From Fistulifera solaris (Eukaryota > Bacillariophyta > Bacillariophyceae > Naviculales > Stauroneidaceae): DNA of 64,000 nucleotides. Below the pieces are notes generated by a model. The model was not told where the DNA came from. It worked only from the letters and a program-made list of their open reading frames with translations, and made no database searches. The stretch is taken from the NCBI GenBank assembly GCA_030295235.1, contig AP026136.1:496001-560000 (forward strand), read 5' to 3'. Shown here piece after piece: positions 1-64,000 of this stretch (its first letter is position 1; each line of letters begins with the position of its first letter). The position numbers and the translations under genes are program-made.

Positions 1-362
1 GCAAAACCGAGGACATTCAAGCCGCAAAAGTCGGCACTCAAACCGAGCGTCGTTCTTCGTTTAAAATTGTTAATTACTTGCGGGTAGAAACTCACACCCC
101 ACGCCACAAAGCACGTGTATCCAATCATGGAAGAAATGATTCGATAGAACGGTGTGGGAAGAGACTCATTCTTGGGCATGAGGAAACCCAATAAACTCCC
201 ACACACAGTCACGAATAATAAACCGAAGAAAATAGTCGGTAGAGAGTCTTGATGATCGGTGACCGGAGATAGCATCATTTCTAACCAACGGCCACAACGA
301 TGTCGAAACACATTGCCTGCGTTTTTCTTCCTGCCGCTGCCGCGCTCGTCCTCCTTCTTCAT
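1..362 (-). CDS. Cystinosin-like PQ-loop transporter (5' part only)
   Basis: An open frame on the minus strand starts at ATG 362, directly preceded by an in-frame TAG, and runs off the window edge with about 120 codons visible. After a basic N-terminus come a hydrophobic segment (FFGLLFVTVCGSLLGFL) and then WGVSFYPQVINNFKRRTT followed by LGLSADFCGLNVLGF. This matches the first PQ-loop of cystinosin, including the YPQV core and the GLS-DF-LN-GF signature. Cystinosins are lysosomal or vacuolar proton-coupled cystine exporters with seven membrane segments and two PQ-loops. The second loop and the C-terminus lie outside the window, so the substrate is inferred from the family. An internal ATG at 278 is an alternative start. 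Confident at family level. Confidence 0.82.
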   Translation of the reverse strand, partial: MKKEDERGSGRKKNAGNVFRHRCGRWLEMMLSPVTDHQDSLPTIFFGLLFVTVCGSLLGFLMPKNESLPTPFYRIISSMIGYTCFVAWGVSFYPQVINNFKRRTTLGLSADFCGLNVLGF

Positions 363-901
363 CTACTAGGAGAGGCGTCGATGAAGTCGTCGGGGTCTCG
401 TGAGTTGACATTCTTCTCGGTATGATCGCTCCTGGAATGAAAATGTTCTATAGTCGGATCTTGTCGAAAACCATTTTGTGTTGTCGCGTGCGTCATGCGT
501 TGGAGGTAGTTTTGTGTAATAGTACCGGTAAGATACACAGGGGAGCGAATGCTGACGACAGCATGGTTTGCATTTAATGGAAAGGAAAACCTGGTGGAAC
601 CATCTTGATGATGATTATACTTCTTTGATGTTTACAAGTACATTCAGATGCAGCATGTGCATCGATGAGCGAAGGCTTGTGTGCTTGTATCCGATAGACA
701 GTGGACGGAATGAATTCCATCCTGCACAGCGCAGTGGACTATAGATTAATAAGTGTCGACTGTTTCGGGCGGCGTAGTTTACCTTCCGTGTCTCCTCGTT
801 TATTGCCAAGAGCCGTCCGCCTTCAAGACAGCGAGATTTCTTTTCGTTCAATACGAAGCAAAGGATTGATTTAATCAACAACAACAAAAGAAAAAGAAAA
901 A
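363..901. other. Intergenic, divergent promoter region
   Basis: About 540 bp between two divergent genes. It contains one GTACCGGTA palindromic core near 522 and an A-rich stretch just before the ATG at 902. A 90-codon minus-strand frame (615-887) has no recognisable content. No RNA gene seen. Confidence 0.5.
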
Positions 902-3900
902 ATGGTAACCGAATCCATTAAAATCGATCACAACCGAATCCCCAAAACTCCGTCGCGTGATTTGCTTTCCAAGTCTCTCGACTATTCGAGCTTATGGACC
1001 CAGCAACCGCGGTACGTGAACGACACGGCAAGCAGCTGTGCATCAGGAATGATTCTCACATTTCTTTCACCAGAAAACGCCCTTATGCACATCATGTCAG
1101 CGAGCTGTCCAATATATCTCATGCAGGATACCTGCTGAAACGCAGCAATCGTCCTTATCAAACTGTGAACCCGTTTCCACGCGACGACGAAGAAGTGAAC
1201 TTCAAGTACGGACGTCCTCGATTAAAACCGATTCTGTCGTCGCAAATTGAACTGTCGGCCATTGATACGATTGAAACAATACAGCCACCGCGACAGTTAC
1301 TCCTTATACCGCATGAAGTGAACACAGACCCGGATCAACATTTGCCAGACAACAAGACGAATGAGATTGAATGCAGAAACGTGTCGACAACCAATCAGCA
1401 TGATGCCTTTGACCAAACACTGCAATTCGCGGCATCCTTTTCGGTATACCGCTTAATCTTTTACCGAAGAGCCAACAAAAGGACGTGGATTATGACGATG
1501 ATGAATTGACATTTCGGTTTGGCGATCCTTCGTCCCCTCCTTCAACCCGCAGCATACCCATTCGAACGAATAATTCGGAAGCCGATACCGAACGACCGAG
1601 TTCCTTTCGTTTTTCCTTTAGTTCGTCACAGTCCGAAGAACTGAAACATTTGGAGCACCGATCCCTCTCCGATTGCAGTCACCCGGGCGATTTTGTCGAA
1701 GACGATGGTCACATTTGGCGTGCGAGATACTGCATTTTAGAGGATGGCGTTTTGTACTTTTACCGACATCAGCAAGATGCCGAGTCACCAGAAGCTCGCT
1801 TGGAGCGTCAACAAAAGAAAGGAGGGGACGAAGCATCGAAACCACTGCCTCTTGGGTACAGCCCTACTCCCACGATTCATGCAAAAGAACGGGAGGACTC
1901 GCAGGGTGCATACTTATGGGAAAAACGTGTTGCTCTCAACTGTGTTGGAGCGGTACGTTCGGCAGAGTTTGAATACGGCAAGAACTCGTTCGAGCTTGCC
2001 GCGGTGGATGACGAAGGGGAACAAAACGACACGAAACTTGTTTTGCGCGCACAGAGCAAAGAGGAAATGAACCAGTGGATGTTTCAGTTTCACTGCTCCA
2101 TTCAGACTTATATTATGGGCATTGTGGATCATGTGGCTCCTTCACTAGGCGACATTCATCACCCATCCTTATCGATACTGAAGGGGAAAGGTAGTAATGA
2201 TGCGAAGGGGACGAATCGCCCAAGCGATACTCGAGCTCTGCCTCGGTAGCACTCAGTCCGCATTCCCGATGTAGTACAGGAGTTGGAAGTCTTCCTCCAC
2301 TGTCACACGGTCATGGACGAAACTCAATGCATCGACGCCGTGCAAGGGATAATGGGAGCGATCACATCAATATTGCCTCGTCCGTTCCCAATACGCCACT
2401 TTTGGCATCGATTCTCAGTCGGCACAAACGATCACTCGATGAAAAGCCTAGTCTTTCTCAGACAAGTCGACTTGTAACTCCCAGTCCTGTGACAGCTTCC
2501 CCGCTCTCAGCAATTTTTCCCTCGGAGAGCAGCTCACCTGAGCTCTCGGCGCCACAGACTGCTTGCCCGGAGACAGAGCATCCAATACCGAGTAAAAAAT
2601 ACGTTCCGCCACATTTACGCAATCAACAAAAATCAAATAAATACGTACCGCCTCATTTACGAAATAGAGAAGAAGCTGTTCCTAGTCGCAACGAAACGAG
2701 AAGGTCACAGTCGAATGACTACGTGCCACGGCATCTTCGGAAAACGCCGGTTGATGTCGAGCACACTATCGTCAGCTTGTCTCTGGAGGACCGTGCAGCT
2801 AGTCTTTCTATCGCTGTGCCAGATGATGACGTAAAGGCAAGCCCTTTTGCTTTTGAGGCCAAAAATATTGCAAATAGTATGCAGCGTGATTTCAAATTGG
2901 GTGGATGCGCGGACCCATCTGTCATCGCCGGCTCCATTCTAGATGGCGAGTTCATACCGCGAAAGGCCTCGCGGCTTGGGAGAGTTCAAACTGCTCCCTA
3001 CGGCTGCACTTCGAAGACGAGTACATATTCTTCGCCTACAGCTCCTGGACTTCGTTGGGAAATAGGCGCAGTGTCGGAATGCGGAGTTAGAGACTCCAAC
3101 GAGGATTCATACTTGGTTGTCAGCGATGTACTTGAGGCGTTTAAGGTTCTTTCATCAACCGACGAAACGATTTGGGATGAATTTGGAGATCATATTCCGG
3201 GACTTTTTGCTATCTTTGATGGTCACTGCGGCAACCACGCAGCTCGTTATTCAGCTGAAAAGCTCATAGAACACATTCACAAAAAAGTCAATAAGGGTTT
3301 CAGCTCAAGATACCAGTCAATTGTCGGAAGTGATATGTGGCATTATCGAACAAGCAATATTTTGTCTCGACGATGACTTTTGTAACACTTGCGTACAGGA
3401 CGGAAGAGAATGGGATTCAGGTGCTACGGCGGTGATTGCTGCAGTCATTAACCAAAATTTAGTTGTGGCTAATCTAGGCGATGCCCGCGGTGTAATGAGT
3501 CGATCTGTGGATAGCAACGAAAAAGCCAAAGACCTTTACCAAGAAGGATGGAATGAAATTCCAATCCCTGACCAGTTGTGCAGTAGACGCTGTTTCTGGA
3601 AAGACGTCACCGATACTCACAGTCCAGATCGAAACGACGAGAGGATAAGAATTCAGCAAGCCAACGGGTGGGTTACGACAGAGCAAGAAATCCCCATTTC
3701 CCAGCTCAAGCGCTTGGTGCTTGACGATCAAGATGTCGTTGACATTTTGAAACGATGCTTTGCTGATCGCTTTCAGCCGTCCCCAAGAGCAGCTGCACCC
3801 CAAAGAATCATTCGAATAGCAAGAGTGTGTGGTGAATTAGCTATATCTCGCGCCATTGGAGACCGGGATTTTAAAGCCCGTTACAATAACATAGGCAAAG

Positions 3901-4329
3901 ACAATCAGGCCTGGGATGGGTCCATCTTTTGCCCTATCCGGATGATCACAACAGATCTTTTATTGGAGATTTGGTGAGCAACCAGCCTGAATTTCAGTCG
4001 TTCCGACTCGGCCAAGAAGGAATACATGATGAATTTTTGCTCTTGGCCTGCGACGGACTTTTGGGATGTAATTGACTCGGATGATGTGAGTATGGGAGTG
4101 TTAAGGGGTACCGTTATGGAAAGGACAATTCAATTCTCACTCTATATCTTTTCTTTAGGCCATCCGAGTCACTCATGATTTGTTGTTTGAGAAAAAATGG
4201 CCCGCAAAGAAAGCAGCCGCCCGTTTGGCGGAGCTCGCAATTCACCTTGGATCCTCCGATAACATCACTGTCATGGTTGTACGATTTTTCCATGGTCCGG
4301 ACCGATATTCAGACAACGATGATTCATAA
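902..4329 (+). CDS. PH domain - YVPPHLR repeat - PP2C protein phosphatase
   Basis: Predicted Mg/Mn-dependent Ser/Thr phosphatase with an N-terminal PH domain. The start ATG 902 follows an A-rich leader. Intron 1 is 1012-1073 (GTACGT...TTTCACCAG, phase 2) and joins WTQQPR to KRPYAHHV. A second frame change near 1381-1469 is either an 89-bp GT-AG intron or a frame slip. The PH domain lies around 1690-2105 (GHIWRARYCILEDGVLYFYR and the C-terminal-helix Trp in EEMNQWMF). Three YVPPHLR-type motifs lie at 2600-2740. The PP2C domain (about 3057-4290) shows RDSNEDSYLV, FAIFDGHCGNHA, GATAVIAAV, ANLGDARG, SRAIGDRDFK, LLLACDGLWDV and SSDNITVMVV, so the metal-binding Asp residues are present. The last intron is 4086-4158 and the stop is TAA 4327-4329. 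Frame slips occur near 2200-2250, in A6 near 3287, near 3935 and in T4 near 4064. With so many, either a decaying gene or poor consensus is possible. PH and PP2C might also be two genes, but no stop or promoter-like gap separates them. Confidence 0.75.
2600..2740 (+). repeat. Three YVPPHLR-type motifs inside the phosphatase gene
   Basis: In one frame, KYVPPHLRNQQ starts at Tyr 2600, KYVPPHLRNRE at Tyr 2642 and DYVPRHLRKT at Tyr 2720. The spacing is 42 and 78 bp, and the DNA copies have diverged at third positions, so the peptide is conserved rather than freshly duplicated. YIPPHLR or YVPPHLR is the N-terminal motif of DDX3/Ded1 helicases and fits the eIF4E-binding consensus Y-x4-L-hydrophobic. 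Its role here is inference. Confidence 0.85.
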
Positions 4330-4904
4330 TGATTTTAAGTATGTTTTGAGTTATTAAGATTTGATGGATGTCTTGTTTGCAAATTTCGGTAACATTTGCC
4401 TAATAAACTTCGTCAGTGGCAATCTAGTCCATAGCAATGGCTGCGCTGACAAGATGAAAGTCGCGTTGATTGAGTTATGGTTAGACCCTCTAGGGACTGT
4501 TACTCCGTATTTACGATTGATTTGGGAAAAAGCTCACGAGGATTAAGTCTTGACCATCCGGGACTGGGACTGCAGGTCCTCATGGTTTAAACGAGAGTTT
4601 CACTGTTCGTATGAAAGACTTTATTCGACATTGTAGTATGTTTTCGTATAACTCATGGCTTACCAGTATCTCTTATCGATCAAGTCATGAAACGTGTTGT
4701 TGTTGGCTCATAGCTCAAAGCATTTCCACTGGCACCCGTACCAACACCGACTGCGATTAAATGGGAAGGACCCGGATTTCTTTCCACGCCGCCCATGATA
4801 ATTACCGCATCATAATAAGCTGCAGCGCATTTTGGTCGCTGCATTTCATTCTCTTTTGGTCGAATAGCCAGTCCTCGACACTATTAAGGCGGACATTTTG
4901 AAGA
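4330..4904. other. Intergenic
   Basis: About 575 bp between the phosphatase stop and the TBP start. Only short unconvincing frames are present (such as 4361-4546 on the plus strand). No RNA gene or repeat seen; it should hold the phosphatase 3' end and the TBP promoter. Confidence 0.5.
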
Positions 4905-5746
4905 ATGGCGTCCAAAGCGATGGAGACCGAGAGCCCCGAGAAGCAAGCTAAGCCTCCTACTGTGTCAGAACACGCTCCGAACTTGGCTGGTTCGGTGATA
5001 ACAGCAGACGCTTTGGGTGACGAAAAAATTGGTAAGTTCGACAACGGTTGCTCGCCATTTAAGAGGTTTGAAGGGATTCTCATGTTTTTATCTCTCTGTG
5101 GATTTGAATTTCTTAGTCATTCGTATTCAAAATATTGCTTCCACCGTCAATCTAGGTGTTCGGCTGGATTTGAAGAAGATTGCACTGAAATGCCGCAACA
5201 CCGAATTCAACCCACGGCGCTTTGGTGCCGTCATTATGCGATTGCGAGAACCCCGAGCGACTGCTCTCATTTTTGCGACAGGGAAAATGGTAGTGACGGG
5301 CGTTCGATCGACCCACAATGCGGAATTAGCGAGTAAAAAAGTTTGCTTACATTATCGAGCGTGTGGGTTTCAAACCAACGGAAACATTTGAATTCAAAGT
5401 ACGCAATATCGTGGGTACGGCGGATGTTGGTTTTCCCATACGTTTGGAAGGATTAGTTTATGCGCACTCGGCGTTTGCTTCCTACGAACCGGAGCTCTTT
5501 CCAGGCCTCATTTATCGATTGGTGGCACCCGAAAAGGTGGTTTTGCTGATTTTTGTATCCGGGAAGATTGTGATTACCGGCGCAAAGAAAGAGTCCGAAA
5601 TATCTGCAGCCGTTACGAAAATATATCCTACTCTGTTGGAATTTAGAAAAGCACACGTCGCAGCTCCATTGATTCCTCCCGAACCGGCGGCCCCACCAGC
5701 AGCCCTGGCTGACGATGAAACGCTCAAACAAACGAGCACGTTATAG
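4905..5746 (+). CDS. TBP: TATA-box-binding protein
   Basis: General transcription factor that bends TATA DNA and nucleates Pol I, II and III initiation in the nucleus. Exon 1 is 4905-5031, a short acidic N-terminus. The intron is 5032-5116 (GTAAGT...TTTCTTAG, phase 1). The conserved core follows as two imperfect direct repeats. Repeat 1 has [39 protein letters not shown] and [10 protein letters not shown]. Repeat 2 has [40 protein letters not shown] and [12 protein letters not shown]. One frame slip lies in the A6 run at about 5335-5340, where removing one A restores [14 protein letters not shown]; with that base removed the length is exactly 252 codons including stop. The C-terminal tail after the second repeat is Ala/Pro-rich. 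It is convergent with COX17, with 62 bp between the stops. Confidence 0.95.
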
Positions 5747-5808
5747 AAAAAGAATTAAATGAAAGTATCTCCTGTGTGCTAATAGTTCAATTTCTTTAAT
5801 TGATGAAG

Positions 5809-6109
5809 CTACTTCACGTCAAATCCCTCCGCCCTTAAGCATTCTTTGTGCGCTTGAATTAGTTTTATGCAGTCGGGGTGCTCTTCTCCTTTTGATACAA
5901 TGCATTCATCTCGCGGTTTCTTTGTGTCGGGACAGCAGCAACAAATCGGTTTTCCAGTCTTGATGCCGAGCTTTTGTTTCGGCTTTTCCTAAAAAAAAGA
6001 GTAGAACGTAAGTCCGAGAGTTGTTTCGAACGACCTCAAAAATGGGCACGATGGAACGTCTACGTACAACCGGTACTTCGACAGCAGAAACTGATGATCC
6101 TTGTCCCAT
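5809..6109 (-). CDS. COX17: Cytochrome c oxidase copper chaperone COX17
   Basis: Small intron-containing gene. Exon 2 (5988 down to 5809) encodes 59 residues: [20 protein letters not shown], then [19 protein letters not shown] and [14 protein letters not shown]. This is the COX17 signature: the copper-binding vicinal cysteines, then the twin CX9C-type cysteines, and the GEEH and AHKECLRA blocks. COX17 carries Cu(I) in the mitochondrial intermembrane space to SCO1 and COX11. The acceptor is a long T run then AG at 5989-5990. Exon 1 most likely starts at ATG 6109 ([11 protein letters not shown]...). Its donor is not resolved, because several GT sites give phase 0. Length is typical (about 65-75 residues). 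Gene certain, first exon boundary uncertain. Confidence 0.88.
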
Positions 6110-6384
6110 TGTTAATCTAAGAAAAGTGATTATCTTGAATGACCGTTGTAAAAGAGATGCAATCGTGTCGACAACCCTCTATGATTGCGTTTTTTATGAT
6201 GCCAATACGAACGAAACTGCCGAAAGAGAATTCACGCCAACACAGCGCGTAAATGAAGCGAAAAGCATAGGTGCCGTTAAGACATGAAGAGATTTTTTGG
6301 GAAACAACTTCTCGATCCCGGCACAATCTCATCTTAGTTCTCATCATATAAATCGATAAGCAATAAAATAAAATCTTCAGTTTA

Positions 6385-7722
6385 TCACTTCTTCTCGGAC
6401 TTATCTCGGGCAATATCCATATCTGGACGGACCTTCCTAATTTGTGCTACGATCTCTTCGACCTCGGTCCCACTAGCGTTTCCACCGATGACAAGAGAAC
6501 GTAACCGTGAAGGACCTTCAGATGATGATTCTCTTTTCAGGATTGCTTTCAACAAGGAAACAACCGAGTTGACGTCGGCACTGTTTCCAGCAAGATCTAA
6601 AATTTCCAGTTGAGGGGCCACACTGCTATCGTCAACGAGCTCCGAGATTGCTAAGAATCCTTCCGAACCCAGTTGGTTGTTGAATAAGCGCAAGGAAACT
6701 ACCCTGCTCTGCGTCAAGACAGTGCAAGCACCTTGTATTCCGCAACTTGTCTCACTCAGATCGAGAAATTGCAAAGAGTTGTCGTTGAACTTAGCAAATC
6801 CTTTGCTGACTAGCCAGCAAACTCCTTTTTCGGACAACGGGTTACTTGACAAGTCGAGCTTTTGAAGGTAACGCAATGTGCCCAACTGTTCATTTTCTTT
6901 ATTATACAGGCAAGCAATCAAGCTAGGGATACCTTCGAAACTAATGTTGTTTCGTGAAAGATCCAACGATACGATCGCTGACGATCCGAACCATGATAAC
7001 ACTTCCATTCCTTCATTTCCGATATTACTGTTGGAGATGTTCAAAGTACAAATATTCTCCATGAGTGGCTCCAGCGATCGTAACCCCTCCGGACCGAGTG
7101 GATTGTTCGAAAGTAAAAGTGTGCGTTTTACTTGAGAGGATGCGAATTTTGCAAACAAAGCGGAAGCAAATGAATGGGTGATTCCACAGTCGGAGAGATC
7201 GAGTTCCGCTATATTTTCGAATAAAGACGAGGCTGTAATTGCTGCTGCATCCTGCCCAAGGAGAAGGTTCCGAGACACGTTCAAACTCTGGAGCGTTGGT
7301 GATACTCCCAGTGTCTCGAGGACCGACTGAAAGCCCGTTGTAGTCATGTTTTTGTAGCTCAAATCGATCACTTTTAATCGGTGTTGCCGACCCAGTGCAT
7401 GACACAACGCCGAAACACCTTCATCTCCCATGGAACGATCACCAATCGCCAAAGAATCCAGGGGCGTTAAGTGATTGGCGGCAATGGACTGTCCCAATTG
7501 TTGAAGCAATGTGACGGATAAAACATGTCCCGATGCACTCAAAGACATCCAATGCGTGTTTGAATTGCTGTCCAGTACTGCACAGAGACGATGAACTTCA
7601 TCGGCACCAAACTGTTTGGTGGGCAGAATTACGAGATCTTTGAGAGTCGGATCATTCCGTTCGATGCGCTGAATGAGAGAGTCACAAGATCGGAAGGTCG
7701 ACGATACGCCCCAAGCTGACAT
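6385..7722 (-). CDS. Leucine-rich repeat protein (ribonuclease-inhibitor/RanGAP type)
   Basis: One uninterrupted 445-residue frame with no intron. From about residue 90 it consists of LRRs of 26-30 residues in the RI-like pattern: LKVIDLSYKNMTTTGFQSVL, LQSLNVSRNLLLGQDAAAIT, IAELDLSDCGITHSFASAL, ICTLNISNSNIGNEGMEVL, LQKLDLSSNPLSEKGVCWLV and LEILDLAGNSADVNSVVSLL. No transmembrane segment or signal peptide. RI-like LRR proteins serve as protein-binding scaffolds (RanGAP, NLR sensors, dynein regulators). No catalytic RanGAP arginine or other enzymatic domain is recognisable, so the partner is unknown. It is divergent from the fibrillin gene, with 305 bp between starts. Unlike its neighbours it shows no frame slip. 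Confidence 0.85.
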   Translation of the reverse strand: MSAWGVSSTFRSCDSLIQRIERNDPTLKDLVILPTKQFGADEVHRLCAVLDSNSNTHWMSLSASGHVLSVTLLQQLGQSIAANHLTPLDSLAIGDRSMGDEGVSALCHALGRQHRLKVIDLSYKNMTTTGFQSVLETLGVSPTLQSLNVSRNLLLGQDAAAITASSLFENIAELDLSDCGITHSFASALFAKFASSQVKRTLLLSNNPLGPEGLRSLEPLMENICTLNISNSNIGNEGMEVLSWFGSSAIVSLDLSRNNISFEGIPSLIACLYNKENEQLGTLRYLQKLDLSSNPLSEKGVCWLVSKGFAKFNDNSLQFLDLSETSCGIQGACTVLTQSRVVSLRLFNNQLGSEGFLAISELVDDSSVAPQLEILDLAGNSADVNSVVSLLKAILKRESSSEGPSRLRSLVIGGNASGTEVEEIVAQIRKVRPDMDIARDKSEKK

Positions 7723-7876
7723 TCTGAAAGATTTCGACTTTGATTTGAACGAATGATGATATATTGTGTTTATTCCTTTGTTATTTAGCCTATTCGCGTC
7801 CGCCTTCCACCACTTCTTTTCTTTTCCGGGAAAATTTCTTTTATTGGATACGATGAGACGAAATTGATGGGCGGCC

Positions 7877-7898
7877 AGTCGCGCGCTTTCGCGCGACT
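7877..7898. promoter_or_regulatory. Perfect 9-bp inverted repeat in a divergent promoter
   Basis: AGTCGCGCG, a 4-nt CTTT spacer, then CGCGCGACT. It lies in the 305-bp gap between the divergent LRR gene (start 7722) and fibrillin gene (start 8028). It could be a dimeric factor site or a hairpin in the fibrillin 5' leader. Function inferred only from position and symmetry. Confidence 0.4.
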
Positions 7899-8027
7899 TT
7901 CATGGCTGTATCTTTGTCTTTTTTCCTTTTTCATCAGCCACAACTTCAAAGAAAAAAACGTTTGACAGCGAACACTTTGCTTCATATCATCAATTTACAA
8001 CCCGCCCACACTTTTTTCAAAGGCAAT

Positions 8028-8804
8028 ATGAATAACAGGCTGAGCGTGTTCTTGAGTTTACTTGTACTAGGGCTTCTTCTCGACAGTTCCGTCAGCTTTA
8101 TGCCCCGGATAGATCTTCGACGGTCGGTGACGTATTTACCAAGCAAGAACGATGCCATCCTCGAATGCAAAACATTTGATACACAGGATCTGCTGAAACA
8201 AAATCTCTTACGATTGGCTGCTTCATATGACCGAGGCTTTGGGGCGAGCAATAAAGCTAGAGAAGAAGCCAACCAAATCATTCAAGACTTGGAACGCTGC
8301 AATACGGAACAACAAGCATCACGTGGAATGGATGGGACGGGCCGTTCGCCACTGAGAGGCACTTGGCGAATGATTTGGACGACCGCATCAGATGTTTTAG
8401 TTCTGGCGGCGTCGCCGGTGGCGGCTTTGGGTGCCATCTATCAGATCTTTGAACCGCCTCTGGTCACCAATGTGATCGACTTTTCACCTCGCGTTCAAGC
8501 GTTATTTCCTCCGAATATCGTGCCTAGCACCGTGTTACGAGCCAATGTACAAACCAGAGCGGCGATTCGACCCGAAAATTCTAATCGAGTGGGACTTGTG
8601 TTTGAAAAAGTGAACTTGCAACCGCTGCAGCTGTTTGGGCAATCCATCGATGTGTTTCCTCCACTGGGCCTCGATTTACCCAAACTTCCTGGTACTACTG
8701 AGGCTTCGAGTGGACCGGGATATTTTGACGTGACCTACTTGGATACTGACTTGCTGATAATACGACAAAACGCACCAGGTGGTCTTTTGCACTTATCAAG
8801 GTAG
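8028..8804 (+). CDS. Plastid lipid-associated protein (fibrillin/PAP family)
   Basis: A 258-residue protein with a PAP/fibrillin domain. Residues 1-24 are a signal peptide (RLSVFLSLLVLGLLLDSSVS) followed by F-M-P and a basic stretch. This is the bipartite targeting signal with a Phe at the cleavage site that routes diatom proteins through the ER into the four-membrane plastid. The mature part has the family helix (LLRLAASYDRGFGASNKARE), LRGTWRMIWTTASDVL, and the C-terminal GYFDVTYLDTDLLIIRQ with a final hydrophobic block. Fibrillins bind plastid lipids and quinones in plastoglobules and thylakoids; the ligand is not deducible here. ATG 8028 is chosen because it begins the signal peptide; the upstream in-frame extension to 7902 has no ATG in good context. 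Confidence 0.88.
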   Translation: MNNRLSVFLSLLVLGLLLDSSVSFMPRIDLRRSVTYLPSKNDAILECKTFDTQDLLKQNLLRLAASYDRGFGASNKAREEANQIIQDLERCNTEQQASRGMDGTGRSPLRGTWRMIWTTASDVLVLAASPVAALGAIYQIFEPPLVTNVIDFSPRVQALFPPNIVPSTVLRANVQTRAAIRPENSNRVGLVFEKVNLQPLQLFGQSIDVFPPLGLDLPKLPGTTEASSGPGYFDVTYLDTDLLIIRQNAPGGLLHLSR

Positions 8805-8903
8805 ATTCCACCGATGTCTAAGGTGTCGGCCTCTGACGCTCTACTGTAGTTAAAAGAATAAAAATGCTATTAGGAGTTGCTACATACTAATTACGAATCA
8901 TGG

Positions 8904-9541
8904 TCAAGAATCGTCTCTGGGATCTAAAATGAGTGCAGCAGCCACTTGTCGATCTTCGCCATTCAAAATATTGAATGTGCCCATCGCGTTCGTTAAGGAT
9001 ACCTTCTCCACAAACGTGTTTTGAGCCCGAAATCTCTTACGAATTCGTTCCATTTCTGCCGGTTGTATTTCTCCTTGATCTGTGCCGATAAATAGGTACT
9101 CCAACCGTGGCTGATGAAGCAAAGCCGGCGATAAGGATTCGAGCGTGATGTCCTCGGCGCGCGAAATATTCCAGAAGAAGCACCCGAACGGAAATGCCAT
9201 AATTGATCCGTTCATGTGCAAGGTTCCCGATTCAACAGAATCATTTGGGTCGACTTTTTGATCACATTCAGTACATCAAATCCAGTCGGCGCGTGGCCTT
9301 CGAGCACAATTTTCGGTTTACTGCCGTGCGTCAAACTGTCGTGTAGTAAATCATGACCCCGTGCCGTCCAGTCCGAGAAGGATTTTGGCCCACGCACTGC
9401 TTTTACACACAATCTAGATATATCGCGGCCAACAATGCCTTGGGACGTGCAGCGAGGGATTAACATCCTTGCTTTTCCTTTCAATGCAAAAGTCGTAGAA
9501 TCATCGTCGCTGCATTTCCTATCATTAGGGTTAAAATACAT
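8904..9541 (-). CDS. NDUFAF3: Complex I assembly factor NDUFAF3 (Mth938/DUF498 domain)
   Basis: Mitochondrial factor needed for assembly of the Q-module of respiratory complex I. A likely presequence starts at ATG 9466 (MLIPRCTSQGIVGRDISRLC); ATG 9541 is an alternative start. The Mth938 domain runs from GFDVLNVIKKS through NGSIMAFPFGCFFWNISRA, DITLESLSPALL, PRLEYLFIGTDQG, then RFRAQNTFVEKVSLTNAMGT and FNILNGEDRQVAAALI. This covers the core: a wFP-type strand, an IGTG-like loop (here IGTDQG) and the NA-GTFN-L--E-R-V-AAL C-terminal helix. One frame slip lies near 9215-9240, between ILLNRE and GTLHMNGSIM. Both halves align to one continuous domain. Confidence 0.87.
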
Positions 9542-9971
9542 TATTGAGTTACGGTGCGATCAAGGTGCAAGTTCTGAGGGTATCACCTTGCACCTTTTTA
9601 TGGATGGTGAAATGTGAAATTCGCCGACGTGTCGTTTTACCTGGTACCGGTACTCTACCAGGTACGGAATAATGTTTATTGAATCCGATTTCAGAGAGTG
9701 AGAGTAGAAAGTAGAGAACTCCATCCTTTCGTTCCAACGGGATGCGATGAAACAAGCGTTCCGAGATCCGATGTATCTTTACCTTTACCTTTTCCTCGCT
9801 ACATGGTACTCGCCTTTCGGCACATCTTCCTAAGACTCGACGCACGTAATCGGTCATAATCCCACAGACGCAATACGAACCCAAGTTCAGATCGTCTAAT
9901 CGTGGGCATTAATTCTGTTTCTACCGCCTATTTGGATCAAAAGTTGCCGCCTTTCTCACTCATTTCAAACC
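9542..9971. other. Intergenic with GGTACC/ACCGGT cluster
   Basis: 430 bp between divergent NDUFAF3 and the hemerythrin-type gene. Near 9639-9668 lies an ACCTGGTACCGGTACTCTACCA-type stretch of overlapping palindromes, like others in this window. A 111-codon minus-strand frame (9549-9884) has no recognisable domain and is read as chance. Confidence 0.5.
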
Positions 9972-10878
9972 ATGTCCGAGGAAAAACCCGAACCGCAAAT
10001 CTTCGCGATCATGCGCAACGGCCATGAGGTCATTCGAGGAGGTATGCTTGATATGAAGGAAGCCATCGACAACGATGACATTCAAACTGCAAAGGAGGTT
10101 TGGCAGAAGCTGCACAAGTGGACCGAAATTCATAAACGCATGGAAGAAGGAAAAGAACCGGAAACGGAAGGCTGTGGATGCTTTCAGTGAGTATTTCCTT
10201 TTCGCTCTGGATCCTCTAATTGATTCCAAAACTCAGTTTTCATCTTTTTTTTGTCGCTCAGGTCTTTGTTCGGAGGGTCAAAAACAAAGAAGCCTTCGCC
10301 ATGTGGATTCTTCCAGTAAGTGTTCAATCTTTCGCTGCGTGTGACAGTGACCGCGTGATGTTCAACGTCACTTATGCACTTTCCTCGACTTATTTTTAAA
10401 ACAATACAGAGTTTTAGACGAAAAGAGAGATGGAGTGGTGACGAAGAATGGGTTGCACGTACTTCATGCTGAATTAGATAAGGTCGAGAAGGCCGTAGAC
10501 GTAGCTTGTAAGAAATCAGATTTGAGGGCGCTGAAAGAAGCGTTCCCAAAGTTCCAAGAGATGAATGAAAGTCATTTGAAAAAGGAAGAAGATATTATGA
10601 TGCCAAATGTAATGGAGATGAAGAAAGCTGGTGAACCGATGAAGAAGATCATGACTCATGACATTCTTCCCCTCGTTTCGGAAACGTCGGACTACGAGTT
10701 TTTCGTCAAGTATGCCAATCAAGTGTTGGAAAAGCACCATGGAGGAATGCCGCGCGCTCGGGTTTTCGACCATGCACTCTGGGCTGCATCCACACCGGAG
10801 GAATGGAAGAAAGTGGATGGGTGGATTAAAAACACGTTACATGAGTCAACTTATAAGCAGCTTCAAGCCGTGCTGTAA
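9972..10878 (+). CDS. Hemerythrin-like domain protein
   Basis: Three exons: 9972-10186, 10262-10315 and 10410-10878. The introns (75 and 94 bp) have clean GTGAGT/GTAAGT donors and CAG acceptors; the spliced CDS is 738 nt (245 residues). The C-terminal 150 residues fold as a four-helix hemerythrin-type bundle: LHVLHAELDKVEKAVD, FQEMNESHLKKEEDIMMP (the HxxxE iron-ligand helix), IMTHDILPLV and VLEKHHGGMPRARVFDHALW. The first exon resembles another pair of such helices (NGHEVIRGGMLDMKEAID and WQKLHKWTEIHKRMEEG), suggesting an internal duplication. The 18-codon middle exon encodes a Cys/Gly linker (GCGCFQSLFGGSK, ending PCGFFQ). The family binds di-iron or haem and senses O2, NO or iron. Iron or O2 handling is inferred; no targeting signal seen. 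Confidence 0.85.
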
Positions 10879-11670
10879 TCATCGATGTAGCACCGATCTC
10901 GTCAGACATTGAACGTTACCAAGAATATCGTGAGTCCGTAGCGATAAAAGCTAAAAATAAAATAGGCCTCTCGTCGTCTAGTCTCAATGCGGGGAGTCTT
11001 TGAACATGCCAGGGGAGTCTTTGAACATGCCAAATAGGTACAGTATTGGGTAGCGGTACCAGGTATTGGGTACCCTACCAGGGTATCCACCAGACATTTC
11101 GTGCAAGAACGCGACTACAGTGCCTGGTACCCGGTACCGGTACGATAAGTGGATAGCAGTTCACACGGGACCTCTGTCCTCATCTCGGACAGACAAAAAG
11201 TTAACACTTGCGTGTGTGATTTGATTATGAATGTTGATGGAAATTAAGCCAATCAAAATCAATACTTCTAACTTCGAAAAGAACCAGTCATGCTTCAAGG
11301 CTGAATCCCCGTCATTCACACATTTTGTCCAAGACACGTTGTGCGGCAACTTCGACGGCGACTACCATCCAATTGTGTACATAATGAGTTCGAGGGCGGG
11401 GAGTCGTCTAGCGTCTAGCGTCGAGTCATCTCTCGTCAATTGATCGTGTCGCTTATCCTCGTAGTTCATTGTGCTTCTCGCAGGTCAAAAGAATTTCGGC
11501 ATAGTCATTCCTACAGTTCCTATCAAAGTAACATGGTTCGGGGAGCCAGCCAGGCCATATGGGAATAATGGTTGGCTTTCTCTCCATTTTTCGCTCACCG
11601 AAATCAATTTCTTATAATTCTCCTCCTTTCCCAAAAGCACAACCATCTTCAAATCATCAACCTTGCGAGC
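10879..11670. other. Intergenic with tandem repeat and palindromic GGTACC clusters
   Basis: About 790 bp without a recognised gene. It holds a perfect 21-bp tandem duplication (10991-11011 and 11012-11032) and several GGTACC/ACCGGTAC palindrome stretches between 11035 and 11150. A splice-acceptor-like CTTCTCGCAG ends at 11483, possibly a 5'-leader intron of the next gene. Short frames at 11161-11349 (minus) and 11231-11443 (plus) are not supported. Confidence 0.5.
10991..11032. repeat. 21-bp tandem duplication
   Basis: Two perfect adjacent copies of a 21-bp unit beginning GGGGAGTCTTTGAACATGCC. Being identical, it is a recent slippage or duplication, useful as a polymorphic marker. No coding role. 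Confidence 0.9.
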
Positions 11671-12393
11671 ATGGTTCCTTTGATGAGCAACATTTTCAAT
11701 CATATCAAAAGCGAGTGCGAGCCTGACGAGCAACTCTCCTCGGTGAGCACAAAGACGACTCCTGGCCGCGCTCGAGTCGATAACAGCGACACTGATTGCC
11801 ATAGTAGTGATATTCTTGTTGATGTACAAAGCAGCAGCCATGTTTCGGAAATAGGCAAAACAGAGGCTCAGGAAGAAGCATCTCATGCCACCGACGAGCG
11901 TCACCCAGACACGCAGAGCTCGCTACCCGATTTTGAATACCTTACCAACGATGGCTTTTTTGATCACAATGAGCCACTACCAGAAGACACCACCAAGGAG
12001 ACAAATTATGACAACCCGGTAGCCGTTTTGTACAAGAAAAAGATATTCAACTCATCGTTCATCTGTGCAAAGCGAGTCGCAAAATTGACCCCGAGCGATC
12101 GATCGCGCCTCTGTGCACTGGTCAAGTTGAAAGCCGATGATCTGCAAAAGGCCATGTTGCATGTGAACATACCACCTTTCCCGACACCGGCCGAAATGGC
12201 GGAGAAATTGGCGATGAAACGAACCTCTCCCCGCAAACGTTCTTCCGATATTGTGTCACGACCAAAACAACCGTCAAAACGGAGGGGATCTTTTTTACCG
12301 AGCAGTTCGACACAATACGTTCAAAAGATAGCCCCGAAGGTCTCGTGGACGGAAGTACAGGAACCGATCCCCGCTACAACGACGAGGACGTAA
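11671..12393 (+). CDS. Hypothetical acidic/basic low-complexity protein
   Basis: A 240-codon frame from ATG 11671 (MVPLMSNIFNHIKSE); in-frame sequence upstream to 11572 has no ATG. The N-terminal half is acidic, Ser/Asp/Glu-rich and probably disordered. A more ordered block follows (about residues 140-195: AVLYKKKIFNSSFICAKRVA, KLTPSDRSRLCALVKLKADD, LQKAMLHVNIPPFPTPAEMA). The C-terminus is basic with bipartite NLS-like runs (KRTSPRKRSS and KQPSKRRGS). This suggests a nuclear protein, but I recognise no family. A CTCGCAG acceptor at 11483 hints at an intron in the 5' leader. Coding looks real from its length and composition; function unknown. Confidence 0.6.
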   Translation: MVPLMSNIFNHIKSECEPDEQLSSVSTKTTPGRARVDNSDTDCHSSDILVDVQSSSHVSEIGKTEAQEEASHATDERHPDTQSSLPDFEYLTNDGFFDHNEPLPEDTTKETNYDNPVAVLYKKKIFNSSFICAKRVAKLTPSDRSRLCALVKLKADDLQKAMLHVNIPPFPTPAEMAEKLAMKRTSPRKRSSDIVSRPKQPSKRRGSFLPSSSTQYVQKIAPKVSWTEVQEPIPATTTRT

Positions 12394-12975
12394 GGGGTCC
12401 GGCTAATGAATTCTGACCAAAACGCGGTGCTTTGCGGTACGCCTTGTTTTTTTGAGAGATGAAACATTGCCGCTAGCTAGCCTGTACGCTATTTTAGAAG
12501 TTTTTTATTTTATACCAGGGTAGTACAAATTAGATGAATAACAATTCTGCAAAAGATTGCCATGGTCACCGACCGTAGGCGCGAGACGACAGGCCGCCCG
12601 TTCATCGTCGCCTTTCGGCGCATTCTTGTTTCATACCGCTTTCTCGAAACAAGAAAGTGTCGCATCAATTGATGCCTACAAGCAAATTAATCAGTTTTCG
12701 AACTATACGTTTTATCTACTCCCTTTAAGTACCAGATAGAAAACTAGCCGGTGCACCTTCGTCACGAGCAAAAATGAGTTCGAAATTCTTCAAAGAAGCA
12801 AATAAATCACTCCACCGTGGAAAGAAGCCAAAAATCATTAAAAGAAGTAACGAACGATAACGAAAAGAACGCTCTGCTTGAAGTTTTCATAAACACTGCA
12901 TCTCTTTTGGTAGTCGAAGATTCTTCTTCTTGGCATCTATATTTCTTCCCATTCCCCTCCAGAAGCTAGCCGCCC
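12394..12975. other. Intergenic
   Basis: 582 bp, AT-rich, between two plus-strand genes. A 60-codon frame at 12557-12739 has no supporting content. No RNA gene or repeat seen. Confidence 0.5.
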
Positions 12976-14167
12976 ATGGGCTTCTTGGAGAAACTCTTTC
13001 ACTTTGGCAACAGCCATCAACAAGGTGAAAAAGGCGGTGATTATCATAACCACTGCCCCATTGTGACCTTATTCTTTGATGCAACCAACCGCAGGACGAT
13101 CGCTGTCTTATCGAAACGCAAGGAAAGCTTGGATGTCTATTTCATGTGTCGTGTGGCGCAAGGAACTGCTTTTGAGAAATCACCCTTTACTACGAGCTCC
13201 ATGGTTATATTCGAGAGAATCTGGTGAAAATTTGTCGTCACGAAGGCTTCTTTCCGGAAGCGATTGCTATTGCTGTGGGGGCTCTGGCCGCCTCAGATGC
13301 TTCTCAGAAAGAGGAATTGACGCGGCTTCGTAATGAACAAATGCAATCCAAATACCAACGACAGTGTGACGAGGCTCTTTTAGAGAACGCTTTGGAAATA
13401 GCACGACTGCATAGACTTTCAAGCGATCTGGACGTTTTGGATGTGTACTGTATGCGGCAAGCGAGTAAAGTTCTCGGACGAGTAGCTGCACGGATCGCTA
13501 GGAACAAGATGCTTTCTTTGAAGTTGCATGTCACACCTTTTGTAGATGGTGTGCTTCTTTCCGGATACTCTACGTTCATGAGAGCCCCTCATGCATCACT
13601 GATACGAATTTCAGAAACGGGGAGATTAATGGAATATCAAAGATGCAACGATATTCCTTTGGAATCGACAGAAACCGATGGGTCGTTCTCACCATCGACA
13701 TCCAATTCGAGCTTTTCGTGGAAATGTGAGGAAATTGCCTTGGCGAATCTTCACAAATGGTGGGGTGATATTGTTGTACGTGACTACGTGGGTCATAAAC
13801 TGGTTGTTTCTTGGACAGTTGACCCGTTGTCGGCCGATGCCTCTACCATCAAAAGCAAGACTATAGCGATCGCGACGGTCCGAATCGATGATTGTCCAGG
13901 ACACGGTAAACATCACTATCAGGCGCCGCATGTTGATGTAGCATTAAACATTCGCAGCACGACTAAGGAAGAATACGGCGTAGCCTTTGCCACCGAAGGA
14001 TCATCGGTCTTGACAAGGGTGAATCTGAGTTTTTGGCCTTGGTACGAGTGTCGGCTCGGTCAGTCGTTACTCAACTGGAACAATCGTACAATCAACAACT
14101 TTTGCGACCCCTTCTCGATCACGAAGTCGATTATCTCGAAACGATCAAGGCCGCTTGTGCACTGTAG
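12976..14167 (+). CDS. Hypothetical conserved-looking protein
   Basis: A long gene starting at ATG 12976 (MGFLEKLFHFGNSHQQ), about 395 residues. The main frame covers 13200-14030 (ENLVKICRHEGFFPEAIAI, then helical KEELTRLRNEQMQSKYQRQ and ALEIARLHRLSSDLDVLDVY, then beta-rich KLHVTPFVDGVLLSGYSTF and HKLVVSWTVDPLSADAST). Two frame slips are likely. One at GAGAAATC near 13175 restores EKITLYYELHGYIREN. One at the T5 run near 14030 gives a helical C-terminus (VVTQLEQSYNQQLLRPLLDH) ending at TAG 14165-14167; without it the frame ends at 14192 with a less protein-like tail. No membrane segments. I do not recognise the family. Confidence 0.6.
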
Positions 14168-14239
14168 AGCACAGGTTGTCGCTCAACAATAGATAGAAAA
14201 AATGATTTAACTAAGAAATGAATCAAGTATTCTCGTTAT

Positions 14240-15172
14240 TTACAATAGTATACAGGGTTCACGATCCTGGCGGTCGACTCGCTGCAACCGCGCTCGCGCT
14301 ACGGCCACCCAATCGGTTTGCCATACTTCTGGAAAGTCCCCCACCGGTATGTGACGCACTTGATCCGGCAAGATCCTCCAATAAGTAAAATTGGCACACA
14401 ATCCGTGACAAGCCCAAGTTACGGTCCCAAATTGCATCGGGGATGATTGATACCGATACATGGGATGCGGAATCCGTTGGGTTGTATGACAATTCCGGCA
14501 TTCATACAGCAAGGGGCATTGACGACCCAAGAAACAGGCATCACAGATGGCATCTTCCTCGACCAGATGATCTTTGATTTGGTGACAAATCCGACAGGGT
14601 CCAGCGGCCGAGACGGTGGTTATGACTTCTTCTTTGATCACCAACCAAGACCGACAACGAGGACACTTTCCGACACGGGACGTCCCATCGGAAGTAGGAC
14701 TCGACAGAAGTAGGATACAGGACGTACAAATTTGCACCGTGCTGGTAGCCTTGTCACAGCAAGGTAATTTGGCAAAGAAAACGTCTTCTTCTAAGCAAAT
14801 TGCACAAGACGATGTATTCTCGGCGTAAGGACTGGTAGGATTACTCGATAATGCGTTTGTGCCTTTCGGGGACACCTTTCTGTCATCATGGATGGGAATG
14901 TCATTCTCCGTCCCGCACAAGTTCAAATAATCTAATTCTTGCGGCAGTGTAGTGATCGTTTGCTGTTCCTCATATTGTGAATGGATGCCTTCCACATAGT
15001 CGACGCAACCATCCATCGAGTCGAGTAAAGCATTGTTGCAATCAACCAAGTGTTCGGGGACGACTAACGAATCATCATTGGTGGCCGCTGGTAATGCTAG
15101 AGTAATAGTAGTATTATTACTGATAGGATCTTGATGACTCTGCAGTTCTTCCTCGTGTGGCTCGTCTGACAT
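14240..15172 (-). CDS. RING-type zinc-finger protein, putative E3 ubiquitin ligase
   Basis: 310 residues from ATG 15172 (MSDEPHEEELQ); in-frame sequence upstream to 15217 lacks an ATG. The N-terminal 120 residues are acidic and low-complexity. Next comes a RING-like finger: SSCAICLEEDVFFAKLPCCD, then ICTSCI and GKCPRCRSWL, giving C-x2-C...C-C...C-x2-C...C-x2-C in which usual His positions are replaced by Cys. A second Cys cluster follows (GPCRICHQIKD, DAICDACFLGRQCPLLYECR, NCHTTQRIPHPMYRYQ). A RING with extra zinc-binding loops suggests ubiquitin-ligase activity, but E2 binding is inferred. It shares a 464-bp divergent promoter with MSH6. No frame slip. Confidence 0.75.
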   Translation of the reverse strand: MSDEPHEEELQSHQDPISNNTTITLALPAATNDDSLVVPEHLVDCNNALLDSMDGCVDYVEGIHSQYEEQQTITTLPQELDYLNLCGTENDIPIHDDRKVSPKGTNALSSNPTSPYAENTSSCAICLEEDVFFAKLPCCDKATSTVQICTSCILLLSSPTSDGTSRVGKCPRCRSWLVIKEEVITTVSAAGPCRICHQIKDHLVEEDAICDACFLGRQCPLLYECRNCHTTQRIPHPMYRYQSSPMQFGTVTWACHGLCANFTYWRILPDQVRHIPVGDFPEVWQTDWVAVARARLQRVDRQDREPCILL

Positions 15173-15636
15173 TGCCGTATTGTTCTGGCTAGCGAGATGT
15201 CTTCTGGTAGAAAACAAATAGTTGCTTGGCGTGTGATGGGGGATCGCTTCGCGTTTTCCTTGTTTTCGTTTTGTGTGTTTATTATTAGGATGTCAACACG
15301 TGCCATGGCCATGCGGCTGTTGCGGAGCGCGGGCGGGAACCTCGTCTGTTGTCGCGCTGCAACCAGGCTGGCGCGCTCGTGCGTGCGGCAGCCAAGTCCC
15401 GCCAGCGCGCGCGGCTCCGGAGGATGATGGAGGGAAAAAACGACAGAGACATCCGACAAAAAAAAAAGATCATTGCTGTGCGCATCATTCTAAAATTTTG
15501 GACATTGTCTCTCAATCTTTATTTTGTGAAACAAGTCGTCTTTTATAATCTTTATCACTTCAAATAACGTTCGAAGGAACGAAGAGAAGCCTTTGATTTT
15601 GCGTGTGACTTTTTTCAGACTGCATTTTGATTGACC
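15173..15636. promoter_or_regulatory. Divergent promoter between the RING gene and MSH6
   Basis: 464 bp between the two ATGs on opposite strands. It contains a GC-rich stretch near 15310-15420 flanked by AT-rich leaders. Overlapping frames on both strands (such as 15097-15459 minus) are compositional shadows. No defined core-promoter motif could be assigned. Confidence 0.45.
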
Positions 15637-18600
15637 ATGTCATCGAAACCGTTGAAACAAGGAACGCTCTTTTCGTTCTTCAATAAACACCAACCTCCTG
15701 CCGCACCTGCAGTACCAGCAGTACCGAAACCAAAGGACGCATCCGAACCAGCCACTACAAAAGATCCTTTAGTGAAAATAGGAGATCGTATTGAAGTGTA
15801 CTGGAAAGACGATCAAGAATATTATGCCGCCAAGGTAACACAACAACGTCAGGCTTCCTTCTTTTGGAGTACGACGATGGTCAAACGGAATGGCTGGATT
15901 TAGCACAGGAACAATTTCGTATTCTTCCGAGTAGTCGTTCGAAACACCGACGATCGATTCGAGATGATGATGATGAAGAAGAAGAAGAAGAAGCGGAATT
16001 TGATGGGACTTTGGAAGAATCCGACGATGGATCGGTCTACGAAGACAAAGAGGAACCGCAGGACGATGTTTCCGAAGAAGACAAATGGCTCGTCTCGGAT
16101 GAAGAAGAAGAAGAAGAAGAAGAAGAAGAAGAAGAAGAAGAAGAAGAAGAAAAGCGGCCTGAGAAGAAACTCAAAGTGACGAAACACAAAGCAACGCCCG
16201 AGTTAAAAACACCTTCGGCAAGCAAAACGACGGCTTTTCAGTTCGGGCACACACCCAAGAGTGTCATTACACCGTCTTCCCAATTCTCCCCTCTGGTCGT
16301 ACCTACACCTGTGGCAGCAACTACCAATACTACTGCTAACAAAGTCGCGGCAACTTTTGCGGCTAACGAAAACAACAAAGTCACGCCCTTCGTGAAAGAC
16401 GCGGTCAACCCCGCGGGGAGTCATGTGCACAATCATTTGCCATTTTTGCAGAATCCACGTGATTTGCAACGACGATCCCCGGACGACCCTCAGTACGATC
16501 CACGGACTTTGCTCGTGGTCGAGCGGGATTGGGTCAAAATCATGGGCAAGGAAATGACGGACGCCGTGAAACAATGGTGGGATTTGAAGTCGCAATACTT
16601 TGATACTGTTCTGTTGTTCAAAACCGGTAAGTCGTCTGGGGGTCTCGTTTAAAACAAAAAGTCTTCCGCCTCACGCATTTGGAAACCAGGCAAATTTTAT
16701 GAAATGTTTCACATGGGTAAGTGCTAATGGGGAGTGTCGCTGACAGAACGTTCCGTGTTGAATACTGATCCTATTCTTTTCATGTATTCTTCTAGACGCG
16801 GACGTCGGGGTCCAGGTACTCGGATTGCTCTACATGAAAGGCATCGTGGCGCATGCGGGGTTTCCCGAAATTTCCTACGGGGCCATGGCGGACAAATTAG
16901 TTCGTGCGGGGTACAAAGTAGCCCGTGTGGAACAGACAGAAACCCCAGAGCAATTAAAAACTCGCAAGTCGCAACACAAGAAAACCAATGGTCCGTCCCC
17001 CAAAGTTGTCAATCGTGAAGTATGCTCGGTGATGACGCTGGGCACTCGGACGTTTTGCTACCTCGATGACGGAAAGGATGTCCTGGACGAAGGCGGTGCT
17101 GTTGGGCCATTACTCGCCATCCGTGAAATTTTGATCGATCATGATGTGGAGGAAGAAACTGATGTGGTCCGACCTGTTTGCGAGTATGGTATTACTGCGA
17201 TTGATGCTATACGTGGTGTTGTGACCATCGGTCAGTTCGCGGATGATGTTTTGCGAAGTCGCATGAACACTCTTTTGGCTGCGCTGGCTCCGTCAGAGGT
17301 GCTTTTGCAAGCCGGCGTAGATGGAGCCTCCCCCTGTACTGGAATCACTGATCAAAACGCATCAAAGCATGTGCCCGCATCCATTTCGAGTTGAAAAAAT
17401 CAGGGTAGAGGAAAGCTTCCCCAAATCAACTGCACTCAGCCCGGAAGTACGCCAAGCCATGGATCGAGGAACCGGACGATTTGTGGGTGCGGTTCATCCT
17501 TGGGATGTAGAAGAAACAGTTCAGGAACTGCATCGTCGACGCTACTTTCCGCAGGCATCGAAATTGTCTACTGATCGATTTAGCGCGTCCCGTTGGCCTC
17601 CTGTCTTACGTTCAGCAGTTGAAGGCAAAGCCGATTTGGCCATGAGCAGTTTCGGCGCAGCTCTCTTTTACCTACAACGTAGCTTGATCGATACCGAGAT
17701 TCTCACCATGGGTATTGTGAAGGCCTATGTCCCACCGTCTTTGGCAAATACTGACGCTGAAGTTCGTGAGACGATGCAAGTGCTTGCAGCGCAAGAAAGT
17801 CGCACATCCATCGAGGGAGCGATAGCAAATCCTGCTAGTGTACCTGCACATAAAGAAGGAAGCGAAGGTACAAATTCTTTTTGGCTGAGAGCCAGATCGA
17901 CCACATGCAGCTGGACGGGACGACGTTGCACAATCTAGAAATTCTCACAAATGCCGTCGACTACAAGGTGGCTGGGAGCGTGTGGTCCAAAATCAACTAC
18001 ACCAAGACACCACATGGAGCGCGCCTTCTTCGAGCTTGGCTTCTAAGGCCTCTATTTCGGAAAGCGGATATTGACCGACGAGCAGATGCAGTTCAAGAGC
18101 TTGTGTCTGGTGCTGCTGCGGTTGCGCTGACTGAAGCCTCTGCAGTGCTTGCAAAATGCGGTGATATTGAGCGCTTGCTAAGTCGTATTCATAGTATGAG
18201 CGGTAGTACTGGCTCAGAACAAGACGATGACAGCGAAGGTATTCATCCTAGCAATCGAGCCGTTTTGTACGAAGTAGGAACGTACACGAAGCGAAAAGTC
18301 GGGGATTTCTCGAAGATTTTAAATGGTTTGCAGCAGGCAGCCCAGGTCCCTGAAATTTTTCAAGGAATAAACCTTCAAAGTAATCTTTTGCAAAAGATTG
18401 TGCGTTCAGTCGATCAAGGAGGATGTTTTCCGAATATGAGCGATCAATTGGATTGGTTCATTTCGAACTTCGACTGTGACAAAGCAGCCAAGGGTCTTTT
18501 CGAGCCTAATAGAGGTATTGATGCAGCGTACGACGAAGCTTGCGAGACTATTGATCGCATACAAGCTGATTTATTGGAATTCAAGAAAGTTATGTGCGAT

Positions 18601-20023
18601 ACCGTTTTGAAGCCACGATCGTTGGCGACATCATCTTGGAAGTATGTGAATGTTAACCCGGAATCAAAAGACAAATATTTAATCGAACTTCCTGCGTCGA
18701 TTGCTGTCCCGGACGATTTTATCATGAAGGGGAAGAGAGGAAGTGGTTCGAAACAAGTCAACAAATACCAGACTGCAGCCGTGCAAGAGTTAGTAGATGA
18801 ACTAGAGCACGCTTACGAAGTCCAAAAAGAACGAAAGTCGAAAGGTCTACAGCTCATATTTGCGAAATTCGATGCGTCGAGGAATGTTTGGGCGGCGGCT
18901 GCTCAGGCAACGGCTCTGCTCGACGCCCTTGGATCCCTAGCTCGTGTTGCTTCAAAGGCAGGATACATTAGACCAACTATTCTAGAGTGCTTTCCAGACG
19001 ACTCGCCGAAAATAAATATTGTACAAGGCCGACATCTTTGTGTTGAGAATAACATGGGGTCAACTGGTTTCATTCCCAACGATCTGAGGCTGGGTCTCGA
19101 AACAGCAGATGACGTAAGCCCTCGTGTTCTTCTCCTCTCCGGTCCCAACATGGGTGGAAAGTCTGTAAGTCATGTCTTGTCCGAAAAACTTTCTTCCTTA
19201 TTGCTCAATACAGCCTCTAACCGGCACCGTCCTTTTTCACGCAGACTTTACTCCGCCAAACATGTTTGATCACAATTTTAGCTCAGATTGGAAGTTTTGT
19301 CCCCGCCGAGAAATGCGAGATCACTCCCGTCGATCGCATATTCACACGGCTTGGTGCGTCGGACCGATTGCTTTTAGGTCAATCAACTTTCTTTGTTGAG
19401 GTAAGTGCTTCTGTTGGGCAATCGTTTAAATTTGTAGATGAGCAACAAACTGATCACCTTGGCTCTCTTAGCTTGCAGAAACTGCAGCAGCGCTTCGGGG
19501 TGCAACTCGCAGGAGTTTGGTCATCATGGACGAACTAGGGCGTGGTACGAGTACTTTCGACGGCACGGCGATCGCCAGTTCCGCTGTTAAACATTTTGTT
19601 GAGAGAAGTAAATGCCTTCTGCTTTTTGCGACGCACTATCATTCCTTGTTGGAGGATTGGAAAAACAAATCGAGTGTCATTCTTGGGCATATGGAATGCA
19701 TCGTTGGAAATGGTTCTTCTGAAAATGAGCAAAGTGGAAACGACAATTCCATCACCTTTTTATACACTCTCGGGTCGGGTGTCTGTCCCAAAAGCTTTGG
19801 CATCAATGTCGCCAGACTCGCCGGAATACCGGAAGATGTTTTAGTGAAAGCAAAGTGTATCAGCTTGGATTTTGAAAAGGAATTGCAAGGGAACGACGAC
19901 ACTGTTCGCGTTGTCACGGCCAAAAATGCACCCGCTCTGCAATCGAAAGTGAAGGATGCTATTGAAAGAAAAGATTGGGAATCACTATATACAATCTGGA
20001 AGCAGTTACAGCATTTAAGCTAA
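15637..20023 (+). CDS. MSH6: DNA mismatch repair protein MSH6
   Basis: Subunit of nuclear MutS-alpha (with MSH2), which recognises base mismatches and small loops. Order: N-terminal PCNA-binding box QGTLFSFF; Tudor-like domain ([19 protein letters not shown] ... [11 protein letters not shown]); poly-Glu acidic linker; MutS domain I with mismatch-binding FYE; connector and core; ATPase with Walker A GPNMGGKS and Walker [16 protein letters not shown]. Five exons: 15637-16626, 16690-16716, 16796-19164, 19245-19400 and 19472-20023; introns 63, 79, 80 and 71 bp. The 27-bp second exon encodes KFYEMFHM, the mismatch-contact motif. Frame slips lie near 15855, in C5 near 17325 and in T5 near 17880, each with conserved sequence on both sides. 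About 1,360 residues, normal for MSH6. Convergent with SF3B3, 53 bp between the stops. Confidence 0.95.
16101..16152 (+). repeat. GAA trinucleotide repeat encoding poly-Glu in MSH6
   Basis: About 17 consecutive GAA triplets in the acidic linker between the Tudor-like domain and MutS domain I. A shorter GAT/GAA run lies at about 15964-15995. The linker is expected to be disordered, so length changes in multiples of three should be tolerated. Confidence 0.9.
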
Positions 20024-20076
20024 AAGACGAATTACAACTCATAGTGCGTAACAATAAAATCGAATTTTCATGACAA

Positions 20077-23000
20077 TCAATGCAGTGCATTACGAGTGTC
20101 TTCCAACTTTTCATAATATCCCCAGGACTTCGTTCAAGCTCTGCCGCAATTTTGGTTTGCTTATCATGAGGCAAAGAATTGAAAGCTTCACACAATTCAC
20201 CATCAATAACGTGTAGTGCTGGAGCATAGTAAGACCTATACGACTGATGGTCGCGGCCTGTAGGGCGAAGAACCTCAGTTCGCAAGGCCGTCTCAAGTTG
20301 CGTGAAGAATTCGACATCAGCACGGGAAGAGAACGGAACCAAAGCACCGATACGGCCGCATGCGGTGACGTAAATAATTGACTCTGCGCCACCTGCGACC
20401 AGTGAAGAACGAGTCATTGCCGTCACAACCTCCCCGACATAGTACTGGCAAAGAAGTTCTAGCTTCGGCGTTGAATCACTTCTAGACGAATCCCACAGGA
20501 CTCGCTGCCAGGACATGTCGATTGCACCCGCCTCTGCACCTCTCGGCATCCGAAGAATTGATATGTTGCCGAATTTATCGCTAACTGCAACTGTATTGAA
20601 ATCAAGCAGCTCTTGGGACACGATTGGACGGGGACTTGGATCAATTGCCAAGGTAACAAAGCGATTCGCCATTGCATCGTAACGAAAAACTTGTATAGAC
20701 TGCATCATATCACCGACAAAGGCACGGTCGCCAACAGTTTGAATGGTCTTTACGAAAGTTGGGAGCCCACGCTGCTCACACTTTCGCAGCAGCTGCCTCT
20801 TCCCCATTTCAAATAGGCGGAGTGATTTACCAATCCCTGCAAGCAGTCGACCTTGGAAATGAGCCAACGCAAGCACCGGTCCATCCTCTACAGCAGTCCT
20901 GTGCAGCAACTGCAAGCGCCCACCATCGACTACTCGATATAGAACAATGTGGCTTGCAACCTGTTTGAGAGGATTCATAGTCATTCCAGTAACTGTGCCT
21001 ACTGCAAGGAGGGGTTCACCACCTTTCGAATGATAAAGCGAACAGAGGCGCAACAAAGTGCAGCCTCGTTTCGTCCCATTTCGATACAGTCTAGAGTCGA
21101 GCAGTTGGTCGACGGGTCTAAGAGTCGGATACAAGACCCCCATGTTCCCGGCTTCGAAGGCAAGGGGCCACGGACAGGTGTTTTTCGTGCATCATTTTCC
21201 TCTTCATCTTCATCGCCATCACCTTCAGGTAAATCCTTTTTCTCTCCTTCGTCGTCACTATCTTCATCCATATCCATGGCGTCAGCATCGTCACCCTTCG
21301 ATGACAATTTTGCAGTCGGATCAAAGCCCATTGCTTTCTTCTCTTCCAAGCCATACTCGTTGCAGTCACTTTCCACGACAACCAGAACAACCTTTCTCTG
21401 ATCAGTTGTATTACTGACGGACACCAGGGTCATTTGGCGTGGTGTGTATCGTAGGTCGGTTTTATTGGTATTAAAAGCTTCATCATCGCCCCCGCCCATG
21501 CCATCCGTGTTTACTGATAAGATTCGCAGCGTTTTCCCTGCAGTTGCAACTATGCCCTCGGGAATGGCATCAGAGCGAAAGGAGCATCCGTGGTCTAAAG
21601 GAACATACGACAAAGGAGCCATCAGATGCTTTCCCGTCGATTCATCACGTCTGCTAATCCAAGGTCTAGATGACAAAAGGAGCGTGGACTTTTGACCATT
21701 AAGTTCAATACGTGAGACGGAAACAGGAATCGCTCCAAGAAAGCGGCGTGAAGGGCTTGCTTCAACGGATCCGGTGACTGGATCTAGGAAGACTCGAAGT
21801 GAGCTTCCGTCGTCTAAACCAATATTTAATGTCAAATCATCCTGTCCGTTTGGTTTGCCTTCCATATCTACCCCCTTGATGCTTTGAATAACGACGGAAT
21901 GCGGCCTGGATTTCAGAGCCAAGCTACTTTTTTGAGTCAACAATTGCCCCGGTTCCAAGCTTACAATACGAACCGTTTGATCACGACACCCTATTGCCGC
22001 GAACAAACTTCGACTCTTTCCACTATCAATAATTCCAATATCCAGGCAGCAAACATCAGTTCCCATATCCTTCGTGGAGCTTTCCGTGAGGTTAGCGCTA
22101 ATAGCGTCGAGTTCAAAGTAGATGATTTCTCCACCGGCCAAGGCAATGAGAACCTGGCTGGTATTGGCACTGGCGAACTCAATTCGCTTCAATCCTGGGC
22201 AATGCCATTGCCGAGCTTGGCCTTTCTGAATGTGACGAACTCCGGCTGGATGAACTTGACAGACAGACCCATCTTGACCTAGTGCAGAGCAAGCTAAAGT
22301 CGGGGCGGTAATCAAAAGCCAGACTCCTTACCCACCTCTTCGACCGATTCACCCACACTCAAAACAGAGTGGCGTCAGCGAAGCTGACTACAATATACTG
22401 ATCCTTCTCCCCGGAAGCGTCTGCTACTGTAAAAATTCCACCTGGTACTCCGGGAAGGTCACTCACCGCCAATTCGGTAACAGCAGCACCGTGTCTCATG
22501 GTTCGAATGGTGCTATGAGGACCACGGCCTGTCAAGGTGTAAATCTGGGGACTAACTTCGTTCCCGGCCAGCTCGCCCACCAAGATATTGTTGGTGGGCG
22601 CTGCATTATCTAATGACCAAATCTTACGCAGATTCTGCAGTCGAGTGACCGGAGCGAATGTCTTGGCCAAAGACACGGCCTTGGCAGTGGTCAGATCCGT
22701 TTCCTCCACGGATGTGTTCGACGGCGCATCGGGCAAATCAATTCGCTCGAATTGGTACAGTGCATGGTCCCCGAATTCAGCCGCAACAAATAGCAGTCCC
22801 AATTTACTGACATTCAATGTATTGGCTGTGGGTAATGTATCGAGAAAGGAAACTTCCAAGCCACAAACTGCGGACTTGTCCTCGTTGAGCGCAATCGAAA
22901 CCTTGTACACATCACCCAGTTCCGACTGTGCCAAGGCAAAGAATTTGGCCTTTTTCTGACGGTGTACCGTCAATGTCGTAATCAATATACCCTTGGAGGT

Positions 23001-23850
23001 ATGCATTTCCCGGCGAGGAATGGGACACACGATCTGATTCTTTTCGTGCACATAGTACAACCAATCCTCCGCACCCATCAAGACTCCGCCGGGTCCGTCG
23101 GCTCCGCCCGGCAACGCCGCCAGAGAACAGGCAGTTAGGGCCACCGGAGTCGCCCACCGCCGACTGACGTGATTCAATCCCAAATCGAGTTCATAATACG
23201 CCAATTGCAGTTCCGGTTCGATGTTGTTTTGTTCCGTTTCTTCCGGATACTGCCATTCCAAAGTCGCAAAAATCGGATTGTCGTAGCCATTGTCGAGTCC
23301 CACGGTGGCCAAAATCAAGTTGCGCGTCCGATGTGCTTCGAGGGGACTCGAGAGGGTGGTCTTCCCGTCCGCATTGCGGTTCAACACGTACACCAATTGG
23401 CGTTTCTCGACGGCCGATACCATGACCGCGCGTCCTTTCGGATCGGCCGCGAGATACTGACCGGGCGTCGCCCGACGACAACCAGTTTTACCGAATGTGA
23501 CATTGTGAAGAATTTGGAAGGGTTGGAATTGCAGAATTGACAAGGCACCGCTGTCGGATGTGATCACCAAGACATCGTGGGAGGTTCCGGGAAAACGGAC
23601 GGCCACGCCGTGACGCAAAATCGATCGCGTTTCGACACGCGTCAATAGATGGCATTTTTCGTCCGACAATTTGTACAATTCAATGACACCACTGGTTTTC
23701 AGGAGAGCCAATTCGTGGGGTCCGGTGAATTCCCCCCAAAACGGATTGTACAATGGCGGTCGATGGTTGTAAACGAAGATCGAGCAGTTTCATGGCCACC
23801 GCATGGACCGGCTGTGCCTCGATCTCGTCTACGACGGCATTGGGGGGCAT
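20077..23850 (-). CDS. SF3B3: Splicing factor 3B subunit 3 (SF3b130/Rse1)
   Basis: Triple beta-propeller scaffold of the U2 snRNP SF3b complex, paralogous to DDB1 and CPSF160. From ATG 23850 (MPPNAVVDEIEAQPVHAVAM) the protein has VITSDSGALSILQF, FGKTGCRRATPGQYLAADPK, GRAVMVSAVEKRQLVYVLNR, AYYELDLGLNHVSRRW and GPGGVLMGAEDWLYYV. Further on are PTLACSALGQDGSVCQVHPA, LIALAGGEIIYFELD, FQGRLLAGIGKSLRLFEMGK, QLLRKCEQRGLP, VSDKFGNISILRMP and KLEDTRNALH at the end. An acidic insertion (DMDEDSDDEGEKKD) precedes the third propeller. No intron found. About five single-base frame slips (G6 near 23745, two T4 runs near 22320-22365, one near 21030, A4 near 20110) are needed. Their sum keeps 3,774 nt, a multiple of three (about 1,257 residues; human 1,217). 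These are read as assembly indels. Confidence 0.94.
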
Positions 23851-24316
23851 GTTACTGTTTAATTGTGATGTGATGTGATGTGATGTGATTTGATTCTAAG
23901 TACAAACAAAGTGAAAAGCCGTTGTTGTTTGAAAATAAATAATGATCGAATCGACAAACACCACCACGCTACAACGGTACTTGTACCGGTACTGTACGTA
24001 ACGTAGACCGCAGGCATCTCGCAATCTCGTCGTCTCGTCCGCGGTTTGCTCTTTTACGATGCAACGGAGCGGAGGGCGGACGAACAAAGCTCCGAACTGT
24101 TAGGCAGGAGCTTCCACCGATACGACATCCCGGATTCCCGAGACAATAATGCTAAAACCGGACAGCTCGTCGACGATCAGAGCGACAAGTACACGTACTT
24201 CTATTGCTCGCCATCTGCCTTTCTTCTATTTTCTACTACTAGGTACAAAAAACTATAATATCTCAAAAGGTCAAAAAAAAACATAATATAATGACTGTTG
24301 TTTCTTTCTTGTTTGT
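23851..24316. other. Intergenic with TGATG microsatellite
   Basis: 466 bp between SF3B3 (start 23850) and the TRAPPC13 3' end. A (TGATG)n microsatellite of about five units lies at 23864-23889 in the SF3B3 leader. An ACGGTACTTGTACCGGTACTG palindromic stretch lies near 23974-23994. No gene supported. Confidence 0.55.
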
Positions 24317-25609
24317 TTATTCCACCATGACCTGAAACAATGCCGGTTGAAACCATTCTTGTCCCGAGATCAAGTCCACGACCACACAACCATCGACGGT
24401 CAGTAATCCGGTATCCCGCGCCAACAAACGACCCGTTACCACCGTAGAACCACCCCGGGGGCGAGTTCTCCCAGCGACTGAAAATGACGACCACAGGCTA
24501 ACGAACTGCGCAATTGCCACTGGACAGACAGGGATTGTTCGGCGTGATTGACGACGAGGAATTGCACTTTTGTGGGACGTTGAGAATGAGTTTGGGGGGA
24601 GGATCAATAGGTTCGACAGTTACCGGGAATCGATGCAATAGTTCTTGACGGTCCGGTCTGGAAGATATAGTCGCTGCGGCAGCCGCCAAGTCCACGGAAA
24701 GTCCGGAGCGATTCACCATTGATGTATCGACTGGAGGGCAAATCGCCGGGGAAGACGAACATTCGCCGGTTTCTCCCATGGCTTTTCTCCACCGAAATAC
24801 CGCCTTGCCAATGACATCATCCGCGGATATTCCCCGAAGAATGGCTTCGGGCGTTACCGCTTCGACACGAAATAAATACCGAAGGCACGATCCTTTGTTC
24901 AGTATGGTACACTGATCGAACAAGGAAAGTGCTGTTATGCTCTCATTTCTGCGGGAGGGGTGTATTCTCAAGGCCTCCAAACCATCCGAGGGCACAAAGG
25001 ATGCTTCACTAATGACCAAAGGTGTTTCGCTCGCCGTCTTGTTTTCCGACGACGACGACAAATTGTACTCGACATCAATCGTCACGAAACAGCAACTATC
25101 GCCACAGCGAAATATAGATTGCCGTATTTCGAGAGGAGCTATTACCTGGAATCGGTAAAATTTCCGGAACGTTTTGGATCCACCATCGGCGGTCATGTAA
25201 GCTACTTCAACTCGCAGAATATGCTGACCTTGTTCCTCAATCAAATGCGACACAATGGCATCTTTGCCCGAAAGCGGCTCAATGTCGATGCCCCCGTAAC
25301 ACTTTCTAACCGCGAAGGCAGCTGCCATCGTTGACTGGGCGTTTGTAATTGTGCCGAAACCCGCAAGCGACGAATCGGCCAATTGGAAGACGTATTGAGA
25401 ATACCCAAATACGCCGTAAAGCACTCTCCGACATAGACGGCCAGAGAATCTGGCAAGCAGAGTGATCTCTCGAGTACTGAATATCCTTCTTCTAAAGTCC
25501 CGGCGACTGACTGGTGTAATTCCGGCGACTGCAGCCTCATCACACGAAGGGTCGGTACGGCGGTGGTCTCCTGGTCGAGAGTAGATGATGAAGTAATGAC
25601 CTCGGTCAT
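24317..25609 (-). CDS. TRAPPC13: TRAPP complex subunit 13
   Basis: Subunit of metazoan/plant TRAPP complexes that act as Rab exchange factors in ER-Golgi and endosomal traffic and in autophagy. ATG 25609 (MTEVITSSSTLDQ). The DUF974 architecture is clear: YSVLERSLCLPDSLAVYVGE, CFTAYLGILNTSSNWPIRRL and VSAQLQTPSQRWQLP; then IEPLSGKDAIVSHLIEEQGQ, HILRVEVAYMTADGG, KTFRKFYRFQVIAPLEIR; later AILRGISADDVIGKAVFRWR. The C-terminal Ig-like domain ends GLLTVDGCVVVDLISGQEWF before TAA at 24317. Frame slips lie near 25290 (after QRWQLP) and twice between 24460 and 24560. The N-terminal and central parts are unambiguous; the last 60 residues depend on the frame chosen. Confidence 0.85.
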
Positions 25610-25973
25610 ATTATTCGCTTTGAGTAATTAGTGCAATAATGTAGACTCTGTATCGTTAACTCTATTTTGATTTTTGGTGAAAAGAAATAATAGGATAAAG
25701 GAATAAATTGTAAGTATTGCAGATCATCCAGCTTGTCACTGCAAAGCAATACAAGTACCTGGTACCTGGTACTGGTATCGTTGTGTTCGATGTTCGCGAT
25801 GTTTGATCTTCCCCCTCCCACTCCCACTACCAGTTACCTGATACCGGTACCGGTACCGCTGTGCCCTTTTTTTTTACGTTTTGGTTTACAAATTTTTCGT
25901 AACCCCTTGCATTTCCGTTGGAAAACAGATCCGCGACCCGTTGTCCGTTATCTGTCCGGTGTCCGAAGGCCAG
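25610..25973. other. Intergenic with dense GGTACC/ACCGGTACC palindromes
   Basis: 364 bp upstream of TRAPPC13. Overlapping GGTACC, ACCGGT and GATACC units occur at about 25752-25781 and 25831-25862, the densest such cluster in the window. Reading frames across it are compositional. Confidence 0.5.
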
Positions 25974-26237
25974 ATGGACTATGACGCACTGGCACAAAAA
26001 GAACTCTACCAGCTACGGTTAAAGAAAACCGCAGACCAACGCTTGACAGCCGTGCGGGGCGATTTGGAGGCGTTAGTTAACCGTTACTCGTTTTCCTCGC
26101 TCACTTCTTATTGCAGAGTCCAAGGAGCGGATGGCTTTGCCAGGATCGGCCTTACTTGCGCGCTGCGATGTTGGTACCTTATAGAAGTAATTCGTCTACC
26201 AATGCTATTTAGAAAGAGCATGCGGCAAGTTCCCTAA
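25974..26237 (+). CDS. Small hypothetical protein, doubtful
   Basis: An 87-codon frame from ATG 25974 (MDYDALAQKELYQLRLKKTA). The first 34 residues look like a genuine helical coding segment. The rest spans a possible 45-bp in-frame intron (ending CTTATTGCAG near 26118) and then drifts into less protein-like sequence. The true gene may be two small exons with a different C-terminus. No family recognised. Confidence 0.3.
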   Translation: MDYDALAQKELYQLRLKKTADQRLTAVRGDLEALVNRYSFSSLTSYCRVQGADGFARIGLTCALRCWYLIEVIRLPMLFRKSMRQVP

Positions 26238-26694
26238 GTATTCTTATGGCGGCGAGGAGGGTCGAGCTGTTACTTAGGTGGTCCGTCGGTACACAGATAG
26301 CGGTTGATGGAAAATCACAACTTTGCTCTCTCGTGGGCGAGAAGGGAAAAGGAGCGAGCACTTGGCCACCATTGTTATCTTTGGGATTTCGTCACAAGAT
26401 TATTTTATTTTCTCTTTTGTGAGTGAGGTAAGAACAACAACAAGTTTGAAGCAAAGCTAAAAGATTCCAATGAAGTCAATTCATTGGATCGTTTCATTGA
26501 GGATATCTTTCCTATAGTTTTCGCGGCGATGGTTCGACTGTCAGCGATACACCGCTTTGTCTTGCAAAGAGTTACGATATTTCTAGATATATATACATAC
26601 TTCGACGTCACTTGTTGGACCCTTCTTCACGTCTGTGCTGATTCTAACCTTTCTTTTTTTTCTTTCTTATTCATCTCGCAGGTCAAATTAGAAT
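26238..26694. other. Intergenic and probable intron-containing 5' leader
   Basis: 457 bp upstream of the Lsi2-like gene. A GAGGTAAGA donor near 26428 and a long pyrimidine tract with TCTCGCAG ending at 26681, 13 bp before the ATG, suggest a 5'-leader intron of about 250 bp. No ORF supported. Confidence 0.45.
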
Positions 26695-28563
26695 ATGATC
26701 TCCGATATTGCCAAGCCCTCCAGGGCGAAAAAGGTCTCGTCCCTACGAAAATGGGGACCGGCGATGCTCGCCATTGGTTTGGTGATTGCTCTTAACACGG
26801 TCTTGTTCAGCGGTGGAGTCCCGGAGCTTTCGGAGCGTGCTCAACGCAAACTTGCTCTCTCCCAAGAACGAACTGCCGCGGTCGAGAGTATGGAAGCTAC
26901 CTCGTTCGATGTCCGCAGTGGATTTGGATCTCGAAATCTAAGTGAGGAGGAAGGAGGTGTTATGGAGTACACTCGTCGTCGTCATCGCTATCTTGGCGAT
27001 TACGTCCACATTGACAAATCTGGATTTTTCTCGAGCTTTGGAAAATGGTCGACGTCTCTTATCTACTTTGCGTTTTGGGTCTTTCTTATGTTCCCCAACT
27101 GGTTCCTTCCCATCGGACGACCTGGTATCGCCTTAGGCGGAGGTCTCATGATGGTTGTTTGGCGATACATCCTTCTCAGAATTGGACATGGACCGGCTTT
27201 CGATGCAGAACGTGTCATCATTATGGAGCCCCTCTTTCTCCTTTTCGGACTTATGCTTACCACTATCTACATTGAAAAGATGGAGCGTGGAGGACTTTTC
27301 GATAAGTTACGCGACTCACTGGACGATCCTGTGAATTGGAAGCGTTCAGCAAAGATCATGGCTATGTCAACGATTGGTTCGGCCGCCGTCATGAACGACT
27401 CCGTTGTCCTTATCTTTTCTGGTGTTGTTGTGGATTTGTGCGTGCGCCACAAGGTCGCCAACTCGCTTCCGTACCTCTTGTCCTTGGCAACGACCGCCAA
27501 CATCGGCTCCGCTTTGACTCTCACTGGTAACCCGCAGAACATCTTGATCGTTTCCCTTGCCTACGATGACATTGGATGGATCGAGTTTGCTAGCAACATG
27601 GCTATCCCTGTGCTGGCTGCTTCTCTCATCAACGCCTTTATGATGTTCGTGTACTACGGATCCGAGTTGTTCCCCGGTTCATCTGGTTTCTTCGAGAACT
27701 TCGGCATCATGTTTTTCGGAAATCGCACTCCCGAAATGCTCGCCCAGGAGCACGCCTTTTACGCTCGTCAGGCCGCGGCACAAGAAGAGAAAGTTGGAGA
27801 ATCGAGCAGCTGGACGGTTTGGTCTCGGATTCAGCTCATCATCGTCATCGTCTTCTTGTTCTTCTTCGCTGCTGGATACGATGTCTGCGTCGTCTCGATT
27901 ACCGCCGGAGCCGTTCTGATGGTAATTTCGGCATACAAGAGACAGCACTACGATCCCAGACCCATCAATGCTCAATACGATGAAGACGGAAACCCTCTTC
28001 CTCCTAAGAAGACCTACGATATGGATGGAAATGAAATCGAGCCCGAAGAAGAGGAGCTCGTCACTGAGTCAGAAACAACCCTTACGGAAGTCGATTACGG
28101 TCTTCTCATGCTTTTCATCGGGCAGTTCCTTCTTATCGGCTCGTTCGATGATACCGGTGTTCCCCAAGCATTCTTTAACTTCACCATGGGAGGATGTGCG
28201 GCCCAAATGGCGGAAGGCCTATGTGTATACTGGTTTGTCATGATCGTCACAGTACTGTCCAATATCGCCTCCAACGTCCCAGTCTGCCAGATGCTTGCTG
28301 CTACCTTCCCATACGCGACTCCTTACGAATGGATGCAAGTTTCATTCTCGGCCACCATTGCTGGTAACTTGACCATGCTTGGATCAGCCGCCAATATGAT
28401 TGTTGCATTCCAAGCTGCCAAGGTTGGCGATCGCACATTCACCTCCGAACGTCATGCTCCATTCGGCATCCCCAGTACGCTCCTTTGCCTGTACGCCGGA
28501 ACCTTTTGTTGGCCACATTCCACACTGCCAAGGAGTGCTCTGAACGACTAAATCAATGCTAAT
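26695..28563 (+). CDS. Lsi2-like transporter, ArsB/NhaD ion-transporter superfamily
   Basis: A membrane protein of about 620 residues with 11-12 predicted spans. An early hydrophobic anchor is followed by paired half-site motifs typical of the ArsB/NhaD/CitM superfamily: NIGSALTLTGNPQNILIVS in the first half and AGNLTMLGSAANMIVAFQA in the second. VMNDSVVLIFSGVVVDL and SNIASNVPVCQMLAATFPY also fit. The C-terminal RHAPFGIPSTLL block resembles plant Lsi2 silicon-efflux transporters, so silicic acid (or arsenite/Na+) efflux is the best guess. A hydrophilic acidic loop (DGNEIEPEEEELVTESET) splits the two halves. A T4 run near 28505 is probably one T short; restoring it replaces the tail with a helical LLATFHTAKECSERLNQC ending at TAA 28561-28563. 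Otherwise the stop is at 28551. Family certain, substrate inferred. Confidence 0.85.
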
Positions 28564-29461
28564 CTGTGACCACGTTCTTCGGTTAAAGTCGATATATATA
28601 TAATATTTACTGTTTACAACAAGTTTTGATTTCTTTTAGATGGACAAAGAAAGAGGCTTGTTTGACTTCCTGATCATCTGCTTAGGCTAAGGTGGCTCGA
28701 TACTTTGTAGTCTCTTGACTCTTTATAGAAATACGGAGTAAGTGGCATCAGTCCCGAATTCGACGATAAAATTGATGATGTCGTAGTCGACATTTCGGAT
28801 TTTTATTTGAATGATACGTTGTATACCGGTGCAAATGTCAATACCGTTTTACAGCGATCGCTGAACGTGGAATTTCGCAATGACCGTGGTTGTAGGTCGT
28901 GTTTCTCTTTTCTTGGTATTCGCATACGTAGTACATTCAATTTTATACTCGTATCCCTATCATGTGTCACACATAAAGAGAGTCTTAGTTTAGTTTAGAG
29001 CTGAGGAATTTTCGCAGGGCTGACATGCGTGATTTTGTCAACAATTTAGGGATTTCGCTACTATCTACATCTAAGTATCGTTAGCAAATTTATCGAACGG
29101 TGTTCTAATTTAACGGCACCACGATAATTGTCTATGTAAAAATGGTGATCGGCGCTCGCCACCTTTTCCCTTTGCTCGAGTTGGAAACGAACGGAACGAA
29201 AACCAAGGGTTTTCTCTGGCTCTCACAGTCCCTTCCGAGTCATCGTGTCTTGTCCATGGTGACGGTCTATTTCCACGTTTTATTCATCGTTTTTCGCGTT
29301 TAGTTTCGTAAATCGAGTAAAGGCAGAAGTCGGTTGAGAGTGTCTTGTAACGTCGAGAGGGTGCGAGTCGATCTATCTTCATTGCTTTTTGAAAGTTTGA
29401 AGGTATCCCTACAAATCTCCAATTTCAACCATCGGTGTTTCTCCTAAAAACTCAGGTCATA
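28564..29461. other. Intergenic and LCB2 leader
   Basis: 898 bp. A 63-codon frame at 28807-28998 is not convincing. A TCCTAAAAACTCAG acceptor ending at 29455, six bases before the LCB2 ATG, suggests a 5'-leader intron with its donor further upstream. No RNA gene or repeat seen. Confidence 0.5.
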
Positions 29462-31359
29462 ATGAATATCAACATGAGATCACGAATGACGCGTATTCTC
29501 CGTGGCAAGTCTCGTTTCCGCAAACCCGATCCTGAAGATGATCTTACCGTCGAAACAGACATGCTTGAAGCTGAAGTCTCGTCTACCAGCTCCGGAACAG
29601 GGAGCCAGTTTGACGATGATGCCACCGCTTACGGCTCATCCGGAGATCCGTATGCGGATGTCCGTGATCGTATGGAAACTCTAGCCGCTCGTGATAAGGC
29701 TCAATTCGCCCTGCGCTCGAGCGACAGTGAGCATTTGCACACCGAACCACAAATTCCTCTCTTTATTGCGTATACGGTTTACATGTCTTATGCTGTTCTG
29801 ATCATTATTGGTCATATACGGGATTTTCTGGCGTTGGTGTTCAAGAACGGTCGCTACATTCGCAAGGAAACGGGATTTCCGAGTGATGATCGTGATTCTT
29901 TCGCACCTCTGTTGAAAAGCTGGGAGCATTTTTACACAAGGCGCTTGTACACGCGTGTGCAAGATTGCTTCAACCGGCCCATTGCCTCCAATCCTGGAGC
30001 TCACATTGATGTCGTCGAGCGTTGCAGTTACGATCAACAGAAATCGATGAAGGTTTTGGGATCGCTTGATAACTTAGACAACGATGCGCAGCGTCAGGAG
30101 TACAGACAAGGAGAATACTTTGTAGAATCGGAGAACGGATCTGCCGTCCGCAGATGCGTGAACTTAGGCAGTTACAACTACCTTGGATTTGCTGATGATT
30201 GGCAGGTCAGTTGCGCGAAAGAGGTAAAGGCGTCTCTCGATGATCTCGCCGTCTCTACTTCTTCTTGTCGCAACGAATACGGAACCAGCAGCATCCACCG
30301 ACAGGTAGAGAAGACTGTTGCCAGATTTCTTGGCAAAGAAGATGCGCTCGTTTTGAACATGGGATTCAATACCAACGCAACCACTATCCCTGCTTTAGTA
30401 GGACGGGGCGACTTGATCATTAGTGACGAGCTGAATCACACTAGTATTGTCAATGGGGCTCGTGCTTCCGGTGCCGCTATTCGTATCTTCCGACACAACG
30501 ATACCAGCAACCTAGAAGTGATCTTACGCGATGCTATCATCAAGGGCCGCCCGCGAACACGTCGACCTTGGAACAAAATTTTAGTTGTTGTGGAAGGTAT
30601 CTACTCAATGGAGGGAGAGTATTGCGACCTGCGAAATGTTGTTCGGGTATGCAAAAGTATGGTGCTTATGTCTATCTCGATGAAGCTCATTCAATCGGTG
30701 CCATGGGGCCCACCGGTAGAGGTTGCGCTGAGTACACTGGTGTTGACACGGCAGATATTGATATCATGATGGGCACCTTTACTAAGAGCTTCGGTGGTAT
30801 GGGCGGATACATTGCAGCTTCAAAAGAGACGATTGCTTTCCTTCGTCAGCGATGTGCTGGAAGCGTGTACCACAACTCGCTGAGTCCGGTTGTCTGTCAG
30901 CAAGTGCTGACTTCGTTCAAGGTAAGTGATCGATAAATTTTACTTTGAACTTGCTACTGGAAATACCCTTGTCTAACCGCCGATTATCTTCAGGTCATCA
31001 TGGGTGAAGACGGAACAACCATCGGAAAGCAAAAGCTTCAGGCTTTGCGAGATAACTCAAATTACTGCCGTATGCGTCTCCAAGAAATGGGTTTGCAAGT
31101 GCTCGGCCATTACGATTCGCCCATCATGCCGGTCATGCTGTACAACCCATGCAAGATCTCTGCCTTTTCCAGAGAATGCTTGAAGCGTGGAGTGGCAGTT
31201 GTAGTGGTTGGATTCCCAGCGGTGCCGATCCTGATGTCAAGGGCGCGTTTCTGTATCTCTGCAGGCCACACCCGTGAAGATCTTGACAGAGCACTCAAGG
31301 AAATTGACGAGATCGCGGATATCTGCAATTTAAGATATGCTCGATCTATGTTCGGCTAA
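29462..31359 (+). CDS. LCB2: Serine palmitoyltransferase subunit 2
   Basis: Catalytic PLP subunit of serine palmitoyltransferase at the ER, condensing serine and palmitoyl-CoA to 3-ketosphinganine, the first step of sphingolipid synthesis. ATG 29462. The N-terminus is disordered and acidic; one membrane segment follows (PLFIAYTVYMSYAVLIIIGH). Then come CVNLGSYNYLGFADD, SSCRNEYGTSSIHRQVEKTV, SDELNHTSIVNGARASGA, YVYLDEAHSIGAMGPTGRG, and MGTFTKSFGGMGGYIAAS with the PLP-binding Lys. VVVVGFPAVPILMSRARFCI and AGHTREDLDRALKEIDEIAD follow. One intron, 30922-30993 (72 bp, GTAAGT...CTTCAG). One frame slip in A4 near 30655: one extra A restores CKKYGAYVYLDEAHS and gives 609 codons exactly. The best match is LCB2 rather than LCB1, because the PLP Lys is present. 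Confidence 0.94.
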
Positions 31360-31872
31360 TCTACACAGTCGATATTTAACTGCTTCTGCAACCGAGAAAC
31401 AGTTGTTGAGAAGGGTGACAGGCTATTTGTTAATTGTGAAACTGTGATCTAAATAGAAGTATTCATACGCCATCGCCGCGCGGATCTTGCACGAATGAAC
31501 CCGCTTGAAGCATCGGCACTTGGTACATAACACACAACGAGGTTTAAATCGCTCTATATGACAAATTTTTACCCTGTAGTCAAACTCTTCGTCTTATCGT
31601 TGCATCCGGTTTTGGAACGGAGGTCGGTCTCTCTATAGTTCTCATCGATAACTTGTCGATCTGCCGATGGCAAGACGAAGCTGCATCATCCTCCAAAAGA
31701 ATTCGGACTGTAGCTCTTGGTGTACAGATCTTTCCATGACCTCAACCAAAATTTGGATCGAAGAATTTTGAGCCAGCGAGCTATTGACAACTATTGTTCC
31801 GTGTAAGACCTCTACTGATCAGAACGCCAAAGAGAGTGGCTTCTTGTTCCTAACGCACTAATTAAAGAGAAA
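31360..31872. other. Intergenic
   Basis: 513 bp between LCB2 and the BSD-domain gene, both on the plus strand. No frame, RNA gene or repeat could be supported. Confidence 0.55.
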
Positions 31873-32731
31873 ATGATTCATCCACGCGATAAAATGGAGC
31901 CGGAAATGGGAGAAACGACTACCGTGAAAGAAAAAAAAGCGGACAATAGTGCGGATGAGTTGGGTTCTACGACTACGAGCGATTCCTCGAGCTTCTCGGG
32001 TGAGGAGAATTTTTTCGAGGCATTGGGGTCCGACTTTCGACTCCTTGCTGCCTCCTTTCGTGAGACGGCGGGAGGAGTAGCCAGTTTTGTGCAGCGTTCC
32101 GCTATGACAGTTGCGGCGGAACTGTCGCGCTTGGAAGAGAGTGAGCTGACTGGGGAATGTAAGTCTGGCGAAATTATCCCACTCAATTTGCCGTGGGTCA
32201 TCAAAGTCGACGAAGACAGCGATTATCAAGAAATTTTAGTTTTGAAAGAACGGATTATGGCATTGAGTCGAGAAGACAGCACGTTCTTTGGATCGCACGC
32301 GACAGCTGATTCACCTTCGTTTAGCCTTGACGAGCCGAGGATTCAACTGATCCGGCGTCTTTTGGAACTCGACGAAAACTTAGCGACGTCACATGCTAGA
32401 TTATCGGGTAGAGTTGACGTAAAAGAGACGGAATTTTGGAAAAATTACTTTGATCGGTGCCGACAAGAAGTAGAGGGCTACCTAAGTCAACACGACCAGA
32501 CGAATGATGTACAATATCAAGCAGAGCCCAATGCGCCGAATCAACAATTAGAAGGAAGCAACGCAGATTGCAATATTGGCACGGGCTCTCCCAATTCTCT
32601 CGTGAGAGCCGATACACCTCCGGAACCAGATGTCGATTTTGTCTTGGCCACTCCCCCCAATGAGTGGGAACTCTGTTGGCGGAAAGAGTGTAGATAGCTT
32701 TGTTATCATCGACAAGTTTTTGCAGAGGTAA
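31873..32731 (+). CDS. BSD-domain protein
   Basis: About 285 residues from ATG 31873. After an acidic, Ser-rich N-terminus (DSSSFSGEENFFEALGSDF) come an amphipathic helix (ASFRETAGGVASFVQRSA) and NLPWVIKVDED. The BSD domain is LDENLATSHARLSGRVDVKE followed by TEFWKNYFDRCRQEVEGYL, with the diagnostic FWKNYF near the end. The layout is like SYAP1/BSDC1-type proteins, linked to membrane traffic and kinase signalling; BSD also occurs in TFIIH p62. The main frame ends at 32697. A slip near 32670 would give a better C-terminus (GGKSVDSFVIIDKFLQR) ending at TAA 32729-32731. Molecular role not deducible. Confidence 0.75.
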
Positions 32732-33058
32732 AATATTAACTCCACGGCATGTAATCAGCTATCAGATTGTTCCTTGTTTTCGCCGAGTCGAAATTCCAAG
32801 TGTTAAAGTTACGGAAAGTATTATAACTCCAAGCACCTTTAGCAATTTATGTAGAACCCGTCTACTAGTTACTCTTTAGGACGGCGGTGTTTGGCCAGCG
32901 TATATTGAAGTGCAAGCAGTAAAAAGGCGTTCCTATCAATGTTTGCGTCTTATTTTACTTCCCTGCTCTGTGATAATACAAATACTATAGCGCTGTTTAA
33001 CCGCGATTACTTTCGTGAACATGATCACGACAGGACCTGATAGATGAGCGACAATTTG
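32732..33058. other. Intergenic between convergent genes
   Basis: 327 bp, AT-rich, between the BSD-domain gene stop and the CCT-domain gene stop. Nothing else seen. Confidence 0.55.
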
Positions 33059-34645
33059 CTAAGTCAGACTCATAAGCTCTCGCATCAACACTTCATCTTC
33101 CTTCTTCACGAAACGCCCTTTTACACGCAGTCTACTATTGGCGAAGTTCTTTCGAACATCGTATTTTACAGTTTTTGCCCAAACACGGTGATTGCGCTTT
33201 TGCATGAAACGCTCAATCCGTACTCGCCTACTATCCGGAGAATACGCTCCAACCCAACCTTCGGGTCGCTCGACTTGTTGCAGCCCGTCGGCATCATACG
33301 ATGTCTGAATGTTGGGGTCGCTAAAGGATCGTGGTCGTCCTGATCCTGGGACGTGTTCTACTTTTTCGGCTTCCTCGGTTTCTTTCTTCTCGCGTCCCTT
33401 CTTTTCTTTACGTTCCAGTTTGGCTTTCTCCTTCTGTTCTTTTTTTAGCCTCCTTTTCAATCCTCTTTCGTTCAGCTTCTAATAAACTGGCACCGATACC
33501 GCTAGTGGCTTCGTCTTGTTTAGGAACGACCGGTTTCTTAGGAATGAAATTGTGTCGGTCCATCCACTTTCCATATTGATTATCTTGAGACGTAGGCAGG
33601 GATGTGTTGTTGCTCGAAGTTTTTGAGTCGTTCAAAAGGGCGGAAAAAGAGAATTAGACCGTATGCGCTGCTCATACTCGGACATATTGCTTGCTTCACC
33701 GGGCGAATTAGCGACTGATGCATGTTTGGAGTCGTATTCTTGAAACTGCATAAAGTCGGACTGATCTGACATCAGGTCCCCGGCAAATTCCAAGTCTCCT
33801 ATGCCATCATAGCTAGGGGTAACCATCCCCATGTTGGATTTCCTCGGAGTGTCGTGTTGTATGCCCCCACTTTCCTCTGATAATGGAAAGGCATTGTTGG
33901 TGTCTGTAGAAAGAGTCGCGGATAGCCTCATTGACTCGATATTCGAACTCATCTCCGCACCGATGCCATCGCTCATTGTTAAGAAATCAAAGTCCAGATC
34001 TCCAAGAAGGTCGATATCATTAGGCAAGCGGTTTTGTAAGGCTCCGCTCTGAATCATTTCCTCCAACTTCGATGGATCACCAGCTTCGTAAAAATCTATA
34101 GCACTTTGAAGTTCTTCATCTCCAATGATAATAAGATCTTGCAATATACCTTTGGTATTTCTGTCAAGTAATCCCTTCCGCTCCAGATATTCGGATGCAG
34201 ATCGTAAACGGCCCGAAACACTTCCCGCTCTCGCTCGCTTTCCGAAGTGAGATATTTCGTACGAAGACGCCATACTGGGGGGAGTGTGTGATAGAGGTAG
34301 TTGAGGATTTAACATACTGCTGAGAAAAGCGGAACCGGAACTTCCCTGTGAACTCGGCAGTGATTGTGGTTGAAACACATGTGACTGCTGCGAAATTGCT
34401 TCTTGCGGAATACGAATAGGTTTTCCCTTCATTGATGCAAACGATGTGGATTCCATATGCACGGCAACATGTCGTTTATCCTCTTCGTTCCCATGTCCCC
34501 GGACTAACGCTTCGCCGCCCACTGCATCTTCCGAGTGATTTGAATCTAAAAGAAAGTCAATATGCGCCGACTGCGGACCACCTTCCACGTCAAACTCTTC
34601 TCCGCCCTCATCTTCGCTTATTCGTTTAACTTTCCTTTCACTCAT
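33059..34645 (-). CDS. CCT-motif protein, putative transcriptional regulator
   Basis: A long protein of about 525 residues from ATG 34645 (MSERKVKRISEDEGGEEFD). The N-terminal two thirds are low-complexity, Ser/Gln/Pro-rich and acidic with short helical blocks (RLRSASEYLERKGLLDRNT, DLIIIGDEELQSAIDFYEAG). Near the C-terminus is a Lys/Glu-rich coiled stretch, then a CCT motif: RRVRIERFMQKRNHRVWAKT, VKYDVRKNFANSRLRVKGRF, VKKEDE. CCT (CONSTANS, CO-like, TOC1) binds NF-Y-type partners or CCACA-like DNA and carries an NLS; in diatoms such proteins are candidate light, clock or lipid regulators (inference). No B-box, receiver or GATA domain is seen. Frame slips lie in T4 near 33637 and A7 near 33448. 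The copia element lies about 180 bp upstream of its start and could affect its promoter. Confidence 0.82.
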
Positions 34646-34817
34646 TGTAGCGCGATCTTTCCCTTAATACTTGGAATGTTCAGATTTGTTTGTTGAGACG
34701 CTACTTCTGTTGTTTGTGTCAGCGTGATGATGGGGCAAAATCACGAACAGCCGAATTCAGAAGATTTTCATTGCGAGTATAGCTATTTGAGTAGGTCACC
34801 ATCGTGAGGATTGTGAC

Positions 34818-34822
34818 GAGAA
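34818..34822. repeat. Target-site duplication, left copy
   Basis: GAGAA directly before the left LTR, identical to the five bases after the right LTR. Five bp is the usual copia target duplication. Confidence 0.85.
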
Positions 34823-35201
34823 GTCTTAAAATCCACAGGTGCCGGAGCCGTCTATGGATTGGGCTTGACAAAATTAACTTGGTGCAAACGGATTGCTGCA
34901 AACGGATTGCTTGTTAAAATTATAAGCTAGTAAATGAAGTTATCCTATTGATATCAATCTTGTTCTTGTCTTCATTGTTCTCATTTTGATTCATGTAGAA
35001 TATGCAGAAGCTGCTGGCATTGTTCTTTGTCAGTAATAGTTAGGTTCTTTCGGCAGCTGTTAGTTCTTTGAATAACGAGGGTTCGAGTTTTGGTAGATTG
35101 CTGTTCGCTTCTCGTTTTCATTATCATGTAATATGTAGTTGCACTTGTCATTCCGTTTATTGTAGTCACGTGCGGGACTGTGCGGGACTGGTTATTCAAC
35201 A
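34823..35201 (-). repeat. 3' LTR of the copia element
   Basis: 379 bp. Read on the minus strand it begins TGTTGAATAACC and ends TTTTAAGAC, i.e. TG...AC rather than TG...CA. It contains two short internal tandem duplications: GTGCGGGACT twice near its beginning, and a 14-bp AAACGGATTGCTGC-type unit twice near its end. Almost identical to the other LTR. Confidence 0.93.
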
Positions 35202-35229
35202 CTCCCTCTCGAACTGCGATCTTACCATC

Positions 35230-38200
35230 CGAGAATTGCTTTCCGATGTTTGACGAAAAGGTCGAGTGTGAGCGGCTTTGTCAAGATATCTGCGGTTTGT
35301 TCGAGAGTATCGATCTTGTGAATTGTTATATCTCCACTATCAACGTATGATCGAAAATGGTGCAGTTTGACATTCAAATGTTTCGTTCTTGGTCGAGCCT
35401 TCGGAACTTTTGCTATTTCCAGAGCTCCCGAGTTGTCTTCGAATACTTTGCAATGAACCTTCGGTCTCCATTCTTTTACGTCAAATCCGAGTGATTGCAT
35501 TTCCTTCAAAGTATTCATGATGGGAATTGCATCTCTAAGTGCATAACTCAATCCAGTAAATTCGCTCTCTGTGGAACTCAATGCAATTTCTGTCTGAAGT
35601 TGGCTTTTGTGATGCAATAATATTCCGGCGTAGGTGATGAAAAAATCCGTGTCGGGAGCGAGCTGTATTGCGGTCCTCAAAAGCTATCTCTGGATCCCAA
35701 TTGCCTGCGAAATCGGCGTCAACATGAACTTCCAAGCTTCTAGAAACGTCCGGGTGCAAAATCATTCCTTTGTCTCTTGTTCCTATCAGGTATTTTGTGA
35801 GCCATCTCATTGCATCTCCATGTTCCTTTCTTGGGTCTGACGCGAAGCGCGCATTGATGGACTGCATAAGCGATGTCTGGCCTGGATCCTCTCGTGAGGT
35901 AGTTCATTTTTCCTATGACTGAAGTGTAATGAAAACTTTTGTCAAATGGCGGTGATTTGGGATGTTTCGAAAGTAGCTTTGATGATGCCATTGGAATTTC
36001 CTTTGTTTTAATTTCCTTCTGGTCGAATTTCATGTCTTTGATTATTGAGTCGATAAGATGCGGTTGCTTCAATTCGATTGTTGATTCGTCAATTCTGTTG
36101 ATGTTGACTCCCAGAAAATCCGATAAATCTCCCTCAACTGTAATGTCTAGCTTGATCTGTTTCATCTTTTCAATAATTTCTTCAATCTCTTTCTCATTTG
36201 GACCTCCAAGAATACTGTCGTCGGTATATAGGACATACATCGTGCCCTTGTAGTAAAATACACACTCGTCGTACTCCGATTGCTTGAAACCAATCTCAAA
36301 TAGCTTCTTTCGCAAATAAAGGAACCATGTTCGACTTGCATCCTTTGCTCCATAAACATTCTTGTGGACTTTCAGTACATAATCATCTGGGGATGCTCCG
36401 TGTATTGTATATCCCTTTGGAATGGACAGATAAATTTCTTTGTCGCGTGGCGCTTGAGGAAATGCCTGAACATAATCAAGTTGTTTTGTATGCCAACCAT
36501 GTATGATCACCATTGCAAGTAACAAGCGGATTGAAGTCCAATTAGCGACTGGAGAGTAGGTCAGTTCATAGTCGCGACCATATTTCATCCGTGACCCATC
36601 AATTGTCAGTCGCGCTTTCCACTTTTTGACTTCACGTGTCATAATGTCTCGTTTGCGACGAAGTTGCCACACCGTTGGAAGAATCGTTGCTCCCTCTGGA
36701 ACTTGACTTCTTGGAAATAATGAGAAATTTCCATTTGCCATTTGATCCTCAATTTCGGTATCCATTCCTTTGGAAAACTCCGGCCAATCGGGTTCTTTGC
36801 GAGCTTGATGCAAATACATTGAGTCAGGATCGGCACTTGTCTTAAAAACATAGAATGGATCTGGTGGATTGAGTTTTGCTGAGGCAGTTTGAAGAGTTTC
36901 GTAGGCAAATAATTCCCCTTTGATGGCGGCCGATGATTGACTGAGTTCATTTACAAACATTGCAACCATGATCTCTATTAATCGAGTAACGGGACGGCGT
37001 TGGCGAGTGCTTCGTCTCTCCCTCTGAGATGGTGGTGGCGGTGGATCGGAAAGGGGCTCAGGTTCAGGTTGATGATCGGTGGATGGAACAGTGTCATCAG
37101 GTTGATCGGTGGGCGGTATCGGCAAAGGAGAGAGGTCGGGAATCGGAGAAGTGGGTGAATCCGACGAGGAAGGCGCTGATTGTTGAAGGGTTGTGCTTGG
37201 AGCGACAAGAAAGCCGGCTTTGAGTTGCCATAAACATGTTTTCGCAAGGTCCGGAACAGTTTGGAATTTCGAATCAAATTTGACGTGAAACTGGGGACTG
37301 ACGAGTCCTGTGTCGGGGTTCAGTACCAGGGCGACAGAACGACTGTGTACTGGAGATCGTCCCAAATAAATTCCGAGATGCGAGCGGAGACGCCATTTGT
37401 GAAATATCCGACTTTTTCCTCCTTGGAGCGCGGCATCGAGCACAAAGACTGGGCAACCGAAAGGTTTCCAATGAATTGGATTCGAATGAATCTCCGTGTT
37501 GGTGAAAAGTTGGTAAGGTGTACGGCGCTCAGCGTGTTTCATGTTTGGCATGTGATTGATGGAATCGTTGGCCATTCGTAAAGCGTAAGGCCACAGGTGG
37601 GTAGTGATGGCTTGCGGCCACTTGTGTTGTGCGTCAATTAACATAGCGCGAGTGAGTTCCTGCAGTTGTCGAATGCGGCGTTCAGCTCGTCCATTTTGAT
37701 GATGGGCTCCCACTCCGGCAAAAGAAAGACCTTGACCATTTGTTGCGCAATCGTTGACCCAGGTGTTTGAATTGAAAATTCCGTTATCAGCATGATAGTG
37801 TTTGATCTTCTCAACTCCACAATTGCGAGCGTATTGTTCAAATGCATGCTTTGCTTCCAGAGTCTCAGTCGCACTTTGTGTCTTTTGCAGATGAACATAA
37901 CTCAAGTTTGAATACAGGTCCACGAAGACTGTTGCGTATAGATAGCGCTTCGTTGTCAGAATTCCTGTAAGCTGAGCAATGAAGCCGGGAGTAGGAGAAT
38001 TCATTTGATCCACAGCAACAACTTGTCCAGGGTGAGTAGGTTTTTGAAGCTCTTTACCCTGTTTGGCTGGTTTCGTTCGCCATTGACGCTTGGTTGCTTT
38101 TCCATAAAGACAGGCAGTACATACAGGTGTCGGGCATTTTGCGAGTCGGCGTGGAAGAACGCCTTGCTTTGCTAATTCTTGAAGCTTTTCCATTGGTGCG

Positions 38201-38900
38201 TGTCCATAGAGTCGATGGTAGGTAAGTAACTCTGCTGCTGGAACTGTTTGAGTTGTTGCAGTGTCACTTTCTTGAACCACGGCTTTGTCTGTGTTGCCGT
38301 CAAACTCGAAGTCGACTGTACGGCTTTGGAACGGTGCTGCTCCCTCTGAATCTGCATTTTCTCCCTCTGAAGCGACTGGGGTGTCCGCGTTGGCATCGAA
38401 ACAAAGCGGATCATCGTCTTCGTCGTCAGTAATTGATGCTTTGGTGCAGAAGGCTTCAAAGTTGCGGAAGCCAGGGGCTGAGTAAAAGGTTGCGACGTTT
38501 GAACGAGGATCAATTGGAATTGTCTTCTTGTTGCTGCCCCAATAAAGAATCGCGTGTTTGCTTGTTGTATCACATCCAGAGAGTTTGTGTCTGGTGTATT
38601 TTGCCCAATGTTGCGGTGATAAAAGTCTGACCTTGCCGTCTGGTACGTAATATGAATTTGGAATCGTGAAGGATGTCATCTTGCCCTCATCATTTTCCCA
38701 TGACCATTTCAGAGTTCCTTTCATCACGTTGCTGGTGCGAGTACCACCAAAGCCCTTGATAATCAAATTTGTTTCTTGTAATTCCCCAACAAAGTCCGTC
38801 AGCGACATGGGAGATGCATGCTGAGCATCTATTGTCGACACCCACTGGAACGGAGTCGGTATCAAAAGTGGTGGTAAGTATTTGTGGGATCGCATTTGCA
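35230..38900 (-). mobile_element. pol region of the copia element
   Basis: Protease-like, integrase, reverse transcriptase and RNase H segments in copia order. Recognisable pieces are the zinc-binding pre-integrase segment (LLTYHRLYGHAPMEKLQELA), the integrase core around NSPTPGF, HADNG and HHQNGRAERRI, the reverse transcriptase around KARLTIDGS, KQLDYVQAFPQAP and YVLYTDDS, and RNase H around SSTESEFTGLS. Largely open but not whole. Confidence 0.9.
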
Positions 38901-39679
38901 CTGAAACACATAGCTGTCATCATCAGCACATATCTCCTTTGACGCACTTTTCGCTGTCTCCACCATCTGGCTATTGGATTGCGGAATCGAATGAGCGCGT
39001 GTGAGAAGTGTATGTTGCCTTTCGTGCTGCTTGTTTCCTTTTGTGAAGGATTGCGTGGGACTTGCAGTTTCGTGTATCCATACTGTGTGAATGCGGACCA
39101 GGTAAGTCTGAATTGGACTGCAAACGCGTTGACCAAATGTTTTCAATCGCTTGCTAATGGGTTTCTTTCGAAGTCTCTTAGGAATATAGCAAGTTGCTGA
39201 CGTCATTAAAATGGTCAAAGAACAAACAGTATATCAGGGATGCGGTGAAGATAAGTAGCCAGTCCCAGCTAAAGCTGAGGTACCGCCAGATGGACTTGGT
39301 TAGTCATTCGCTGTCGCTTGCCGTTGTCACTTTCATCCGAGTACTCTTCGTCATTGTCGTCTTGTTCGCTGTCGCTATCGTCAAGGAGTGCAGCAAGAGC
39401 TTTGACAAGTCGCTCTTTCTTTGCTTCAGGCTTCGAGGTTCCCGGTTTTCTAATGTTGGCTTGGCGACAATCAACCATCTTGTGTTTTCCCCACGAAGTT
39501 GTGCTTATCGCACCAGAAGTACTCGCTTTCGACTGTCTTCTGCTTTGGCTCGTCATCCTTGGGAGGTACCGACATCCAGTCTGGCTTTGGAGTGTTTCTG
39601 TTGCGTTGGGGTTTGCCTTTTACCTGGTGCTTTGGCTTGTTTTCGGTCTTTTTCTTGCTTTCCAACTTTTGAAGTTTTG

Positions 39680-40430
39680 CCTCTAACGTGAGAATCTTTT
39701 TCTTCTTCCGGCGAGGGCGCTCCAGAGAGAAAGCTGTACCAAGGTCTTGTACTTGTTGTCTGCTAGGTTCATAAGGTGATCCGGAGTCATCGGAAGACCC
39801 TCGTGGTAATCTTCTTCTTTCTTCAGGATGTAGTTGACAAAGGTGCGATCGGATGCTGCCTTGTAACCCTTGAAGAGATTTGCAAGAAGATCATTTGTGG
39901 TTTCGCCACGAGCTGCCAATCCTTCCAACAACTGTTTGACTTGCTGATTCATCTTGGTGATGTTGAGCTGGATTTTCGGTAAGTACTGGTCCAAACTGGA
40001 GAGCTGTGTGCGAATGTGTGTGACAGTTGCGTTTGTATCGATGTATGTCTCACGGATGATGACTTTGAACAAGCAAGGGCCACTCGGGATACCGTTAATG
40101 GTATACTGGTCACGCCAGATCGTGATGCGATCAATGGCGGTCGGGCTTAGAGAGGAAATGAGGCAGTTGGCTGCCATGTAGGAATCTTGTGCTGCGCGGG
40201 ACGGAGTACTGATGTACGTCAGCGTGGTCTTGGATATGCTCCAAGGTGATGTCTCCGTAGTTGGAGAGGAGGTTGGTGGTGTTCTGGACGATGGCTTCGA
40301 TATTGTCGGGGATGTTGAAGATCGGCCCCCAACCAAAGTTGCTAGCACGGATGCTAAGTCCTTCAATGAAGGAGCGCATGCGACCAGGGTCGCAGTCGAA
40401 TCGTTCATCTCCAATCTGCTTGGTCGCCAT
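39680..40430 (-). mobile_element. gag-like region of the copia element
   Basis: A capsid-type polypeptide region downstream of the 5' LTR, recognisable by position and by a helical segment (SSLDQYLPKIQLNITKMNQQ, LLANLFKGYKAASDRTFVNY). Broken. A short tandem repeat of a GGAGCTTTATGGTCACTT-like unit lies between it and the 5' LTR (about 40588-40640). Confidence 0.7.
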
Positions 40431-40652
40431 TTCGTGAAAGGCGAGATCCTTCAGCGAGTAGAGAAGTCGATGACTTGGTGGGAGCTCAAGCCGGGCTTAG
40501 AGCAAAGGGAGCTGCGACGGGAGCAGCGATGTTAGGGTCGGCGTTGTTCGCAGTCAGCCATTTCGTCAGAACGGCGGTAGTTGTTATAAAGCCGGAGCTT
40601 TATGGTCACTTATAAAGTACGGAGCTTTATAGTCACTTTAAGCAGAGGAAGC

Positions 40653-41032
40653 GTCTTAAAATCCACAGGTGCCGGAGCCGTCTATGGATTGGGCTTGACA
40701 AAATTAACTTGGTGCAAACGGATTGCTGCAAACGGATTGCTTGTTAAAATTATAAGCAAGTAAATGAAGTTATCCTATTGATATCAATCTTGTTCTTGTC
40801 TTCATTGTTCTCATTTTGATTCATGTAGAATATGCAGAAGCTGCTGGCATTGTTCTTTGTCAGTAATAGTTAGGTTCTTTCGGCAGCTGTTAGTTCTTTG
40901 AATAACGAGGGTTCGAAGTTTTGGTAGATTGCTGTTCGCTTCTCGTTTTCATTATCATGTAATATGTAGTTGCACTTGTCATTCCGTTTATTGTAGTCAC
41001 GTGCGGGACTGTGCGGGACTGGTTATTCAACA
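40653..41032 (-). repeat. 5' LTR of the copia element
   Basis: 380 bp, matching the left LTR with one substitution and one single-base length difference. No obvious match to the usual initiator-Met tRNA primer-binding site was seen directly inside it. Confidence 0.93.
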
Positions 41033-41037
41033 GAGAA
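41033..41037. repeat. Target-site duplication, right copy
   Basis: GAGAA directly after the right LTR, matching the left flank. Confidence 0.85.
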
Positions 41038-41328
41038 GTTTACATTTTTTGAGTCCCATGCAAGACTCGCGATCGCGAAGCGATCTTCATCAGGCTTGAC
41101 CACCGTCTCGTATCGGTACTCCTCTAAGATTGACATGTAGGAGCCTTTTTCTCCGAAAGCTACTCCTCTCCACATCCAGATCTCAGTCTTGTCTACAGCT
41201 AACCGCAAAAAGATCGCAGGCGAGGGCACATTGTAGACATAACATGGTGGGCGAGAATACCAACGAAAATATTGACTTTTACGTGTTGCCGTAGTTGATG
41301 ATTCTGTAATGATGTAGGCTAGTTTCAA
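41038..41328 (-). CDS. Hypothetical ORF next to the retroelement
   Basis: A frame of about 97 host codons from ATG 41328 (MKLAYIITESSTTATRKSQY) that runs up to the target-site duplication, with its last three codons read into the LTR. Composition is protein-like (VPSPAIFLRLAVDKTEIWMW, ILEEYRYETVVKPDEDRFAI), but no family is recognised. Reading on across the pre-insertion flank would stop after about eight more codons (SSQSSRW), so the insertion hit the very end of this frame or its 3' region. It could be a real small gene, an exon, or chance. Confidence 0.35.
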
Positions 41329-41835
41329 TGCTCAACTCAGAGAGAGTATCTTAATTCAGTCCCGAAAAGAGTATCGAATTCCCAGCATCTCTTTTCACGT
41401 TGTTATCAGTAACCTAGATAATCCATGAAAATCTTTCTTTGCTCAACGCACTGTTGCTGACAAGAGTTTAATAGGAGACCAAATAGAGCATTTCGATGAG
41501 TGGCAAGTCCAGCGTGCGTGCGCTGCGATCAACTTCTAACCTTGCTTTTTCGGGAAGGATGACTGGGTGCTTCTAGGGAAAAGCGGAAAAAATAGCAAAG
41601 TTTGTTGAGCTTCATTATTAATTGCACACGATCTCATTTTGGTCTACCTGCATCATTCTGATCCACTTCAAAGCATACTTATAGACGATCGTACACATAT
41701 GACAACATTCGAGACTCGACAATTCTCCATCTTCATCACATGCATCAAAGACCAAGTGGGAGATTGAAAATTTCTTGTTACGACTCACCACACTAGTAGC
41801 GTTTCTCCAGGAAAAGGATCGTAGCGGCTGCCGCA
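41329..41835. other. Intergenic / Sgf11-like gene 3' region
   Basis: About 500 bp. A minus-strand frame at 41618-41884 overlaps the Sgf11-like gene in another frame and shows no domain. Nothing else supported. Confidence 0.45.
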
Positions 41836-42225
41836 TCAACGCGAAGGGGCACTCGTGCGGCTCATGGTGCCTATTCCCATGCACTTATCCAAATGTTGAG
41901 CGAACCGAAGAGTGTTGACCAGTCGTTTGCAAAGGGGACAGTCGATCATCGTCTCGGGTTCTTTGTTTGGCAAACGACCCCAAATATCCAATTGCGTCTG
42001 TTGTCGCGTCATTATGCCTTCACTCTCGGTCGTCGGTTCTGTAATTTCAGTTGAATTGATATTGTACTGAATAGGGGCGTCACCCTTAACATACTCGACT
42101 CCATTGGCGATTAAATCGTCTTTGAGTTCGTCTACTGAATTGTACAAGCCAGGATACAATGCCATTCGATCAAGAAGAATAGATTCTTCGACTGATACAC
42201 TACTCTTCTTGTTCTCTTCAATCAT
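41836..42225 (-). CDS. SGF11: Sgf11/ATXN7L3-type zinc-finger protein (SAGA deubiquitinase module)
   Basis: 129 residues from ATG 42225. The N-terminus is acidic and helical (ESILLDRMALYPGLYNSVDE, LKDDLIANGVEYVKGD). The C-terminal Sgf11 zinc finger reads IDCPLCKRLVNTLRFAQHLD then KCMGIGTMSRTS, giving C-x2-C-x11-H-x3-C with the KCMG(I/M)G ending specific to this family. Sgf11 anchors the Ubp8/USP22 H2B deubiquitinase in SAGA and contacts the nucleosome acidic patch through the basic tail after the finger. Size is close to yeast Sgf11 (99 residues). It is divergent from the RBR ligase gene, with 382 bp between. Confidence 0.82.
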   Translation of the reverse strand: MIEENKKSSVSVEESILLDRMALYPGLYNSVDELKDDLIANGVEYVKGDAPIQYNINSTEITEPTTESEGIMTRQQTQLDIWGRLPNKEPETMIDCPLCKRLVNTLRFAQHLDKCMGIGTMSRTSAPSR

Positions 42226-42607
42226 TTTATATTTATCTTCTTGCTATTTGCTGCAACGCTATACTTTCATGCACATGCGATGAAATAGGAAACGGGTATT
42301 GTCATCATCGTCTTGAAATGCATCTCGGTTGCCCAAAACTTGCTTGACATCATCGTAACGGTATTCAATACCGGTGCGGGTTGATGGAATAACGAATGTA
42401 GCTTTCAAAGTTTTTGAACAGGCTATACGGTACTAAAATACCTTATATCCAATCCGTCATGGGCACTTGAGAAAATGCAAGGGGATACATGCTTTGACGT
42501 GCAAAATGAAAACACATCATCTTTCGTATCATGAGAGGATCCTGACGAATGAATCAAATCTTATTGTTCTCCTCCATTGAAAAACGTCATTTAAACATTG
42601 ATTCACT
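42226..42607. promoter_or_regulatory. Divergent promoter region with a short hairpin
   Basis: 382 bp between the divergent Sgf11-like and RBR genes. CGGTATT-C-AATACCG at 42359-42373 is a perfect 7-bp inverted repeat with a 1-nt centre, and CGGTAC/ATACC elements recur nearby. No ORF supported. Confidence 0.45.
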
Positions 42608-44743
42608 ATGGCTTCGCTTCGTGGCAGTCCGGACATTGTGGATTTAACGACGGATTACGGGATCGCGAATAGTACTCACGTCGGTCGAACACAGTTCGCC
42701 TCCCGACAGGCTTTCAACCGGAACGAAGTGATCGCCATAGACGACGAACCAAGAAGAGACCCGACTCAGCAGTACACGGTGAAAGCGAAAAAACGAAAGC
42801 GACCGACGGAACCACACGGTCGATACGATGTCGTCGACCTTCGACAGCCCCTCCATCCATCGGAAGTTGTCGACCTCATCAGTGGGGGGAATGGCTCATC
42901 TGTCGAACCAAAATCCCGTGGCTGCTTCGATACCTACATCTGCGAGTGATAATTCTTACTTCAACCAGGTTCTTCAAGTTTTCCCTGACGTGAATGATGC
43001 ATACTTGAGAAAATTACTTGCGGAGAACGGCAACAGCGTCGCTGTGGTAGTGTCTCTCTTGGCGGATCAGTCCTCGTATCCCAAAGCCGACCATCGAAAG
43101 CTCCCTCCTTCTGATGCTACTCTTGTTGCAGTGGAAGGAAAGAAGTGGACGTATGACTTTATGTCTACGGAGAGTTTTGAGTCGAAGGGACATTACCATC
43201 AGCAAGCCCAAGTACAATTGCTGATTGACTGTAAGTACGCTTCGTCGCTGACATCCGATTCTTTGCAATGTGCTGACAGGTGCTCGCTAGTTCCGTATCT
43301 TTCCAAGGCCGGAGCACTCGCCTTTCTGACTCAGTCCAAGGGTCACTACGCCGTCGCTCATGACCGCATTCTGCAACTCGTAAAAGGGCAAGGGGGATTA
43401 CAAGAGCAATACACCCGAGTCCAAAGCGGGATGTTCCCACCCACGATTATTGGCAACGTTCTGTCGCCCAAACATGTCCTCCGGCGGCCGCGAAAAAAGT
43501 CGGCCATTTACCACACATCGATCCTGGATGGAGTACTCGCGGAAGAATGTCAATACGTCCTAGGCAAATTGTCCGAGTGGGAGCGGCAAACAGCCAAAGA
43601 CTTGCTTCGGATGAAACAAAAAGAAGTCTGTGATCGGGAAGGCACGGGTGTGGAATGCTTGTGCTGTTGCGACTCGTATCCGATTGAGGACATGGTTCAG
43701 TGCAACGACGAAGGTCATTTGTTTTGTTGTGAGTGCTTGAAGCAGCAAATCGAAACTCTCATTTTTGGGACGGGGAATCTGGGTGTGGACCGAACGACCA
43801 AGAAATTAGCGACAGAACTACAATGCTTTCAGGGAGACTGTACATCGACCTTTTCCAGAAAGTGCTTGGAGAAGGCATTGCCTCACAAGACGATGGAGAA
43901 GTACGACAAGGTGCAATTTGAAATAAGGTACGTGCGCTTTGTGTATTAGTCTTGGTTTGACAATCTCAAGTACACATTGACTAATTTCTTTACAAAGTGT
44001 TCAGCAAGCTGGTGTCGAAAATATGGCTGTCTGTCCAAAATGCAACTATCAAGTCGTGTTGTCATCGGCAGATCAGCGTGTCCTCGAATGCCCTGTCACA
44101 ACCTGTCGTTACGAATCATGGTAAGTTCTCCGATTTCAGGGCCATCGATCTTTTCTTGTGTACTATGCGCTAACCCGTATTACCTGACAATAGCGTTCTC
44201 TGTGGGGAGGCGTCGCATGTCCCTTTAAGATGCGAGGAGGTCGAAAAAGATAAAAAAGAAACCAGTGGCCGCTTGACTGTCGAGGAAGCTATTTCTGCAG
44301 CCAAGATTCGTCATTGTCCAAAGTGTCGTAAACCATTCATAAAAAAGCGACGGATGGTGAGTTACACAAAGCCTGCAGTGACACTTGTTTCGTTTGTATC
44401 TAACTTTTGCTGTCTCGTTCGTACTTCTACTTCGAAAAGCAACAAAATTGTATGCGGCTGCGGCGCGAAAATTTGTTATGTCTGTAGGAGTTTGATCACG
44501 AGCTCCACTCCTTACACACATTTTTGCCAAACGCCTCACTGCCAACATCAACGATGTAACTTGTGTCCATTGTACACAAAGGATGCAGAGGATGATGCAC
44601 GTGCGATGCGAGAGGCTGGTGTGCAAGCTGCACAACAGGTGCGAGAGAAATTGCAACAAGATACAAGCGCTTCAGGACGCAAGCTCTTGGATCTAAATAT
44701 TGACGTTGATGCTATTTTGAGAAACCCCAATCAGCGCCCCTAA
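42608..44743 (+). CDS. RNF216: RBR E3 ubiquitin ligase, RNF216 (TRIAD3)-like, with SIM-type motifs
   Basis: ATG 42608. The first 100 residues hold three SUMO-interacting-type motifs (PDIVDLTTD, YDVVDLRQP, SEVVDLISGG) and EVIAIDDEP. A CUE/UBA-like helix bundle follows (YFNQVLQVFPDVNDAYLRKL and NSVAVVVSLLAD), then the RNF216-type block around YDFMSTESFESKGHYHQQAQ and GHYAVAHDRILQLV. The RING1-IBR-RING2 reads ECLCCCDSYPIEDMVQCND, HLFCCECLKQQIETLIFGTG; CPKCNYQVVL, LCGEASHVPLRCEEVEKD; IRHCPKCRKPFIK, NKIVCGCGAKICYVCR. RING2 supplies the catalytic Cys within CGCGAKICYVC. Introns: 43928-43997, 44121-44193 and 44357-44439; a GTAAGT...ACAG at 43231-43279 may be another. Frame slips lie in G6 near 42885 and A6 near 44343. 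Class and orthology are well supported; substrates unknown. Confidence 0.9.
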
Positions 44744-44817
44744 ATGACGACGGCTCTCTAGTTTGCCGAAACTATCGGAGTTTATTGCTTTGATGATTGA
44801 GATAGTAATCGTTTTAT

Positions 44818-47323
44818 TTACAGCCATGTTTGTTTCTTCATTTTCTTCGCCGCCATTCTATCGACCACAAGCACAGTAACCAACAAAGCAGCGACAACCA
44901 GGGATAGTAAGGGACGATTAAAACTGTCTGGGAGCAGGTCAAAGCCTCTAGCTGGCGAAGTTCGAGCAAAGAAGATGTCGGGGCCACCGAAAGCCAAAAC
45001 TAAAGACTGCGACTCCAAATCAGTTGAGGCGCTGATTACGGTGTGCGCAGACTCTACTGTCTGATTGTAGTTGATCGTCATGTAGGGAACAATAGGGATG
45101 AGTTCAGTATACGGACGCAATCCTTCTTTCTTCTCGGAGTCCTTTAATTGCCCCAAAGGTCGCCGTGGGTCTACCAATTTTCTGTCCACTCCTGTAATTT
45201 GACCATCAACAGTTGCCAACAGTAGTCTTCGACTGCTGATTCCACTTCTCGAAGTTGTGACCCCAAGAGCAGACACTGGCTTAGCCAAGCTATAAAGCTT
45301 CGAAAGTACGACAGGCTTAGAATCGCGGGCATCAAGACTTGAAAACGTTGACGAATACTCTGGTGACGTGAATGCCGTCACTCCCTTGCTGCCAATCATC
45401 CCCTCGTACTTTTCAGAGTTAAATGTTAGTGTTATGATTCCAAGGACAAGAATCAGCGACGAGATGAGCAATCATACATTCTTACCAAGGATAAAACACC
45501 AAGCTCGGATCGTCGCGTTTTGGAGTTTCCGAAGGTATAGTAAATCCAATTTTCCGAAATGACAGCTTGAGGCTTAGGAAATTTGGCCGCATTAGCGTGA
45601 CTTACACGGTACAAAACTTGACCAGATACGGTATCGACCACATTGATAAACAGATTAGGTTTGGTACTGGGTACACTGACCTCCATGCTATCAGACTCGT
45701 CTGTGGCCCCAACTGGTTTTCGGTTGACTTGAAACATTGCAGACACCATTTCATCATCTTTGTAGCTTGAAACCTTCTCGGTGATAAAAACCGCTAAATG
45801 CGGATTCAGATATTTGAGTAAAAGAGAGTCGTCTCCCATAACTGAACAAGGGGATTGCACCGACTCTTGTCGCGGAGGATACGCTAAGCTAATAATCTTT
45901 TCTCCGTCAAAAACTGTCGAGCCCATCGTAAGTCGGCTGGTGCCTCGAAGCAACAAGGTCTTGATGGAGTTCTCCTTATCCACTACGTGTGTATAGAGCC
46001 CTGATTCTGGGATGGTGACTTCATCGCTACTTGGAATAGAGTGGATGCTCTGATCCTGAGTTAGTATGAGCGCCCCTTGACGACAATCGGTTGAACTGGT
46101 CTCGACCGGGATGATTTGCGCGACAGGCGATTTCAGCTGGATGGCGCCCTTTGCAAAAGCTTGCCAGTTGGCCCATCCCAACAAATCCACTCGAGTTGTT
46201 CGTTGCGAATGTTCGATAAAGCCAAGTAATCACCGTGATCACCGTGATAGCCGGTCCCAGGACCACCATGGACTAATCGGTGCCAATTTGCTTCAGGTAA
46301 ATCAATTTGGTAACGAATATTTCGATCAATTGTATCTAAAGCCCAGATTCGATTCGCCGACGTCGACATAAGGATTGCGATCTTGACAAAACCAAATAGA
46401 TGGTTTCGTCGGTCGCTGCGTTCGGTGGTGAAAATTGAGGTGATGGCCTTCCACTGGGATTGCAATCGATTCGGCAACGAAAGCAAGTCGTGCGATGTAC
46501 CTTCTCCACCCACATAGTGACTCGCATCTACCAAAGAACCCACTGAAATAGTTGACAACCCTTCTTCTGCTTGCCAAAGAGTTGTAATTTCCTTCTCTTC
46601 AATTGCAATCACCTTAGTGGTACCGCGTTGCGTGGATATCAATACATGTGCTACTGTGGCTGAACATTTCAAAAAAGTAACAAGAGCAATCGGATCAGTC
46701 TCGGATGAAGCTTCCCATTCCACTGCGAGCGAGTCTTGATTTCCGTTCGCAGAATCCCAAACTTTTAAGGCGGATCCTTGAAAATTCAGTAAAAGCTTTG
46801 CCTCCGCACAGAACGTTACAGGTTTCACGTCAGTGATTCGTCCAGATTTTTCTGGAGCTAGCGCACCTGTTGCCATGTGAAAATAAGAATAACTATTTCC
46901 TCCACAACTCGCTACGACATAATCTTCATTCTTTTCGGTGACAACCCCCAAGCGCGGGGTGCAATTCGGAGAGACAACGACTACATCCCAAGCCAGAAGC
47001 CCATTTTCCGCATGCCACGCTCGCAAAATTCCATTATCATCTAAAGTAGTCACGTACTTCGATCCTACCGCCATCGCGTGACCTTTCCCGGTGGTAGACG
47101 AACAAACATTGTGCCGCCAGAGTAAGGAGCCGTCACCAATGTTACGGCTGGCCGTGTAACAAGAGTCGGGGTTGCTGGTGATGACAGCATCGTGAATCGC
47201 GTAGGCTACTTGAACAGGTCCATGACCTGTTGTGGCGATATGGAAATCGAGTTGACCGGCCTCTTCTTCAAACAATGCCGAAGAGAAAGGGGCGACAACC
47301 CAAAGGAAAACCCAAAATTTCAT
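44818..47323 (-). CDS. EMC1: ER membrane protein complex subunit 1
   Basis: Largest subunit of the EMC insertase, which places tail-anchored and multi-pass proteins in the ER membrane. Start ATG 47323 begins a signal peptide (MKFWVFLWVVAPFSSALFEE). A PQQ-like luminal beta-propeller follows (GDGSLLWRHNV, LAWDVVVVSPN, YLALSNIRNEQLEWICWD). After the intron come the DUF1620 block (SSRRLLLATVDGQITGVDRK, LVDPRRPLGQL, LIPIVPYMTINYNQTVESAH) and a C-terminal transmembrane helix (LLSLVVAALLVTVLVVDRMA) with a KKMKKQ tail. Intron 45409-45485 on the minus strand (77 bp) restores LSLYEGMIGSKGVTAFTSP. One frame slip lies near 46150 (GPTGKLLQ to KGAIQLKSPVAQ); with it the CDS is 810 codons. Human EMC1 is longer (993), so the propeller is compact. 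Confidence 0.93.
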
Positions 47324-47953
47324 CACGAAAAATGAAAATGGAGAACAGTACTGTTGCAAGCTTCAAAGAAGAGTTGAGCAGAAAACTTTCTATGGAGAAG
47401 CTATCAAGTAGGAAAGGAAGTGAACAGAAACTTTGCTTTTGCTTTATGCGCAATACGGTTATGTTGCAAATGAATGATATCCATTTCATCGCCATCGTCG
47501 CTACCGTATCGTCGTCGCTTTGCAAAATCTCGCGTCCTGCGCCGTGTCGCAAAATATGATGCCGTAGCGGAGGACAGACGCTTGTAGCTCGTGACCCGCG
47601 ACTCGTGACTTACTTATCCACGAATTATCGTCTGTGCGTCGTCACGTACATCACTCTCGTCTGCCAACTGCCAATACCCAATACCCTGGTACAAAGTACA
47701 AAGTAAGAAGAAAAAATTGTATGGAGTAAAAATTAAAAAATCGCAACATGAGACATGAGCATATCCGACTTGATCTAACCATACGAAGAATAGCTGGACG
47801 GATCCCCAAAGCTTAAAAATCAAATGAATAAAAAAATGACAAAAAAGAGGAAAGCAGCCAGGTTGAGCGGCTCGCAGCAGACGGGAACGAGTACAAAGCA
47901 AGACGACAGGACCGAGAATTCTTCCTGCTGTATCCGAGTCACAGCGAATAGAC
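47324..47953. other. Intergenic, divergent promoter
   Basis: 630 bp between EMC1 and the JmjC gene. An ATACCCTGGTACAAAGTACAAAG element lies near 47680-47702. Frames at 47614-47955 (minus) and 47230-47559 (plus) have no recognisable content. Confidence 0.5.
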
Positions 47954-49355
47954 ATGATGATGTCGAAGAATCTCTTTGCAACAACTATTAGGACCGTTAT
48001 CCAAAGATATATTTATGTCGCAGTATTTTCGTTCAAAAGCAGTGCACGTGAAATCTTCTGTCGCACGCTTTCAAGGTTTAATGGACGAATTGTCCGATGC
48101 GGAACGAATTCTACAAGAAACGTCATCGGAATCGATCTTCGTATGGCTACCTTCGAACCAATCTTCGAAAGAGTCTCACATCAAATCAATTGAAGTTTCG
48201 GATCCAGGAGCAGCTTATGCCCTACTGCAAGCAGGACATGCTACGTATTGTCGAGCGCTTTCGCACATTGAAGAACATTTAGTACGCCGACTCTTGCAAG
48301 ATACGCAGGTTGGTTGTGGGTGTCAACATTCTGCTTTGGCGAGAGGAGAAGTTGAAGTCTTCATCGGAGCTTCTTCTGAGCAGGTCACAGGATGGCACAT
48401 GGATTTTCAAGAAAATTTCACCATACAATTGACCGGGAAAAAGCAATGGGACCTAAAAGCGAGCACCGTCCAACATCCGTTACGAGGCGTGACTCCTCAT
48501 TATGCATCTCCCGAAATGGTGGAACCACAACTTAAAGCGGCTCGATTGGCGGATCCCAATTTTCAGTTTGATCATCCCAACGAGAGGAACAGTGTTGGTG
48601 AAATCGAAACGGTAATTTTGGGGCCGGGTGACGTGTTGTATCATCCAGCGGGGATCTGGCACAGAGTCAAAGTTCTTGAACCTGGTATTTCGATCAATAT
48701 ATCGCTCATGGCATCGAATTATGCAACGTTAGTCTGTCAGTCCCTACAGCACTATCTATTGGAACGTCCAGCTTGGCGACAACTTATACAAGGTGCGACT
48801 CCGTTGGATGGTTTGCTCGCGGAGCTGCCCGACATCATCAATCAATTCATTCGCGAAACAGGGACGAACGGTATACTTCCACCAGTGATTCAAGAGGGCG
48901 GGATTAAAACTACTGAAGGCGAAGGTGACAACGATGAAATGAGCGACAATGATAGTGAGACGACGAGTGTTGCTGCTGTTGATGTTGAAATTGTAGATGC
49001 AGACTCCTTTCCAGCGCATTACAGTTTGGAAGGCTTTGAGAGCCTTGTCTTGACAATCAATCCTTTGGCATCCCTTCTCGATCAAAAGGAAATCCGGAAG
49101 TATTACCACGGTGCGTCTGAGATTAATACTCTTGAAAGCATCAAGATTTTGAACGTCAATTTTGCGGGAAACGAGAACCACGAGAGCCTAGTGCGGGTAA
49201 TCTTTCGAACAAATCATTACGATATAGTAGAACAGTATTTGAAGAAAACAGACGGAGGTCTACTGCCGCGAGAGGCCGTTCCGTTGTCAAATTTCTTGAT
49301 TCACTACGGATACATCATCGCCAACGCCGGTAGCGGAGATGAAGCGATGATATAA
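47954..49355 (+). CDS. JmjC/cupin-type Fe(II)/2-oxoglutarate oxygenase
   Basis: About 450 residues, one exon. A cupin_8/JmjC core is present: the strand preceding the facial triad, then GWHMDFQENFTIQLTGKKQW with the HxD iron ligands, and later LGPGDVLYHPAGIWHRVKVL with the distal His. This is the ROX/MINA53-NO66-type arrangement of ribosomal or protein hydroxylases and demethylases; the substrate is not predictable. The C-terminal 170 residues contain an acidic linker (EGDNDEMSDNDSETTS) and a winged-helix-like end (LPREAVPLSNFLIHYGYIIA). Start is uncertain: ATG 47954 (MMMSKNL) needs a frame slip near 47975, while ATG 48015 (MSQYFRSKAVHV) lies in the main frame but clips the usual first helix. 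Confidence 0.83.
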
Positions 49356-49654
49356 GTGACAGAATTATTCATGAATAGAATATTGGCTGTTGTAGAATTT
49401 AGTCAACTTTCGTCTAAGTAGCTTCGAACAAGATCATAGCTCCAAGTCACAGGAATTCGTGATTTCAAGTAGACCGTATCACACGTCAACGATCAACGCT
49501 CGGACACGGACGAGTCACGCATGGAGAAGCATTTTTCCAACGACGCGTGTGTGCGCCGCTTTTTGTTCTTGAACGACGAATCTTGTAACACACTAGTTAT
49601 ATTGATCTCTCTCCCTTGCATCAGAATTACTTTACGACGAACTCACTGTTTATC

Positions 49655-51557
49655 ATGAATAGTTTCGTTCCTCGAGTGGCGACTCTGCTGTCCCTGCCGC
49701 TTCTTCAGCCAGCCGCGTCTTTCCAAGTACCTGGCTTCACGAGACCTCATCGACCTACATCTCTTCGAGTATCCGAGAATTTTCTTAGCTTTGAAGACGT
49801 TTCCGGTCCGGCTACCAACACGCAAATTGCGCCGCATGCGGATGACCCGATTGTGGGAGAGCTGGTACCGGAGCACGAACGACCTAACGGCGAGTCGGAT
49901 ATTTTGACGACCCTCCCTCGTCATTCGAATCCTCGTGTGACCGAGATTCTTATCAAGACGGAGCAGCTGCTGCAACAGTTCCACAAAGCGGCACAAAATA
50001 TGAAATTAGAGGAAGCCGCTGCTGACAAAGAATCAGAAGAACGGGAAGAAAGTATCTTTGCAAATAATTACGTGGATCTGGGAAAAATCGACACTATTGG
50101 CTTCGATTACGACTATACACTTGTGACGTACACAGACGATCTTCTCGACCTCATTTACGAGAAGGCCCTCGCCCGCTTGGTGAGCGATCGTCAGTATCCG
50201 TCCGAAATGCTTGATTCGGGGCTGAAATATGATCCTTTCTTTTCTATTCGAGGCTTGGCGGTCGATAAGGAGACCGGATGGATTACCCATTTATCGTACA
50301 CTCACAAAGTTGCAGTTGCGTGGGAGGGTAGAACGAAGCTTCCCACATCACGTTTGCTACAAGAATATCGCATGAAACGAGCTCTCGATCCTGCTGGTCG
50401 TAAGAAGCGCTTAAAACCCCTGAATGATCTGTTTTCGATGTCGGAGTGCTGCTTGATTGCTGATACCATTCAATTCTTCAAAGATCGCAATATAGCGTAC
50501 AGTCCTAAAAACGTCGTCAATGACGTTCTCCAGGCAGTGACAGAAACTCATTTATCCGGAGAATTTCACCGACTTGTTGCAGCTCACCCGGAACGATATT
50601 TCCGACCAACCCCACACCTTTCTCAGGTTTTGAGCAATTTCAAAGCTGCCGGAAAGCGTCTTATTTTCGTTTCCAATTCTCCTTTCTGGTATGTTGATGC
50701 CGGGATGAAATATATATTTGGTCACGACTGGCTGAAGGAGTGGGATGCTATCATTACAAGTAAGTGACGTGAAGTGATAAGATGTTCTTGTGTATTCGTG
50801 CGTCGTACTAAAGACAACAATTCCTCTCAGGTGCTGGTAAGCCCAATTTCTATACAGACACGTCGCGGCCCTTTCGAGAAGTCTGCCTTGAAACAGGTCG
50901 TCTACTTTTTCGCGAAGTTGATAGTTTCGAAGCAGGAAAAGTCTATACCGAAGGTTGTTTGAATGAACTAATGAGATTAATGGATTGGTCGCCAAAGCAC
51001 AACACAGACTATGAGCTAAATCTGGTCAGCGGCTCGCACGATGTCGCCACTGCCAATGTACTGTACATTGGCGATTCTCTCTTGCCGATTTAGTGGATGC
51101 AAAGCGCCAGTATGGCTGGACAACCGCAGCAGTAACACCCGAGGTCGGTTATGAAATGGATGTGCAAAACAAAGCGGACTTTGTGATGTCGCAGCAATCG
51201 ATCGAACTTCTCTTGAACGCCTTGCGGATGGTTCAAGATCAGTTGGGAATCACCATTAGAACAAGAGAGGATAAGAAGGTCCTCAACGAGCTGGAAAGGC
51301 TCGTTTCCCTGTGGCGTGACCGCGAGACCAGCATATTGGGTAATCCCTTTGGAAGTGTGTTCAGAGCGCGATACCAGCCTTCTTTGTTCGCTCATTCGTT
51401 GCGAAGGTACTGTGACCTTTACATGACATCAGTAAGCAGCCTTCGTTTCTATAGTCCCGAACACCGGTTTTACCCAGAGCAAACACACCGCCTTTTGGCG
51501 CACGAAATCCAAGATGGTCCTACTTGCTTCGATTTTGACGGCTTGATGAGAGACTAA
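49655..51557 (+). CDS. NT5DC/cytosolic-type 5'-nucleotidase (HAD), probably plastid-targeted
   Basis: About 610 residues. The N-terminus is a bipartite plastid signal: MNSFVPRVATLLSLPLLQPA then AAS/FQVPGFTRPHRP, with Phe after the cleavage site. The HAD 5'-nucleotidase body has motif I DTIGFDYDYTLVTY, the Thr/Ser motif RLIFVSNSPFWYVDAGMKYI, and the C-terminal motif LYIGDSLFADLVDAKRQYGW. This is the IMP/GMP-specific family (NT5C2, NT5DC1-4); family members hydrolyse purine 5'-monophosphates, but NT5DC proteins are poorly characterised. One intron, 50760-50830 (71 bp, phase 1). One frame slip at the T run near 51086 restores DSLFADLVDA and gives 611 codons. Plastid location is inference from the targeting signal. 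Confidence 0.87.
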
Positions 51558-51711
51558 GTTTCTTGAGCTAGTTACATTAAAGAGAGACGGGGATGTGTCG
51601 ATACGCCATGCAGTGCGCTCATTACACACATCCATTAACAACATGTTGTGTTACTTTTATGTCTGTTTGATAATGCTAGAACGAAAATGCGCTCGCAGTC
51701 AACCATCGTCA

Positions 51712-52671
51712 TTAACCTGTCATGAAGCGGTAAAAGAGCAAACTACAACTGGTTGACAAAAGGGAAGAAAGTCTCAATGAAGCAAAGGCTTTTGAAGTCT
51801 CGCGTGTTTCTGGGTAATCGATCACCCCTATGTTTTGACTAGGCGATTCGCTTGTTGATCCGTCGCAAACAAAGTTCTCCGGAATACTTTTTGAGTTTTG
51901 ACACAAGACGAGCTGAATCCAAGGGTACATCGAAGACACCCTGACGCTAAGAAGAGCCAGGGCAGGAGAACTACAGTCGATTGGACTAGCAATAACAGCA
52001 ACTTGCAGAGCAGACCCTTCGGAATTCAGTAGAAAGGGCGCACCAGCGTCTCCGCTGCAGACTGAAGATCTTTTGCTGTGAGGAATCGAGCAAAGTGAGT
52101 GTTCAATAATATCGTCACGATAATAAATCGTCTCGTTGGGCTTCTGCCCCCATGATGCGATACAGGCGCCGTCCGGCACGTACGTGTACGTAGCTGTGAC
52201 AAGCTGGTCTGAAATGTGAGAGGTATTCCAGCCGACGGCAACTAGATCAGCGGAACTTTGTGGAATCAGTGGCTTGTCGTTTAGTTGAACGGGTGATTGA
52301 GCTATCTTGCCTGAGTCAAAAAAGATCAGACCAAGGTTGTAGGGGTCTACGCTGACACCTCCACTTGAACTTGGATCTCGCCCAGTGTACTCAGGATGTT
52401 TTACTGCTTTCCTAATTGGGTGCGTTTCGTTCGATCCGGTGCCTACTTGTACAACAACTTTTAAGCAATGGGCGGCCGTGAGGACTGTGTCGTGGGCGAT
52501 TAGTGTCCCACCACACTTATGATTTCCATCTTCGTCTTCCAAGGTTACCATGAAGGAGAACCTGTCATCAAGGACCATTTTACCATTAAAAATGAGGGAA
52601 CGATCAAGTAGACCAGTTGTCTGGTGTAAACTAGCCACTAGCGCGCAAAGTTTCACTTGGGCCATCATCAT
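51712..52671 (-). CDS. Trypsin-fold serine protease homologue, probably inactive
   Basis: 319 residues from ATG 52671. A short hydrophobic N-terminus (MMMAQVKLCALVASLHQ) resembles a weak signal peptide. The S1 fold is clear: FMVTLEDEDGNHKCGGTLIA then HDTVLTAAHCLKVVV (His of the triad and its disulfide Cys), VAVGWNTS, and RSSVCSGDAGAPFLLNSEGS followed by ASPIDCSSPALALLSVRVSS and YPWI. The GDSGGP box reads GDAGAP, so the nucleophilic Ser is Ala; the Asp region reads DPYNLGLIFF where D-(I/L)-AL is usual, so the catalytic Asp is probably Asn. The His is kept. Such serine-protease homologues act as binding proteins or regulators. C-terminal 60 residues form a Ser/Thr-rich tail with a final hydrophobic run, possibly a membrane or GPI anchor. 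No frame slip. Confidence 0.85.
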   Translation of the reverse strand: MMMAQVKLCALVASLHQTTGLLDRSLIFNGKMVLDDRFSFMVTLEDEDGNHKCGGTLIAHDTVLTAAHCLKVVVQVGTGSNETHPIRKAVKHPEYTGRDPSSSGGVSVDPYNLGLIFFDSGKIAQSPVQLNDKPLIPQSSADLVAVGWNTSHISDQLVTATYTYVPDGACIASWGQKPNETIYYRDDIIEHSLCSIPHSKRSSVCSGDAGAPFLLNSEGSALQVAVIASPIDCSSPALALLSVRVSSMYPWIQLVLCQNSKSIPENFVCDGSTSESPSQNIGVIDYPETRETSKAFASLRLSSLLSTSCSLLFYRFMTG

Positions 52672-52982
52672 GACTGGTGTATTGAGGACTTGAGTTATTT
52701 AGTGGCAATTTTTGTCGTCATGCTGATCAATAAGGTATTTCACACGAAAACCTTTCGGACCACCTTTTCACAATTAACCGTCGGTTTCACACAATGAATT
52801 TCCCTTGATGTGCAATGTGCTCACGACATAACCATGTCACCGGCCCTCTCAACAGTAACGAACTTATGATAAACAGAAAACAGCTAGTTTAATGAAACTA
52901 TAACTGCATGAGACAGGAACATCTGTCTTGGAAAACAAGTAAGCTTGTGGACTCTAGCCATCGCAAGGTTAATGACGACGAC
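52672..52982. other. Intergenic
   Basis: 311 bp upstream of the protease homologue and downstream of the ABCG transporter. Nothing recognisable. Confidence 0.55.
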
Positions 52983-55900
52983 TCAATTCGCACGATAGTC
53001 AAGTGTCTTGAGCCCAACGAAAGTTAAAAGACGTGTCGCGACGACCAGTACAATCAGATACAGAATATTCCACGGGATGCTGTCGGTAGACCAATCCGAG
53101 AACGAACTCTGCACCCAACCTTCCGCAGTGCCTACGCAGATCTCTTCTGCGTTTGTGCAACCAGAGAAATAAAGAAGGGGCTTCCGGGCGATGCTTCGAT
53201 TGGGGTGTTGTCATTTTCGTACTGACTCATAAAGATTCCTTCAAATATGTAGTGACCAGGTGTCACCCAATACATGAAAATCCAAAAGATAGGGATCTCA
53301 CTGGGTCTTGTCATTATACCCGAAAACATAGCTGTTGTACTAACAAGTACTCCACCAATAACTTGAGCCGTCTCCGCATCACGCAACAGGCTCACAAACA
53401 TCTGACCCAGAAATGTAAACGAGCAAAAGCCTAGCGTAACAAAGAGATAGAAAAGGAAAAACTTCCCGGCATCGATATCGAACCCCATAATAAAATAAAA
53501 TGGAATGACGTACATGGTAGACGTCAGTAAGACAAATGGGATTTCACAAAAGTGAAGGCCATTGCGACCGCGGATGGACGATACATCCCCGCGGCTTTGT
53601 GACGATAGTACATGTTTCTTTCAAATTCGAACACAGCCAGGACAGTGTTTTGAGCATTGACGCACAGGAAGAGAGTCGCTATAAAGACGGAGTTGACACG
53701 CGAGTTCATATCGCTCTCGCTCTTAGGTACCCTTTGGGATGCGTAGACACTGGCGAACAACATCGCCACCAAAAACGACACCATGACTCTGGTCAAATTA
53801 TACGCCGGCGAGCGGAAGTAAATTCTGAAAGCCCGTTTGAAAACAGCTCTTGCTTGAGTGTCTCTAGATGACGCATATCGTGAAGAATATGTCACCTGGT
53901 TTGCGTCGCTTATCTCGTTAGCGAGCTCTTGAATTCGTTGGAGACATTTTTTGTGTAAATCAGATTGCGCGTAACATCCCGCAAAATCAAATGGCCTCCC
54001 AGCAGTGGCGTGGCTTCCCGCACCGATCGCTGTCAACATCCAGGTTGCAGGGTTTTCACCAGGCTGAATTCGTGGAGTGGCGTCGTATCGTTCAAAATAA
54101 CGAATCAAATTTTCGGAATGTTGGCCAAGGTCCCCATGGAACACAACTTCACCGCCACGCTTTAGCAAAAGAAGACTGTTGAAGTCATTAAAGATTGCAA
54201 CGGAAGGTTGGTGAATTGTTGCGCAGACGGCACGGCCTTCGGACGCAATACGCTTCATGCCCCGCATGACAATTGCGGCCGCACGAGCGTCCTGAAAGAA
54301 GAGGTGTATAAAGTGTGTACCTATTAGATACAATTTAGGAAATACTAAAAAAATTCTGCACGTACCAGTCCACTGGTCGGCTCGTCCAGAAACAAAATAG
54401 ATGGGTTAGCTGCAACTTCCACCGCGATACTCAACCGCTTGCGTTGCTCAAAGGACAATCCTCCCTCTTCGTCTGAACCAACTTGCAAATCTTGCAAATT
54501 CGTCAGTTCCAACATGTAAAGGACCTGGTCAACGAACTTGGGAATCGCCTCTGATGGTGTCGTATTCTCGTCCAACCGCAATTGCGCACTGAACTCTACC
54601 GTCTCTCTGATAGTTAACTGAGGAGACTGTGTATCGAATTGCTCGACATATCCAGTGCACCGTCGAAACGACTTCTCTTCTTGGGGATGCCCGTTCATCA
54701 AAATCTTTCCCGAAACTTCTCCCGTAGACTTACGAAGGGCAAGGACGTCCATGAGAGTCGTCTTACCAGCTCCTGAGGAACCCATCAACTTTGAAGAGAC
54801 GAATATAAATTTAGGATTCAAGTATCATGAGGGCTGGTGGTCTGCAGTGTGCACTTAACAGCCCTGTGCGGGCCTAAACTGCTTCGTGACTTACCGCTGT
54901 CATTTTCCCTGCCTCTATTACGCCATCTACCCCCTTGAGCAACTCCAATTTCTCGTTCGTTATACTGGATTGAACGACATAGTGCACATCTTCAAAAGTC
55001 AGGCTGACACGCGGAAATGGAATCTGAACATTTTCTTGGGGCACCTCCATCTCCTCGTCACCATGGTCTGTCACTAGAGATTGTCCCGTAGCAAACCGGA
55101 CGTTATTGAGAAAGTAGGTCGTTAGTATGACTGCTACCGACGCGCTTCCTATTGCAAAGAGAAGTGCATACCAAGCCCAATCTCTAGTATATGGGTCGCC
55201 ACTTTCATCGGTAAATCCAAATCGTACCAAGGCCATCTGTCCCTCCGTGAAATTAGTCCCAGGAACAATTGAATCATACTTTCCCGAGTCGAATTCGTTG
55301 ACAACAAGCCCTCGGAGGGCCCATGCAGTGAAGTTCAGGTAATACAACCAGATGTAGTAGTTCGGTATGACATCCGGTTGGACAGTGAAGCCCGAGAATA
55401 GAACAAACAAGATCGCTGTTAATGCCATACACGCCTGAGAAGGTGCATGTGAGCGACTGGAGTTACAAGACATTCCAAGGGCTCGCTGCCGACAGCTCGA
55501 CACTCACCTGAGCAACTGTCAGTGTTTGTACACCAGCAGAAAAGAATCCGAAGAACAATCCACTCGTCAAGCTCATTGTAAACAGTAAAAGCCAAAACAA
55601 GAAAAAGTTTCCGATCGTTGCTCCATCATTGTGCGCTAATCCAGCCAAGAAATAAACAGCCGTTCCGTAGATGGTTGCGTCCATCAACGCATTGGGAATT
55701 GAAGCTAGACTGCGTCCAGCAATATAACACCAAGTAGGAAAGAAATTAGCGTCTTGCTGCTTGTAGAAGATGCTCCTGGCTGGAAACTGTTTTATCACTG
55801 AGGTCATACCACCGACAATAACGAAGAAGACGCTTTGGAATAGAACGCCCACCACACTCTGAATGTCGCTCAACTGAAAGTAAAGTGTCCCAACGATGGT

Positions 55901-57497
55901 CCCCATGATAACAGTCTGCATAATCTTGGCCTTGATTTGATACTTGTCCCTCCACCACAAAGTGAATTCGCGGTCTATCAACAACTGGAGAGACTGAAAC
56001 GAAGTACTTCGGTAGCGTATGGTTGCCATGGTTTGGACAACCGGAGGCGTTTCGTGCTGTTGCTCAATCTTTTCGAGGATCGCTTTACCCATTTCACTGG
56101 AGTAGAACTTTTCGTGGAATTGTTGAGTCGTTAAATGTTTCTGATTTGGATCCTTCAGGTACATCGATCCATCTTTCGGAAGAGCCTGCAGCCAGTCTGC
56201 CGCATCCATTCGCTCAGGAATTTCGTAACCCAACTCTTCGAAATAAGGAATAGCGCGGTCGACCGGGCCGCAATAAATAATTTGACCTTCACTGAGCAAA
56301 ATGAGCTCATCGAAATTAGCGACAGTTTCCGGTGGTGGCTGCAATAAACTCACAATTCTCACACTGGACGTCACGCGGCTGGCAGCCGCCATGTCGCGAG
56401 TAATATCGTATGTTGTGGCCGCATCCAACCCAGTACTGATTTCATCCATGCAGCACACAGGGGTGGATAGCACCATCATTTCGGCGACAGTAACACGCTT
56501 CCTTTCGCCACCACTCACACCTCGCACTTTTTGGGAGTCTCCGACAAACGTGTCTTTGACCCGGGCGAGACCCAGCAGCTCCAGGACACGCTTCACGACA
56601 AAGAAATCTTTGTCCATTTGAGCCACCATCGCTTCGACATCGGCTCCTTCGCCAAACAGTTCTCTGTGATGAGTACCACCGGAACGACACAGCCAGGCAA
56701 ACTTGCAGGTCTCTTCGACAGTCAAAAAGGGATGCAAACGATCAATTTGATCAATGTAACCCACCAAGTTCGTCCACACAATATCTTTCGTAGGCTCGAT
56801 ACCGCACACGCTCACTTTTCCTCCAAATTCATGATTCTTGGACAGATGCAAGCCCTGTGAGATCATCTTGAGCAACGTGCTTTTTCCACTGCCCGGAGAA
56901 CCGAGCACCAAGTACAGCTTTCCGGCTTCCAAATAAAGATGCGCATTTTGAAAAATGGTCTTTTCAACCTTTTTTGGTACGGTTGCCACGCAACCATTGC
57001 AAAATCTTGTTGAGCGGAGATTCGGTGCCGACCGTGCGGATCTTCTGCTTGGCGCGGCGGTGCCCGCTGTTGTCAATCTCTTCCGACGACGCTGCCTTCG
57101 AAACGAAATTGGTTACCTTGTATTTTCCATTTTTGAGTACAACGTTGTATTCCGGTTGCGTTGCCTTGAGTTTGGCCAATAACTCACGAATCTCACTAGC
57201 AATAGCGACGTCTTCTTTCAATAATTCGAGTTGCAACTTTTCGTGGTTGGCCGCCATCGCATCGGCTTGTCCGGACATGCGACGACAAACGGACGGATCC
57301 AACAATGTGTCTTTCAAACGCTCCGGAACTTCCACATTGTTGCTGCGAGTGTTTCGTGTGAGATGTGATGCATGTAAAAACAGACCCCGGTTCCTTCCTT
57401 CCCTTTTTTTGACTTACGAGGCACACAAATCCAGCAATTCCTGGATGCCGAGCCGGAGACGCTCAATACGACCCGCCGCTTCATCTTCCTCACTCAT
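52983..57497 (-). CDS. Full-size ABCG (PDR-type) ABC transporter
   Basis: Half-repeat architecture NBD1-TMD1-NBD2-TMD2, about 1,370 residues. ATG 57497 (MSEEDEAAGRIERLRLG). NBD1: Walker A GSPGSGKSTLL, signature VSGGERKRVT, Walker B CCMDEISTGLD. TMD1 around YFQLSDIQSVVGVLFQSVFF and FLFWLLLFTMSLTSGLFFG. NBD2: Walker A GSSGAGKTTLM, signature LSFEQRKRLSI, Walker B ILFLDEPTSGLD. TMD2 around LLTSTMYVIPFYFIMGF, ending FVGLKTLDYRAN before TGA 52983-52985. Introns (minus): 57343-57417, 55435-55507, 54789-54894 and 54292-54365, all GT-AG. Frame slips lie at A6 near 56980, near 53520 and near 53145. PDR-type ABCGs export amphipathic drugs, lipids or hormones at the plasma membrane; NBD-first order matches family G. 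Substrate unknown. Confidence 0.93.
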
Positions 57498-58212
57498 CTT
57501 GTTCGCGATCACTCCCACCCTTCTAAAAGGTTTTTTTAAAAACCTATTAGAAGCAAGAGATGATGAAATAATAAAGGCAACCAAATCAAGGTGAGGAATG
57601 GGGTTCGGGTTGGCAGAGTTTCGGAAAAGATACGGTTTTTTGAGAACGACACGCGTTTTATCTCGCGTCTGTAAATAATGACCGTGACTGAAGGACGGAT
57701 CGGATCGAGGTGGAGTGAAGTCTGTCAGTCGACTCCGAAGAATGCGCATGTTCTTGGTTCTTGCGCGTAGGGTCATAATGCCACCTTCGCTCCCGTAACT
57801 CAGTGTAGAAGAGTACACAGTCATACGTCACACTGCAATTGGCAATTGGCACCTTCAACGCAGAAGGCGCATCAATTGCCTTGTACATTGTAGACCTATT
57901 GTTCCTTAGAAATCAGTAAAAAATTTTTAAACACTATCGAGGATACAATGGATTCAAAAGGGAGTGCCGGGTGGCGGAGTGGACGTCGGACCACCCTGCC
58001 GAACAACTTTGGGAACAAAAGGAACTCAAGCCATCAAAAAAAAAAACATCACTCCCTTTCTTTCGCGTTGATCGTCGTTTTTGCCATTTCCCGACTTTCA
58101 GAGCATAAAAAATAAAACACACACGAAAGATTCTTGACAACGTCTGAAATCGCATTGAACAAATCAGTTGACAGAACCAGACATTTTCGAAATACTTCAG
58201 TCAAGAGAAGAA
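57498..58212. other. Intergenic, divergent promoter
   Basis: 715 bp between ABCG and the first GLTP gene. A short inverted repeat, AACCTTTT-type around 57525-57545 (AAAGGTTTTT, then AAAAACCT), could form a hairpin in the ABCG leader. Several minus-strand frames (57414-57824, 57658-57888, 57934-58155) lack recognisable content. Confidence 0.5.
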
Positions 58213-60534
58213 ATGACAACTCGAGCAATAAATACAGACGACGATCAGGAAAATGCTACGCACCAACACGATAGCCGTTCCACGTCTACAATGAGAAAAA
58301 CGTTTTCAGTCGACTTTACACGGCTGCGACGGCCCGCGCCGCTTCATTCGCGTACCGGAGATAAACATATGGCTTCTCAATTCAGTCTCCGTGCTGCCAG
58401 AGGTAGCTTTAGTTCCGGGTAAGTGCACCCATCCCATGGTCGATGATGTCAAAAGCCGTAGATGTTGCCAAACGTTGTCGACATAACCTCATCCATAATG
58501 TGAGAAAATTGTGACGTGTTGTTTCGGCTTCCACCCGTTTTCTCCCTCTCTCTCTCTCACCATCAAGGATGACGCGGAGAAGAAATGGTGTCATCACACT
58601 CTTCTCGATGATTCGATGTTTTTTCTCCCTCCATACCTGGTACACATGCCAACCCAGCGTGTTCCGATGAATCACATGGTGTCGAAAATGTACCGCTGTT
58701 TTCATTTCGTTCACATGAGCCGCTCCTTTATCATCTGACACCATTCTATTTTTACATTTGTTCATTATTGCTGTGCAGAATGTTTCAACTCGAAGAAAAC
58801 TCACTCGACGAGCCTTCCTTACATAAACCACTTTCCGAGTTGGATCCATTGTGTCAGATTTCACCGAGAACGGTGGCGACCTCTAGGCGTACTTCCACTT
58901 CGTGGGAAAATATACCGCCATCGAATACGAGTGAAACTTTGCTATGGGGAGATGTTTTGCGACGTGCTGCACCGAAAATATCCGTTTTTCTCCTGCTGCT
59001 GGGTAGTTTGACATCCCAATGGGAAATGAGTCCAACTGGTGTAGCGTCGCGAGGATCCTCGATCAGCCTGGGGTCTGCTGCTATCTCCTCCGTGACGGAT
59101 ATTTTGTCGCCCATTTTACCCTTTGCGGGTGGACTGGATCTGAGACGAGAAGACTATCAGTTTTGGTCGACTGGTAACTGGTGGGAGCGCTTACAAGATG
59201 TTGTAGAGCAAGTGAAGGACGCTTTTGAATCAGCGAACGGAGACTTGGCTGGTGACGCGACTAGAGATATCAGGCAAAAAGTAAAAGACCTCAGTTCGAA
59301 GAAAACAACGCAGTACAACACTGTGATATCATCACCGACGATGTTTGTAAGCTTGGATATGATCAGCCAGTTGACTTTGGGAGAAGTAGCACAAACATTC
59401 AAGTTTGCTGTGGAAAGCAGCCAGTCCAGTTTCTCGGAACAGCATTTCATGAGCGGTCTGTCTGCGCGCTTGAAACCCGTCATTGTATCCATGCAAAGCG
59501 CCGTTGCGAAGTCCAGGATGGGTGCCAGCAGTAGGATCCTATCTGTTGGTGGTAACAACGGCCAGGTAGATGCTCTCAAGTTTGCAGCAGCTATGCGCAT
59601 TTTTGCGGAATGGCGGCTGTTACGGCAAGTTCCTGAAGGGTACAAGGGTTACGCGGTCGGGATGAGTCTGGGACACAAAGACGTCGTACAGAATGTCGCC
59701 AAAATCGAACTGGCTTCTCAACAATGGCTTGACTATCAAGAAGGACTGCGCATGCTGGAAGGGACAGCCTCCTGTTCCTGCGGTGACGGCGAAGATCTTT
59801 CCAGTCCAACTTTATTCGACCTATTGAACTTTGAAGTTGAACTCGATATTCATCCTGCCCTTCCACGATTGAAAGAGAAGTCTGCGGCCATGGGCTTGCT
59901 GTGGGTGAAGCGTCAGCTGTTGTATCAGTCAAGTATTTTTGAGAATATTGTCCAAGTGCCATCGCGTTACGAGTCTGCAAAAGATGCCGTGGATGCTGCT
60001 TACACTCGTGTCTACGGCAAATACCACGGATGGGCTGTTCAGAAGATTTTTAAGTATTCATTCCAAGCAGCCCCCGAAACGGAAAAGATTTTCCGACACA
60101 TGAATCCCAGTAGGTTGAACGAAGCAAAAGCCGAGGCTTTTCGAACATTTCGAACGACTGACATGAATAACAACTCCGAAGATGATGTCGATTTGCAACA
60201 CGAGGATGAAGTGTCTGACAACCCGTTTGTCGCGTTTTTTGATCACATTGGTGGAGAATGGGACAAGTTCGCGAACCATGTTGCGGGAGAATGGGACAAA
60301 TTTGCTCACCATGTTGTCGAAATCTTTGATAACAAATCGAGCAACGGTAATGATACGGAGGGACAAGTTGATGGCTCCGCGCTGAGTGAAGAAATGGAGA
60401 CATTTGTGACCGAGTTGATGATCCAAGACGCCGGCGCCCAGATTGCGTCGTTTTTGACGATTGTCAACCCCTTACTGACGGACTTGGAGCTCCTTTTCGA
60501 CAAGCTCAACATGGATGACCCTACAAAAGTCTAA
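58213..60534 (+). CDS. Glycolipid-transfer-protein (GLTP) domain protein, upstream paralogue
   Basis: 653 residues from two exons: 58213-58418 and 58779-60534, joined across a 360-bp intron (GTAAGT...GTGCAG), the longest here. N-terminus basic and Ser/Thr-rich; then a hydrophobic segment (KISVFLLLLGSLTSQW) that may anchor the protein. The GLTP fold spans about 59565-60530: RIFAEWRLLRQVPEGYKGYA, then KDVVQNVAKIE (Asp 59680, Asn 59692, Lys 59701), LPRLKEKSAAMGLLWVKRQL (Trp 59902), YGKYHGWAVQKIFKYSFQAA (His 60025) and a C-terminal TDLELLFDKLNMDDPTKV. These are the D-x3-N-x2-K, Trp and His residues of the sphingoid-lipid headgroup site. An acidic insertion with GEWDKFA repeated twice sits before the last helix. 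GLTPs carry glycosphingolipids or ceramide-1-phosphate between membranes; the ligand is inferred. Confidence 0.87.
60250..60318 (+). repeat. Short in-frame repeat GEWDKFA-HV
   Basis: Two consecutive 11-residue units (GEWDKFANHVA, GEWDKFAHHVV) in the acidic insertion of the upstream GLTP protein, with similar DNA (GGAGAATGGGACAA twice). Absent from the downstream paralogue, so acquired after the gene duplication. Confidence 0.85.
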
Positions 60535-61375
60535 TAACTGTATACATTGAAGACTCGGGTTTCAAGGCTATTTATATTATTAATAACAACATTACACAAA
60601 ACACAAATCTAGCTTAGACATTCGAAAGTCTATATTGCACCGAGGGATTGGCTCACAAGTATGGCGAAGCTCGTTGCAGAAGTGTGTGATTCGCCCTTCC
60701 GAAAAACGGCGTTCGACATACATGTCAAAAGTAAGATATATTCTGGGCTAGCATCGGAACTAACGGAGTTCATCACCGTTATTGAGGCTAAGCTTTGCTG
60801 AATCTATAGATACACCTTGACCCTCGGGATTTGATGATGTGGTTGACGACGAACGACGGACTGATGTCTGGGTGTCAGAAATTAATCGGCACTCGAAAGA
60901 ACTCTCGCTCACCGCTGTAGGAGCGAAGTGTAGTCGTTTCATGTGTTCAGGTACATTATCGAATGCCGCGGACATTCGTTATTCAACCCAAAGTACTCTT
61001 GGTCAGAGTCTTTGCAATTGCGTCAGATCACATGAAATCTCGAACCGCGACAGCATCTTCCACATCAACCATCAACCAGCTTTTACCGGCTAGGTCTCAA
61101 AATGCTGCTGCAATATTCCATGCAAACCAAGTTTATTTGAAGTGCCTAACAACCTACTTCATCATCGAGGTCTCGCCTAAGTGCTTATTGTAGCTGCAGA
61201 GATGTGTATATCAATCAATAACCTCGGGAGCGATTGCCAACTGCGGAATACGACACAACAAAATGCGTGCCCCACGCGTTCTCGTGAAAGTATTTCCGTC
61301 AAGTCCTTACCAACCGCGGTCGTGAAATTGCCTTGGCGATACTTTCTTTGGCCCTTTTGCAAATAACGTAGAAGA
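60535..61375. other. Intergenic between tandem GLTP paralogues
   Basis: 841 bp. Only unsupported short frames (such as 60839-61093 plus, 60760-60975 minus). No readable remnant of a third GLTP copy was found. Confidence 0.5.
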
Positions 61376-62861
61376 ATGGCTTCTGCTCAAGGAGGATCAG
61401 AGACGAAAAATTTCGCCGTCGCTGGTGATTGCTTTGATCATAATTTTAGCGGTCAAGATAAAGGTTGTTCGAACTTGGATGAATCAAGTATCCAAGACAA
61501 CGACATCGGCACTTTCCAGTGTCACTTCATTAGAGACTTTGTCAAGGATCCGAAGTTCCGTTAATCGATCGATGAATTCTTCTTCGATGCGTCTTTTTAC
61601 ACTGGCATCAAAATGTTCGCCCTTCCATGCGAATGATCGTAAACATTGCCTGTCTACCGGCGATTGCTTTCTTTCACATGATGATACCGGAAAGCTTTTG
61701 TTATCAGATATCAAAGAAGTGTTTTCATTCTCAGCAATGCTGAATCAAGCCAAGACTGAAAAAAGCTCGCCCGGGCGTCGTGCGTGCTTACAAAAGGCCC
61801 TCGACTCGGTGGAGGCCGCCATCGCATTTTCCCGAGGACCGAATGCGAGAACAGTGCTTCTGAAAAACGATAGAAACACTCTTACATTCGGTGATATGGA
61901 TGCTCTAGCTTTTATTGCGGCATGTCGGATATTTGCGGAATGGAGGAGCATTCGTTTAGTACCCGACGGATACCCACGATACGCAATGGGGATGGGCGTG
62001 GCGCGCCGTGATTTGCTGCAAAACTTGGGAAAGGTAGAAAAAGCAATTCACGATTACATGGAGAAAAACTCGAGCTCAGATGATGTCGGTAGAACACCGA
62101 CCTTGCGCCAGCTTATGCGCCACGAGATTTGTCGGAATATGCACCCTAATCTTCCGCGTCTCACCGACCGATCCGGAGCCAACGGGCTTTTATGGACCAT
62201 TCGACAAGTTAGATACCAGACTTTGATTTTCTCTAATCTACGACAGACTCCTTTTCTATTTCCGGACTCCAAAGCCGCAAATCAAGCAGCTTATCATGCC
62301 ACCTACGACAAGTACCACGGCTTTTTCACACGCCAAGTCTTTCAAGCCACCTTCGATGTGGCTCCACATGCAGACATTGTCATGGAGCATATGAATGTAA
62401 GCGCTCCAGAAGATCTTTTCTGTGTGGAAAGTGCTACCCAAGCAGAATCGATGGAAGCCGAATCTATCAATGAGAATGGCAACGAACCCGACGATACATG
62501 GATCCATCTAGATCTCGAACTGACAGAGCGCCAACCCAACACGGACGATGATTTAGAGCCACATCGTATTGTGGACGTGCCGAAAAGGGTGAAGCCTCAG
62601 CACCCTTTGGAGTGCTTCGGACATCATTTACAAGTTGAGTGGAATCGAATGATCAGCCAATGTGCAGGAATGACGGAGCAACCTATCCCGAATGACTCAC
62701 TTCATGCGTCGGTAATTGTCGATGCACCACTGCGACGAGAAGCTTCATTCAAGCTGGCGGATGTGCAATTTTGTTCATTTATCGACTTCATGCAGCCCCT
62801 CCTCCATGATTTAGAGAACATGATGGAGGAATTGAATATGAACGACCCGAGTCGAGTCTAA
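61376..62861 (+). CDS. Glycolipid-transfer-protein (GLTP) domain protein, downstream paralogue
   Basis: About 495 residues from ATG 61376 (MASAQGGSETK). A frame slip in the A5 run near 61408 leads into ISPSLVIALIIILAVKIKVV, a strong membrane anchor near the N-terminus. A Ser/Arg-rich linker precedes the GLTP fold: ALAFIAACRIFAEWRSIRLV, RRDLLQNLGKVEKAI (Asp 62010, Asn 62022, Lys 62031), RLTDRSGANGLLWTIRQVRY, AAYHATYDKYHGFFTRQVFQ and a C-terminal LLHDLENMMEELNMNDPSRV. It aligns over the whole fold with the upstream gene, including the same lipid-binding residues, so the two are tandem duplicates. It has an acidic insertion too, but without the GEWDKFA units. No intron. Location at ER or Golgi membranes is inferred from the anchor. 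Confidence 0.87.
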
Positions 62862-62967
62862 ATGGTACATCATACCATAAACATGATCCCTAGACATACA
62901 CAAGAATAAAAAAAGTGTATAAAGAATAAGTCTATTGCGTATTTTTGCGCAGAGCATTTCACACAGC

Positions 62968-64000
62968 CTAAGCTTCTTGACTTTTTCGTTTTTGACGGTC
63001 CATCATCACTTGCTGCCATTTTTCCATTTTCCGCATTTGATGTTCTTCTTTTTCTCTGGCACGACGTTGCATCCATCCCACCAACCCGTTGGATTCGACT
63101 TCGTCCGGTGCCTTTCCGGCAATATCCTTGGCCGTCAATTGCACGGGACGCGTGGTCGTGATGGTACTGCTGACAGCGTCGGCCGGCAATTCCGGTGCCG
63201 GCAACGCATTCCGGGGTACCAGACCTCCCAGCCCGCGACTGGATTGTTGCAGACGATCGTAGCGAATCAAGTTGATGCGTCGTTCGATCTCATCGGCAAT
63301 CTGATCGGAATCCATTCCGTGATATTGTCGCAGGAGCGTAGGAATGTCACCGTAATTTTCCCGCGCAATTTCAATCAAAGGGTGTAATGCGTTCTAACGC
63401 ATTGTCGGTTCGATCGGAGGGATCCGTGTAGGGTTTGATGGGAATGACATTGTAGGGATGGAATTGGACTTCTTCGGGATCATCATCCAGGACAACAATG
63501 CGATTGACGTTCCGATTCAATCGATCCAAGTCTTTGATGTAAACACCATTTTTGTAGACCGTAGCATCTCGATAGAGCCGATGCATGATACAGCCTTCTT
63601 TATCTAACGATGTAACGACCGGATCGGCCATGCCGTCGATACTGGGCGAAAAGAGGACAATCTCGTAATACATGGCCATTGTTCTTAAAAACTGATCGAC
63701 TCCGGGTCGTTTTGCATGACGATACCCGTATTTACGATCCCACGTAGAACTGACCAAGGTATTGTCGAGATCAATCACCAGTGTGTGCGGGACGGGAATA
63801 TCGTGTGGCACATTCGGCATCTGAAGAGCGAGTGTGAGGTATCCATTTGCTAAAGAAAACAAAGCTGCCGTTAGCAGCCTTTCCGGCTGGCATATTCAAT
63901 CACGAAAGACTTACTTGTGACCAGTCGGGCAATAACTTGTCGTATTGTGGGACCGCCATTTCTTCAAATTTGTTACGGATCCAACCGGCCAACCCTATCG
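62968..64000 (-). CDS. TIM50: Mitochondrial import translocase subunit TIM50 (5' end outside window)
   Basis: Presequence receptor of the TIM23 complex in the inner membrane, with an FCP1/NIF (HAD-like) intermembrane-space domain. Visible: an upstream exon 63915-64000 (FEEMAVPQYDKLLPDWSQ), intron 63821-63914 (GTAAGT...CTCTTCAG), then MPNVPHDIPVPHTLVIDLDN (DxDxT-type), YGYRHAKRPGVDQFLRTMAM, YYEIVLFSPSIDGMADPVV, ATVYKNGVYIKDLDRLNRNV and RIVVLDDDPEEVQFHPYN. A frame slip in T3 near 63381 leads to LIEIARENYGDIPTLLRQYH. A long charged C-terminus (RRAREKEEHQMRKMEKWQQV) extends past most TIM50s. The mitochondrial presequence and membrane anchor lie beyond the window edge. Confidence 0.92.

What the first reader, a model, noticed from the sequence alone, without database searches (positions are those of the whole stretch)
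2600..2740. Three DDX3/Ded1-type YVPPHLR motifs in a PH-PP2C phosphatase
Between the PH and PP2C domains the protein repeats KYVPPHLRN, KYVPPHLRN and DYVPRHLRK. In DDX3 and Ded1 a single N-terminal YIPPHLR/YVPPHLR fits the eIF4E-binding consensus and contacts the translation machinery. A membrane-binding PH phosphatase with three such motifs would be a candidate cap-complex phosphatase. I know of no described PP2C with this layout.
Basis: partly seen in the sequence, partly recalled or inferred. Interest (0 to 1): 0.78.

Follow-up and report, generated by a model that had tools for sequence, protein, structure and literature searches.

The report
Phosphatase with repeated translation-factor docking motifs
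A eukaryotic protein phosphatase carries two perfect copies and one imperfect copy of a short peptide that, in the helicase Ded1/DDX3, docks onto protein-synthesis factors; this suggests, but does not show, that the phosphatase is tethered to the translation machinery.

Summary
The motifs are real: 2597-2623, 2639-2665 and 2717-2743, in one open frame that also encodes the start of the PP2C domain. Copies 1 and 2 are identical as protein but differ by three silent bases; copy 3 (DYVPRHLRK) lacks the second proline and fails the published consensus YxPPx[ILMVA][KR]. PP2C is confident and keeps the conserved segments tested. The PH domain is also real but lies in another frame: the gene has at least five frame breaks. 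The neighbouring TBP gene is broken too, which points to assembly errors, not decay.

The motif is a doubtful eIF4E ligand: residue 7 is Arg, NMR saw minimal direct DDX3X-peptide/eIF4E contact, and in yeast Ded1 this block binds eIF4A. And the parts have precedents: Phytophthora sojae PPM1 is a PH-PP2C phosphatase, and human PPM1G is a PP2C that binds and dephosphorylates eIF4E through a YxxxxL motif without the hydrophobic seventh residue.

Best reading: a PH-PP2C phosphatase docked, probably multivalently, on eIF4A/eIF4F or an associated factor. Binding is inferred; conservation in orthologues, the key test, could not be run here.

The parts
902..1011 (+). likely first coding exon (starts MVTESIKIDH)
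   Evidence: ATG and open frame, followed by GTACGT; inference
1012..1073 (+). likely intron 1 (GTACGT...CACCAG)
   Evidence: splice-like ends that join two open frames; inference
1713..2087 (+). PH domain
   Evidence: Pfam PF00169, E 3.5e-8, residues 101-225 of ORF 1413-2246
2597..2623 (+). motif copy 1, KYVPPHLRN
2639..2665 (+). motif copy 2, KYVPPHLRN
2717..2743 (+). degenerate motif copy 3, DYVPRHLRK
   Evidence: does not fit YxPPx[ILMVA][KR]
3047..4296 (+). PP2C phosphatase domain, spanning frame breaks and a likely intron at 4086-4158
   Evidence: Pfam PF00481, E 2.3e-21 on raw ORF 3270-3974; 2e-41 on the read-through domain; bounds computed
4086..4158 (+). likely last intron (GTGAGT...TTTAG)
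   Evidence: inference

Best explanation
The gene encodes a PH-PP2C Ser/Thr phosphatase whose long linker carries a cluster of Ded1/DDX3-type YVPPHLR docking peptides, two intact and one degenerate. Most likely the peptides bind a component of the translation-initiation machinery (eIF4A or an eIF4F/40S-associated factor rather than eIF4E itself) and hold the phosphatase next to phosphorylated initiation factors, with several copies raising avidity. Shown here: the motifs, the two domains, and the motifs and PP2C start in one raw frame. Inferred: the joined gene, disorder of the linker, and every binding and substrate step.
For: Exact motif identity and silent divergence between copies 1 and 2. 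One raw frame from the motifs into the PP2C domain. Pfam PH and PP2C. In Ded1 this block binds eIF4A, with R27A as damaging as the whole 21-27 block (motif named). DDX3X 38-44 to Ala loses RPS11, eIF4E, eIF4G and eIF4A. Conserved human matches are mostly translation proteins. PPM1G shows that a PP2C can be tethered to an initiation factor by a short motif.
Against: No binding data and no orthologues for this protein; relative searches found nothing. One paper cites work that calls the DDX3X motif dispensable. Ded1 also needs neighbouring blocks (29-35, 51-57) for eIF4A, and I did not look for these here. The motif also occurs in at least one viral protein with no evident link to translation (L002). 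The third copy is degenerate. The PH-motif link depends on one frame break.
Confidence: 0.45

Rival explanations
1. One reading: each motif is a non-canonical 4E-binding motif and the enzyme is an eIF4E (cap-complex) phosphatase, working like PPM1G.
For: Shih 2008 as cited: Tyr38/Leu43 of DDX3X matter for eIF4E co-precipitation. PPM1G binds eIF4E directly through Y85xxxxL90 followed by Gln, so a hydrophobic seventh residue is not essential.
Against: Minimal NMR shifts of yeast eIF4E with the DDX3X 33-51 peptide; in Ded1 eIF4E binding maps elsewhere; the eIF2A motif mutants still associate with eIF4E.
Confidence: 0.2
2. The repeats are sticker segments for self-association or recruitment to RNA granules rather than docking sites for one protein.
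For: RYVPPHLR of LAF-1 is a region of high contact propensity in simulations; several copies in a polar, low-hydropathy linker (crude hydropathy only).
Against: Other residues of the linker are not RGG-like, and the peptide is kept exactly in copies 1 and 2, which fits a specific receptor better (inference).
Confidence: 0.12
3. The repeats bind something unrelated to translation, or are a lineage-specific expansion without a function of weight.
For: KYVPPHLR turns up in a viral protein (L002); the third copy is eroded; conservation is unknown.
Against: Silent-only divergence of copies 1 and 2 with dissimilar flanks.
Confidence: 0.15
4. Artefact or decaying gene: the motifs sit in bad or pseudogene sequence.
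For: At least five frame breaks in this gene.
Against: TBP next door is also broken while both halves keep E 2e-26 and 8.9e-30; MutS, RSE1/DDB1/CPSF1-type and EMC1 genes also fall into overlapping ORFs. The frame 2201-3373 that holds the motifs is unbroken.
Confidence: 0.05

Closest known systems
Phytophthora sojae PPM1 (PH-PP2C; PMC10925823, passages)
   Same: N-terminal PH plus PP2C in one active phosphatase of a stramenopile
Human PPM1G (PMC11306785, passages)
   Same: PP2C with a short YxxxxL motif lacking the hydrophobic seventh residue; binds and dephosphorylates an initiation factor
   Different: One motif, followed by Gln, at the start of an acidic region; not YxPPxLR, and no PH domain is mentioned in the passages seen
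Ded1/DDX3/LAF-1 N-terminal motif
   Same: Y[VI]PPHLR in an N-terminal tail or linker
   Different: Single copy in a DEAD-box helicase; no helicase domain found here
PHLPP1/2 (as described in PMC10925823)
   Same: PH and PP2C domains
   Different: [quoted passage not shown] no LRR found in this gene's scanned ORFs. PHLPP has been argued to be a pseudophosphatase (PMC13358185, search listing only)

Membership tests
PP2C/PPM phosphatase | PP2C domain | tested here: met
   PF00481 E 2.3e-21 on a raw ORF, 2e-41 read through; PDB matches PP2C 57 at 2.2e-18 and PPM1A at 1.2e-17
PP2C/PPM phosphatase | conserved FDGH, ACDGxWDV and GSxDN segments (their role in metal binding is recalled) | tested here: met
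   All three align with PPM1A; ACDGLWDV spans a frame break, so it is read-through sequence
PP2C/PPM phosphatase | phosphatase activity | not testable with these tools
   needs an assay
PH-PP2C (P. sojae PPM1 type) | PH domain N-terminal of PP2C in one protein | tested here: inconclusive
   Both domains in the right order on one strand, but in different frames
PH-PP2C (P. sojae PPM1 type) | sequence orthology to PPM1 | not testable with these tools
   No stramenopile proteome on hand; relative searches found nothing
YxPPx[ILMVA][KR] motif proteins (ELM LIG_eIF4E_2 type) | match to the consensus | tested here: met
   2 of 3 copies match
YxPPx[ILMVA][KR] motif proteins (ELM LIG_eIF4E_2 type) | motif conserved across orthologues | not testable with these tools
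   no orthologues found
Canonical 4E-binding motif YxxxxL-Phi | hydrophobic residue at position 7 | tested here: not met
   Arg in 3 of 3 copies; the only match with [LMFIVWA] at that place is YSAEKLI at residue 763, inside the PP2C domain
Ded1/DDX3 helicase | DEAD-box helicase core | tested here: not met
   No helicase family in this gene's scanned ORFs, nor among the 32 of 39 window ORFs of 180 aa or more that were scanned
PHLPP | LRR array between PH and PP2C | tested here: not met
   No LRR family in ORFs 1413-2246 or 2201-3373; the LRR ORF 6388-7899 is on the minus strand

The most novel reading that the evidence does not exclude
A PH-anchored PP2C uses an array of Ded1-type YVPPHLR peptides to sit multivalently on eIF4A/eIF4F, linking membrane or lipid signals to dephosphorylation of initiation factors: a dedicated initiation-complex phosphatase built differently from PPM1G.
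Probability: 0.25. Interest if true: 0.7.

Novelty: new variant of a known kind. Interest (0 to 1): 0.45.

Why it matters
Few phosphatases are known to be tethered to initiation factors; the PPM1G authors call work on eIF4E phosphatases 'paltry' (PMC11306785 abstract). What Y[IV]PPHLR binds is also unsettled: eIF4E, eIF4A or something else. A non-helicase protein with two perfect copies would be a clean test object: whatever it pulls down through the motif alone would address that question without the RNA binding of DDX3/Ded1 in the way.

Tried and rejected
Host genome: none is held. Relatives by protein in viral contigs: no stretch matched. Relatives in genome contigs with the raw 391-aa ORF: 26 stretches matched a pattern, none was confirmed; the one further scan of that collection then open was not used. 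Motif patterns in viral contigs: 3 stretches for KYVPPHLR and 1 for YVPPHLRN. Of these 4, I listed ORFs for 3: L001 and L003 carry the match opposite longer ORFs, L002 at the C-terminus of a plausible viral protein; L004 was not examined. PDB sequence search with the 52-aa motif stretch: no match up to E 10. CDV3, which also bears a YxPP motif in PMC3510515, appeared as a sub-threshold Pfam hit over the motif region (E 0.36, 11.8 bits; E 0.61, 11.0 bits; cut-off 27 bits) and is not used as evidence. A canonical 4E-binding motif was considered and rejected for the repeats; a pseudogene was considered and thought unlikely because TBP is broken too. Structure prediction was not run: a single-sequence model of this linker would decide nothing.

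Full report
Observation. The window encodes KYVPPHLRN at 2597-2623, KYVPPHLRN at 2639-2665 and DYVPRHLRK at 2717-2743 on the + strand, all in ORF 2201-3376. In a six-frame scan of the 64 kb window the consensus YxPPx[ILMVA][KR] occurs only at the first two copies, and Y.P.HLR only at the three. Of 200,000 shuffles of the residues of this ORF, 37 contained at least one Y.P.HLR. Copies 1 and 2 share all nine residues but differ at three bases, all silent; copy 3 differs from copy 1 by four silent and three replacement codons. Three random changes to copy 1 leave the peptide intact in 904 of 100,000 simulations, and the flanking 18 bases match at 7 of 18 on each side. The simplest reading is selection on the peptide; the simulation assumes descent by duplication, which is not shown.

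Gene and sequence quality. The PH domain (PF00169, E 3.5e-8) is in ORF 1413-2246 and most of the PP2C match (PF00481, E 2.3e-21) in ORF 3270-3974. The motif ORF runs without a break into the first part of the PP2C domain, FDGH included, although PP2C scores only E 0.16 on that ORF alone, below its cut-off. Overlapping ORFs show at least five frame breaks, and two GT..AG introns are likely. Each break can be placed at a run of three or four identical bases, but the exact place within the overlap was my choice. The neighbouring TBP gene (5101-5743) is also split between two frames while both halves keep strong Pfam matches, E 2e-26 and 8.9e-30. MutS, RSE1/DDB1/CPSF1-type and EMC1 genes also fall into overlapping ORFs. 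I conclude that the assembly has uncorrected single-base errors and that this gene is probably intact in life. The motif-PP2C link holds in one raw frame to at least 3270. The PH-motif link rests on one frame break and is an inference. Read through, the protein has 1,097 residues, with the motifs at 546-554, 560-568 and 586-594 (listed; this region is upstream of the two slips mended).

Enzyme. Read through, the PP2C domain matches PF00481 at 2e-41. Its best PDB sequence matches are Arabidopsis-type PP2C 57 (2.2e-18) and PPM1A (1.2e-17). FDGH, ACDGLWDV and GSSDN align with the corresponding PPM1A segments; that these carry metal-binding aspartates is recalled, not tested. The PH domain has no significant PDB sequence match (best E 0.21), and lipid binding was not tested. 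Where the common PH phosphoinositide signature (recalled) expects a basic residue early on, this one has Glu and Asp, so membrane binding should not be assumed.

What the motif does elsewhere. The passages that I read give a more mixed picture. In yeast Ded1, blocks 21-27, 29-35 and 51-57 bind eIF4A; R27A is as damaging as the whole 21-27 block, while Y21A has no significant effect in vitro but a growth effect in a ded1-ts strain; eIF4E uses residues 59-89 (PMC7343385, passages). PMC11917139 names YVPPHLR as that eIF4A-interacting motif (passages). In DDX3X, alanines at 38-44 greatly reduce co-purification of RPS11, eIF4E, eIF4G and eIF4A, but a 33-51 peptide caused minimal shifts of yeast eIF4E by NMR, which the authors link to Arg in place of the hydrophobic residue (PMC11251518, passages). 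A review reports direct DDX3X-eIF4E binding mapped to this motif by Shih 2008 (PMC9642913, passages). In eIF2A, mutating the motif does not abrogate eIF4E association (PMC3510515, passages). One paper cites work calling the DDX3X motif dispensable (PMC12418388, one passage). PMC3510515 tables eight human proteins with conserved matches: eIF2A, DDX3X, DDX3Y, TDRD3, NOM1, CDV3, ZC2HC1A and eIF3g; its authors call all of them but CDV3 translation-related (for ZC2HC1A I saw no stated link) and leave open that a second initiation-related protein is the true receptor. In LAF-1 simulations the same stretch has high contact propensity (PMC5798848, one passage). Also seen, one passage each: PMC4822317 (LAF-1 sequence table) and PMC7139343 (eIF2A motif).

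Mechanism. My best reading is docking of the phosphatase onto eIF4A/eIF4F or an associated factor through the YVPPHLR cluster, so that initiation factors become substrates. PPM1G is a close functional precedent: a PP2C that binds eIF4E through Y85xxxxL90 followed by Gln and dephosphorylates it (PMC11306785, passages). The same precedent keeps the direct eIF4E rival alive. Binding, substrate and the role of PH are inference.

Comparison and novelty. PH-PP2C is described in Phytophthora sojae (PPM1, an active phosphatase, the only one of 29 PPMs there with PH; PMC10925823, passages), so the domain layout is not new. Literature searches for the motif and for PH/PP2C in stramenopiles and diatoms listed no paper that I could recognise as describing a PP2C with YVPPHLR. 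Of the 10 papers I read passages of 7, of the 12 passages of 8 (the same 7 among them); only PMC10925823, and's 91 papers 10 were listed, of which I read passages of PMC10925823 alone. The library lacks most subscription papers. I therefore call it a new variant of a known kind, with the combination apparently undescribed. The main gap is conservation: no eukaryotic proteome was on hand, and the viral and prokaryote collections gave no relative.

Noticed in passing
window 2702-2713 (+): RSQS between motif copies 2 and 3 has an RxxS pattern that could be a phosphosite controlling the cluster; a non-overlapping scan found nine RxxS in the read-through protein, so this one may mean nothing.
   Followed up: no
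PP2C domain, read-through residues 763-769: YSAEKLI is a textbook YxxxxL-Phi match inside the PP2C domain; PPM1A has YCCEHLL at the aligned place, so regex hits there probably reflect the fold, not eIF4E binding.
   Followed up: partly
window 5101-5743 (+): TATA-binding protein gene split between two frames, with both halves strongly matched: a sign of assembly error.
   Followed up: yes
window 16762-19266 (+), 19962-23789 (-), 44821-47362 (-): MutS-type, RSE1/DDB1/CPSF1-type and EMC1 genes fall into overlapping or adjoining ORFs, as if frame-broken; of the EMC1 ORFs the middle one was not scanned.
   Followed up: partly
window 35743-38916 (-): 1058-aa ORF with RVT_2 and a sub-cut-off gag_pre-integrs match: a Ty1/copia-like retroelement.
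   Followed up: no
window 58612-60531 and 61326-62858 (+): Two neighbouring ORFs each with a glycolipid transfer protein (GLTP) domain, possibly a tandem pair.
   Followed up: no
L002 1181-1203 (+): A viral-contig protein of 305 aa ends in SKYVPPHLRQV: the same peptide at a C-terminus, chance or not.
   Followed up: no
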